Part shown: piece by piece, positions 1 to 64,000 of the stretch
Position numbering within the stretch: position 1 is the first letter of the stretch
How the letters are laid out: every line of letters begins with the position of its first letter
Assembly: GCF_019059575.1 (NCBI RefSeq)
Contig: NW_024882189.1
Location: forward strand, 62,001 to 126,000
DNA length: 64,000 nt
Origin: Amphibalanus amphitrite
Taxonomy: Eukaryota; Arthropoda; Thecostraca; Balanomorpha; Balanidae
Direction: 5' to 3'
Notes under the pieces: generated by a model
Seen by the model: the letters and a program-made list of their open reading frames with translations, nothing else
What the model was told of the DNA's origin: nothing
Database searches by the model: none
Position numbers and translations under genes: made by a program

Positions 1-372
1 CCTCCCCGTTCCGCCGCCTATGTCGGGAGCCCGCTACCCAGTCATGGAGCCTGCCGCCCGGCCACACTCCAGTCGGGGTTAACTAAATTAAAACTGCTCC
101 TTTTGCGCGGCCTAGCTTCCATGCCTATATACGGCGCAGCGGGTCGATTCCATGCGCTCGCAATATTATATAGGTACGCCGTGGGCGAGTCTGGCCACAG
201 CTGATGGCGCGGGATCAGACCGTCACCGACCTCTACAGCATGTGTCTGTACTCGCAGCGGTGATGTCAGAAGATCAGGAGCGGCGTCGGGGCGTCCTCGC
301 ATCTCAAGTTTGTAATATAGACATAGGACAATTATGTATTGTACATACACCTACCTTAGCTTACTCTAGAGT
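1..372. other. Non-coding, no gene seen
   Basis: No open frame here resembles a protein and no splice-bounded exon is visible. The first 22 or so bases match the end of a repeat-like stretch near 37,965-37,987 (shared core GTTCCGCCGCCTATG), so the window probably opens in the tail of a dispersed repeat. Confidence 0.4.
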
Positions 373-1189
373 CTAGGGTAAGGTGCCTAATTAGCGACTC
401 CCGTCCGTTTGAACCGTCATTGCTCACGCTCTGTGGGTGTCACTGTGTTGCTGGCTTAATTTTCGGAGAAATCGTTCATTTTTCTATTAAAATATAGTCA
501 GTTTCTGCTCCAATATTCACTAACTTATTTGTAGTGAGCATTTTGGCAAACCATTGCAAAAAAAAAAACGCTAATAGGGAACTCTTCCCGATTAGCGACC
601 GGGAAGGGTCGCTAATAAGTCTATGGGTTTCCCCATCTTAAAAATGGCAAAAAAATGCGACGCCTGAAAAGATGAAATATGATCTCAAAGAGGTAACCTA
701 TACCTAAAGCACTCAATAACTCGAACAGGAACATTTATCCAACACATTTACGTAAGTAAAAACTGATCACGTGATCCACCGAAGGCGAAAAGAAGGCGGA
801 AACCCAAATTTTGCAGGCTATCTTGCATGATATTCGAGGTCCGAGCTGAATTCGGCACCCCTGCAGTCGGTGACGACATTTGGCATCCCCTGCCACACAT
901 TGCAAGCTTCAGCAACACCTCATTTTCATTTCTCTCTTTTCCCCTTTCTTTCCCTTCTTGAGCTATTTGCGACCATGCCAGGCGCAAATAGGAAATAAAA
1001 TAGAATAGTTATATGAGTTGCGACACATTTTTTAACCGCCATGCTGTGCACAGTTGAGCGATTCACTATGGTAAAACGGCAATCAGTTAAAAAAGGAATG
1101 TCGATTCAGAATAAAAAAGGTGCATCATCCTAATGTGCATCGCTTTTCATCAGAGAGGGCCAAAACAAATGATGTTGATCAAGACAGCC

Positions 1190-4033
1190 CATATTCAGCC
1201 CAGATTCAGCCCGGATTCAGCCCAGATTCGGGACACCTCCGATCAAGCTGAAACTTGCACACAATGTAGGCCATGACATGCCAAATCCACAGTTCAAGTC
1301 ATTCGGTGGCACTCCTAGCCGTTTGACCTACAGAGGTCAGCAAAGGTCACGTGGCCCAAATTTGCACAGCAGATTGTGGCCCACCCAGTAGAGCTAGAGT
1401 GCTAAAAATGGCACCAATCGACTCGCCAGCATCTAATCTTACTTTCCCAACACTCATTTGACCGCTCAATGTCATGCGATGACCTAAGGTCATTTGTGGG
1501 CTATGTCGAAAATACACTTGCACAGCAGTTTTCGAGTAGATGGATTGACCGAATTCCAAATCAAAGCACATCATCGACCCATAGGCCGTAGTCACTTTCC
1601 TTAAAAACTGCTTTTCGATATGTCACCCCGTTTGACCTCGGCAGGTCAAAATGTGCAAATAAACGACACTCAATACGTCGCAGCCCGGATTCAGCCCAGA
1701 TTCGGGACACCTCCGATCAAGCCGAAACTCGCACACAATGTAAGCCATGACATGCCCAATCCACAGTCAAAGTCATTCGGTGGCACTTCCAGCCGTTTGA
1801 CCTACAGAGGTCAGCAAAGGTCACGTGGCCCAAATTTGCACAGCAGATAGTGGCCCACCCAGTAGAGCTAGAGCGCTAAAATGGCACCAATCGACTCGCC
1901 AGCATCTAATCTTACTTTCCCAACACTCATTTGGCCGCTCAAGGTCATGCGATGACCTAGGGTCATTTGTGGGCTATGTCGAAAATACACTTGCACAGCA
2001 GTTTTCGAGTAGATGGATTGACCGAATTCCAAATCAAAGCACAACATCGGGTAGCCCATAGGCCGTAGTAACTTTCCTAAAAAAAACGCTTTTTGGTATG
2101 TGACCCCGTTTGACCTCGGCAGGTCAAAATGTGCAAATAAACGACACTCAAAACTAGAGTTGCAAAGTTTCCCTACCGCATTACCGGCATGCCGGTAATT
2201 TTTCACTACCGCAGGTTTTTTGTGGTATCTGACATGTCTTGCCGGTAGCAAGCCGGTATTTTTTGTTTTGCACAAAAAAAATTATTAGCATATGATTCAA
2301 ACTTTGGACACTAAGAGGAAAATGTGGCATCTCTTGTAGGGGTAAACTGGAATCAACAATGTAGGTTTTTTAGTATGCCGGTAATTTGGTGGTGTTTTTG
2401 CTTTGGGCGTGGTAGCATGCCGGTATCCCCAAAAAAATTTGTGGGGCGGGGCGGTGCCGGTAGCAGACTTTGGGGGAAACTTTGCAACTCTACTCAAAAC
2501 GTCTCAACCCGGATTCAGCCCAGATTCGGGACACCTCGGATCAAGCTAAAACTCGCACACAAAGTAGGTCATGACATGCTTAATCCACAGTCCAAGTCAT
2601 TCGGTGGCACTTCCAGCCGTTTGACCTAGAGAGGTCAGCTAAGGTCACGTGGCCCAAATTTGCACAGCAGATAGTGGCCCACCCAGTAGAGCTAGAGCGC
2701 TAAAAAAGGCACCAATCGACTCGCCAGCATCTAATCTTACTTTCCCGACACTCATTTGACCTCTCAAAGTCATGCGATGACCTAGGGTCATTTGTGGGCT
2801 ATGTCGAAATTACAATTGCACAGCAGTTTTCGAGTAGATGAATTGACCGAATTCCAAATCAAAGCACAGCATCGGGTAGCCCATAGGCCGTAGTAACCTT
2901 CCTGAGAAAATGCTTTTCGATATGTGACCCCGTTTGACCTCGGCAGGTCAAAATGTGCAAATAAACGACACTTAATACGTCTCAGCCCGGATTCAGCCCA
3001 GATTCGGGACACCTCTGATTAAGCTGAAACTCGCACATAATGTAGGTCATGACATGCTTAATCGACAGTCCAAGTCATTCGGTGGCACTCCCAGCCGTTT
3101 GACCTACAGAGGTCAGCAAAGGTCGCGTGGCCCAAATTTGCACAGCAGATTGTGGCCCACCCAGTAGAGCTAGAGCGCTAAAATGGCACCAATCGACTTG
3201 CCAGCAACTAATCCTACTTTCCCAACACTCATTTGACCTCTCAAGGCTATGCGATGACCTAATGTCATTTGTGGGCAATGTCGAAAATACACTTGCACAG
3301 CAGTTTTCGAGGAGATGGATTGGCCGAATTCCAAATCAAAGCACATCATCGGGTAGCCCATAGGCCGTAGTAACTTTCCTTGAAACCTGCTTTTCGATAT
3401 GTGACCCCGTTTGACCTCGGCAGGTCAAAATGTACAAATAAACGATACGATCAACACGTCGCAGCCCGGATTCAGCCCAGATTCGGGACACCTCCGATCA
3501 AGCTGAAACTCGCACACAATGTAGGCCATGACATGCCCAATCCACAGTCTTAGTCATTCGGTGGCACTCCTAGCCGTTTGACCTACAGAGGTCAGCAAAG
3601 GTCACGTGGCCCTAAATTGCACAGCAGATTGTGGCCCATCCGGTAGAGCTAGAGCGCTAAAAATGGCATCAACCGACTCGCCAGCATCTAATCTTACTTT
3701 CCCAACACTCATTTGACCTCTCAAGGTCATGCGATGACCTAAGGTCATTTGTGGGCTATGTCGAAAATACACCTGCACAGCAATTTTCGAGTAGGTGGAT
3801 TGACCGAATTCCAAATCAAAGCACATCATCGGGCAGCCCATAGGCCGCAGTAACTTTCCTAAAAAAACGCTTTTCGATATGTGACCCCGTTTGACCTCGG
3901 CAGGTCAAAATTAGCAAATAAACGACACTCAATACGTCTCAGACCGGATTCAGCCCAGATTCGGGACACCTCCCGATCAAGCTGAAACTTGCACACAATG
4001 TAGGCCATGACATACCCAATCCACAGTCTAAGT
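1190..4033 (+). repeat. Forward arm: six ~478-bp units
   Basis: The landmark GATTCGGGACACCTC recurs near 1225, 1699, 2523, 3000, 3482 and 3958, spaced 474-482 bp except where the 338-bp hAT insertion and its duplication lie. Each unit carries TGACCT/AGGTCA palindromes. The sixth unit stops abruptly at about 4033, where orientation flips. Confidence 0.85.
2155..2492. mobile_element. hAT-type MITE
   Basis: This 338-bp insertion sits inside the second unit of the forward arm. Its ends are inverted repeats beginning TAGAGTTGCAAAGTTTCCC, and it is flanked by a perfect 8-bp duplication CTCAAAAC (2147-2154 and 2493-2500). An 8-bp duplication with TAGAG-type ends is characteristic of hAT elements. 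The interior holds scattered CCGGTA/TACCGGC motifs and no coding sequence. It inserted after the host array had formed. Confidence 0.85.
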
Positions 4034-4035
4034 CA

Positions 4036-6245
4036 AACTGCTGTGCAAGTGTATTTTCGACATAGCCCACAAATGACCTTAGGTCATCGCATGACCTTTA
4101 GAGGTCAAATGAGTGTTGGAAAAGTAAGATTAGATGCTGGCGAGTCGATTGGTGCCGTTTTTAGCGCTCTAGCTCTACTGGGTGGGCCACAATCTGCTGT
4201 GCAAATTTGGGCCATGTAACCTTTGCTGACCTCTGTAGGTCAAACGGCTGGGAGTGCCACCGAATAACTTGGACTGTGGATTGGGCATGTCATGGCCTAC
4301 ATTGTGTGTGAGTTTCAGCTTGATCGGAGGTGTCCCGAATCTGGGCTGAATCCGGGCTGCAACGTATTGAGTATCGTTTATTTGCACATTTTGACCTGCC
4401 GAGGTCAAACGGGGTCCCATATCGAAAAGCAGTTTTTAAGGAAAGTTACTACGGCCTATGGGATACCCGATGATGTGCTTTGATTTGGAATTCGGTCAAT
4501 CCATGTACTCGAAAACTGCTGTGCAAGTGTATTTTCTACATTGCCCACAAATTACCTTAGGTCATCGCATGACCTTGAGAGGTCAAATAAGTGTTGGGAA
4601 AGTAAGATTAGATGCAGGCGAGTCGATTGGTGCCATTTTTAGCGCTCTAGCTCTACTGGGTGGGCCACAATCTGCTGTGCAAATTTGGGCCACATGACTT
4701 TTGCTGACCTCTGCAGGTCAAACGGCTGGGAGTGCCACCGAATAACTTGGACTGTGGATTGGGCATGTCATGGCCTACATTGTGTGCGAGTTTCAGCTTG
4801 ATCGGAGGTGTCCCGAATCTGGGCTGAATCCGGGCTGCGACGTATTGAGTGTCGTTTATTTGCACATTTTGACCTGCCGAGGTCAAACGGAGTCACATAT
4901 CGAAAAGCAGTTTTTTTAGGAAAGTTACTACGGCCTATGGGCTACCCGATGATGTGCTTTGATTTGGAATTCGGTCAATCCATCTACTCGAAACCGCATG
5001 ACCTTGAGATGTCAAGTGTTGGGAAAGTAAGATTAGATGATGGCGAGTCGATTAGTGCCATTTTTAGCGCTCTACCTCTACTGGGTGGGCCACAATCTGC
5101 TGTGCAAATTTGGGCCACGTGACCTTGGCTGACCTCTGTAGGTCAAACGGCTGGGAGTGCCACCGAATAACTTGGACTGTGGATTGGGCATGTCATGGCC
5201 TACATTGTGAGCGAGTTTCAGCTTGATCGGAGGTGTCCCGAATCTGGGCTGCAACGTATTGAGTGTCGTTTATTTGCACATTTTGACCTGCTGAGGTCAA
5301 ACGGGGTCACATATCGAAAAGCGGTTTTAAGGGAAGTTACTACGGCCTATGGGCTACCCGATGATGTGCTTTGATTTGGAATTCGGTCAATCCATCTACT
5401 CGAAAACTGCTGTGCAAGTGTGCAAGTGTATTTTCGACATTGCCCACAAATGACCTTAGGTCATCGCATGACCTTGAGAGGTCAAATGACTGTTTGGAAA
5501 GTAAGATTAGATGCTGGCGAGTCGATTGGTGCCATTTTCAGCGCTCTAGCTCTACTGGGTGGGCCACAATCTGCTGTGCAAATTTGGGCCACGTGACCTT
5601 TGCTGACCTCTGGCTCTGTAGGTCAAACGGCTGGGAGTGCCATCGAATGACTTGGACTGTGGATTGGGTATGTCATGGCCTACATTGTGTGCGAGTTTTA
5701 GCTTGATGGGAGGTGTCCCGAATCTGGGCTGAATCCGGGCTGCGACGTATTGATCGTATCGTTTATTTGCACATTTTGACCTGCCGAGGTCAAACGGGGT
5801 CACATATCGAAAAGCGGTTTTTAAGGGAAGTTACTACGGCCTATGGGCTACCCGATGATGTGCTTTGATTTGGAATTCGGTTAATCCATCTACTCGAAAA
5901 CTGCTGTGCAAGTGTATTTTCGACGTAGCCCACAAATGACCTTAGGTCATCGCATGACCTTGAGAGGTCAAATGAGTGTTGGGAAAGTAAGATTATATGC
6001 TGGCGAGTCGATTGGTGCCATTTTTAGCGCTCTAGCTCTACTGGGTGGGCCACAATCTGCTGTGCAAATTTGGGCCACGTGACCTTTGCTGACCTCTGGC
6101 TCTGTAGGTCAAACGGCTGGGATTGCCACCGAATGACTTGGACTGTGGATTGGGCATGTCATGGCCTACATTGTGTGCGAGTTTCAGCTTGATCGGAGGT
6201 GTCCCGAATCTGGGCTGATTCCGGGCTGAATCTGGGCTGAATATG
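4036..6245 (-). repeat. Reverse arm: five ~478-bp units
   Basis: The inverted landmark GAGGTGTCCCGAATC occurs near 4327, 4806, 5231, 5710 and 6196. Spacing is 425-486 bp; the short interval reflects an internal deletion. Units are highly similar to the forward arm, implying recent amplification or ongoing conversion. Confidence 0.85.
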
Positions 6246-6306
6246 GGCTGTCTTGACGGACATAAACACATGCACGTTTTGGATAAAAACTCGATATTTT
6301 ATTTAA

Positions 6307-7269
6307 AGGGACCCTCCCACCTTAAAGGGACCCTCCCACCTTAACATTAGTTTTGAGTTGAGATAGCCAAGTTTGCGGCCAGGCTCAGAAACCACCATTT
6401 ATGCTGGTCGCAACCCCCGCAGCTTTATGGTGTTCAAGAAATTTCTTCCCTTTACTTGCAGGGTGGGACCAGCGTGGTCCCTATCTCTTAACCATTACGG
6501 GAGTCTGATGACGTCATCAGGCTTTCGAACGTCCGTTAAATGTTTGACTAAAACGTTTTGTAGCACGCGGTGGTATATGCTGCTTTGCGCGCAACAAATG
6601 CCGCACTTTCAAATAAAGTCGCTAGGAACAGCGGAGATCCCAAAAAGTAAACAAAAGTAAAAGTCTAATATCTTGAAAACCGGTGAATATTTTTCGATGA
6701 AATTTGGTAGATATTCGTTTTTGCTCTTTCTGAACCGAGCGACATCACTTTCATGCCAATTCATTAACTTTTTTGAAGGTGGGAGGGTCCCTTTAACATT
6801 AGATTTGAGTTGAGATAGCCAAAATGGGGTCCCTGGCTCACAATTACCGGTTTCGGTACTCACAACATCGAGAAATGCCTTAAATCGGAAATATTGAATT
6901 TCAAAATTGCAGCATTTTGATTCAGAGGGGCTAATGCTTAGGAATACCCCTCTGAATGTGTGACGTCTCACGTCAGCGCAGATATCTAACGATTTTTAAA
7001 TGTTTGACTAAAACGTTTTGTAGCACGCGGTGGTATATGCTATTTGCGCGCAACATCTGCCGCAAACGCCGCACTTCTAAAATAGAAGTCGCTAGAAACA
7101 GCGGAGATCCCAAAAAAGTAAACAAAAGTAAAAGTCAAATATCTTGAAAACCGGTGAATATTTTTCGGTGAAATTTGGTAGATATTCGTTTTCGCTCTTT
7201 CTGAACCGAGCGACATCACTTTCATGCCAATTCATAAACTTTTTGAAGGTGGGAGCCGGGAGGGTCCCT
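6307..7269. mobile_element. Two adjacent TTAA-flanked elements (piggyBac-like MITEs)
   Basis: Two related copies of about 470 bp lie end to end, sharing a TTAA at 6793-6796. Their inverted ends read AGGGACCCTCCCACC and they are bounded by TTAA at 6303-6306 and 7270-7273. An extra solitary left end lies at 6307-6321. A third copy is at 48,812-49,280. The related uninterrupted sequence near 54,755 has a single TTTAAACTC at this position, directly supporting TTAA target duplication. There is no transposase; piggyBac affinity rests only on the TTAA target. Confidence 0.75.
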
Positions 7270-7335
7270 TTAAACTCACCTGAAACGTCCCACCACTCAC
7301 CAGAAACATCGACGACTGTCACCGTGCGTATCAGT

Positions 7336-8035
7336 AAGTCGAAAGCATAGGATTCCTTGCAAGTGTTGCATGGGTTACTTAGAACTATGTTTTGTGAAGG
7401 CTCATCGTTTCAGTTCCATCTGTTCTCTCGCAGCCCTGAGCCCGTTGCGGGGTATGAAGGGCCGCTTGGTGTCATCTGTTTTTGGCAGTGTTTTAGTGTT
7501 GTAGATGGTATGCTCAAGTAAACAAGCATCCTTGAAGAAAGGTTGCGTCCAAGTTGCGTCATTATTGTGCATTATATTTTCTCGACCACGCCGAGGGCAA
7601 GAAGCAAGCAAGAAGTGGCCCAAGAAGTGAACCAAGGCTACTTATAAAACCCAATAAATATAACCACAAGATAAAACCGATAGAACTTGGCAAGAACCAC
7701 GCTTATTAGAGGAGATTTGTTGGGAAAGGCGAGCACGTTGATTATTGGGTTTCTTTGTGATAAGCTTATATGGAGACAGCACTTCATTGACTGGGTGAGG
7801 AGTTAGGAAATGACCAGAATCGACGTCTGTATACTTAGCGAATTATTGACATTGACGTTCAGCGACAGATTCGCGGACCCCTAGGATTCCGCTGAAAATC
7901 ACTTCATTGACAACAGTTCATGTTCCAATCTGATGAAGTGTTCTCATTGCCTATTTATGATTTTGAGCACCATGTAGTATGATATTGGCATTCACAGATG
8001 TGCAGGTATCAGAGTAAATAAAGCATTTGCTGGGA
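7336..8035. other. Non-coding, no gene seen
   Basis: AT-moderate sequence without convincing exons, tandem repeats or inverted repeats. It could hold an untranslated first exon of the KDM3 gene, but nothing visible decides this. Confidence 0.3.
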
Positions 8036-8303
8036 GTGTCTCTCTCTCCCTGTCTCTTGTTTGTCGGTCAGTCTCATTCTTGTTTACCTACATAAATTTA
8101 GCTTAATTGTAACGGTGGACAGACTGGCCGAGCCAAGGCCCACAAAAGGAGAGCTTGTTGCATGGGCCCCAACCCCTAGGTACCATGTATTTGCACAATG
8201 CCCTGTACCAACTTAGCTATGGGACAGAGCTGTCCTTCGCTGTCTTTGTCTGCCTCCTGACTTGTCTGTCTGTCTGTCTGTCTGCCTGTATGTGTGTGTG
8301 TGT

Positions 8304-8393
<90 letters not shown>

Positions 8394-8740
8394 TCTCTGC
8401 TCTCTGCTCTCTGCTCTCTGCTCTCTGCTCTCTGCTCTCTGCTCTCTGCTCTCTGCTCTCTGCTCTCTGCTCTCTGCTCTCTGCTCTCTGCTCTCTGCTC
8501 TCTGCTCTCTGCTCTCTGCTCTCTGCTCTCTGCTCTCTGCTCTCTGCTCTCTGCTCTCTGCTCTCTGCTCTCTGCTCTCTGCTCTCTGCTCTCTGCTCTC
8601 TGCTCTCTGCTCTCTGCTCTCTGCTCTCTGCTCTCTGCTCTCTGCTCTCTGCTCTCTGCTCTCTGCTCTCTGCTCTCTGCTCTCTGCTCTCTGCTCTCTG
8701 CTCTCTGCTCTCTGCTCTCTGCTCTCTGCTCTCTGCTCTG

Positions 8741-8831
<91 letters not shown>

Positions 8832-8923
8832 TCTGTCTCTCTCTCTCTCTCTGTGTCTCTCTCTCTCTTCTCTCTTCTCTCTCCTCTCTCCTCTCTCTCT
8901 CCTCTCTCCTCTCCTCTCCTCTC

Positions 8924-9015
<92 letters not shown>
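8036..9015. repeat. CT-rich microsatellite with a 7-bp core array
   Basis: From about 8260 the sequence is TCTG, then TG, then long (CT)n. From about 8393 to 8740 it is an almost perfect array of the heptamer GCTCTCT (about 50 copies), then (CT)n and CCTCT mixtures to 9015. Open frames on both strands here only translate the repeat. It lies 5' of the KDM3 coding start, perhaps in a leader intron. Confidence 0.95.
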
Positions 9016-9017
<2 letters not shown>

Positions 9018-9212
9018 TTCTGATATTTAATATAAAATGTGCTTGTCCTCTTTTCATTATTTTGCTTACTCATAAAAAGAAAATCATTAACTTGTAATGC
9101 TTTTGGAAATATGGCTGAATAATTTAGTAGGTTAAATAAAACAGGTGTACTACTGATGAGCTGGCTATGTTCAGTTATGATGCTTTATGCAGTGGCTTTG
9201 TCTCTGTTTCAG

Positions 9213-9413
9213 TGTTGCTGTCACTGAGCTGCTGAACTGTGGTCGGACTGGCCCGAGTCTCGGCACCCAGCGGCTGCTGGCCGGAGGAGCTGTGATGGCT
9301 GACGAGAGCCAGCGTCCGGCGGCGGCGCGGCCGGCGCCCGGCTCCCAGCAGGAGCTGCCGCCGCCGCCACGGCTGGTCCGATACGGCGTGCCGCCCGGCC
9401 GGCGACCACCCAG
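9213..9413 (+). CDS. KDM3: KDM3 first coding exon (coding from 9295)
   Basis: An acceptor TCTCTGTTTCAG ends at 9212, so this exon probably starts in 5' UTR after an upstream untranslated exon. ATG at 9295 has a G at +4. Coding sequence runs to donor CAG|GTACGG at 9413 and ends in phase 2. It encodes a Pro/Ala/Arg-rich disordered start (MADESQRPAAARPA...). Confidence 0.65.
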
Positions 9414-12400
9414 GTACGGCGCCAGACAGACGGCTAGGGGCGCCGGACAGACGGTAGGGGTTCGCGGAGCAGACGGTAGGGGTTCGCGGGGCAGACGGTA
9501 GGGGTTCGCGGGGCAGACGGATAGGGGGCGCCGGACAGACGGGTAGGATTGCGAGGCGGACCATCACCAGTCAGGTGGGGGAACGGGTCACTTAACGGTC
9601 AAAAGTAAAAATAAAGAGAATATCGCACCACGTGAGTCATGTTCCCAGATCTGGGATATAGCTGCTTTTCCTAAATTCGTTTTAACAGCCCTTATATACA
9701 CATTCACGTTGTCTACCTCAGTACCTGAGGGATAGGCAAATCAGATTAGATTATGTCTGTTTTTGCACTGGACTTATTTTCAGTTATCTGGATGCTTTCA
9801 TTGGGTGCTTGCCATTGTTCTCGCTCACATGCCTGTTGAAATCGCTGAGACATGGACGGCTGCCAGCGGGATGAACACACTACCGGCAGACCGCCGGGCC
9901 GGGGTGGGGCCTCCGTCCCGTCACTGGCCACCGGCCGGGGTGGGGCCTCCGTCCCGTCACTGGCCACCGGGCGGGCCGGGGAGGTGTTACCGTCCCGTCA
10001 CTGCCCACTGAGCCGAGACGCTGACCTGTGCTGTGGCTGACCTGTGCTGTGCTCATTAACGCTGACCGGCGCCGTGCCCAGTGCTCACTGGCGCTGACCG
10101 GTGCCGCGCCCCGTCGCCACTGGCGCTGACCTGTGTTGTGTGCACTGCCCAGTCGCCGCTGACGCGCCCGCCTCCCTCCTCAGCCGGGAGTCGGCCGGCG
10201 GCGGCGGTGTGTCTGCGCTGCTGGCAGTCTCCAGTCGGATGCCCCGCGAGGACATCCGACTGGAGACGGAGCGGCGACAGCAGCTGGCACACTCCATCCA
10301 GCTGCTGCAGCAGAAGGCGGCCCGTCAGCAGCGCGAGGTGGGTGCCGGAGGGGAGCGAGCGGTGGCGCGGCTCAGGGCCTCGTGTTCTCTGCGTCACCCA
10401 TGGTGTCACCGCCGTGTGCTGATTAGTCACATTCATTACGTCGCCGCCGGCAATAACACTGGCGGACCATGTCACCATAGGCAGTCGGTTTCCCTGAGCT
10501 TCGTGTCGCCGGTCCGGGAGAGAGAGAGCGCACGGTCACCTTTCCTGAGCTCTGACCGGCGGTGGGTGTACCGCAGGCTCGGCAGGGGATGGCGCTACCG
10601 ACCGGTCGGCCGCCGCCATCGGCTCGGACTCTGCCCGTCAGCCGTCAGCCGCCGGCCGCGCCAGGTACGACCACCGAGCGGAGGGGCCGACAGACCGGCA
10701 GTGGGGACTGGTAGACCGGCAGTGGGGACTGGTAGACCGGCAGTGGGGACTGGTAGACCGGCAGTGGGGACTGGTAGACCGGCAGTGGGGACTGGTAGAC
10801 CGGCAGTGGGGACTGGTAGACCGGCAGTGGGGACTGGTAGTCCGGCAGTGGGGACTGGTAGTCCGGCAGTGGGGACTGGTAGTCCGGCAGTGGGGACTGG
10901 TAGACCGGCAGTGGGGACTGGTAGACCGGCAGTGGGACTGGTAGACCGGCAGTGGGGACTGGTAGTCCGGCAGTGGGGACTGGTAGACCGGCAGTGGGGA
11001 GTGGTAGTCCGGCAATGGGGACTGGTAGACCGGCAGTGGGGACTGGTAGACCGGCAGTGGGGAGTGGTAGTCCGGCAATGGGGACTGGTAGACCGGCAGT
11101 GGGGACTGGTAGACCGGCAATGGGGACTGCATGAGGTCATTAGGGACTGATACACAGACGAAGGGCTGTTAGCTCAGCAGATGGACTGATGGACAGCAGA
11201 GGAGGCTGTCGGGAGGGTATTGGGGACCGGTAGACCGGCTGGGTGGTTCTCTGCATGCAGCAATACTGGTGCCATGTATAATTGCATACCGTGTTTGCTG
11301 CTTGGAGAAAAGTCATGTTTTTTTGTGACGCCTCTACGCTTCCTGTTCTGTCGGACGCATTTTTGCGCGTAACATCGCGTTGCCACGTTCTCTCAGTAGT
11401 ATCGGCTTTATTTCTTCTGCGATGCTGACCGTGCCGTTCCACCTCCGTCAGGTTCAGTGCCGCCCGGCACGGGTCCTCCCTCGGCTGTTGGGAAGGCCCC
11501 CAGGGCGAGGCCGGGCCCTCCGAGTCTCCGCGGCCCGCCGGCGGCGGCAAACTCGGTCCGGGCGCCGGCGGCGGAGCTCGGTCCGCTGGACAGTGGCGCC
11601 GCTCCTCGCCAGAGCGGCCCTGTCGACCAGGCGGCCACTAAGCGACCCGCCGACCAGCCGACCGACCGACCGGCGGCCAAGCGCGCCTGTGTGCGGACCG
11701 GTCCGGGGAGCACAGTGCCGGTGAGCCCCACCGGCCCCGCGCCGGCCCCTTCAGTCTCCGGCCCCGCACTCGCCGACCCAGCCGCCGCGGGGCGCAGTGC
11801 CGCGCCCTCTGCCGTACACGTGCCGCCCGTAGCCGCCGACCCGGTGAACGGTGACAGCGCTGCCCGTTACTCTCCCGCGTCAGCCGTCAGTGGCTGCCGC
11901 ACAACTGCCCCCTCGGCCGCATTCAACCCCACCCGCTCAGCTGCGCCCACGGCTGCTACCTTCTCCACCCCCAGCCCCGCACCTGTCCCTGGCCCTACGG
12001 CATCGTCCGACGCCATCCCCACAGCTGCCGACCCCGTCCCCACAGCCGCGACAGACACCGTCCCTGCAGCCCCTCCCGACGCCATCCCCACAGCTGCCGA
12101 CCCCATCCCCACAGCCGCGACAGACACCGTCCCTGCAGCTGCTCCCGACGCCATCCCTGCAGCTGCCGACCCCGTCCCCACAGCCGCGACAGACGCCATC
12201 CCTGCAGCTGCTCCCGACGCCTATCCTGCAGCTGCCGAGCCCGTCCCCACAGCCGCGACAGACACCGTCCCTGCAGCCCCTCCCGACGCCATCCCCACAG
12301 CCGCGACAGACACCGTCCCTGCAGCCGCGACAGACACCGTCCCTGCAGCCCCTCCCGACGCCATCCCTGCAGCTGCCTACCCCATCCCCACAGCCGCGAC

Positions 12401-15400
12401 CGACCCCGTCCCTGCAGCCGCGACAGACACTATTCCTGTAACTGCTCCCAACCCCGTCCCCACAGCTGCCGACCCCATCCATACAGCTGCAGCCGACGCC
12501 ATCCCTCTAGCTGCTGAACCCGTCCCAACAGCTGTAGCCGAACCTATCCCTGCAGCTGCCGACCCTATCTTTACAACTGCCCTCGATCCCGCTCCTGCAA
12601 GTGTTACCAATCCCATCCCTACAGCTGTCTCCCAGTCCATCCCTATAGCTGCCGACCCCATACCTACAGCCGCCAAAGACCCCATCCCTACAGCCGCCAA
12701 AGAGCCCGTCCCTACAGCTGCGGCCAACGCGATCCTTGGAGCTCCCGACCCAGTCCCCACAGGTGTGGCCGAACCCATCCCTGCGGCTGCCGACACCATC
12801 TTTACAACTGCTCCCAACCGCATCCCTGCAGCTGCCCTCGACCTTGACCGTACAGCTGTCGACCCCATCCCTACTGCTGCCGACCACATCCCTGCAGCTG
12901 CTGACCGCATCCCCACTGATGGCGCCCCCATCCCTATAGCTGCCCCCGACGCCATCCCTGCAGCTGCCGCTCTCGACGCCATCCCTACAGCTGTGGCCGA
13001 CCCCATCCCTACAGGTGCCGATCCCGTCTTCGCAGCTTCTCCCGACTGTATCCCTGCAGCCGCCAAAAACACCATCTCTTTAGCTGCCCCCGACGCCATT
13101 ACTACAGCTGGCGCTCTCATCCCTATAACTGCCGCTCCCGACGCTATCCCTACAGCTGTGGCTGACCCCATCCCTACGGCTGCTCCCGATGCCATCCCTG
13201 TAGCTGCCGACCCCGTCCCTACAGCTGCGGCCGACCCCATCCTAACAGCTGCCGATCCCATCTTTACAACTGCTCCCGACCCCATCCCCACAGTTGCCGA
13301 CCCCATCCCTGCAGCTGCCGACGCCAATCCTACAGCGGCCTATGAAGCCATCCCTGCAGCTGTTACCGATCCCATATCCGCAGCTGTGCCCGACCCAATC
13401 CCTGCAGCTGTCCGCGACCCCGTCCGTGTGGCTGCCGACCCCGTTCCTGCAGCTGCCGACCCGATCCTTGCAGCTGCTCCCGACCCAATCCCTGCGGCTG
13501 TCCCCGACCCAATCCCTGCGGCTGTCCTCGACCCCGTCCCTGCAGCTGTTCCCGACCCCTTCCCTGCAGCTGCTGACCCCGTTCCTGCAGCTGCGGCCAT
13601 TCCTTTCCCGTCCACCGCTGCCAGTCCCACTCATAAGGGCAAGAAGGCGTGGCTGAGTCGCTTGGCGAGCTGTGAGGTGGCGGACGGTCCGCGGGAGGGT
13701 GGTGTGCACGGCGCCCCCGTCCCGGCAAACACCTCTCCTCAGGGACCGGCGGACGGCACACCGGCCGAGACCGACGGAAAAAACGCCGAACGGAGCGGCT
13801 GGAACGACAGAGACAGAGACGGCTGGTGCAGCATGGACCGAGCCTGTTGGTGCAGCAGAGACTGAGACGGTCGGAACGACGGCAACCGAGATGGTTGAAA
13901 CGGCAGCGGAAAAGCCGGCTGGTACAGCGGGGACAGAGCCGGCTGGTACAGCGGGGACAGAGCCGGCTGGTACAGTGGGGACAGAGCCGGCTGGTACAGC
14001 GGGAACAGAGCCGGCTGGTACAGCGGGGACAGAGCCGGCTGGTACAGCGGGGACAGAGCCGGCTGGTACAGCGGGGACAGAGGCGGCTGGAACAGCGGGG
14101 ACGGAGCCGACTGGAACGGTACCGACAGAGGTGCCGGGGGCAGAAGGGACTGGATCGATCGGATCAGTACGGACGGAGGCGGCTGGTACAGCAGGAACGG
14201 AGGCGGCTGGTACAGCAGGAACGGAGGCGGCTGGTACAGCAGAAATGGAGGCGGCTGGTACAGCAGGAACGGAGGCGGCTGGTACAGCGGGGACAGAGGC
14301 CAGTGACGCCGCTGAGACAGCTCCGGGTGCTGCGGGAGGGCCGGAGGCGGACGGCACAGCGCCGGCTGAGCCGGCCGGGGCGGGTGGCTGGCCGGAGCAG
14401 ACCGGGACGGAGACGGAGGGCTCCTCGCCGGCCGAGGTGGACGGCTCGCCGCCAACGAACGGCGACCGGACGCCGCCGGCGGCGGGAGACAGTTCCTCGG
14501 GCGACGGCGACGCGGCCGCGTCCAACGGTGTGCTGGCGCCGCGCGCCGCCGCCGCCGCCACCAAGGCGGCCGCCGCCATCAAGAAGAGCCCCGGCAAACC
14601 GAGGAAGAGGTCGGCCGCTAGCCCGGGCGGGGAGGCCGTGAAGCGGCCCTCCGTGATGGCACTGAAAAAGTCGGGCGAAAAGTTCACGCAGACCAACTTT
14701 TGCTGTCAGATCACGTACAAGCTGCCTCGGTGCCGCGAGTGCCGCGCGGTGCCCACCCAGCGACACAACAAGCCGTCGGGCATCTACTGCCGGTTCACAG
14801 CGTTCCGCAAGGTGCGTTACACGCGCACCGGTCAGCTGGCCGTGGCCGGCTTCTGCGACCCGTTCACCGACTCTGGCGGCGAGAGCGACCGGCTGTGGCG
14901 CGCCAGCGCGGCCGGCCCGCCCACCATGCAGCCTGAGATCGCGAAGTTTCTGCTGGCGCACGTCGGTAACCAGTTCTGTGACCTGGTGTCCGAGGAGGAG
15001 GCTGCGCGTCGCGCGCACATGGGCGACGACCAGACGGTCGCCTGGAAGCGGGTCGTGCAGGGCTGCCGCGAGATGTGTGACGTGTGCGAGACGACGCTGT
15101 TCAACGTGCACTGGGTGTGCTCGCGGTGCGGTTTCGCCGTCTGCGTGGACTGCTACCGGGGCCGGCGAGACGGCACGGCGCGCAGCTTCGGCGACCCGCC
15201 GCCGGAGCGCGACCAGTTCCGGTGGCTACTGTGCGGTGCGCGGCCGCACCAGCAGGAGCGGCTGATGCTGACGCAGATTGTGGCCGGTGACGCACTGCAG
15301 ACACTGAACCGACAGGTGCACGAGGCGCGCCAGCTGGCCGGCCTGCCGCTCAGCTGCGACTGCGAGCTGGCCAAAAAGCTGCAGGCCGAGGCGGCCGAGA

Positions 15401-17052
15401 CCGCCGCCAAAGCCGATGCCGTGAAGGCGGAGCCGGCGCCGGGCGGCGCGGCGCGCCCGCCGGCCGGCGCGGCGCGCCCGCCGGCCGGCGGCACGCTCTC
15501 GCTGCTGGCCGACGTGGCGCTCTCCCGGCTGTCCTCAGACGACAGCGACAGCGACTCGGACGGCTCGGACGGCGGCGGCGGCTCGCTGGCGCTGCGTAGG
15601 CTGCTCGTGCCTGGCGCGTCGGCAGACGCCAGGCCGCGGCCGGCGCGCAAGGAGCGGCCGCGCCGCCCCGGCTGGTCCATGGGTGACTCGCTGGACGAGC
15701 TGCTGGACAAGGTGTCGGCGCGCTGCGGGGCGGCCGCGCCGGCCGGCCACGCGGCCGCCGGCCCGGCGGCACTGCAGCACTTTGTGCGGCGCGCCACCAG
15801 CCGGCGCGGCTTCCGCGAGCGGCTTCCGATCCGGATCATGACGCTGGGCGAGTCGACCCGGCTGTACCCGAACGTGCGCCACGCGTGGCTCTGTGACGGG
15901 AAGCTGCTGCGGCTGCACGAGTCCACGGCGCCGGACAGCGAGCGCCTGTTCCGCGACCAGTGGAAGCGCGGCCAGCCGGTGCTGTGCTCCAACATCGGCG
16001 GCGGCCTGGACCGCTCGCTGTGGTCGGTGGACGCCTTCATCCGCGACTTTGGCGACGTGCGCAACGACCTCATCAACTGCCGCACGGGCAACATCGTGCC
16101 CAACCAGCCGATGCGTCGCTTCTGGGAGGGCTTCGAGAGCGTGACGCGCCGGCTGCGCGACGACAAGGGCCAGCCCATGATCCTGAAGCTGAAGGACTGG
16201 CCGCCGGGCGAGGACTTTGCGGACATGATGCCGCGCCGCTTCTCTGACCTGATGTCGGTGCTGCCGATGACCGAGTACACGCGCCGGGACGGCCGGCTCA
16301 ACCTGGCCTCCTGTCTGCCGGACATCTTCGTGCGGCCCGACCTGGGGCCCAAGATGTACATCGCCTACGGGTGCGCGCTGCACCCGAGCAAGGCCTCCAC
16401 CAACCTGCACCTGGACGTGTCTGACGCCGTCAACATCATGGTGTACGTGGGCATCCCGGCCGACGGCGACGCCGACAACGCCGAGGCGCTGCGGGCCATC
16501 GACGAGGCCGGCTGCGACCAGCTGACCAAGCGCCGCGTGCGTGACGAGCTGCCGGGCGCGCTGTGGCACATCTACCACGCCGCCGACGCTGACAAAATCC
16601 GAGACCTACTCAACAAGGTGGCCATTGAGCGCGGTGACCAGCTGGAGCCGCACCACGACCCGATCCACGACCAGAGCTGGTACCTGGACGGCCCGCTGCG
16701 CCGCCGACTCTACGAGGAGTACCGCGTCGAGGGCTACCCGATCGTGCAGTGTGCCGGCGACGCCGTGTTCATCCCTGCCGGCGCGCCACACCAGGTGCGC
16801 AACCTGCACTCGTGCATCAAGGTGGCCGAGGACTTTGTCTCGCCGGAGAACATCGGCCACTGCTTCGACCTGACGCAGGAGTTCCGCTCCCTCTCCGACA
16901 CGCACACCAACCACGAGGACAAGCTGCAGATCAAGAACATCATCTACCACGCCATGAAGGACGCCGTCTCCTGCCTGCTGGGCGCCGCGCGCGCCGACAG
17001 CGCGGCGCCCACCGTGAAGGAGGAGCGCGGCGCGGACGACGCTCTCAGCTGA
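9295..17052 (+). CDS. KDM3: KDM3/JHDM2-type JmjC histone H3K9 demethylase
   Basis: Four coding exons: 9295-9413, 10184-10337, 10577-10664 and 11452-17052. Phases agree at all three introns (2, 0, 1). The predicted nuclear protein has a disordered Pro-rich start, a short Gln-rich coiled-coil-like segment, long degenerate Pro/Ala repeats, a cysteine cluster (CRECR, CDVC, CSRCGFAVCVDC) and a C-terminal JmjC domain. The iron ligands are visible as HLD (His at 16,408, Asp at 16,414) and a distal His in GAPHQ (16,789). The family removes mono- and dimethyl marks from H3K9 using Fe(II) and 2-oxoglutarate. Zinc-finger and JmjC order matches KDM3A/B/C and the single insect Kdm3. The terminal exon needs a one-base correction at an A6 run (13,778-13,783) to stay open. 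The JmjC identity is firm; the N-terminal exons are inferred from splice sites. Confidence 0.88.
9414..9550. repeat. ~22-bp minisatellite beginning at the exon 1 donor
   Basis: Several imperfect units contain GACGGTAGGGGTTCGCGG. The array starts directly at the KDM3 first-intron donor, and each unit contains ACG|GTAGGG, which resembles the donor. Confidence 0.7.
9551..10183. other. KDM3 intron 1 remainder
   Basis: No exon is visible. It contains about 2.7 copies of a 36-bp repeat (9,890-9,985; core GGGGTGGGGCCTCCGTCCC), then a degenerate GCTGACCTGTGCTGTG-type repeat (10,015-10,150) running up to the exon 2 acceptor. Confidence 0.6.
10184..10337 (+). CDS. KDM3: KDM3 exon 2, Gln-rich helix
   Basis: Acceptor CCTCCCTCCTCAG at 10,183 and donor GAG|GTGGGT at 10,337. 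It enters in phase 2 and leaves in phase 0. It encodes a charged, Gln-rich stretch (LETERRQQLAHSIQLLQQ) likely to be helical or coiled coil. I do not recognise this segment as a named domain. Confidence 0.65.
10577..10664 (+). CDS. KDM3: KDM3 exon 3
   Basis: 88-base exon between acceptor GTGTACCGCAG and donor CCAG|GTACGA. Entry phase 0 and exit phase 1 match both neighbours. It encodes a short Pro/Arg-rich linker. Support is splice signals and phase only. Confidence 0.5.
10680..11132. repeat. 21-bp minisatellite in KDM3 intron 3
   Basis: About 21 copies of GGCAGTGGGGACTGGTAGAC plus one base, beginning 16-20 bases after the exon 3 donor. Variants read TAGTCC for TAGACC. Each unit contains CTG|GTAGAC, a weak donor look-alike. 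The long frames across it are artefacts of a 21-bp period. Confidence 0.9.
11452..17052 (+). CDS. KDM3: KDM3 terminal exon: Pro/Ala repeats, zinc finger, JmjC
   Basis: The acceptor CCACCTCCGTCAG ends at 11,451 (phase 1) and the stop TGA is at 17,050-17,052. In order it encodes a disordered Pro/Ala lead, degenerate D-P-I-P-T-A-A type repeats (11,990-13,615), an 8-residue repeat GTAGTEPA (13,916-14,310), a lysine-rich stretch, the cysteine cluster (14,697-15,170), an acidic Ser tract (SSDDSDSDSDGSD, near 15,540), then the JmjC region (about 15,830-16,970). No introns interrupt the 2.3 kb from zinc finger to stop, which is unusual for a gene whose vertebrate relatives are intron-rich. GC content is very high in the catalytic part. 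Confidence 0.85.
11990..13615 (+). repeat. Coding Pro/Ala/Asp repeat of KDM3
   Basis: A degenerate repeat of roughly 24-36 bp (GACCCCATCCCTACAGCTGC and variants) encodes D-P-I-P-T/A-A-A blocks for about 540 residues. It is maintained open in one frame through 1.6 kb, arguing that it is translated. All frames look repetitive, so open antisense frames here are not genes. Confidence 0.8.
13778..13783 (+). other. Probable one-base frameshift at an A6 run in KDM3
   Basis: The frame open from 11,452 terminates at 13,863. The frame carrying the zinc finger and JmjC is open from 13,672. The switch needs loss of one base, and A5 instead of A6 at this homopolymer joins two sensible compositions. I see no GT..AG intron of matching phase with good signals in the overlap. 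Sequencing or assembly error is likeliest; a real allelic frameshift is possible. Confidence 0.6.
13916..14310 (+). repeat. 24-bp coding repeat in KDM3
   Basis: About 15 units of GGTACAGCGGGGACAGAGCC plus GGCT encode GTAGTEPA octapeptides; later units read GTAGTEAA. The unit is a multiple of three, so copy changes keep frame. Confidence 0.85.
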
Positions 17053-20000
17053 GCTGCCGGCTGCGGGCGGCGGTCCCGGCTCTGTCTCGCCGAGTGGCGC
17101 CGCGGCAGTGAGGTTCGGGTCGCCAGCTGCCGGCGGTCAGGACGGGTTTGGGGTGTGACCCCGGCACCGGCGATCATGGTGGGTCGGAGGTGCCAGGTCC
17201 CCGACCCCGGGACCCGGCACCAGCGGTCGGACGGACGGACGGGTCGCAGGTGCCTGGTCCCGGCAGGGACGGTGTCCGTGTGTGTGCCATGGGACGGGAT
17301 GGCCGGAGTCTGTCTCGGCCGGGACGGGGCGAGTTCGGGCGATCTCTGCAGACCGTGTTGGCGCCGACAGTCGCACAGCACGCCTGGCCGTCATAGGGGC
17401 GGTGTTAGGGACGCCAGCGTCCGTCCCTGAACTTCCTTCAGCGCTCCCCTCCCTCCCTCCCTCCCTCCCTGCCTGCCTCTGGTACCAAACACTGCCAGGT
17501 CCGCTTACAAGTCAATAAGAAACTCTGAATGCAAGGAAACATTGCTGCAGTCTCCCTGGGACATTGTCGACTGCCTGTTTGTGCCAGGTATCGCCGTGTC
17601 TTTGTCTCTATCTCAGACGAGTTGGAGCAATCGAAACATAGCGAAACGACTGGTGGGATGCTGCATCCAGTCCATGAGCTTGAATGTGATTGACATATTT
17701 TCGGCCAGAAAGTCGGATGCTGTGAACCTTTGAGTGCAAAAAGCATCTGTCATTTTCGTCACACCGCGTGGTAATGCACTGTCATTATCACTCTGTTGGC
17801 AGACCTGTTCTTAGCGCTGTGTACATTGTGTGTATTTGAAGTGGCGTATCGTGCGGTAACGGGGCGCGCAGTAGCTCTGTCGGACTAGCGCCGGCTGCCT
17901 GACAGGGCCCTGGCCAGGCCTTTTCCGTTTTATGCGACTGAAGGGGCGCCGGGTGCTCCGCCGCCTTTCGGTACGCAATATAAAATCGTTCTTATTATGT
18001 GGGTCTGCGATGACCAGTGTGGAGGTGTTTTTGCCATTTAAATGCGCGTGGTCGCTGGTCGCTGGCTCGTGCGCGGTAAAGTCAGCCAGCTTCGGACACG
18101 TCGGGTTAAACTAGCATCGCTCCTTGTCGCTCCCAGCGTATTACCGACCCATTGGGCCGCTGTTGAAGAGTAACTGGGATGACTTGTACGTGTATCTGCC
18201 CAGTCATCGGCCATATCACACCACAGTCAATACTGGAACGTAGTGCCGCTATGTTTATTTGATTTCACCACACACACATGTTGACAACTTGATAGCATAT
18301 TGGCGAACAAAATATAGATATTGCAGGGCTGCACTACCCAGCTGCGCAACAATGACTGCATAGTTATCTATCTGTATCTGCATGCACAGCCTTCGAGCCC
18401 GGTCACTCCCCGGGCCTCCCTCTGGTCTGAGCTCGCTGTCCCTGGGCCTCCCTCTGGTCTGAGCTCGCTGTCCCCGGGCCTCCCTGCGGCGGGGGCTCGC
18501 TGTCCCGGATCGGTGGGGCTCCTCCAGTCCCCCCCCCCCCCCGCAGCGGATCCACAGCCACCCGACAGGCACGCCAAGGCTAGACCACAGAAAGCAGGAC
18601 AAGCACTGACTACATACACACGGGGTACACCGAGCGACCGTCGGCGCGCGGCGGCGTCACATGGGTCACAGGTCTGCGTCATGCCCGCGACGCTGACCTA
18701 CAGTCGGCCATTCAGAGAGCGTCGCGACCAGCGCGGGCGGCGATATGCGACAGCGGCACAGCACGGTACGGGGACAGGGCGGCGGCCAGCCGCACACGGC
18801 GCCGACAACGCCGGCTTTGGCACGGGCTTGGCACGCCGGACAGGGCACACGGGGCTTCTGAGAGCCGGGGGAGGGCGGACAGCTACCTCGCAGAGCGGCC
18901 GAGGGCGCGGCGCCGCGGGTGTCCTGCTGTTATGAGACGGGATCTGTCGTCTCTGATTCTTCACAGAATCGCACAACTAGGGAGAGAAGGGTACATGGCA
19001 CTCGGCGACTCCGAGCGGACAGTTTCTTTACGGACCCGCTAAAGGACAATCGGATAAATAGCGTGGGACGCGGGCACGTTTTACTGACTGCAGGCTTTTG
19101 ACTGCTTATTTGGGATGAGACAATAGCTAGGAATTTGCCACCACTATGATGCCTGACGGTGATCTCAAATGGGACTCTAGATATAGCTTGATCCACCCAG
19201 TTTCGTCCGTTTCGGTCTCCTTTTGCCTACCACACAAGAGTCCCGTCAGTATCGTCGCTTGTTCGGTCCGCCAACATATCGGCATTGCCTTTCTGCCACC
19301 GTATACAATCTGACACTCCTTACGGCCTGAAGCCCCACCTATTCACTGGTAAGCCCAATAATTGGGTCCAACCTATGCTCAACAGCCAAGTCACATCCCA
19401 CAGCCCGTATTGGTATAGTCTCGGACTCCGCTCAGCGGCGGTCGTCACAAACAGCGAACGGCGCTGAGGAACGCTTTACCATAGGCAACTATCCAAACGT
19501 ATCACATTATTAGCACCGGACAACGCTCGTAGGTGCTCAAAGTGAGTGGATCATCCAGTTAAAAGCAAATCTTAGCCCATCAAACCCGCAAAACTGACCC
19601 TCAGTCCCGTACAATATCTACAGCTATGGGTGCTAACCAGTAACCACTTCACCTACAGAGACGTTATAGGGTTATGGTCGACATCGCCTGCCGTTCGGTA
19701 GGTTACAGAATATAGCCAGAGCAGCCGTCTGCCAGCTGTTTGACCACATCGACCGGTGGGACAGAGACGTAAGCGAAAGGCTGGCTCCGGTGCCTACACG
19801 CGATAACTCTTCGCATATGGAAATGTTTTCAGTCGGTGAAAAACCGCGATGCCGCCAGCTGCCCATGTGCTGACTAGCCGATTCTGGGTGAACTTGACCT
19901 CCCTCCGCCGGGCTTCGCCTTTACGAGATTTACGGAGGTTTCATTAAAAGGACATTATTACACAAATGAAGCCGGAAGTACGGCAAAGTATACACGCTTG

Positions 20001-20169
20001 ATCCTGCATGGCGAAATCTAGCGTAGGCGCTGGACTGCCGCACAAAGCGTAATTGGCGAGGCCAAAGTGTCTGGCCGCTCGCAGCAGTTTGGCCGCTGGG
20101 GCGCCCCGTGCGCCGGTGTCGGCGTTCACCTCACCCGCGGACGGTCAGGGTCAGCTGACGTGGCGCGCG
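17053..20169. other. Convergent intergenic/3' UTR region, no further gene seen
   Basis: This lies between the KDM3 stop and the RUSC stop, which face each other. 18,395-18,500 holds about three copies of a 33-bp repeat (CCTCCCTCTGGTCTGAGCTC). A run of about 14 C begins near 18,529. A minus-strand AATAAA at 18,254-18,259 is a possible but distant poly(A) signal for RUSC. Modest open frames have no recognisable protein features. Confidence 0.5.
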
Positions 20170-20335
20170 TCAGCTGACGTTGGTGACGTGGTGGCGCGTC
20201 ACCAGGCCGACGCGCTGGTGGCGCGCGCAGAGCAGCCAGTGACTGTCCGTGGTGCCCACCACGGTCAGCGTGTCGTCGCGGTCGTACGAGAGGAACTGGC
20301 GGTTCGGCGTGTGGTACGGGACCAGCGAGCGAACC
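20170..20335 (-). CDS. RUSC: RUSC last exon, SH3 domain
   Basis: Acceptor TGTGTCGCGCAG, entering in phase 2; stop at 20,170. The 55 codons hold almost an entire SH3 fold: SLVPY for the ALYDY strand, [12 protein letters not shown], then DSHWLL and [10 protein letters not shown]. The usual Pro before the last strand is Thr here, so ligand binding may be altered. Confidence 0.85.
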
Positions 20336-23300
20336 CTGCGCGACACACAGCGGCGCGTCACGGGCCGGCGCACTGGCGGCGAGCGGACAGCACAGCAGAC
20401 AGCACAGCGGACCGAGCAGCGAACAGCACAGCGGACCGAGCAGCCAGCTGCCCATGCACGCACAGACAGCACTGAGGCAACATGTGGGCGGCGTCTATGT
20501 CTATACCAAAGTTAGGAGTGGCATTCCTCTGCAAAAGAAATAAATCCACAGACGAAATGTTTAACGTGCGAACTGCGTTACTTTGAGGTCGGGCGGTCCG
20601 GTTAAGACCATGAGTATTGATGCCCCTTTGAATAAGTATCGGAACTGCCGGGACCCAGGTTTTCAGGTGAAGCTAATTGCAAACAAAGTTAAAGGCAAGT
20701 CATTACCCAGACCAGTTTCTTGTCAGGACACAGTTTGACCGAGACGCACCTTTTTCCCTGCCTGCTCTCGGCGGTGGCGGCTCCGGTGCGGCGCGCCGCT
20801 GCGGTCCCGGTCCCGGTGCCGGCGGCCGGCCGCAGCGGCCCGCTCCGCGCCGCCTCCCGGCTCTGGTTCGCCTGCTCCTGGTCCCGCTTCAGCACGCGCT
20901 GCCGCAGACTGGCCTCCGAGGCCGTCCGGAGGCGTCTGGAGCCGCCAGTGGCCGCCAGCGCCGGCTGGCGGCCGCCGTCCGTGTCCGGGCTCTGCGGGCC
21001 CCCGGCGGGGACGGCGCGGCGCCCGGCCGCCGGCTGGGGGTAGCCGCTGTCCGAACTGGGGCGGCGCCCGGCCGGCGTCCCGGACACTCTGCGCGGGATG
21101 CGCGACTCGGCCGGCGGAGAGGCGCGGCCGGCCGGCGGCTGCTGCGACTGGCGCTCCCACCAGGGCTGGCTCGAGCTCTGGTCCCTGGTCACCCGCTGCC
21201 ACCACTCGTCCAGCTGCCGGGCCCGGGCCCTGCTCACCAGCGGCTCCGGCTCCGGCTGCCGCTCCGGATCATAGTCGGGTCCATTCTGCCGGTCTGAATG
21301 CCGTTCTGGGAAGTTCTCCCGGTTCTGTTTCGCCGGCTGTGGCTTCTTTTTAGCATCGATCTCCACTTTCGTCTCCTGTTTCGGTTCTGGCCTCAGTTGG
21401 GTGTTGGGTTTTGGCCCCGGTTGGCTCGGGTTCGGCTGCACGGCCGTCCGCGCTGGGTCGCGTCCTCTGCCTCTGGGCTTAGTCTTTGGCTCGGTGGCGG
21501 TCTGTCTCTGGCCGGCCGGTGCCGGTGCCGGCTCTGCGCGCGGCGCGGCTCCGCGCCCGGCCGCCGCGGCGCTGTTGTCATTCTCGTCTGTGTCGAGCGG
21601 CACACACCCGGCCAGGGTCTCGGTGAGCGCGGCCAGCAGCCGCCGGTCCAGGTCGCGTCCCGTCCAGCGCCGCTCCAGCTTGCCGCGGATGGCGGCGGCG
21701 GTGACGCGCGCCTGCCGGGCCGGGGGGCCGGCGCCGGCGGTCCGGCCGCCGGACGGGTCGGCGCCCAGCTCCATCAGCCGCCGGCCGAGCCGCCACAGGC
21801 TCTGGCGCAGCAGCTGGCTCTCGAAGGTGAGTTCGATGGCGAATCCGGGCCGCGCCAGCCGGCGGAGCTGCAGCAGCAGCCGGTCGGCGTCGGCGGCGCC
21901 GAGCTGCCGGACCAGCGCCTCGGCAGAGTAGTGCTTCAGCAGCGCCGGCGGCCGGCCGAGCAGCCAGCCGAACCACCGGTCCAGCGACTGTGTGCTGCCG
22001 GCAGCGGACGGGAGTCAGTGGGCAGCCAGCCGAACCACCGGTCCACCAATAGATGCTTGGCGTGATATAGGTACCGAAACTTTGTAAGGTAGGGCCAGGG
22101 GTAAGGCAATGTGCCGCCGACTGGACCAGCAGTTTAACCGTGGGTAGGTAGAATATGGCGGCATCCGCATGAATAACGTGTGCTTTTTTAAATGTAAGTT
22201 GAAATAAATCGCATAAAAGTAAGCCACTTTCTTACTTTAGTAGTCCAAACACGAATGCGTTGAACTTGAGGACGCTTTCGGAGAGCTCCTCTTCATTGTT
22301 CACCTTCAGCACGAGATCACTGAGCGGCTGAGGACATATGCCTGGAATGCGATGCGCGGTTTCAGAATCAGCTGATGCATACCTACCGCTCGTCATATGT
22401 TCATAAATTGTTGGTACATACAATCAAGGTACAATCTTCCACAGTGAGCAATATAGCAAACTACCTACCTACCCAGTAGGTACCCGCTGGTCAGCTGCCG
22501 CCTGATGAGCCTTTTATGGCGATTATAGATTGCTCTCTGCCAGGGTACATCGAGCTGTCTGCTCTGTAAGCCTAGCAGAGACGTATTTGCACCGAGGCCG
22601 TCTATTACGCTCCCTCCATGCTCCGACTGGAGAGCCGCATACCGTAGATTAGTTTATTCTGTAGCCGCTAGATGTCGCTAGTAGTCTGCGCCTGAGGTGG
22701 TATACTGTTCCGCCTGACATGGAACCGCAACGGCTATCGACATATAACCCTGGGATAGAGTCCGAGGGACAAGCTCCCACAGTTCATGTAAAATAGCAGC
22801 TGAATATTCACTATTTGATTTATGTAGCTATTATATTTCTCATGGAAGACAATTTATTCTCTGTGAGCCGGAGGTGGGAGCCCCAGATAGCCCATTTATC
22901 CTGGACGCCATTGTAACACAGGAAGTCGTATTTCAGGAAATCGTAAATGAGAAGGCCGCCGTAGGTATTAATAAGAAGGGGATTGTCAGCGAGATTAGCC
23001 CCTTCTCTGCGTATTCCTAACGCATGCAATATCAGAGCAGTGTAATGTGACAGTTTATTTTTGAAAGCCTTTTAGTCGTTCTTCTATAGGAACTTTCCCA
23101 CCTACAGGCGCGCACACAGGATTTTTTAATGGAGGGGGCGCGACCTGCACACTGGGTCCCCATGCCAAAAGGCCCCAGGTCCCAGCCGAAAAAGTTGCCC
23201 TACATGGACTCATATGGGCCTGCTGGGGCCCGAGACGGGCCCTCCTGGTCTTTTCAGTCATCATTTCAGCTCATTTTTAGACGGTCTTCGGCGGTCTAAA

Positions 23301-26300
23301 GATTAGGGGCCCATTTGAGGAGCATTTGAGGCTGCCTTCGGCCGCCTCAAATGGGCCCCTCAATTTGAATGGGGAGGGCGCGGGCCCGTGTGCCTCTCCA
23401 CCCCTTATGTGCGCCCTTGCCTACCTATTGATATTTGCTATGGCTCTGGTCACAGACTGACTTGGACATACGCGTACCAATTGAGAAGGGAGGAAAACAG
23501 AAAGACTGACTTGTGGCAGGGGTGTCCGACCACGGTAAGGGTGGACCCAAAGGAAAATTGACTGGCCGGGAGGACAGGCCCACTGACCGGGAGGACAGGC
23601 CGACTGACCGGGAGGACAGGCCCACTGACCGGGAGGACAGACCCACTGACCGGGAGGACAGGTCCGGGAGGACAGGTCCGGGAGGACAGGCGCACTGACC
23701 GGGAGGACAGGCCGACTGACCGGGAGGACAGACCCACTGACCGGGAGGACAGGCCCACTGACCGGGAGGACAGGTCCGGGAGGACAGGCCCACTGACCGG
23801 GAGGACAGGTCCGGGAGGACAGGCCCACTGACCGGGAGGACAGGCCCACTGACTGGGAGGACAGGTCCGGGAGGACAGGCGCACTGACCGGGAGGACAGG
23901 CCCACTGACCGGGAGGACAGGCCCACTGACCGGGAGGACAGGTCCGGGAGGACAGGCCCACTGACCGGGAGGACAGGTCCGGGAGGACAGGCCCACTGAC
24001 CGGGAGGACAGGCGCACTGACCGGGAGGACAGGCCCACTGACCGGGAGGACAGGCCCACTGACCGGGAGGACAGGCCCACTGACCGGGAGGACAGGTCCG
24101 TGAGGACAGGTCCACTGACCGTGAGGACAGGCGCACTGACCGGGAGGACAGGCCCACTGACCGGGAGGACAGGCCCACTGACCGGGAGGACAGGCCCACT
24201 GACCGGGAGGACAGGCCCACTGACCGGGAGGACAGGCGCACTGACCGGGAGGACAGGTCCACTGACCGGGAGGACAGGCCCACTGACCGGGAGGACAGGC
24301 CGACTGACCGTGAGGACAGGCCGACTGACCGGGAGGACAGGCCGACTGACCGGGAGGACAGGCGCACTGACCGGGAGGACAGGTCCGGGAGGACAGACCC
24401 ACTGACCGGGAGGACAGGCGCACTGACCGGGAGGACAGGCCGACTGACCGGGAGGACAGGCCGACTGACCGGGAGGACAGGCCCACTGACGGGGAGGACA
24501 GACCCACTGACCGGGAGGACAGGCGCACTGACCGGGAGGACAGGCCGACTGACCGGGAGGACAGGCCCACTGACGGGGAGGACAGGCGCACTGACCGGGA
24601 GGACAGGCCCACTGACCGGGAGGACAGGCCCACTGACCGGGAGGACAGGCCCACTGACCGGGAGGACAGGCCCACTGACCGGGAGGACAGGCCGACTGAC
24701 CGGGAGGACAGGCCGACTGACCGGGAGGACAGGCCCACTGACCGGGAGGACAGGCCGACTGACCGGGAGGACAGGCCCACTGACCGGGAGGACAGGCCCA
24801 CTGACCGGGAGGACAGGCCCACTGACCGCGAGGACAGGCCCACTGACCGGGAGGACAGGTCCGGGAGGACAGACCCACTGACCGGGAGGACAGGCGCACT
24901 GACCGGGAGGACAGGCCGACTGACCGGGAGGACAGGCCCACTGACCGGGAGGACAGGCCCACTGACCGGGAGGACAGGTCCACTGACCGGGAGGACAGGC
25001 CCACTGACCGGGCCCAGCAAACATGCCCACATGGTTCCCATATGGGGCCCACATGGGCCCCCCACCTCTTCCATATGGGCCCCACATGGGAATGGCAGTG
25101 GGTGACACGTGGGACCCATATGGGCCAGCCCACGTAGGCCCCATATGGGACCCACGCGGCGCCCACATGGGACCCATATGGGTAGCCCATCTGTAGCCCA
25201 TGTCCCACGTCGGCCCATCTGGCCCATGTTCACCCCATATGGGACCCACATGGGATGCCCATCTCCAGCCCACATGCGTTTGGCCCATCTGGCCCATTTT
25301 TATCCCATATGGGGCCCATATGGGTAGCCCATCTGTAGCCCATGTCCCACGTGGGCCCATCTGGCCCATGTTCACCCCATATGGGACCCATGTGGGCATG
25401 TTTGCTGGGGGAGGACAGGCCCACTGACCGGGAGGACAGGCCCACTGACCGGGAGGACAGGCCGACTGACCGGGAGGACAGGCCCACTGACCGGGAGGAC
25501 AGGCCCACTGACCGGGAGGACAGGCCCACTGACCGGGAGGACAGGCCCACTGACCGGGAGGACAGGCCGACTCCACCAGGCGCCAGACGCTGTTGTGCAC
25601 CGGCCCGAAGGCGGTGTCGAGCCGCGTGAGGAGGCCGTCACCGAGCAGCGTGTACAGAGCGGGACAGAGCCGGTCCAGCACCAGGTAGCCGATGGCAGGG
25701 CTGCGCCGACTGTCCCCGAGCAGCTGGCCGCCGACTGTGGCACACAACACACGGCCAGTGAACCAACGCGGCACCTGTGTACCTAACACAATGGCACCGA
25801 TCTGAAACATCCAGAACTGCAGGACGTGGTGTTTTACCAGTCTAAGAATGAAATAAAATAAGATAAGCGCCTAACGTGGAAATATTACTTTCAGTAGGTA
25901 TAACTCTTAATCGTAATAGAATGCCTTATTGGTATGGAAGGTGTCAATACCGCAAAGTATGTGAGTGTGTAAGCAGGTATGTCTTACCTGGATCATTTGA
26001 TGACAGGGATATTGCACTTGATTGGAAGTAGGCCACGATCGACGACACACTTTCAGTGATAAGACTCAGGGCCTCTGTAAGATGACATTTATCGGTTAGT
26101 GTACGATATGCGTAGAGTAGATACGTCTACAAACGAATAAGGAAAGAGTAACTAATCGTATGCTTGCACGCTCTAGCCATGTATTTCATCACATTGGGAT
26201 ATAACTTAGCCGTAGTAACTTATATTTCGTGAATAAAGCTGGATAGGCGCTAAAGCTTAGGTAAATATTTCTTACGAGCATAATCTAGCAAAGATGCAAG

Positions 26301-29300
26301 GCGAGTGATCGGCTGCAAAAGCTGGGTCAGTAGCACACAGTGACCGTCTGGGCAGCCTACCTTCGAAGCCGTCCCGGTGGAGCACGATGACGCGCCTGGC
26401 GTGCGAGTCGGACTCGGAGCGCGAGCTGTCGCTGCCGGCCGACTGGGCGCCGAACGAGCCCGGCATCCGCAGCTCGATGCCCGAGTCCACGGACGGGTGC
26501 TGGCGCCGGCGCTCCGAGCCCGTCTTCCCGGCGCCGCTCGGCGCAGACGGCGGGTGGGAGACGGTGTCGGAGGCGTCCTCGGGGCCCGTGAACGGCCGCA
26601 GCTCCCGCTCACTGACGGCCGCGAACTGGGCGGCGTCCGTGAACCAGTGGCTCAGCGAGCGGCCCGAGCTGGTCGACGAGCCGCTGGCGGCCGCCAGTCG
26701 CGCCGAGCGCGGCGTGCACCGGCCGTCGCGCTCGTCGTCGGTGGCGGCGTCCGAGTCGCGCCGGCCGCTGCCCGCCGAGCTCTGCCGACTGGCCGACCGG
26801 CACTGGCCCACGTGCAGGCCGCCAGAGGGGCCGTCCGGCGACAGGGCGTCACCGGCCAGCCGGTCCATCTCGCGCCGGAACTCCTGCGGCAGCAGCATGC
26901 GCAGCGAGCGCCAGTCCTGGATGGCGGCCATGTTGCCGCGGATCGCCGTCCGGATGTCGTTACAGGAGTAGGGCCGGCGCTGCGGCGAGCCCGTCGCCGT
27001 CGGCGTCAGACGGCCCGGCGGCACCGGCGAGCCGACCCGGCACCCGGCCAGGGCCGGTGAGCCGACCCGCGGCCGGACGAGCGGCGCCCGGGAGCCCGCG
27101 CCCCGGCCGCTCAGGACCGGCGACGCCGGACCACGGGAGCCAGTAGGAACCGGTGAGGCCGGACCACGGGAGTCTGTCAGAGAGGGTGGCCCCGGAGCGC
27201 GGCGGGTGGGCGGCGCCGGCGACTCCGGCAGCGGGGCGCGGTGAGCGCCGGCGGCGGCCTCCCCCGGCCCGTGTCGGCACGGCGCGCTGATAGGACTCTG
27301 CTCCAGGAAGGGCAGGCAGGGCAGAGTGTAGTGCGGAAACACGCACAGACCGCCGCCGGACGGCGCTGTCTGGCTGCTGCGCTCGGCCACAGCGGCGGTG
27401 GCGGCGACGGGGCGCGGCTCGGAGCCGGTCACCGGCCGGACGGCGCGGTCAGGGGCCCGCTCTCCCCCGCCGCGGTCACCGGCCAGGTCAGGCCGGGGGC
27501 GCCGGCCGCCGCACCGACACTCGGCAGGCGCCGGCCTCTCCGGGAGGGTCAGCTCGCCGCGCCTGTCCAGCAGACGCTGCCGCGGGTCGGCGCTGAGCAG
27601 GTACCGCCGGAGGTCGTTGCGGCGCGGCTGAGCCTTGTCTCTCATCCGGACTGGCGTCGTCTCTTCGTCCGACCTCGGCTCGTCCTCGCGCGGTTCCACC
27701 TGGCAGGTCCCGGCTCGGTCCGGCTCGGCGCGGTGCTGGTCCGGCCACGGCGGCGGACTCTGCGGCGCCGACGGCGGCAGACACTGCTCCCGCCAGGTGG
27801 TGGTCTCGGTCCGCGGCGCCGGTGGGACCGGCGGCGACTGGCGCTGCCCCACCCAGGTGGTGTGCTGGTGCGGGGACGGCGTGCGGCGCCGCTCCGACCA
27901 GCAGGTGAGGCCCGGCCGGGACCGCCCGGCCGCCGGCCACTGACGAAACTCTGCCCGAGAGCGGACACTGCGTCACAGCCGACCAGACGCTGATGGGCGC
28001 AGAGTCAGCAGCTGAGCGAACACACAAATCGTAACAGGTGCCTAAGCTCTCAGCCGAACGATCGTGGACGATCGAGTAGGGGTATCAATCGCTTCGTATA
28101 TTGATGCGGGACCTACATTATTATTTTGCAATATAATATGACGTGATGTGTTACGTTCAACGCTTTACTCACATTTGCGAGTTTGTCACGCCATAGGAAG
28201 GTTACAAGCTAAATCGACTGAGCAGCTTTCATTTCAAAGTCCATAACGGTTTCTCCAGCGACCGGCTCGACCGTTCTAGCAAATAGCGATGCCGAACGTG
28301 GGCCAGGCTGAATAATAAGAGGCAGGACGCCAGTCAAGAATTTGGCGCCGGCTCACAGTGACACGGCCTGATGTTTTACACTTCCCGCCAAACGATCGGC
28401 CAGGAAATGCAGCTATGTAAATGGAGGTCGTTTCTGCCGCTGCATCGATGTTACAACAGCCGCTGATATCGTCAGCCCTGATTTACCCGGCCTTAGCCTA
28501 GCTTTGGGACACATAAGACAACAAAATCTCGCTGCACGAAGGCCAATATGGATAGCAGTCTCTGGCTGAATCCGTTTGGCGTTATCCACGGGCCATTTGG
28601 CCGACACTCTCTGTGTGTTGCTGACGCCGTCTCAGGCTGGGGAACAAACACCCACCGTGGGGCGCTGATGACGGGTCTGTGGCGTCATCGCTGGTGACGA
28701 GAGCGGCCTCGCCGCTGGTCGTCACGGCTGCGGCGTCGCTGCTCATCTGGTCGATGGCCCGGTCGCTGCCGGTCGTGCCGCCGTCCTCGGTGGTCGCCAG
28801 CGCTCCGCTGCTGCTGTCGTCGGCCTCCAGACTCAGAGACGGCAGCATCTCGTCCGCCTCGAACGACGAGCAGTCCAGCGAGTCCATCGAGATGTTACTG
28901 AACAGGCCCTGCTCCTGTGGAGAGCGGCAGACCCAAACACTGAGCGCACTGAACTCTGAAAACGCCCTGCTTCTGTGGAGAGCGGCAGGCCCAAACTCTG
29001 AGCGCACTGAACTCTGAACCCGCCCTGCTCCTGTGGAGAGCGGCAGACCCAAACTCTGAGCGCACTGAACTCTGAAAACGCCCTGCTCCTGTGGAGAGCG
29101 GCAGACCCAAACTCTGAGCGCACTGAACTCTGAAAACGCCCTGCTCCTGTGGAGAGCGGCATACCTAAACTCTAAGCACACTGCTAGTGTGGGCTGTAGT
29201 GTACTGTAGTTAAAACAAGCCAAAGCTTTAGGCGAGCCCTGTTCCCGTTCAACCCAACATGAGCTGGCGCGGGTGTGACCTGCACTCTTCTAAATGAAGA

Positions 29301-31637
29301 TGAACGTTTCGGGGGTACCACTTCGGACTCACTCGATACATACAAGTAGCAGACCCCGAGCTGCTGCCTGCCCTCTGCACCGCTCTCACCCCGTACAGGT
29401 CGTTGCTGTAGGCCGATATCTCCAGGATTTTGTCGATGTCGGCCCGGCAGAACTGGTCCATGTCGATCTCTGCCAGTGTGGCGTCCACGTGGCACGAGAG
29501 CTGGTTGTAGCTGTGCGAGCCCATCAGCTCTGGACAGCGCTGCTGACCGGGGGTGGTCGTACCGCCGCCCTCACCTCCCTCGTACCTGCAGTGGCACCAG
29601 AACACGCCGCATCACGGGCAGTCAGAGTCCGAGGGTCAGAGATCAGAGGCCACAGTTCATAGGTCATAGTTTTTGTGCCGCGCTCAAGATATTTTGATTT
29701 CAGAGTCCGGAGGAGTAAAAGTCCTCAGTGGCAACTCAGACGTTTAGTGTCCCGATGCTGGGTACGATCGACAGTTTATAAAAGAGAGCGACCACGCAAC
29801 CTCACCTCGAGAAACATGCTGCTCACCCTGGATATCTACACCTACACCGTCTGAGTGATTGTAGGCATTGAAACTCTCTGCGATTGAAATGAGTGTTGGA
29901 ATGAAATCACATTTTGGCTTTTTGTGATTGCTATCAGTAACCTAGGGATATGTGATCTCTTTATTACACGAACCAATGCTAAACAGAATAACAACGGCGT
30001 CTTCTAGGGATGAAGGTCATTCTTGTAAACACTGGGTTTGCCCTTTCGACCCTGTGATCTAGGGGTCTGTGGTGTCACAGTGCAGCTACCGTCTGGTCAA
30101 TGATAGGATGAGGCGCCGCGCCGTCTTTTGAGGTGAGCTGAGCCGCCGTCTGTGTGAGATGTGAACATATGAGCCGCCGTCTGTGTGAGATGTGAACATA
30201 TGAGCCGCCGTCTGTGTGAGATGTGAACATATGACTTGAGCCCCCGTCTGTGTGATTTGAACCGCCGCGCCGTTTGTGTGAGCTTAGAGATAATCCACCA
30301 CCTGTGAGAGTTGAGCCGCCGCCTGTGTGAGATGTGACGCAACTGAGCCGCCGCCTGTGAGATGTGACGCAACTGAGCCGCCGCCTGTGTGAGACGTGAC
30401 GCAGCGAGCCGCCGCCTGTGTGAGACGTGACGCAGCTGAGCCGCTCTCCGAGGTCGGTCGATACCCGTCCGCGGCAGAGCAGAGGAGGCAGCATCCGACC
30501 TCCGCCGACTCTACCCCGGCAGAATTGGGCGCTCAGCCTCGCATGAGCACGGCTCATTTGTAACCGTTCCCTTTTACATCTGCGACTCGGCTCGCCGGCC
30601 CCCGCAGTAAGTTCGCACAGTATAGTCGGCCTGCTTCCAAATTACTTTTGACCGCAGCGAGAAACGAAACTTCCTGCAATTCTCACCCTCTATGTTCGTG
30701 TACATTTTTCAAGTCAACTTTTAATTTTAGTCAACTAATGAATTTATTAACTACTACGCTAGCCTTGCACAATTATCTACCTGTGAAGACGCTCGATCAC
30801 TTTTGTTCCATAAGATGTTGTCCACGATACATTCGTTGCACTCATTACTGGCATTCTATTCCGTTACATCATTTCGCTGCAACGGTGGCTTCGTATGAAT
30901 TATGCTAATTGTATGTTTTGGCTGACATCTTTCGAAGGCTAAAGGCAAGGTATTTCAGACAGTTACTTCACATAACTACAATGCCTACAGTCTAAAAAGT
31001 GGACCACCTGAAACTCTTCCCGGAAGCCTCAGTCGCTCGATGATAAGCGGAGCTGGCCGAAGACACCGTTAGGCTGAGTTCTCCGGTAGTCCAGTTTAGG
31101 GTTCTCAGAGCTCAGACATTGACGGGTTTATGTGGCGGGCTCGAGGTAATCACTAAAGTAGCTATGTGATATTGTTGGTCCAGAAATCTCTCATTAGGTT
31201 TTTAACAACATTCCAGAAAGGAAGCTTAGTGATGATGTGACTAGTCGTCTTGTCCACATCAGTTGGGAATTTAAAAGTTACCTTCTTCCTAGGCATATGT
31301 CGCTGCATCGACACCTTTTGAAGCGACACATACCTATAAATATGCGAGTAGGTGTTTAATATTATTTGAGGTCGGGACCTGAACACAGAGCCAGTTGAGG
31401 TGGCGGTCGGTGACCTACCCGCAGAGCCAGTTGAGGTCGCGGTCGGTGATGAAGTCGGCCTCGTCCAGCGACTGTTGGCTGCCGACCAGGCCGGCCGGCT
31501 GGTCGCCGTTGGCGTTGGCGTCCGGCAGCGTCTCCATCATGCCGCCCCGGCTGCCGGGATTTCCTCGAGGTGAATTATGGCCGTGTCCTATGCCCACACT
31601 CGGATCATCGGTAGCACAAGGTGTCGGGCTCACATGG
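20170..31637 (-). CDS. RUSC: RUSC1/RUSC2-type RUN and SH3 domain protein
   Basis: Nine exons on the minus strand (31637-31419, 29585-29390, 28908-28656, 27950-26361, 26074-25988, 25734-25555, 22341-22236, 21994-20750, 20335-20170) have fully consistent phases and encode about 1,346 residues, 5' end unresolved. The order is a long disordered Ser/Pro/Arg region, a RUN domain spread over exons 5-8 ([45 protein letters not shown]), a low-complexity linker and a C-terminal SH3 ([12 protein letters not shown]...HWLL). The RUN pieces match RUSC spacing, including 19 residues between VE of the W-x-x-V/L-E motif and the KV motif. Vertebrate RUSC1/2 are cytoplasmic adaptors that bind the AP-4 vesicle coat and small GTPase machinery; that role is carried over by inference. 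Confidence 0.85.
20750..21994 (-). CDS. RUSC: RUSC exon: end of RUN domain and disordered linker
   Basis: Acceptor CTGCCGGCAG and donor AAAAAG|GTGCGT. It begins [13 protein letters not shown], continuing the RUN helix, and includes [20 protein letters not shown], matching the F-x-L-x-L-x-F-E region of RUSC RUN domains. The following 300 residues are Pro/Gln/Arg-rich and probably disordered. Confidence 0.85.
22236..22341 (-). CDS. RUSC: RUSC exon: RUN core helix
   Basis: Acceptor GCATTCCAG and donor CTAAA|GTAAGA, entering in phase 1 and leaving in phase 2. It encodes [17 protein letters not shown] then [11 protein letters not shown]; the FNAF-x-x-GLLN signature is diagnostic for RUSC-type RUN domains, with the Asn completed across the intron. 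Confidence 0.88.
22342..23555. other. RUSC intron, 3' part
   Basis: No exon is seen. It contains an imperfect palindrome at about 23,303-23,365 (arms AGGGGCCCATTTGAGG and complement) inside a GC-rich patch at 23,090-23,420 that looks like a small mobile element, unassigned. Confidence 0.4.
23556..25012. repeat. 21-bp minisatellite repeating a RUSC splice donor (main block)
   Basis: The plus-strand unit is CCACTGACCGGGAGGACAGG plus C, about 60-65 copies with point variants (GGCCGACT, GGCGCACT) and interspersed 14-bp short units (GGACAGGTCCGGGA). On the transcribed strand every full unit contains CCG|GTCAGT, identical to the donor inferred for the adjacent RUN exon at 25,555. Long open frames through it are repeat artefacts, though the 21-bp unit preserves phase. 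Confidence 0.95.
25013..25409. mobile_element. Palindromic MITE inserted in the 21-bp array
   Basis: About 397 bp with inverted ends CCCAGCAAACATGCCCACAT, splitting one minisatellite unit between CCGG and GGAGG. The interior is built from short palindromes such as CCCATATGGG and CCCACATGGG. Target duplication is obscured by the G run. No coding sequence; superfamily unknown. Confidence 0.8.
25410..25570. repeat. 21-bp minisatellite, block touching the RUN exon
   Basis: Seven to eight in-register units lie between the MITE and the exon. The last unit overlaps the final bases of exon 25,734-25,555, so the array was seeded from, or has engulfed, the exon-intron boundary. Confidence 0.9.
25555..25734 (-). 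CDS. RUSC: RUSC exon: first half of RUN domain
   Basis: Acceptor GTGTTGTGTGCCACAG and donor CTCCCG|GTCAGT; phase 1 on both sides. It encodes [32 protein letters not shown] and [14 protein letters not shown], closely following the RUSC RUN pattern. The last residues (ACPPG) come from the first unit of the adjoining minisatellite. Confidence 0.88.
25988..26074 (-). CDS. RUSC: RUSC 87-base exon, helix before RUN
   Basis: Acceptor CATCTTACAG and donor CCAG|GTAAGA; phase 1 in and out. It encodes [20 protein letters not shown], resembling the amphipathic helix preceding RUN in RUSC proteins, and its exit phase joins to V-G-G-Q-L-L-G-D. Confidence 0.8.
26361..27950 (-). CDS. RUSC: RUSC large disordered exon
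   Basis: Acceptor GCTCTCGGGCAG and donor CGAAG|GTAGGC, phase 1 in and out, 1,590 bases. The product is Arg/Ser/Pro-rich with possible phosphorylation clusters. A more ordered-looking stretch ([20 protein letters not shown], then [11 protein letters not shown]) may be a binding motif. GC content is very high. Confidence 0.75.
28656..28908 (-). CDS. RUSC: RUSC acidic Ser-rich exon
   Basis: Acceptor CTCTCCACAGGAGCAG and donor CCACG|GTGGGT; phase 0 in, 1 out. It encodes [20 protein letters not shown] and a Ser/Asp/Thr-rich tail. The acceptor region is tandemly repeated upstream, and a competing AG lies six bases earlier, also in frame. Confidence 0.75.
28909..29165. repeat. 58-bp tandem repeat containing the RUSC 3' splice site
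   Basis: Five units start CTGCTCCTGTGGAGAGCGGC on the plus strand. In transcript sense each unit carries CTCTCCACAGGAGCAG|GGC, the same acceptor and exon start as the true exon at 28,908. Confidence 0.9.
29390..29585 (-). CDS. RUSC: RUSC exon with a Cys/Asp-rich ordered segment
   Basis: Acceptor TGGTGCCACTGCAG and donor TACGGG|GTGAGA; phase 2 in, 0 out. It encodes [20 protein letters not shown] then [20 protein letters not shown], a well-composed helical segment likely conserved among relatives, function unknown. Confidence 0.75.
29586..31385. other. RUSC intron, with a ~31-bp minisatellite
   Basis: No exon is seen. 30,120-30,445 carries a 31-bp repeat (GAGCCGCCGTCTGTGTGAGA core): three near-perfect copies, then degenerate ones. 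The rest is unremarkable AT-richer DNA. Confidence 0.55.
31386..31449. repeat. 36-bp duplication of the RUSC exon end and donor
   Basis: CAGAGCCAGTTGAGGT-G/C-GCGGTCGGTGA occurs at 31,386-31,413 and 31,422-31,449 with one difference. The second copy is the 3' end of the exon; the first is the start of its intron. Confidence 0.85.
31419..31637 (-). CDS. RUSC: RUSC most 5' exon identified
   Basis: Strong acceptor CTTTCTCATTTTCAG and donor TGCGG|GTAGGT; phase 2 in, 2 out. It encodes [18 protein letters not shown] and [20 protein letters not shown]. Translation could start at the paired ATG codons (31,540/31,537) or in an unseen upstream exon, since the frame is open through the acceptor. Confidence 0.75.
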
Positions 31638-31639
31638 CT

Positions 31640-33540
31640 GAAAATGAGAAAGGGTGGTCAACGCGCTACCAGATATCTATGCCAACGGATATTCCCAACG
31701 CATATTGCATAACGTTATGTTAAACAAAGGACGTTTCGGTTGCGAGATGAGTCGAGTGGTTATTCTCACCGCTATTGCTCCCCTCCTCCACCCGCACCAG
31801 GTCACCCAACGCCATTTTACATCCCAGGTCAGCTGCTCACGTTGAACCATGCTATCTTAATTTTCACTTTCTCCTGTTTCATTTAACTCATAAATAATCG
31901 CTCGTTTATTATTCAGTAATAGTCAAAACTTAAAAGTAAACATTAAGCAGGCACGGAGACGGACCTTATATGGATAAAAACATTGTAATTCTTATGACAA
32001 GTGCCGACTCAAAAGTCGACATTTTCCAGCAATATTAGGTGCAGCAAATACCTATAAAGGCGTTCTTTGGCTTGGGTAGGTACATGTTATTTCTTTTGAT
32101 GAAAATGAGCAAAAAAAAATGTAAATCGCATTTTGCTCGAACTATATGATAAAAAGCGCATTGGGTGCGTCAGAGCCCGCCCTAAACACGCCGTGCTGCG
32201 CAGGCTACGATATCCGCCATTTATCTATGCCACCATCTTATGGATCAATTCCTGTTGTCAGGCTAAACGTCAGCGTGCCAACATAACCGATACAGTTCAC
32301 CCCGCCGGCCTTAACTCTCCGCGACTGTTTCCATAAACCCAATATAAACTGCAGGCCATCCTTCATAGTAGTTGCGCATATCTGTAGCACAGTAGTCTAT
32401 AGGTACCTGCAAAACAGTACCTACCTATGTACATATTGCACATCCCAGTGTGCATCAAAAGCCGTTTTCTTACACGGAACAATAGAGAAAATATGACTGT
32501 TTTGTCACTCACCTGTTGTGTTTCGAGTGTCTGCTGTGCCGGACGACTGCGGCCAGGGTCTGGGCGCTGCCGGCGCGCCGGTGTCGGGCAGCGGGCGTGG
32601 CGTCCGGTCACTGGCGGCGGTGCAGCTGGCAGGGGGGCCGTGTGGGCCGCGGAGGCAGGGCGCCGCCGCCGTCCAGCATTGATCGCTGGTCGAGTCCCGC
32701 CGGCGCGGCGCCGCAGGACCCCCATCCCCCCCCCCCCCCCGACCGGCCGGCGAGACCCCTCCCCAACCCGTCACCGCCCTCTGAACGACCGTCCATGTCG
32801 ACCCCGCGCCTGAGACCCTCGCAGCCGTCCCGGTACAGTTATTACAGTCCAAGTCCTCCCAAGTCCCATTGCCCTTACCTAATCCCTCCACCATCCGGCC
32901 CTCTCGTGTGTCTCATCTCCACTCTCCAGTCTTGAGTCTTCTCAACTCCCCTTCCTTACTCTCGAGTCGGTTACCCTCCATTTTTCTCCAATCCTTCCTC
33001 TCCCCCAGACCGTCCTTAGCCCCCTTCCCCCAGTCCTGCCCTCCTCTTGGGTGGTCCTCCCAGCTGTCCCCGCGGCGCTCTCCGGACGGGCCCCAGCCGT
33101 CTGGTCCGCCGCGTCCCCGCCCTTGACCGCCGATTCCCTCCCTCCCTGCCTCTCCCCGCCCGTTCAGCCATCCCGAAGAGCCGCGCCAACGGGCGATTTT
33201 CCGTCCGAGCCGGTCCGTAGAGGCTGTTGCCGTGATTGGGCGCAGGCCGAGACGGCGCCGGAAGGCAGTCGCGCAGCCGACAGAGCCGCGCAGAGACAGC
33301 TCCCGGTCGAGGGAGGAGGGAATCCAGGGGAAATGGGCGGTGATGGCCGGGAGGAACTCGGACGGCCTAGTATAGCGGCCCTCTTGTATTATGTTGCAGG
33401 GTGTATATTGGCAATCGGCACAACGGCCGTATTGCAACCGCATTTAGGTAAAGCTAGCGCATTTCCCTCACAACAGCTTACAAAAAGACCTCGCTCCGAC
33501 TTCGCAGCTTCTTCATTTTCTTTTTTGTTTTAACACGGGC
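31640..33540. other. Candidate 5' region of RUSC
   Basis: A GC-rich island at about 32,520-33,370 contains a strong minus-strand donor (ACAACAG|GTGAGT at 32,513), suggesting an untranslated or unresolved RUSC leader exon. None of its frames joins the next exon's phase with a continuous reading. A C run of about 14 lies near 32,727. Confidence 0.35.
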
Positions 33541-34219
33541 GGTAAAAATGTTACCCAAATACAATGTAACTCGCAAGACAAGCTCGATTTGATTCGATTG
33601 TTTAAACCTGGACTATAATGAGCATTAAAACATGGAACGTCTTAGCCGACCACTCAGTCGAAAGTTATAACGGCCCATTTCGACGGTCCCGCCGCTGTTC
33701 ATATCGGAGCTCGGAGGGCCAATTGTCCAGAAAAGGGCCCTTGGTGTGGTACTTGACGTCTGTGTCGGCACCCCCGGCCTCTCTCGGAGCTCTGTGTTAG
33801 GAAGCAGGGTGATAGGTTCTCCGCCTCCCCCTCCCGACCGGCTGGACCGGGCTCCGTCCACTGACCAAGCTGGCCCTCTCCACAGCCGCGCCGGGCAGCA
33901 ACTGGCTCGTCGGCGCTTCTGCAGAGCTCGGTTATACCATCCGCTGCTGCGTGAGACCCATCAGAGACGTGGCGGCAGCAAGCGCAGCTGTTGATCCACC
34001 TTCGGCCGGTTATTGACCGCTGCTCGACGGGTTTATATGCATTTAGCTACATACACGGGTTTATACGGGATCGTCGGGATGCATGCATGCCTAACGACCC
34101 CTCCAATGGCAGTTTGTGCTCCCAAACCAACGAACACATTGAACACATTATGCTTTATGGTGTTACTGTGTTAGTAATCCCGGGCATTAGCCTCATCAGT
34201 CGTCACAAAAAAAAAAAAA
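33541..34219. other. Non-coding, no gene seen
   Basis: Mixed-composition DNA without repeat structure or convincing exons. Confidence 0.3.
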
Positions 34220-34800
34220 TACTCGAATATAGCGTCAGGTCAGGCCAGGACCAGTCAGGTCAGGTCAGGTCACATCAGGTCAAGTCTGTTCAATGATAGT
34301 CCGTGAATGGGTTCAAGTTGAATACTTAGCTCGGATCAGTTTGATAAATTATGTTCTGTCTGGTCGTGTTAGATTGGATCCGGTCGAATCGTAGGTCTGT
34401 TTTGGTCTGGTTGAGTCGAGCCGGGTCAGGTCGGGTCTGATCGTGTTCGGACGGGTCGAATTTGCTCGGATCGGGTCCGCTGGTAAGGTCGGCCCAGATT
34501 TAGTTAAGTCTGGTCGGGTCAGGTTTGCTCAGCTCAGTTAAGTGAGGTCTGTCTAAGGTTAATCTGTTAATCGGGTCATGTTGAGTCCTTGGGTCGGAGC
34601 AGTGTGTTGAGTTATGTTCTGTCAGATCGGGTCGGATGCTGAATAGTCAGATCGGTTTAGGTCTGGTCGGGTCAGGACCAGTCGGGTCAGGCTGGGCCCA
34701 GGTCGGGTCGGGTCAGGACTAGTCGGGTTAGGCTGGGCCCAGGTCGGGTCGGGTCAGGACCAGTGGGGTCAGGCTGGGCCCAGGTCGGGTCGGGTCGGGT
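34220..34800. repeat. Degenerate GGTCA/GGTCG pentanucleotide satellite
   Basis: Imperfect pentamers of GGTCA, GGTCG and GGTCT with a higher-order block (GTCAGGCTGGGCCCAGGTCG) repeated three times at 34,680-34,790. The same pentamer occurs at 38,920, 39,225-39,280, 40,190 and 62,435-62,485. Confidence 0.75.
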
Positions 34801-34839
34801 CCGGACGGTCGGCGGTTCTCGGCCCAGTCGGTCGGACTG

Positions 34840-35340
34840 GTCTGGGGCGGTCACGTGCGCCGCCGACGGTCCAGTCTGCGCTATCGACCGCCGCCAGCCG
34901 GCTCCACAGCCCCCTGACAGACAGCCCCGGCGCGGCCGCGCGGCCCGCTGCCCGTCCGCCGCCCAGCGTCCTCCGTCCGCCGCCGGCGGCGCCGCGACTG
35001 CAGCCTCCAGGTGGGTGTCCGCCGCCGCGCTGTCCTCCCCCCCCCCCCCCCCAGACCGCGCCTCCCTCCCTCCCGCCTCCCGTCCTGCCGCAGGACGCCG
35101 CTGGGCGTCGCATCGACGGCTTCGACCCCGTCATCGTCGGCGGCGGCGCGGCGCTCCCCAGTCGAGCGGGCACCGGCGGCAGTGGGCGCGCCCCGGGCGG
35201 CGGAGCGGCGCTCTCGGCGGCGGGGTGCTCTGTGACCGGGTGCTCCCAGCGGCGGGAGTGCTCCCAGTGGCCGTCAGTGACCAGGGTGCTCTCAGTGACC
35301 GAGCACGGTGCTCTCAATAGCCATGTTGCGCTGTTTTGAC
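34840..35340 (+). other. Two exon-like GC-rich blocks, unassigned
   Basis: One block ends at CCTCCAG|GTGGGT (35,010). A second begins after a long pyrimidine tract and CCTGCCGCAG at 35,094 and reads DAAGRRIDGFDPVIV in frame 1. They could be 5' exons of the gene at 42.7 kb or antisense RUSC promoter DNA. No protein family is recognised. Confidence 0.25.
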
Positions 35341-35599
35341 TGTAACACAGCGGCGGACGACGCTCGAACGCTGGTGGAAAATGGTCAGTAGGTACTTGTC
35401 AATCCTAAAAGCTGTCGCCATACGAGAAAAGAAAACTGTCGTTTCTTGGATGTTGACTGCCATGGGCGTAATACTGCAAATCAGGAAGGTATTTACAGTA
35501 TTTACACTATATATCTAGGTACTCAACTTACCATGCGGTGGCGTTGAGCCCTAGGACCCGCGTGTGGTTGCCAATGCCAAGATTGCTCTCAAATTGTGT

Positions 35600-35860
35600 T
35601 CAGTTTCGAAAATTTGGCGCGCCTTCGGCGCACTTTTTTAGAACCACTGCTTGACCTCACTGCCTTCGACTGGCCTGCCACAAACCGCAACCATATACCG
35701 TCAGGGCGTAGCCGTCAGGATGCTCATACACCGAGCGTCCGTCAAGCTTCAAGCTCGGACTGTTGTAACCGGAACGCGTGCTCTCGCCACCCTTAGTCCA
35801 ACGCTCAAGCGATTGAGCTACGAGACCGGGACCGGTCGATATCCCTGAATAGTCTCCCTG
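35600..35860 (-). mobile_element. Possible tRNA-derived SINE
   Basis: On the minus strand from about 35,850 the sequence reads TAGCTCAATCGCTTGAGCG, like a tRNA D-arm/A box, followed about 50 bases on by a weak B-box-like GGTTACAA. A body of roughly 200 bp ends in a GC-rich hairpin (GCGCCGAAGGCGC). Single copy in the window, so it is uncertain. Confidence 0.3.
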
Positions 35861-36609
35861 TTTGTCTTACTCTTATAAGAGGTTGAGCCACCCAACATTG
35901 AAAAAGACTGTGTCCCTGGATGTCAGTGACCCATTTTAGTGCTTTGGTTCGAACGTTCAATTTTCTCTGTAAAGCTCCTACGAGGTGAGCTGTCATCTTT
36001 TTGTAGCTATTTTGAGACACAATAAAAAGCTGAAAACGCAACATTTACTCATAATGACTCATGATAGGTATGGTTTCGATATGTTGTGAAATTGCATAAG
36101 TTTAAGCAACGCTCACCCTTGAACAAACACAACGTTCATTATTCCATTTCCATGGGTCAGAATAGGGGTTTGTTTATGATGATCGTTGACAACAACGTGA
36201 GCTTAGTCGTCTTTCCGACTATCGGTCGCTGGCCGGGGTAACTTTTTCAAACATTCTCCACCCATGCTTGTCGGAGCTAGGGAGTACTTTTCTCGTTCTT
36301 GGTGTGACAGTGTACCTAGTACGCACTAGCAGGTAAAGTGCTCAACAGGAGTGACGTAGAACCTTGTGTTTGGTCATAAGACATTTATCCTCGTTCCCAA
36401 ACAACAATAGCAGTGTGTGGCACACAAATCTGCCTTATCTCTGTACGTCACGTTCATCGGCAGCAGAGCTCATTCAAGCAACCAAATAGGTATACGTCCT
36501 AGATTTAAGTCGTAGCTCTCGGGGGATTTGTATTTACATTTCCAGCGTAAAGACCCCACCTAAATGAAGGCGGCTTATTTTTTATTTGAAACTAGCGTTC
36601 ATATAGGTA

Positions 36610-37822
36610 GGGGAAAGTGGGTGTATTGCGCCCTCCTAACCAATTGCGCCCACCAACATTCCCACGGATTCAATGGCATGTTTAAAATTTTGTGTTCGAA
36701 AACATTATTTTCACCATTGGATTGCTCATTTTATGGCCCAAACACTCCGATGAAGCCAATCAGCATGGCTCATTACACCATCAAAGATGTTATGGCGTTT
36801 TCTTAACTTTTTTGCAGTACTTTGAACCGTTGGCTATAAAAATTTACGTTATTTGTGTGATTTTCAGAGTGATATTTAGAAAGAAAATCCCTTTTTTCAT
36901 TGTATTTCACTGAAACCGTAAACTTCCTGCAACATCTTAATGATAACTTCTATGCTTTTATTAAAAAGTACCTCAATTTTAATTGCGCCCATGGCAATTG
37001 CGCCAGGGGGGCGCAAATAGAATGATGGTGTAGCCATTGTATCACGACAGTATGAATGCATCATTAACTGATTGCAATAAAGAAGGAGTTTAATGTCAGG
37101 CAATTGGGAGCAGCCCGCTGTCGTCAGTCCGCAAATTATCTCTATCGTCAAACTTATAATGCAGCTGCCATTTAGGCTACGACTTGTGGTGTAATTGACA
37201 AAATACGACATTTTCAACATGGACTCAGGCGTGAGAAGTGACAGCTATGATAAAAAAGTAAAACTGATGTCATTAAGTTGTCAAAACGATAAAAATTGTT
37301 AATTTTGAGAGAACCGATTGAAAATTAAACTGTATAGCGCATAAATTCACATATATCTAGTCGGTTACAGTAAACGTTTTCGTTGCACTTTTACAAGCGT
37401 ACGGACACATGTAAAGTTATCTACCTGGGCAAAAAACATCGCGATTTATATCTACATTTATTATTCATCCAGCCTGAATAACATTATAAATGTTTAAGTA
37501 AGCCGCAATGACATTAGACTGCCGGGGTGTATGCATTCCGTCTCATTCACTTAGCCATGTTAAAGTATAGGGCGCAATTGGGTTCTAATTGCGCCATCCC
37601 CCTGGCGCAATTTACAGCAGTTGTTGGCAAATGCGCCCTTTTGCATGTTTCTGAAAAGCAGCTATCAGAAGCAAACGAAACATTCTTAATTGATCGGGAG
37701 GCTCTCAAATCGTAGCCAATGAGCTCCCCTTTGAAATGGTTACCAGTGCATGCTTATATCTCCAGCACTTTTCTTGCAATCAACGTTTTTCCTTAAGGTG
37801 GCGCAATTCACCCTCCTTCCCC
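36610..37822. mobile_element. TA-flanked terminal-inverted-repeat element
   Basis: Ends are GGGGAAAGTGGGTGTATTGC and the complement of GGGGAAGGAGGGTGAATTGC, flanked by TA (36,608-36,609; 37,823-37,824). GCGCAATT/AATTGCGCC motifs recur inside. 1,213 bp with no transposase. Confidence 0.75.
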
Positions 37823-37824
37823 TA

Positions 37825-39845
37825 CTCAATTACAGTAGCGGCTGAACACCTTCAACTAAGGGGGGGGGGGGGCACTGCCGACTTTTGGTCCCATTCTTTC
37901 CATGCAACGCCCATAGGGCTAATGTTAAAATGCCAAAATCAAAGGGGGGCACGGTGCCCCGGTGCCCTCTCCGTTCCGCCGCCTATGCTCAATTACATGT
38001 TATTCATGCACTCAAGTATTCAAGTCCATACCTATACCATTATGGTAAATCTACCTGCATTGATCTTCCATATCCCACGAACACGGAAAAGGTATGCCAT
38101 TCTCACAGGCCAGTCGTCCACTAATTGCGCTTGACCTTTCCAAAGGTGTGAGCATTTCGTTACAAATGCATGAACATACCGTGCGCGAGCACAGCTTGCA
38201 ATGAGTCGTTAGCGCCTCCTGGATGCGAGATTCTCATGTGTACCTGCCCAAATAATATCGTTGAAGTGTAGCACGAAACAAACTGTGAACATGGAGAACA
38301 TGAGGCGAGCTGTACAATTTGTGAACCCGAGAACAGTGGTCAGTGAACATCGTGTGGCGCGCGACAAACGGTTCAACTCAAATCGTTTACCTACGTGGAG
38401 TGGATCTTTCGAACCTTATCGCTAGCGTGGATAGCTCGGGACAAATTGGCTCGGGACAGACGGTAGGGTGCGGATAGCCCGATACGTACGGTTGACTCTT
38501 CATATTGCCTTGTGATTGTCACACACCAAAGGCGAATATTGTTATGGTATCTTGTTGTTTGCTGCAGGAAAGAAATGATGGATCGGATCGGACTGATTTA
38601 CGTAATTCACTTTATATGTTTCAGGAACCTGGACGAGCAGCTCGGGCCCTGCATCTTTGCAGCAAACCGTCGTCACTGAAGAAAGGTATGTGCCCCTTGC
38701 CGTTTGGCCCCTGATCGAGCTAGGGCTTCGTAGAAGGAACGAGCGCTTTGCCAGTGACGAGAGGAAGCCGATAATACCCAATTTTAAGGGCTATGTCATT
38801 GGTCAACCTTCCATGTCAGGTCAATGACACAAAAGTCGGGAAATTTGGGACCAATTAGAACTTTATAAAGTGAGATTCAAGATTGTTATGGGGTGTTATG
38901 AGGTGCTCGGTCAGACGCAGGTCAGGTCAGGTCAACTAGTAGGCGTCCTGCCGGCTATCCATAGTAGGTGTCAACCACTACTGACACCTCGTAACATGTT
39001 ACGAAGCCCGAAGGCACCAAAATACTTCGTAAATGTTCAAATGAGCGCCAAATTCGAAATCAGCAGCTAAAAAAACTGCCCTAGGAACATGTACCTTAAG
39101 TTCTCAAAAGTGAGTCGATGACATCCAAGGTCAATGAACTTAAACTGTTATGGGGTTTTGCGGGGTGCTGATCACGAAATTCATGTTGGTTTTGATCACA
39201 GATGATGTATTCATGCATTTAAGCCAGGTCAGGTCAGGTCAGATCAGGCCAGGTCAGGTCAGGTCAGGTCAGGCCATGTTATGAAGGCACCAAAACTAAT
39301 CCGTAAATGTTCAAATGGGTGCAAATTCTAAATCAACTAAAAAAACTACCCTGGAAACGTAAAACTCGCAAAAGTGAACAGCGAACCGAGGTCATCCAAG
39401 GTCAATGACCTTGACCTGACCTTTGCATGAGCTTGACACCCACCATAATGTATGGGGCCAACATCATTTCACATGTTTGAACGTTTAAAACCACAAAAAA
39501 AAACGGAAACACGCGGACAATGTAAGCCGACATACGCTAAATCGCGATTCCGGCCAAACATGGTCTCGAGAAACATATCACAGGTCAAAGGTCATTTGGG
39601 TCAGGGTCAGGACATGTTTAGGTTAGGTGTAAAATTGGGATATAGGTATGGAATTATGAGTTGTCTCATCTTTTTCTATTTCCTGCGTAGGAATAATAAT
39701 AACCAGGCAGGTTGATTGCTACCTACTGGCAATGCTTCTCTTTGGCATCAGATAATCACATTGAAATGTCATTGAAAGTTTCTTGTTGTAGCACGTGCTG
39801 TATAGGCAAGACATAGGTAGGTATAAGTTGTATGAGAAAAACGCT
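37825..39845. other. Non-coding, repeat fragments
   Basis: A G12 run near 37,861 begins a short segment whose end (GTTCCGCCGCCTATG) recurs at the window start. GGTCA pentamers occur at about 38,920 and 39,225-39,280. No exons seen. Confidence 0.45.
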
Positions 39846-39849
39846 CTTT

Positions 39850-40983
39850 AACCCGCGCCCCGCTGGGCTATTCAGCCATACGCGCCCTGCTGGGGGGGGG
39901 GGGGCAGATTCTGCCCCTCTGTCTAACTTCCGAACCGATGGTCGTAGAAAGACGGGGAAAACGGCATTCGAAAGCTCTCAACAAGGCGGATCTTAAGAGC
40001 CCAAATTTTTTTGCTTAAGTAGGTCAGAGGTCAGGCCAAGGTCAGGTCAAGGGTACAAAATGCAAGTTTCTACAGTATCGGCCTTGCACCGTAGTTGCCG
40101 AAGAATGGACTGAGACTGATTGCCCAAAACGTGTTTTTAGACTACCAAGACAATACTCGTTGCATACAATGTCATTCAAAGGTCAAGATCAAGGTCAGGT
40201 CAGGTCAGGTCACCAAAAACAAAATATAGAAAAGGGCATGTGCGACACATGTTTTATGGGTCATTTTACCCATATAATTCAATAGGCACACTCAATAAGT
40301 GATATGGACCACCTCTGGATGAATTTCAGGTCGAGGTCAGGAAGGCCTAAAAAGGTGTCTATCTGATGCAGTTTTTCACTGCGAATTGAATGGTGCTATT
40401 TTGGTTTCCGTACGAGGTCTAGAGTTTCAAAAAAAAATCATTTTTTCAAAAAATTTGTGTGTCGTGACGTCATAAAATTTTTAATAACTCCCACATTTTT
40501 GAACCGATTCTTCTGAAAATTGGTATGTATGTGCACATAGACCATTTCTCTGACATATATTCCAGTGATTTTCGATACACTCAAAATTTTGGATTTTATA
40601 GTTATTTTCCCAAAGAGTCAGTGTTATTTTAAAATTTGGGCCAAAATCCAAAATTTTCAAAAAACCGAGATAGCCATTTGATAGACAAAGTAGAATCACG
40701 TTGAACTTTTTTGTTACGTGTTGATTCCTTTAAAAATGAAGATGTTAGCGGCGTTTGAAATTTTGCCGTTTTTGAGGCGAAAATGGCGAACATGACGTCA
40801 CTAAAACGTCAATTTCTCAAAAAAATTCAGACGGATTTCGCTCAAATTTTCAGAAAACGTGTCAAATTGATGTATGATAAGGTACTGAAAGTTTGACGTC
40901 GCTGGCGTAACACGTTTAGAAGTTATTGGCGAAAAACGGGAGGAGGGCAGATTCTGCCCCCCCCCCCCAGCGGGGCGCGGGTG
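39850..40983. mobile_element. Inverted-repeat element with poly-G/C ends
   Basis: Left end ACCCGCGCCCCGCTGGG, with a G12 run and CAGATTCTGCCCC inside it. The right end is the inverted equivalent. 1.13 kb, AT-rich non-coding interior with a GGTCA patch. Target duplication unclear. Confidence 0.65.
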
Positions 40984-40986
40984 AAA

Positions 40987-41077
40987 TGACCTTACAATGA
41001 AATACCAAATGATTGAGGAATGAAATAATTGTTGATGATTTAATTCTCTCATCATTTGGTGTTTCATTGTAAGGCCA
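40987..41077. repeat. 91-bp near-perfect hairpin
   Basis: The arms (ACCTTACAATGAAATACC and inverted partner) pair over nearly 30 bases around a 30-base AT-rich loop. Either a tiny MITE or a small-RNA-type hairpin; abuts the preceding element. Confidence 0.7.
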
Positions 41078-41409
41078 TTTAAAAAGTGTTTTTTTCTCAT
41101 ACAGTCATTGAAAGTTACCGAGTGTGTATACTATGCATAAGCAATGGCTACAGACCATACTTGCGATATAAATCGCACGGACTCGCTCTGCGGTCTCGGG
41201 TGGCAAATATTGGTGGAACGTGGCCCGTGGTACGTCTGAGGGAGCCGGATCGCGACCAATCCGGGACTCATAACGGCCACTGACGAACTCTGAGATCGGC
41301 CCGAATTGGCCATTATCGCCCGAGTAACGGCCTCGTCAGACACGCCTAAAATACTGCGCTATTGCCCGTGGCCTCGCCTTCATTGCTCGATCATCTATAC
41401 CCTGAGACG

Positions 41410-41870
41410 TAACGGTCCCGCCCCAGACCGTTTGTCCCCGCCGCACACCGTCGTACGAGTACAGTCTGTCCCCGCTTCATGCCGTCCTTCCCCGCCTTAC
41501 ATCGTCTGTCCCCGCCTCACACCGTCCTTTCCCGCCTCAGACTGTCGTACAGTTTTTCCCCGCCTCAGACTGTCCGTCCCCGCCTCAGACTGCCGTACAG
41601 TCTGTCCCCGCCACAGACTGTCCGTCCCCGCCTCAGACTGCCGTACAGTCTGTCCCCGCCTCACACCGTCTGTCCCCGCCTCAGACTGTCGTACAGTCTG
41701 TCCCCGCCTCAGACTGTCTGTCCCCGCCTCAGACTGTCCGTCCCCGCCTCAGACCGCCCCTCCCGTCCCAGACCGGTCATTTACCGTCCCTCCCTTCTCA
41801 GACCGGCGGCGGTCCGCCCCTCCCGTCTCAGACCGGCGGCGGTCCGCCCCTCCCGTCTCAGATCGGTGTG
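41410..41870. repeat. ~20-27-bp minisatellite
   Basis: Units of CCGCCTCAGACTGTCCGTCC with a CGTACAGTCTGT extension, then three copies of a 33-bp CTCCCGTCTCAGACCGGCGG type. Translations are repeat artefacts. Confidence 0.8.
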
Positions 41871-41871
41871 G

Positions 41872-42645
41872 CAGTGGTTCGGTGGCAGTAGTTCGGTATG
41901 GTCCTCGGTGTTCTGTGGCAGTGGTTCGGTATGGTCCTCGGTGTTCTGTGGCAGTAGTTCGGTATGGTCCTCGGTGTTCGGTGGCAGTAGTTCGGTATGG
42001 TCCTCGGTGTTCTGTGGCAGTGGTTTGGTATGGTCCTCCGTGTTCTGTGGCAACGGTTCGGTGTGGTCCTCGGTGTTCTGTGGCAGTGGTTCGGTATGGT
42101 CCTCGGTGTTCTGTGGCAGTGGTTCGGTATGGTCCTCGGTGTTCTGTGGCAGTGGTTCGGTATGGTCCTCGGTGTTCTGTGGCAGCGGTTCGGTATGGTC
42201 CTCGGTGTTCTGTGGCAGTGGTTCGGTATGGTCCTCGGTGTTCTGTGGCAGTGGTTCGGTATGGTCCTCGGTGTTCTGTGGCAGTGGTTCGGTATGGTCC
42301 TCGGTGTTCTGTGGCAGTGGTTCGGTATGGTCCTCCGTGTTCTGTGGCAGTGGTTCGGTATGGTCCTCCGTGTTCTGTGGCAGTGGTTCGGTACGGTATG
42401 GTCCTCGGTGTTCTGTGGCAGTGGTTCGGTATGGTCCTCCGTGTTCTGTGGCAGTGGTTCGGTATGGTCCTCGGTGTTCTGTGGCAGTGGTTCGGTATGG
42501 TCCTCGGTGTTCTGTGGCAGTGGTTCGGTATGGTCCTCGGTGTTCTGTGGCAGCGGTTCGGTATGGTCCTCGGTGTTCTGTGGCAGTGGTTCGGTATGGT
42601 CCTCGGTGTTCTGTGGCAGTAGCTCGGCATGGTCCTCCGTGTTCT
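41872..42645. repeat. 33-bp minisatellite upstream of the MDM1-like exon
   Basis: About 23 units of GGTATGGTCCTCGGTGTTCT followed by GTGGCAGTGGTTC. Each unit has a pyrimidine-leaning stretch before GTGGCAG, resembling the acceptor CTGGCCGGCAG of the exon 50 bases downstream. 33 bp is a multiple of three, so frames stay open. Confidence 0.92.
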
Positions 42646-42694
42646 GTGGGTGCGTCTCTCGGTACCCTTGCTCTGAGTGTGGTCTGGCCGGCAG

Positions 42695-42860
42695 ATCCAT
42701 GTTGAGCACCGAGTACCGGCTCAAGTTCCAGGACTTCAGCGGCGGCTCTGCGCCGCCGTCCGACGCCAGCTGCCCGGATGGCGGCGTTCGCGGCCTGGGC
42801 AGGGCCAAGACCTGGTACTCGGATCTCCTCGAGTCGCGCCGCAAGGCCGTCACCTATAAG
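42695..42860 (+). CDS. MDM1-like exon with STEYRLKF motif
   Basis: Acceptor GGTCTGGCCGGCAG ends at 42,694 and donor TATAAG|GTGGGT is at 42,860. In-frame ATG at 42,699, four bases into the exon, could be the start, or the exon may be internal (phase 2 entry). Confidence 0.65.
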
Positions 42861-45800
42861 GTGGGTGTCGGAACGGCCACAGGCTGCCGCAGAGACGGGC
42901 CGGGCACGCGGAGCGCACCGCCCGGGACATTACACGCAGTCACACATAATGAGCAAATGCATTGTAAAACTGCAGTAGCTATCAGTTTATTTAACATGTG
43001 CTTGATAGCCTCTCACACACAGTCTCTACATTCCACTCACTGCTCTCGGTTGGTGCGGGCAGGTTCGAGGATGGGGTAAGGAGTCGGCGCCTTCCCACCT
43101 GGTATATCTATACGACCAGGCAGAGGACCCCAGCCGGCCGCCCGAGAAGAAAATCATCTCGGCGCTCTACCTGGAGACGCTCCAGCCAGGGTCAGTGTCT
43201 TACGAGTGGGAGGGTGTGACGGTATCGGAGAACGTTTAAATGCAGCGAGTGTCCTTGGAATGAGAGGGTGTGTAAATGTATCCGATGAACGTTTCACTTC
43301 TGGCATTTCAGCCATGGGTTTTACTTCTTTTGATGTAATTTCAAGGCTCAAGCATAACGTTTCATGTATTGTCTTACTTCTAATCTTTGTTTTACTGGAA
43401 CTCATCGATTCAATCAATGTCATTTAGCTTTTCTCATCTAAGTCGATATTGAAGGTTCATAATTAAATGTCGCTTATACTGTTGGTGGCCTATTCATTCT
43501 CATGGACAGTATGAATTGAATGGATGACCACAGGTTCACTTCCTGCTAAGCAGAATTGTATGCTCGCTGTCAAACATAACGACAAATTCGCCCGTCCATG
43601 CTTGCGTCTACATATACATAGTGGTGGTGTGGCCGTTTTTAACCGATTTATGCTGAACCCAGAAGGCCCTGGTGCTGCCAACAGTCGGTGGTTGGGGTCC
43701 AGTCAGTGTCCCTGTGACGGCTGTATGGGTTCACTCAGTATCCCTCTGGGCTCTGACCGCGGTCTCAGCCGGGCGGGGCGGTCGCTGACGGCGGGTCCAA
43801 TCCGGCTCCGGCCGCGGCGGGCCGCTCTGCCGCTCGATCCGCGGCAATCAGACCCGGCCCAATCGGGGCTCCGCTACTGGCGGTCGCACGGCGCCGGCAT
43901 GCCAAGCTCTGACGGAGCGGCTCCCCACCCGGGCCGACTGCGGAGCGGGCCGCCAAAGTTGCCTGGTTAATGCTAACACATGGCTGTCAGAAACGAGATG
44001 GCTGTCCGCGAGAGACATCGAGCCTTTATTACAGCGGGGCGATGTATGAGAAGTGTTGCCTGCTGTATGAAAATATGGTGCGCTTCCTTTTTTATGTTTT
44101 TACAGCTGCCTTCTTTTCTCAGAAGTGTTGCCGGCTGTATGAAAATATAGTGCGCTTCCTTTTTATGCTTTTACAGCAGCCTTCTTTTCTCGGATTGGCC
44201 AAATCGTCATCTGTCACTCGATTGTTAATTACTTGATATCCGGTAAAATGCATACCTACCTAAAGTTAAAAATGCATTCAGCACACAACGATGCACCCTG
44301 GGACTAAAAAAAGGACCCTAATCCTGTGCAGTAAGCATCAGCATTAGGGATCTGCTGGCATTATACAACAATTCTATTCCCTGGCAAGTGGCAACCGTCC
44401 CTCCAAACTGTTGTGCGTGTCGGCATAAAACGTTGGCTGTTTATAGCCTGTCCCGCCGTGGGATTGTGCCTCTACCTGCCTCGCCGTGTGAGTGCGCCGC
44501 TCTGTCCCGCCGTATAATTGTGCCGCTGTCTGTCCCGCCGTGGGATTGTGCCTCTGACTGTCTCGCCGTGTGAGTGCGCCGCTGCACTATGGTTGGAAAC
44601 GGCCTCACGGATGGCCATGGGCAATTTCGGAATATATGTATATTTGGGGTGTCATTCGGTTGGAAATTGATGAAATGTTTTGAATTGGGCAGAAAGAAAT
44701 ATTTAGTTGCCCATTTAGTCTTCATTATCGTACGTGGAATCGGGAGTTTCTGATGGTGGCTTTTTGGTGCGCCGTCAAAGGTTTAAACAACCGCGCTGGT
44801 GATAGCATGTGGAGTACCTCAATGACGTTGTAAAACTGGATTGTTATATATGAAAATAATCCTTGTTATGTTGGCTATCGAGTGGAGTGACTCTTTTTCC
44901 CATGCGTGTTCAAAATCAGGAACGACATTGCATTCTGTTTGCAGTGTCACCACAGCAACATTTGCAAAATTACGTTTATGTTTCATTGGACTTACAAAAA
45001 GTTCTCCATCGACCTCCATCGAGCTTTTTGGCAGAATAAATCTCTGTTCAATTCTGCGTAAGGGAAACCTAAAAGCAAACTGCGCACTTGTGCGCAAAAT
45101 CTTCTGTGAAGCTTCATCTCCCGAGGCGTACCTACCCGTCGCTTCGTTAGCAGCGGGTCGGCTCGTCAGTCGTGCAATCGCTTATCCTAATAAATGATGG
45201 TAAGAAGCATGGGATTGCGGAGTCGTGGTGGCGCCAAATCCGACTCCGACTACGACTCCGACTCCAGACTCGTTGCCATGACTCCGGGTGACTCTGTCTC
45301 AGACTCCGGACCCCTGCCAGTGTTTCGGAGTCGTGATGGAGCTGTTCCGATTCGGACCGACTCCGACTTCCACTGCGGGCTCCTGACCGACCCCGACTCC
45401 GACTCCGACTCCTGGCTCGTTGCCACGACTCTGGGCGACTCTGACTCCGACTCCGACTCTGACTCCGACTCTGACTTCGACTCCGCACCCCTCGTAAGAA
45501 ACTGCTCGCCCCTGCACCTGGAGTATGGATATCGTGCAAACGTGTATGGATATCCTGGAGTATGGATATGGATATCCACTGACAGAACAGACATACAGAC
45601 ATGCTGTAAACGCCATTACACTGCCAATAGCATGACAAATCAAATGGCTATCTATGCTTTTTGATCATCGTTCTACATTTTCCAAAATCTTGAACTGAAT
45701 GTTGGCAATTTCTCGTGACTACTTCACGATTATGATGCGTGCATTTCTGAAATTGATCTTTTTTCAACCAACCACGTACTCGTATGATAAAATGAATGTC

Positions 45801-48800
45801 ACCATCGTGTTCTACGCCCAAAAGTATCCATAAAACATGTGTCATGGGCTGCGAATAGGTACCAGTTTTAATTTTCGGGGTTATGTGCTTACCTGATTGA
45901 CCTGACTTTGACCCTGGCCTATGTTTGACTGACTCCTACATGGATCTGACACTCTTTTAGCACTTATATGAAGGGTTGTGACAGTTGTGACAGAGTTTAT
46001 GACGAGAGGCACCGATTGCGAGGTTCTAAAGTCCATGCTACTGAAAGCCCGATTTCAAGTGTTTGACCTGACCGACCTTGACCCGACCTGAGACCTCGAA
46101 ATTCAACTTTTAAGTATTCATGTGAATCGTCTCGTCGCGTTCTTCTTTCGTTTGCCGCCTCGTGCGTTTCGCTGTGCCTATTTGTTCGCGAGATATCGGC
46201 TGGGGGCGTTGAACGCCCCCCCCCCCGGCAAACGGCGGGTGGGGAAATACCCCAGCAACTGCCGGGCTAATCTGACGCATTTTTTTGTCATTTGATCGTC
46301 ATTTTATTTCTTACTTTTTTGCCCAATCTAAAAAAATCATTAATACTTTTTCTCCAAATTTTTTACCCTTTATGACGAAAAGTAAGACACTGTGCGTCAC
46401 TACGTTGATATTTCTCGCCCTAAAGCATAACAACAATATCCATTCAGTAATAGCAGTATTCAAAACATGTTCAAAATGCCTCGCGATATCGATAACATTA
46501 CGAAAGACATAGGCGACTTATAACATACTTGCAATGATGACGTCACACACGCGTGACGTGACGTGACCTCGTCATTTCTGAGTTACTGTATGATGCACGA
46601 AAGACACTGGTATACCTATGCAAAGTTTCATCGCAGTCGGTCTACGCATTAACAAGTTATGTGCAAAACATTTTTTCGCGTTGACCCCCGGCCATCCGTG
46701 AGGCCGTTTCCAACCATAGTGCGCTGTCTGTCTCGCCGTGGGATTGTGCCGCTGTCTGTCCCGCCGTGGGATTGTGCCTCTACCCGCCCCGCCGTGTCCC
46801 GCCGTGTCAATGTCCCGCCAGCTGCTCCCCACCGTGTCGCCGCGCTCGGGTGGCGTCTCACCCCTGTCTGCGGCACTCTCGGCTGTCAGATTATCCCGCG
46901 GCCGGACGCCGGTGCCGGACCGGAGTCGGGCCGGCACCGCCGACAGCACTGACGGCCGCGGCCGGACCGCCGCCGCAGTTAGCCGGCCTCTGCCGCCGCC
47001 CGCCGCCGCCGCCGCCGCCGCCAGAAAGGCCTCCGCCAAGGTACGGTCACTCTCCTCCGGGCGAGTCTGTGCTCTCTCGACCAGTCCGGAGCGGAACTTG
47101 TCGCCGTCGACGGGCAGACAACTTCCAAAGGGCGGGGCGCGCCGCAGCTGGCGCCTCGACGGCCCGTGTTACCAGGGGTCCGCTTAAGGCGCCGTCGCAT
47201 CTGACACGCCCTGAATGATAGGACAAATCGCTGGAGGAGAATTATTGATGTTTTGATCCTTTGGCCCCATGATTAAGAAAATGCTTTTATGAATGCATGT
47301 TATGAAAACGATGAAGCCAACTGACTAAAACATACCTACCGTAGTCCGAAGCGGCACATCGATATTATTTCTTTTGACACTTTTGGTTGGCTTCCTTTTA
47401 TCGCATGTGTCCTTGTTTCTTCGGTTATTTTTTATAATATATTTCTTAATTGTTCGAAATTTTCATTTCTTGCCCCGTTTTTCTCCCGTGCTGTTTTTAT
47501 AAGGCGATTTCCGATTCGTTTCTTTTGTGTGTCACGTTTCGTCTTCAGCTGTTCGAATGTGCATATAAGGACCCGGAGTCCCAACAGTCATAATAGCGAT
47601 ATACCTAACTACGAGCTTGGGAGAACGAGAGGAACTCGCCAGATGCTGCCATTCGGGAGAGTGGGGCTATGCGTTACACTTTTTGGTCTTCTGCACGTAG
47701 TGGCCAAGCTATTCAATGAAATTGCACCAAATTTGGTCACATGCTAGCTGAATCAATTTGGAAAGCACATGCAAACTTTCACTTCTTTACGACTATTCAC
47801 TTTTATGTGAAATTCAGAAAACCAAAGCAAGATTTTTTGGGTAAGTTGAAAAATTGTGGGGCAACTTGATACACGATATGGGGTAACATGTTACACTTCT
47901 TTTTTTCGCAGTTTCTTCATCATTATAACGGTCATTGGCCGTCCTATCGGAACCGATCGTAAGCCTCCCTAATGGATAATACTAAACATGCTTTCCTTTC
48001 TCATTGAAAGGCAAGAACAATAAAACATAAACCATTACTGTACTCCACACGCATGAAAAGGTTCATCAAACATGGCTCAATCTCTGATTTGCCTTTACTG
48101 CGACGCCAAGGGCACCATGCATTGCCATACTGACCGGAGTTTGATTTTCTGCACGAAATTTACGCCCAGGTGAAATGGAGCGCGCTATAAGCAGTCTTGG
48201 GTAGCCATCTTTAAACATGCCCCGGCCCTGCGGCGGCCGACTTTCACAGGACTGAACTCAAATGTTTGTTTACATGAAGAGGCTAGTGCGTTTTACTTGG
48301 TGATCTTACAAAAGAAATCATCGCTTAATTTTGTGAACATACATTCAACATTCTTACCCAAATAACCTTGACAAAAAACGACCCAAAGTGTTGGCCAGCA
48401 AAAAATACTTTTGCTGTCACAACTTACCCCAGTGCGCCTACAGGGCGACATGGCGTTCCACCAGGTCTGAGCCTGCAGTGACATGTAGAATGTGCGTAAC
48501 CTTTCTGCTAGCGTAAATATTGGCGCCATATCAAGAGTATTAAAAAAAAAAAAATATTTCCTTTTTAACAACTTACCCCTGTAACAACTAGCCCCACTCT
48601 CCCCTACTAGACGTATCCGTATCTCGCACGTATCCGTTGGTCGATGGTGTCATGTTGTTGCGAGACCGTGGACAACAATATTGTTATATATAGGAAAGCG
48701 AAAGTTTATGTGAGGCAACAGACAGCCAACAGTCTCGTCTCGATTTACATTTAATACTAGGGCTTGTGGTCTCATTGCATCTATTTTGCATTATCATTTT

Positions 48801-51800
48801 TCTGTGTTTAAGGGACCCTCCCACCTTAACATTAGATTTGAGTTGAGATAGCCAAAATGGGGTCCCTGGCTCACAATTACCGGTTTCGGCACTCACAACA
48901 TCCAGAAATGCCTTAAATCGGAAATATTGAATTTCAAAATTGCAGCATTTTGATTCAGAGGGGCTAATGCATAGGAATACCCCTCTGAATGTGTGACGTC
49001 AGCGCAGATATCTAACGATTTTTAAATGTTTGACTAAAACGTTTTGTAGCACGCGGTGGTATATGCTGCTTTGCGCGCAACAAATGCCGCACTTTCAAAT
49101 AAAGTCGCTATAGGAACAGCGGAGATCCCAAAAAGTAAACAAAAGTAAAAGTCTAATATCTTGAAAACCGGTGAATATTTTTCGATGAAATTTGGTAGAT
49201 ATTTGTTTTTGCTCTTTCTGAACCGAGCGACATCACTTTCATGCCAATTCATTTACTTTTTTGAAGGTGGGAGGGTCCCTTTAAGGCTTTCGCTATTTTA
49301 CGACCCATCGCCATGTGTAGGGGAAGCCGGGGGAAGCCCGGCATAGTAAGCTCTTTTTCATTTTTATTACATACCATACGTGCTGTATAAAATGTTGATA
49401 TCCTGCTAGCTAGCTAAGTTCATTGGCCGTGTTTTCCCAAAAATTCGGTTTCGTGGAATAAGTATAAGGTTGAGAAAATCGAGTTTTAAAAAAGTGTTGA
49501 TTTTTCTGGGGTAAGCCCGGCATAGGGGTAACGCCGGCCACCTCCCCAGCGCTTTACAGCGAGTTGATGAAACCATTATGTGTTTTCCAAATATTAACGG
49601 AAAGTGAAATATTAAGGTACTGATTAGCTCTGGACATCTTAGAGTTTATGTCACTACTGGTATTTTAGCTAGCGTCTACTACATATACAGTACAGGTCGA
49701 TGAAAATCGTCATGCAAAATTGACAAAAAATGTGTATTTCAAAATTCCTTAAAATCTATTTTTCTTTTTACCTTAATGCATCATATTGCATATCATTCGA
49801 CTCGGCTGATGAAGAAGAACACAACGACACCATTTTTGAAGCTCTAGCTTCATTGTCTGTCGCGTTATCTGCAAAAACGTAGTTTGACCCTAGTTGACCT
49901 TAAGTGACATGACTGGCTTTGTCTTTGATAACATGTTTATTTTCGAAATTTATCTTTGATCTAGGTGTAACCCAAACCTGCTCAGTACCTATTATCTCAT
50001 GGAAAACAGTGGTTTAGTGGCATTGCTCTCGGTTGGGGGTAAGCTTGGCCACTTGCCCGGGGTTACCCCAAAGTGCTAATTTTTATTTTAGAACAGCGAT
50101 ATTCAAAAAAATGTCATACTTAAGCCAGCCTGCCTCGTCACCCCTCACTACAAACACTTAAACGGTCCTTACATAACATTCGTATAAATATTAGTACTGT
50201 ATGGTATAACATTAACAGTGCAACATATCTCACTTTTTTGCTAAAAACCCTTAAAATATCATTTTTGCGCTATAACTTTAACAATATGCAATTTTTGTCA
50301 GCCTTAACTTTTTTGCTGGCGTTACCTTAGCTGCCACGCTGAAAGGACAAACAGTTGAGCATTTTATTGTGAATAATTTAGCCGGAAACGGGGTGGCCGG
50401 GCTTCCCCCGCGCCCGGGCTTCCCCCGGCTTCCCCTAATATCGGGACTTCGTGATTTTATTTACGATCCCCATTTGAGTGTCGTATGATCGATCATGGTA
50501 TGTAATCCCCTTCCCGAGTCCCAAAGGACTGTGCATACATTTCCCTTAACAGTCTTCCATTTATTCAGGCCTATGGGGGCTACATAAGAATAATCACTGT
50601 ATAAAATGAGGACCATGTGCGTTCAGTTAAAAGGTCTGCCGTATAATAGCCCTCGGCAAGCGTTAATCGGTAAGATACACAGCGATATCTGGTGTGTATC
50701 ACTGCTGATGTGAGTACCCTCGTTCGGACAACACGTCACATCATTGGTGTACGTGACGCGGACGCGGTGTGCCGCACTCCGAGTAATGGGAATCCGATCC
50801 GCCGCAGGCCGCGATGAAACTGCCCATCAACGAGAGGAAGCCCCGTCCCGGCAACGCGCATCGGGTCAGAGCTAAAACGCCAGGTCAGTGCACTGCAGCG
50901 ACAAGCCGGGACAGCGAACGTTCACAATCTCCTCCTTTCAAACCTAGACTGCAGCAGTTGGGCTGATAGCATTCGCAAAGTACCGTGGAAAGGACCTGCA
51001 TCACAGGCCGAATATTCCCGACAGCACTTATCGTCCTCTACCAGTGTTGATCAGATGACTCGTGTTACCGGTATAACTCGATGACAGCAAAAAGTAACAT
51101 CTACTGGTAAATGGCTTTGCGATTGACATCAATACCACCACCATTTCTGACCACGGCATACTGTTCATAACCCGAATAGGAATAGGATTGACAATCATGT
51201 AAACGACAAATTGTTGGCGTGTCAATGCCACAAACACTGAAAGAGCAAAGTTATCCCTGAGTTTTTTTTTAAGTCAGACAAAAGGCATGCGAATTGCGAG
51301 ACACCCATGCATGCCCTGTCGTGCGGTACAGTTTACATACAGGGGTAACATGTCGTGCCGCACAGTCTAATAGGGGTTACATGTCGTGCGGCACAGTCTA
51401 CATACACGGATCACATGTCGTGCGGCACAGTCTACATACAGGGGTAACATGTCGTGCGGCACAGTCTACACACAGGGGTAACATGTCGTGCGGCACAGTT
51501 TACATACACGGATCGCATGTCGTGCGGCAGAGTCTACATACAAGGGTTACATGTCGTGCGGCACAGTCTACACACAGGGGTAACTTGCCGTGCGGCACAG
51601 TCTACATACAGGGGTAGGTAACATGTCGTGCGGCCCAGTCTACATACAGAGATCACCTGTCGTGCGGCACAGTCTACATACAGGGGTAACATGTCGTGCG
51701 GCCCAGTCTACATACACGGATCACATGTCGTGCGGCACAGTCTACCTACATACAGGGGTAACATGTCGTGCGGCACAGTCTACATACAGGGGTAACATGT

Positions 51801-54800
51801 CGTGCGGCACAGTTTACATACACGGATCGCATGTCGTGCGGCACAGTCTACATACGTGGGTAACATGTCGTGCGGCACAGTCTACATACAGGGGTAACAT
51901 GTCGTGCGGCACAGGCTACATACAGGGATTACATGTCGTGCGGCACAGTCTACATACAGGGGTAACATGTCGTGCGGCACAGTCTACATACAGGGGTCCT
52001 CTGTCGTGTGGCACAGTCTACAATACAGGGGTCACGTGTCGTGCGGCACAGTTTACATACGGCACAGCACCTGTCATACGGCATAGTCTACACCAGGGCC
52101 TCCTCTAACATGTTAACTGGGGGGCCGCGCCCCCCCCCCCCCAGTGATGCCGCTGGCCCCCCCAGTTGAGCTGAAATCGCGTTACTGGGGGGGCCACTCA
52201 GTTAAGCAAATCACGTAGAAAAACGAGGAAATTTCACTGTAAGCTTACCAAACAAACAATCCAGACTATCTCCACGATCACCACGTTACTAATTTTAGTT
52301 TCCTTATATCGTTGGTTTCTTATCTACAGGTTTTTTTTTTTAAGATCCGCCTAGGATGAGCCGCAGAATGAGGTCAGACATTGCAGATTTTATAATCGAA
52401 CGCCGACTGAAGCCCAAGTGGGGCATCACTTTGAGAAGGAAACAGCCCGAACGGTCGCCCTCTATAGTCTCAATCAGTCAAGCGCTTACGGTTCAACACG
52501 GAGAAGTATTATGTTTTCTTTTTTTCGGGAGACGGGTTTATTCTTGAAGAGTAATTTTTTTACGGTCAAATAAGAGTGCGGCTGAGCTTTATAGCACCAT
52601 ATAAAAGTTTTTTTCCAGTGTTTGGCACTATAGTTCGTTTATTTTCAAAAGGACGCTGGCTCAAAGTTCAATATCGAAGCTCTCACGTGAGTTTTGGCAG
52701 CTTCAGTGTCTGGCCAAGAATTTCTTACCGAAAAAATAATCGATTTCAAATTTTGCACGGTAAGTAGCTGGAAATTGTTTCTTAAAAATGAACATACTAT
52801 GATGACGTCACTGGTGGCAGCAGACACCCAAATGCCCGTGCAGTGGGACAAGTGTCAACGAATTTGAGTGAAACTTAGTTTTTCACTGTTGCCGAGCTTA
52901 TAATCGAGTGAGCGGTTCCGTCCATGATAGTCATAAGTTAAATTGAAATACATGTTCGACAGCATGACGTCACCGCTGTTATCATATCTGCTTCCAAAAC
53001 GCCCATATGGAAATTATCGGGAAGAAATCACATGTTAAAATTAGTCGACGTTCGATTTTCTCAGGTTCAGTTTTTGCTCGTTTTGCTCGCTAAAACACGT
53101 GCTTGTTCGAAAAACATACTTGGAGCCAGCGTCCTTTTGAAAAAAAAAAAAACGAACTATAGCAGCGATAAGCCTTCTCACTTATTGAGGGGTTGATAGA
53201 CCCCACCCCTAGCTTTTTTGCGAATAACTCGCATAAAAATTGGCCCAGCGTGGCAAAAAAATTAGTAGGTACTCTCGCGATTAGTTCAATTCTACACATT
53301 TCCTGAAAATGTAATTACCCTGTTCCCTGACCCTCATTCTCATTGACCTGTGGCCTGTTTCTTGAGTCATTTTCAGGCAAATAGCTTTTTAGGATGGTGA
53401 GCTGTTTTCAGGCAGGTAGCTGTTGGTTTCCAGCGTTTGGGAAATGGATGCCTAAGCCCTCACATTTTCTGCGGTCGGTTAGATTCCTTATGCACTGCTG
53501 TGCCGTTTAATGCTTTTTTTTAATAAAGGCATTTTGTTTCATTTTCGGAAAGCCGGAAGCTTTCGTCGATTTCGGACGTTGCGGGGGATATTTACCCCAA
53601 ATGTCACCCTGCCCGTGCCGGTCTGGATCTACCGGTATAGGGTCGTGGCCTACTATTTCTTTTTTTTTTCTCAAAATAAAAATGAAAATCATGGCATCAG
53701 GGCTGTGACGAAAAAATTATAAGTGGCCTAAATCCGATGAGAAAACCGGATTTGGGGGTACCCTAGGTTTGACTTCTGAGCCTCTGCCCCCCCCCCCCAG
53801 TGAAAATTCCTTAGAGGAGGCCCTGGTCTACACAGGCATTAGCTGCCATGCGGCACAGTCTACATACAGGGGTAGCCTGTCGTGCGGCACATTCAATACA
53901 GGGCTCATCAGTCGTGCGGTGCAGTCTACATGCATAGGGTAAGGTGCCTAATTAACGACCCCCTTAATTTGAACCGTCATTGCTCACGCTCTATGGGTGC
54001 CACTGCATTACTGGCTTGATTTTCGGAGAGATCGTTCATTTTTCTATTATCATATAGTCATTTTCTGCCCCAATATCCATTAATTTATTTGTAATGAGCA
54101 TTTTAGCAAACCATTGCAAAAAAAAACGCTAATAGGGAACGAACTCTTCCCGATTAGCGACCGGGGAGGGTCGCTAATAAATCTATGGGTTTTCCCATAT
54201 TAAAAATGGCAAAAAATGCGACGCCAGAAAAGATGAAGTATGATCCCAAAAAGGTAACCTATACGCAAAGCACTCAATAACAGGAACGCTTATCCAACAC
54301 GTATACGTAAGTAAAAACTGATCACGTAATGCACCGAAGGCGAAAAGAAGACGAAGACCCGAATTTTGCGGGCTATCTATCTCGTATGATATTCGGGGTT
54401 CGCGCTGGATTCGGCACCCCATGCAGTCGGTGACGACATTTGGCATCCCCTGCCACACATTGTAAGCTTCAGCAAAACCTCATTTTCATTTGTCTTTTTT
54501 CCCCTTTCTTTCCCTTCTTGAGCTATTTGCGACCATGTCGGACGCGAATAGGAAATATGAGTTGGGACACATTTTTAACCGCCATGCAGTGTACAGTTAA
54601 CTGTTAAGCGATTCACTATGGGAAAGCGACAATCAATTGAATAAGGATTGTCAATTCAGAATAAAAGAGGTGCATCATTCTAATGTGCATCGCTTTTCAT
54701 CAGAGAAGGCCCAAATACACACGTTTTGAATAAGAAACTCGTAATTTTTATTTAAACTCACCTGAATCGTCCCACCAGAAACACCGACAACCGGAAAATA

Positions 54801-57385
54801 TTTTAATTTGATACCCAAAGTACGGCAGACCTTTTGACAATGTTTTTACCCCGCTTTCTCCTGCCAGTTTTTCTGTAGGGAGGTAGGTCGCAAATAGGAA
54901 AGGGTCGCTAATTAGGCACCCTACCCTATGGGTAACATGTCATGCGGTACAGCCTACCTACAGGGATAGTCTGCCGTGCGGTACAGTCTACATATAGGGG
55001 TAACATGTCGTGCGGCACAGTTTACATACAGGAATTGCTTGTCGTGCGGCACAGTCTACATACAGGGGTAACATGTCGTGCGGCACAGTCTACATAAGGG
55101 GTAACATGTCGTGCGGCACAGTCTACATAAGGGGTAACATGTAGTGCGGCACAGTTTAGATACAGGGATTACTTGTCGTGCGGCACAGTCTACATACGTG
55201 GGTAACATGTCGTGCGGCACAGTCTACATACAGGGATCCTCTGTCGTGCGGCACAGTCTGCATACAGGGATCAACTGTCGTGCGGCACAGACTATATACA
55301 GGGGTAACATGTCGTGCGGCACAGTCTACATATGTATAGGGCTCATCTCTCCTGCGACACAGTCTACATCCAGGGAACACCGCTATTAGGACGGGAGATC
55401 TGAATCGGCGGGTTTTGTTACAGAAAGCCTTCGTGTACGATATGGTCCTATATATAGCATAAAAAAACTGACAAAATTGCTAGATTATTTTTGCATATTA
55501 TAAAGTGATAGACGTGGCTCAGGTGAAGTGTGACGCGTGTTCCGCGCTCCGCTGTCAGGTGATGAGGTGGACGGGGTGTCGGGCCGCAGCCCATCCGGAG
55601 CCCGGCCGCCGGCGGCGCCGCCTCGGCGCAAGTCGCCGGGTCCGCGGCCGGGCGGCCCGCTGAGGGTGGCCGCCGGGCCGGAGCCCTCGGCCGACGGCCA
55701 GGAGCGCGGCCGGCCCGTAGCCGTTAGACGACCCCCGGCCGGCGAGAGGCCCCCGACTGCCGCCGCCGCCGGAGGGGCGCCAGCCGAGAGCCCGGCGGCG
55801 GCGCGCGAGGCGCTGGCCGCCCTGATGAAGAGTCCGCCAGAGCCGACCCGGGTCAGGTCACCGGAGACGTCTGCGGCGCTGCGGTCGCCCGAGGCGGTCA
55901 ACTGGACGCTGCCGCTGGACACCGCGCGCGCCTTCACCGTGACCCAGAACGTCGGCGGCGGTAAGCGCCCAGCACGGCGGCTGGCGGAGGGCGGGGAGGG
56001 GTACCGGGGCGTGGTATGTATAGTCGACTACAGAATGATGTTCCACTCCTCAGAAGCTATCAGTTGACCGGAGTGCTAAGTTGTGCCGTTTATCACGCAA
56101 TTAAGCGTGTCGATAGTGAACATTGGGACAAAGCTATAATTTGTGAACTCAGCTCGTGTGATGCGGCACAGCCTACCACTCCAGGCAAGTAATTCCAGGC
56201 CTGTGAAAAATGGAACATCATTCTGTAGTCGACTATACATACCGAGGGTCACCGGAGGGGCACCGGGGGCGTATATGGTACTGAGGGTCACCGGCGGGGG
56301 TAGTAGGTACATACTAAGGGTCACGGGAGGGGCACTGAGGGTTGCAGGGGTCTCTAGCTACGGTCTGTTAGTGGCCGGCACTGGCAGTCGGAGGTCGCCA
56401 GTTTGGACGTTTCACCTTTGGCATGGCACCTATACCTACCGTATACGCAGACTGCAGATGCTTCTTGGAGTGTGAATGCTGGATTCGCTGCTCGTGCTCG
56501 TGCTGTCTCCTTCCATTTTCGCGTCGCCCGGCGGTGCGCCGTTCCATAACGCAGTGTTTCTCTTGATGACCCGTCGTATTTTTGGCCCGAAGGTTGAAAT
56601 ACACCACACACGGAAACGAGCCGACCGCGGACCGGCGGACGGGGCGCCCGCTCGGAAATTTAATGAGCCTCCTCCCGTCCGAGCGAAGCTGATAAATTGA
56701 GCTCGCCTGTTTCGTCCTCCCGGGTCAGACGTCATCGATTCCGCTCAGATGACCTTTCACCGCTGCATGGTTTCAGACCCTGAGTTATGGCTTTCTGTTG
56801 GAAAGGGATGAAGGTCACTGGTTATAGAGATAGGTACCTAACTACCTAGTACCTACATAGCTACAGCTTCCTTCCTCAGGTATCAATGGTGAGGGCTGGT
56901 GATTGGTTAGCTTATGCACCTACAGTTCACTAAGTCAGTCAGTCACAGGCAGGCGCCGCGCCGCTGTGTGCGGTTGTTTGACCCCTGGCCGTGCGGTGAC
57001 CGGGGCGGGTGGGCTGCCCACAGGTCAGTCGCGGTCGGCCCGGCCGCGCAGCTCCCACTCCACGTCGTCGGGGCAGAGTCAGATTAGCCCGCTGCACCGC
57101 CAGCTGCTCACAGAGGCGATGGCGGCCCGCGCCGAGCCGCCGCCGCCCGCCCTGTACGACGGACACGGCTCGCCCACGCCGCCGCTCGTCCGGCCCGCCG
57201 ACGCGCCGCCTGCCGGCGACTCAGGGCAGCAGAACTTCACCGACCGGCCGCCAGGGGCGCGGCTGTTCAGCGCCGGCTCCGCGGCGCCGGCGAAGGCAGC
57301 TGTGGTAGAGATGTCGGGGGCCGGGAAACCGGCCGTCCCGGTCAGAGCAGACGGCCGGGAGGCGCCGCAGTACCACGTGATCTAG
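42699..57385 (+). CDS. MDM1-like protein, six exons (tentative)
   Basis: Exons 42699-42860, 43063-43190, 46890-47040, 50808-50883, 55559-55960 and 57024-57385 join with matching phases at all five introns (0, 2, 0, 1, 1) and give about 426 residues. The first exon has STEYRLKFQDF and WYSDLLESRRKAVTYK, which recall the S-E-Y-x-x-x-F repeats and following helix of the microtubule- and centriole-associated protein MDM1. Exon 5 has AVNWTLPLDTARAFTVTQNV, the best-conserved-looking block. The rest is Pro/Ala/Arg-rich. MDM1 restrains centriole duplication in vertebrates; transfer of that role is speculative. The gene model is well supported; the name is not. The protein may start further upstream. 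Confidence 0.6.
43063..43190 (+). CDS. MDM1-like exon 2
   Basis: Acceptor TTGGTGCGGGCAG, donor CCAGG|GTCAGT; phase 0 in, 2 out. It encodes VRGWGKESAPSHLVYLYDQ and KKIISALYLETLQP, an ordered amphipathic segment. Confidence 0.65.
43191..44440. other. Intron with a 74-bp tandem duplication
   Basis: 43,740-43,970 is GC-rich but lacks paired splice sites. 44,045-44,193 contains two 74-bp copies (AGAAGTGTTGCCTGCTGTAT and TTACAGC landmarks), each with an acceptor-like CTTTTACAG. Confidence 0.5.
44441..44584. repeat. ~24-bp minisatellite, left remnant
   Basis: Degenerate units of TCCCGCCGTGGGATTGTGCC. The array resumes at 46,722-46,825 on the other side of the element at 44,585-46,721. Confidence 0.75.
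44585..46721. mobile_element. 2.1 kb inverted-repeat element inside a minisatellite
   Basis: Perfect inverted ends of about 31 bp beginning CACTATGGTTGGAAACGGCC, flanked by CGCTG on both sides. It contains the GACTCC microsatellite and a poly-C tract (46,218). No transposase seen. Begins CACTA but lacks the usual 3-bp duplication, so superfamily is open. Confidence 0.75.
45240..45490. repeat. GACTCC hexanucleotide microsatellite
   Basis: Degenerate (GACTCC)n giving Asp-Ser or Ser-Glu dipeptide translations; not coding. Confidence 0.85.
46890..47040 (+). CDS. MDM1-like exon 3
   Basis: Acceptor CACTCTCGGCTGTCAG and donor GCCAAG|GTACGG; phase 2 in, 0 out, the only acceptor nearby matching the previous exon. 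Arg/Thr/Ala-rich and ends with a poly-Ala run of eight. Confidence 0.55.
47655..48604. mobile_element. Inverted-repeat element
   Basis: Ends GGGAGAGTGGGGCTA and inverted TAGCCCCACTCTCCC, about 950 bp, with GGGGTAA/TTACCCC motifs just inside. Non-coding. Confidence 0.65.
48812..49280. mobile_element. TTAA-flanked MITE (third copy)
   Basis: 469 bp bounded by TTAA (48,808-48,811; 49,281-49,284), ends GGGACCCTCCCACC; closely similar to the elements at 6,326-7,269. Confidence 0.85.
49320..50435. mobile_element. TA-flanked inverted-repeat element
   Basis: 1,116 bp, ends GGGGAAGCCGGGGGAAGCCC, TA on each side. AT-rich interior with further GGGTAAGC/GGCCAC motifs. No coding sequence. Confidence 0.8.
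50808..50883 (+). CDS. MDM1-like exon 4
   Basis: Acceptor GATCCGCCGCAG, donor GCCAG|GTCAGT; 76 bases, phase 0 in, 1 out. It encodes AAMKLPINERKPRPGNAHRV, basic and Pro-rich. Confidence 0.6.
52094..53825. mobile_element. Non-autonomous hAT element
   Basis: Ends CAGGGCCTCCTCTAA (inverted) with a perfect 8-bp duplication GTCTACAC (52,086-52,093; 53,826-53,833), a textbook hAT signature. 1,732 bp, no transposase. A second inverted pair lies inside (52,637-52,663 and 53,125-53,152; core AAAAGGACGCTGGCTC), and both ends carry C9-C14 tracts. Confidence 0.88.
53937..54926 (+). mobile_element. TA-flanked transposon (copy 2, intact ends)
   Basis: 990 bp with inverted ends GGGTAAGGTGCCTAATTA and TA on both sides (53,935-53,936; 54,927-54,928). 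It is the uninterrupted relative of the element at 376-7,335. Confidence 0.88.
55559..55960 (+). CDS. MDM1-like exon 5, conserved block
   Basis: Acceptor CGCTCCGCTGTCAG and donor GGCGGCG|GTAAGC; phase 1 in and out, 402 bases. Pro/Arg-rich, then AREALAALMKSPPEP and AVNWTLPLDTARAFTVTQNV, a non-repetitive segment that looks under selection. Confidence 0.7.
56013..56243. repeat. Perfect 33-bp inverted repeat in the last intron
   Basis: Arms GTATGTATAGTCGACTACAG... (56,013-56,045) and exact complement (56,211-56,243) around a 165-bp spacer. Followed by GAGGGTCACCGGAGGGGCAC-type repeats to 56,345. Confidence 0.85.
57024..57385 (+). CDS. MDM1-like last exon
   Basis: Acceptor GGCTGCCCACAG, phase 1 in; stop TAG at 57,383-57,385. 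It encodes ISPLHRQLLTEAMAARAEPP, a Pro-rich stretch and a QYHVI end. AATAAA at 58,137 is a candidate poly(A) signal about 750 bases downstream. Confidence 0.6.
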
Positions 57386-60246
57386 GCCCGTCCAGACAGC
57401 TGAGCCACTCCCAACTTCCCCACCGCCAGACATGGAAACCCGGCAGAAGCCCCGCAGGGGGCTCGCTCCGAACTAGGATGTAAGCCAAAGCCCGCTCAAT
57501 TTCCTCCAGAGAGCATCTCAGCACACTACTGCGGACTCCTTTCTGCCGCCCTTCTAGACAGCTGCACCGACCGTCCGAACTCTGCCGTAGGTTTGCGCGC
57601 CGTCTGTAGCCCCGTTCGCCGTCGAGTCTCCGGCGGGACGGGGTAGGCGCGGCCGTTCCTGCCGGTCTGTAGCGGCAGTGGAGCGCGCTCTCATCGCCAG
57701 ATTAGCTCGGCGCCCGGCTGCTGAGGACGGCTGCTCTGTTCCCGCCTGATTGGAAGGCTGTGCACTGATTATTACGATCCGTATGTGTGTGTGTGTGTGA
57801 GCCCCTGCCGTACATTCCAGGTTTATATTACTTAGCTTACGATAGCGCGGAGGCTTTAGCAGCTTGTTCGCTTCTGGCGCGGCGGCTCAATGTGAGGCGG
57901 CGCGGTGCCGGGAGGGGCGGAGGGGAGAGGTGGCTGACGTGTCCACCATCAGGTACTTGGTCCTTCCAGCAGCGCCGCGGTGCGCCGGCCCAGGTGCTCC
58001 GGCGGATGCGGGGCCCTATGGCCGGCGGTGTGGGGCTCCGCCGCCGCTCAGTGGCTGTCGGGCGAGTCTGTTCGCCGCCGGCGCCACCCCGGGGGGATCG
58101 AATCGGGCCCGGCCGGGCAGCGCTGTGTTGTCAGCTAATAAACCAGGCGTATCGCCGACCACAGAAGCGCGGCTGTCGGTGCATAGCGGAGCGGGCGGCT
58201 GGTGACAACACACGGCACACCGGGCCTCACATCAGCACGGCAGCGACTGATGATAACACAACATGCACTTATCGTGGGCTGGAATAAGCACAGCGCAGCC
58301 GTCACAGCCCGCTCCCCTTCAACCGCCTCTACATGCAAGCCTCAGTATTATGCAATGTTTATTTCACGTTCCAAATTTCGGAAAGCAACGTAAAACCAAT
58401 CTCGCGGCGTGTACCATTCGAACAGAAACAGATCTGACTGCGGCCATAGAAAACCACTCTCACACACGAGTGTCGGGCGCAGCCGGTGGCCGTGCTTGTC
58501 ACAACTCTGGCAGCTGCCGCCGGAGCGGGCTCCGCCGTCCGCCGTGGTCCGGTCAGCGGAGGCGTGCGGCCGCCCCGGGCCGTCCACCCGGGGGGACACG
58601 GAGGTCGCCGGAGCACCGGTCAGCCGGGAACACTCAGTTATGGGCGGTCCGGCTACAGGCGAACGCCGGGGGGGGGGGGGGGACGCTCGGAGTATCACGG
58701 GTTCGCACGGCCGAGAGACCAGGCTGGACGCGATCGGCAGGAACTGGGGGGCGGGGGGCAGCGACTGACGGCGGGGGGGGGGGGCAGCGACTGACGGCGG
58801 GGGGGGGCAGCGACTGATGGCGGAGGGCAGCAGCAACAGCGACTGAAAGGGGACGAACGACGGCGTCTGACGGGGAGTGGGGAGCAGTGGCTGCCGGGTT
58901 TAGAGCGAACAAGCGACGCGAATGCGGTACAATGCACATCAGAGTGCTCAGATTGCACGCCTCTTCCCGGAGCGATAGTCGTGAACAGGAGCGACAGCAA
59001 GGCACGGACCCAGTCGAGCGAGACAGTGACGAGAGGTGCCTACGGGCCAGGGCGCGCCGTCCAGGAAAGACATCGTATTTATGAAAGCAACAACTCGTCT
59101 TCGGTATCTCTCCTAGCCGGCGAGGGGAACAACAATGCCATGGGATTCGGGGGAGTCTATGACAGCGAGCAAGCGACGAGCAACAACAATCATCACGAAG
59201 GCGGCGTCTGCGGCAGTTGGGCACGGTGCACGGGTCCGCTGCCGGTCGGTGGCGGCGCCGGCGGCTCAGCGCCGCGCTGGCGCCGGCCGGCCGCCGTCAG
59301 TCCTGCAGGCACCGTCTCTGGCGGCCGGCCCGCCGAGCAGGGCCGCCCGTCGGCCACGGACGGCTACGACACACATAACACACGGCGGACACTCCATCAC
59401 TCAGAGACTCGCAGCGGGCGGCGCGGCGCGGCGCGGCGGGCCACGGCCGCACCTCTCTCCACTCACACACACACTCGCACACACCTGGCGCTCGCCGGTA
59501 GCGTCCTGTGCCGGCGGCGCGCCGAGCTCACAGTTTGATCACAGCAGGGCGTGGTGAGCGCCCGGGCGGCCGGCGCCGGGCCGGGCCGCACTCAGAGCGG
59601 CGCCGCCGCCGCCGCCGGCACCGCAGGCCGCACACCGTTCTGTACGGCCGGCCGCGCGGCGAAAAACACGGCCGGGTCACGCGCCGCCTCCTCATAAACT
59701 GCCGGGCAGAGCGGGCGTCAGAGGTGTCACAGCGAAACCCGTCGTCAGAGGGAAACACCTGTCAGTCAAAGGTGCAAGAGGTGACTGAGGTGTCACATGG
59801 AAAACCCGGTGTCAGAGGGAAGCGTGTGTCAGAGGTGTCAATGGGAGAACAGGATGATGTGCCGGAAGACCTTAAATAAGAGCTCAAATGCATTATGGGC
59901 AGCTTTTGCCAATACCGGAAAATAGGGACCTTTAAAGAGTTGCAAATGCAGATCAAATTCATTTGAGTACAAAAACAAAGAAGAAGAAAACAGAACATTC
60001 GTGTCATTAGCGCATAAATTATCAATTATCGGCGTAAAGCTAGCAGAATTGCGGTGGTGACAGGTCAGGATAGGAGGCGCCAGGAAAAGGGTGAAGAGTG
60101 GGCGCAACGATACCCAAACGTTTTACAGTGATATCAGAGCATTACGTATGGGCTAAATGCTCACATACGCTCTCACAAACTTCTCCCAGACATTCACCAG
60201 CTCCGCGCTCTATCTCACACTCCGGTTCCGGCCGCGGTCGACTCAC
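57386..60246. other. Region between convergent genes, no exon resolved
   Basis: The missing 3' exon or exons of the minus-strand gene should lie here or further left; entry phase 1 is required but no candidate is convincing. A minus-strand AATAAA is at 58,358-58,363. G runs of 9-14 lie near 58,668-58,806, with a short repeat of GGGGGCAGCGACTGACGGCG. About 50-bp GTGTCAGAGG-type repeats lie at 59,720-59,850. Confidence 0.4.
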
Positions 60247-62095
60247 CTTTGCTGAGGTAGGCGACGATCTCGGCCCAGTTGAACCGGCTCACATCGACGA
60301 CGGGCGGCCGGAACCGGCGACAGAACGCGTCCACAGCGGCGGCCGCGGCCGCGGCGGCGGCGGCGGCGGCCGGCGGCGGTGCACACGGCTCGCTGCACTG
60401 GTCGATATAGCCGAACTGGATGCCCTGCACCTGCGCACTGGCCGCGCCGGGCGCCGCCGAGACCTCCAGCGTCCCTCGGATGGTGACCGCCGGCGCCTTT
60501 TTGGTCCGCCGGCCGGCCGACGCCGCGGGTGCGGGCCGCTCGGCGGCATTGTTCGCGTCACTGGACGGCGCCGTCGGCACCACGGGGGAGGCCGGACTGC
60601 CCGATACCGCACTGCCCGTGTCCCGACTGGCCAGCGCGGCCGCGGCGGCCGGCGCCGGCGCCGCGGGCGGCCTGTCTGCTCGGGCGTCGGCGGAGGCGGC
60701 GGGGACCGTCACTGGGGCACCCGCTCCTCCGGCGGAGTCCTCAGAGGGCGCGGCGGCCGCGGACGGCGAAACACTGACAGCGCCGGCGGCCGGAGCCGAG
60801 GACACCGCCGCGGCGGCGGCTGCCGGGGCGGCCGACCCCGCGCGCGGCGACTTGGCAGCAGCAGCGGCGGCGGCGGCGGGCGCGGGCACGGGCGCAATCT
60901 CCGGGAACTCGTCCGGGTGCGAGCCGCCGATGAGGCCGTCGGCCGGCTCGGACGCGCCGCGCACGAATGCCGCCACGGCCGCCACCGGCCGGCCCCTGGG
61001 CGACGCGCGCTCGCCGAAGATGGGCCCCACGCCGTCGATAAAGTCTGTGGAGGTGCCGGCGTCACGTGTGCCGGCGGCGCGCTGCGGGGTCGGCGCCACG
61101 GCCGGCCCGCTCGCCTGGCTCTCCTGCCGGCTCCGGGTCACGTCTGCCCAGGAGGAGCCGCCGGAGCCACCGCTAGAGGTAGCGGCGGGGGCGGGGGCTG
61201 GAGTGGCGACAGCGGCAGCGGGCGTCACGTTGGGCGGCGGTGAGGCGCGCCCGGCTCGGCCGCCGCCCGCGTCGCCCAGGGACGGCGGCGGCGGCGGCAG
61301 GCTGCCGGCTCCGTCGCTGTCGCTGTCTGAGAGCTCAGAGTGCGGCGCGCTGGACGAGGTGACGTGCCTCTGACCGGGCACGTACGGCCGCCGCGGCTGG
61401 CCCGGCGGCTCCGGCGCGGCGCGCGCACTGTCGTCCAGGCTGTTAGTCTTGTGACGCAGCGCGTGCGGCCGGGATGAGTCGGCGGCACCGGCGCGCGCGC
61501 CGCCGCGCCGCCGCTGTTTGCGCGTCACCACGTGGAACTCTGTCTCCTCGATGGGGGTCGAGTCGGTGGTGACGCTGTAAAAGTCCTGCACGAAGCCCTC
61601 GCTGTCGCGCTCAGCCGCCGGCGGGCTCACGTACGTGCCGCCGTCGAAGGCCACCACCGTGGGGCCGGCCGGCGTCGAGTCGCTCTTCTTGAGGCTCGAC
61701 TTGGCTAGGTCTCCGCAGAAGACACTGGTGCCGTCGGCGCGGCCGGCGGCCCCGTCGGCGGCGGCTCCGTCGGCCGCGGCGGCCGGCGCCGGCCGGGCCT
61801 CCAGACTGCTGCTGCGGCCGCTCGGCGCCGGCTTGGTGGCACCGCGGCCCGACGGGCGCCGCTCGTGGCCCCGGCCGCCGGAGCGCTCGCCGCGTGACGA
61901 GCGGTCCTCCTCGCCAGAGCGCACGCTCGGCTTGCGGCCCTTGGCGTCCTTCTTGCCCTCCTTGGCCTTGTCGGACTTTTTGTTGCCGTTTTTGTCCTTT
62001 TTGTCGCCGGACTCTATGAAGCCGAGGAGGTCCTCCAGGTCTTCCTTTCCCCGGTAGCCGTCCACGTTTTGTGTCAGCTGCTCCTCCTCGTGACC
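60247..62095 (-). CDS. Unrecognised gene, large exon
   Basis: Acceptor CCGCGGCAG and donor GCAAAG|GTGAGT; phase 0 in, 1 out, 1,849 bases open. It carries the charged start (GHEEEQLTQNVDGY), a Lys/Asp-rich segment and the C-terminal RFNWAEIVAYLSK block. GC content is above 70 percent. Confidence 0.7.
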
Positions 62096-63770
62096 CTGCC
62101 GCGGTACATACCGTGAGCGGTGAGCGGGTGGACAATTGCACCACTCCGGGGCGGACAATGTCACGTAGCTTGGAGCCGTGGGCAGACAGACAACACAAAT
62201 ACAACTCGTCTGAATTGATACTCATCATATTACCCGCAGTGCTCCTGCCATCCAGCATGCTGCAATAAATCCAGCGAACAAGTACACCGCCCACTCCCCG
62301 CCCGGCCGTCCCTTCCGTTACCTTTTTCTTGCCCTTGCGCCCCTTGCCAGCGCTGGTCGGGCCGGAGGAGCCGGGTCGCTGACCGTTCACCAATCCGGTG
62401 CCGCCGCTCTCCGCCGCCGGCTGGCCACAGCGACAGGCAGGTCAGGTCAGCCGTCAGGTCAGGTCAGCCGTCAGGTCACCAAACAGACGGGCGCTATCCT
62501 ACCCGGGTCGGTCACCGGTAACTCTCACAGCCACCTGACTACTGCCGTGGTCGGTGCTCCACGTGAAAAGCGTCTCTGTATCGTCTCGATAAGACAATTA
62601 TGAGGCCAACACAGTCTGATGTCACTCTATGACTGCAGTCGACAGCACGATTTAAACTGCCGACCAATATGTTTCCCTGTGAATACGCTTGTAAACGCGC
62701 ATATGAATAAATCGAGCCCCGCCCACACAGAGACGGTGAGGGGGCGCGCAGTGCCGTGCGGCGCTCCGTGGCCTCACCTGCAGCCGTCGACTGGAGGGCC
62801 CCAGAGGCTCGCCTGTGAACAAAGCCAGCCGCCCGACGGTCAGACGTCGGAGGGACACCCGGCCATGGCGGACATTGTCTTATCGAGCGTCACGTTCTAA
62901 CAACGTCACATAACGGACCACGTCAGCCCGGTGACACTGATGACGTCATTAGTTCGGAACCAAACAGTCGTCAGGACGAGCTGTCCTGGCGTGTTATCAG
63001 CGTCGAACTGCCCGACACAGGGCCTCTCTGCGACACCGCAGCCCACCAAACACCGCCGGCGGGCCACTCCCACCACCCGTACACCCCGCGTCAGGGGGCG
63101 GCCCACGGGTGCGGGGCACTCCCGTCACCCGTACACCCCGCGTCAGGGGGCGGCCCACGGGTGCACGGCACTCCCACCATCCGTACACCCCGCGTCAGGG
63201 GGCGGCCCACGGGTGCACGGCACTCCCACCATCCGTACACCCCGCGTCAGGGGGCGGCCCACGGGTGCACGGCACTCCCACCATCCGTACACCCCGCGTC
63301 AGGGGGCGGCCCACGGGTGCACGGCACTCCCACCACCCGTACACCCCGCGTCAGGGGGCGGCCCACGGGTGCGGGGCACTCCCACCACCCGTACACCCCG
63401 CGTCAGGGGGCGGCCCACGGGTGCACGGCACTCCCACCACCCGTCCACCCCGCGTCAGGGGGCGGCCCACGGGTGCACGGCACTCCCGCCACCCGTACAC
63501 CCCGCGTCAGGGGGCGGGCCACGGGTGCACGGCACTCCCACCATCCGTACACCCCGCGTCAGGGGGCGGCCCGCGTGTGCAGTCTGGCGCGGCCCTCCCG
63601 TGCGCGCCGCTCAGATGACGGACGGACCCACCTGGTGGCATGTCCTTCACATCCTCTTTGGTGTAGGTGGCCGGATGGACGGCCAGCAGCCGACTCACAT
63701 CGCGCTCGACGCTGGGAATATCCACGCCGGCGGTGTACGGGGCTGAACGGGCCGGCGGCGCCTGCTGCCG
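60247..63770 (-). CDS. Unrecognised Ala-rich protein, partial gene
   Basis: Exons 63770-63632, 62812-62778, 62420-62322 and 62095-60247 have consistent phases (1, 0, 0, exit 1) and about 707 codons; the gene continues past the right edge and its 3' end is not found. Blocks that look conserved: VDIPSVERDVSRLLAVHP and ATYTKEDVKDMPP; a Lys-rich stretch; NVDGYRGKEDLEDLLGFIES; EETEFHVVTRKQRRRG; SSWADVTRSR; IQFGYIDQC; and VDVSRFNWAEIVAYLSK. Between them it is Ala/Pro/Ser-rich, including a run of 13 Ala. Basic patches suggest nucleic-acid or scaffold binding, but I recognise no domain and assign no function. Confidence 0.6.
62322..62420 (-). CDS. Unrecognised gene, 99-base exon
   Basis: Acceptor GCTGTGGCCAG, donor AAAAAG|GTAACG; phase 0 in and out. 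Gly-rich, ending in KGRKGKKK. The upstream intron has GTCAGGTCAGCC repeats (62,435-62,485). Confidence 0.6.
62778..62812 (-). CDS. Unrecognised gene, 35-base micro-exon
   Basis: Acceptor GCTTTGTTCACAG and donor CTGCAG|GTGAGG; phase 1 in, 0 out, exactly bridging its neighbours. It encodes EPLGPSSRRLQ. Confidence 0.55.
63060..63577. repeat. 52-bp minisatellite
   Basis: Ten units of CCGTACACCCCGCGTCAGGG followed by GGCGGCCCACGGGTGCACGG and CACTCCCACCAT, in the intron of the unrecognised gene, starting about 55 bases past a donor. Confidence 0.92.
63632..63770 (-). CDS. Unrecognised gene, right-most exon
   Basis: Acceptor CTGTGTCCGTCAG and donor CACCAG|GTGGGT; phase 0 in, 1 out. It encodes AGVDIPSVERDVSRLLAVHP and ATYTKEDVKDMPP, the least repetitive part of the gene. 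An upstream exon must lie beyond 64,000. Confidence 0.65.
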
Positions 63771-63773
63771 CTG

Positions 63774-64000
63774 ACGGACACAGCAGCGGTCAGACGGACA
63801 CAGCACAGACAGACGGACACAGCACAGACAGACGGAAACAGTACAGACAGACGGACACAGCACAGACAGACGGACACAGCACAGACAGACGGACACAGCA
63901 ACGGTCAGACGGACACAGAACAGACAGACGGACACAGCACAGTCAGACGGACACAGCACAGACAGACGGACACAGTACAGACAGACGGACACAGAGCAGA
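63774..64000. repeat. ~20-bp minisatellite running off the window
   Basis: Units of GACGGACACAGCACAGACA, about 11 copies, directly against the acceptor of the exon at 63,770. In transcript sense each unit has a pyrimidine-rich TGTCCGTCTGTCTGTGCTG. Confidence 0.9.

Follow-up and report, generated by a model that had tools for sequence, protein, structure and literature searches.

Tandem repeats that carry splice signals have been described in several settings. In intron 7 of the human coagulation factor VII gene (F7), 37-bp repeats begin with a unit that holds the real 5' splice site and continue with highly homologous units; of these sites, only the one furthest upstream is normally used, through what is termed an 'oriented scanning mechanism' (PMC6627357). 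In genes of human segmental duplications, minisatellites at exon-intron boundaries are described as able to give alternative splicing through new introns (PMC2812944). The polyubiquitin gene UBC is itself a tandem array, in which AGGT sites between the coding monomers act as both 5' and 3' splice sites (PMC10809524). Tandem duplication has also been proposed as a source of splice signals in intron gain, the potato RdRp gene being one example (PMC4974935).

Here we describe a 21-bp minisatellite that begins within the RUN-domain exon of a RUSC-like gene of the barnacle Amphibalanus amphitrite and continues into the following intron (minus strand, 23,561-25,572; positions refer to the window, the whole stretch of 64,000 nucleotides that was analysed). 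Minisatellites that repeat a donor are of a kind already known; the size of this one is remarkable, and what sets it apart is how exactly it overlaps the donor and how many copies it holds. As in F7 intron 7, the first unit straddles the exon-intron junction and later units bear the same 5' splice site. The copy number in F7 is far below that of the RUSC array. The barnacle array also differs from F7 in its shorter unit, 21 bp rather than 37 bp, which is divisible by three and has no stop in any of the three sense frames, and in its interruption by a palindromic element; use of the first site is here what we infer. Whereas the human boundary repeats were described by paralogue comparison with transcript support (PMC2812944), the RUSC array is a single locus read from its sequence alone. 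It resembles UBC (PMC10809524) in that its tandem units hold a splice site at a constant position, but its units do not keep frame, ten of them being 14 bp long. Because AGGT is absent from both array blocks (it occurs once in the insertion between them), the array is not of the UBC kind. As for potato RdRp (PMC4974935), tandem duplication is proposed as the source of the splice signals. No published description of this locus was found in the literature searched, although one may exist elsewhere.

Table 1 Features of the RUSC-like gene and its donor-bearing array, in order of transcription (window positions; a slash marks the exon-intron boundary).
Feature	Position	Strand	Properties
Upstream exon	25,988-26,074	-	In-frame join; donor CAG/GTAAGA; by eye
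RUN-domain exon	25,555-25,734	-	End CCTGTCCTCCCG/GTCAGT; in-frame joins; RUN 53.6 bits
Proximal array block	25,410-25,572	-	7 donors, all in phase with next exon, stop-free
First donor CCG/GTCAGT	25,549-25,557	-	Last exonic base 25,555
Insertion	25,011-25,409	-	399 bp, palindromic, inverted-repeat ends; splits array after seven in-frame donors
Distal array block	23,561-25,010	-	Ten frame-shifting 14-bp units; 59 of 66 donors
Next exon	22,236-22,341	-	Entry CATTCCAG/GCATATG; phase is that given by first donor
Downstream exon completing RUN domain	20,750-21,994	-	In-frame join; RUSC1/2 alignment runs on through exon
C-terminal SH3 exon and stop	20,170-20,335	-	SH3_2, SH3_9 scores

The five predicted exons, picked by eye on homology, phase and GT/AG ends, join into a single open frame with a terminal stop (Table 1). 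The joined product carries a RUN domain at 52-54 bits (52.1 in the full join; cut-off 22) and a C-terminal SH3 domain that lies just above the cut-off for SH3_2 (22.0 bits; cut-off 21.8) and just below it for SH3_9 (28.3 bits; cut-off 30). Compared with the PDB at E values up to 1, the RUN part gave two matches only, Iporin/RUSC2 (1.3e-22) and RUSC1 (5.5e-22). With a RUN domain nearest RUSC1/RUSC2, as judged among solved structures only, and a C-terminal SH3, the product belongs to the RUSC family. An earlier reading of the DNA from its letters, hereafter the sequence-only reading, had already named the gene RUSC and placed the two exons that flank the intron; the domain scores and PDB matches bear out the first claim, and the in-frame joins and RUSC1/2 alignment the second. 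Elsewhere in the same gene, TGGACCGGTGGTTCGGCTGGCTGC is present twice, 62 bp apart (22,045-22,022 and 21,983-21,960, minus strand), one copy being intronic and the other lying close to where the next RUSC exon begins; this pair is a second exon-edge duplication within the gene.

TRF reports the 21-bp array in two parts, 23,561-25,012 and 25,409-25,572. When successive TGTCCTC heptamers (up to one mismatch allowed) were taken as unit anchors, 80 anchors gave 79 spacings, comprising 68 of 21 bp, ten of 14 bp and one of 420 bp. The final 18 nt of the exon (25,572-25,555) exactly match an array unit of the CGG type, so the array starts within the exon. GGTCAGT occurs 66 times in the array and CCGGTCAGT 63 times, and the last exonic base of the first GGTCAGT is 25,555, exactly where the donor had previously been placed. 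The claims that the intron opens with dozens of copies of its own donor, and that the units have this motif in common, thus stand with corrected counts. The further claim that every full unit repeats CCG/GTCAGT was too broad: CCGGTCAGT is intact in 62 of the 68 21-bp spacings, and the other six deviate at -3 or -1. The ten 14-bp units lack a donor, and the final array unit reads GGCCAGT. At up to two mismatches, the 18-mer CCTGTCCTCCCGGTCAGT matches 69 times in the window, compared with a mean of 0.01 in 100 shuffles.

The palindromic insertion at 25,011-25,409 went unmentioned in the sequence-only reading. The inverted repeat at its ends spans 56 nt including flank and is 86% complementary; within the window, the end motif occurs solely at these two ends (up to three mismatches). 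We read the insertion as a probable MITE-like element whose target duplication is short (2 bp, not resolvable within a run of C). Its length is a multiple of three, and it contains no stop in the exon frame compared with two and one in the other two frames. The exon frame was also open in 77 of 2000 dinucleotide shuffles of the insertion, a test that is post hoc and too strict: part of the insertion repeats with a 72-bp period (TRF) that keeps the frame, so the shuffles overstate the surprise of an open insertion. The element is also rich in CCCATATGGG palindromes.

We consider it likely that the RUN exon is joined from the first, exon-attached donor and that the remaining 65 copies are decoys. 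When joined without any insert, the product shows no gap at the junction in alignment to human RUSC1 (4giw) or Iporin/RUSC2 (6if2), and one added heptapeptide costs 9-10 bits, lowering the score from 83.9 to 74.7 bits for 6if2 and from 81.8 to 71.8 bits for 4giw. First-donor use is expected from this zero-insert fit, from the minority of donors that are in phase (20 of 66), from the tolerance of ten 14-bp units and from the lack of visible coding constraint in the units. Several observations were counted against it, namely a weak donor score, no distinguishing feature in the first copy, a tolerant RUN model and the matching phase of the first 14 donors. The first donor scores 6.34 on a matrix with a maximum of 12.58, below all three neighbours scored (8.6, 11.0 and 7.5), but its predicted U1 duplex of -6.0 kcal/mol falls inside the span from -4.5 to -11.0 seen in four further RUSC donors, the consensus giving -13.2; both the matrix and the U1 5' end used are approximate. 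The general Pfam RUN model charges only 2.3 and 3.3 bits for an insert of 7 or 14 residues at this place; it therefore allows variable length at the junction, and an insert need not break the fold.

We looked for a sequence feature that distinguishes the first donor copy from the other copies and found none, so its choice would need exon context or position. Predicted RNA accessibility was rejected as a cause, the first donor ranking only 16 of 66. In classical work, intron-proximal sites are often favoured when U1 occupancy is high, which likewise counts against use of the first donor.

A donor outside the array, with the phase match of the first donor a coincidence, is extremely improbable. 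By the same approximate matrix, eight other GT 9-mers between 25,565 and 22,342 do score within 0.01 of CCGGTCAGT or above, among them TAGGTAGGT at 22,469 and GAGGTGGGG at 25,066, but a donor past the array would render the whole array and the insertion exonic, and the stop of that frame is met by 23,450. The nearest upstream GT (CTG/GTGGAG) was rejected as a candidate: by eye, it falls on a codon boundary and would not match the phase of the next exon, and the RUN score drops from 53.6 to 46.1 bits when the nine residues that follow it are deleted (a plain deletion, which differs from the exact product of that GT).

Twenty of the 66 donors are in phase with the next exon, of which seven precede the insertion, seven directly follow it, five lie at 24,085-24,001 and one lies at 23,833. 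The remaining 46 donors all lie past a 14-bp unit and lead to a premature stop after the join. The first 14 donors, which span the insertion, are thus all in phase, compared with only 6 of the 52 later ones. These numbers reflect few independent phase events, because donors sit in runs between 14-bp units, and the initial run of 13 among 78 unit spacings free of 14-bp units has a chance of 0.14. The exon frame stays open through array and insertion up to the stop at 23,450. The earlier rule that every in-register unit would supply the phase of the next exon is borne out, as is the accompanying warning that 14-bp units shift the frame.

The sequence-only reading had drawn from this rule that alternative donor use could insert heptapeptides in varying numbers, a proposal that our analysis does not support. 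In its most favourable form, donor choice would be stochastic among the first seven units or, if the insertion is exonised, among the first fourteen donors, and would place variable numbers of QWACPPG-type heptapeptides in a loop of the RUN domain. The matching phase of the first 14 donors agrees with this, as do the stop-free exon frame through array and insertion, the insertion length divisible by three with the exon frame alone open, and the tolerance of the Pfam model for 7-14 residues at the junction; tandem splice sites in UBC are moreover described as able to yield stochastic unit numbers (PMC10809524). Set against it are the 46 of 66 donors that shift the frame to a stop and the RUSC1/2 structures, which carry no extra residues at the junction and fit the zero-insert product best. 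Of the 19 in-frame donors past the first, 13 would exonise the 399-bp insertion too. The shuffle test lends the open insertion less weight than it seems to, for the reasons given above, and the proximal run free of 14-bp units is compatible with chance. We regard stochastic heptapeptide insertion as very unlikely. Slightly less probable still is that the proximal array and the open insertion form a working length generator, in which donor choice and germline copy number would give the RUN loop 0 to 6 heptapeptides, or at least 182 extra residues by way of the insertion, across cells or individuals.

Variation among the units bears on the same question. The 68 21-bp units show eight substitution types at six variable positions, every one of which changes an amino acid in the exon frame, so no coding constraint was visible among these unit variants. 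Synonymous changes are possible in 14 of 63 cases, and the chance of finding none among eight types is 0.13; the substitution pattern is weak evidence against a coding role, and the substitution and phase evidence are each weak singly. Selection on the donor motif was likewise considered and set aside: GTCAGT is invariant in 68 of 68 21-bp units, yet TGTCCTC, outside the motif, is invariant too, with the caveat that the units themselves were located by TGTCCTC at up to one mismatch.

Two further roles for the array do not depend on its coding potential. Copy number might differ between individuals and tune splice efficiency, longer arrays lowering or raising the rate of correct joining. The order of the unit variants, which by eye resembles repeated segmental duplication, makes length change likely, and variable repeat numbers are reported for F7 (PMC6627357). 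The length of the MIR137HG VNTR correlates with splicing, the novel donors there lying in pre-miR-137 sequence (PMC6692358). The barnacle array is known from one haplotype, and such tuning seems to us unlikely.

Alternatively, the array could serve as a U1-binding platform that keeps the transcript from being cleaved prematurely at poly(A) signals within the intron itself (telescripting). Downstream of its 66 donor-like sites come ATTAAA at 23,130 and AATAAA at 23,059, 22,858 and 22,658, and protection by U1 is described in human, mouse and Drosophila (PMC5499120). The sites are weak in the duplex fold (-6.0 vs -13.2 kcal/mol for the consensus), and the unit-position counts show no sign of selection on the motif. 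Hexamers of the poly(A)-signal type are also common by chance, which we counted against this explanation, and we hold it to be highly improbable. Neither selection nor the frame past the first 14 donors supports heptapeptide insertion, U1 binding or copy-number tuning.

We return to splicing from the first donor and to how the array may have arisen. Most likely, the 3' end of the exon was tandemly duplicated together with its 5' splice site, giving rise to an intronic minisatellite, which would then have expanded through ordinary repeat turnover. Splicing would proceed from the first donor, and the other 65 copies would act as decoys that may bind U1 transiently, as is reported for the repeats of human F7 intron 7, presumably with little effect. 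If the first donor is indeed faithfully chosen among 66 near-identical competitors, the locus offers, in a different gene, a harder natural test than those human repeats of how position governs the choice of 5' splice site. If it is not faithfully used, the locus would yield many RUSC isoforms or many nonsense transcripts.

The surrounding DNA is itself rich in minisatellites: 22 arrays, hand-picked from an 87-row TRF table, cover 18% of the window. In 24% of 20,000 trials in which these arrays were circularly shifted, an array end came to lie no more than 20 bp from at least one of ten RUSC junctions. Proximity of the array to a junction is thus unremarkable in itself, whereas its exact overlap with the donor stands out. 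In four others of the 22 arrays, with copy numbers of 2.2 to 5.5, donor-like sites also number at least half as many as the units.

Other repeats in the window have features of their own. On the plus strand, two long arrays at 12,007-14,298 fall in long open frames that precede a JmjC domain and seemingly encode DPIPTAA- and AGTAGTE-type repeats, the second sharing a 1131-codon frame with JmjC. A short CAGGT repeat at 39,223-39,276 (plus strand) gives a run of donor-like 9-mers, with CAGGTCAGG occurring six times. Separate arrays at 51,317-52,060 and 54,930-55,332 apparently have one 34-bp unit in common, and the arrays of ~480-bp units at 2,492-4,035 and 4,995-6,228 are apparently mutual inverted copies, as 9-mers are common to their opposite strands.
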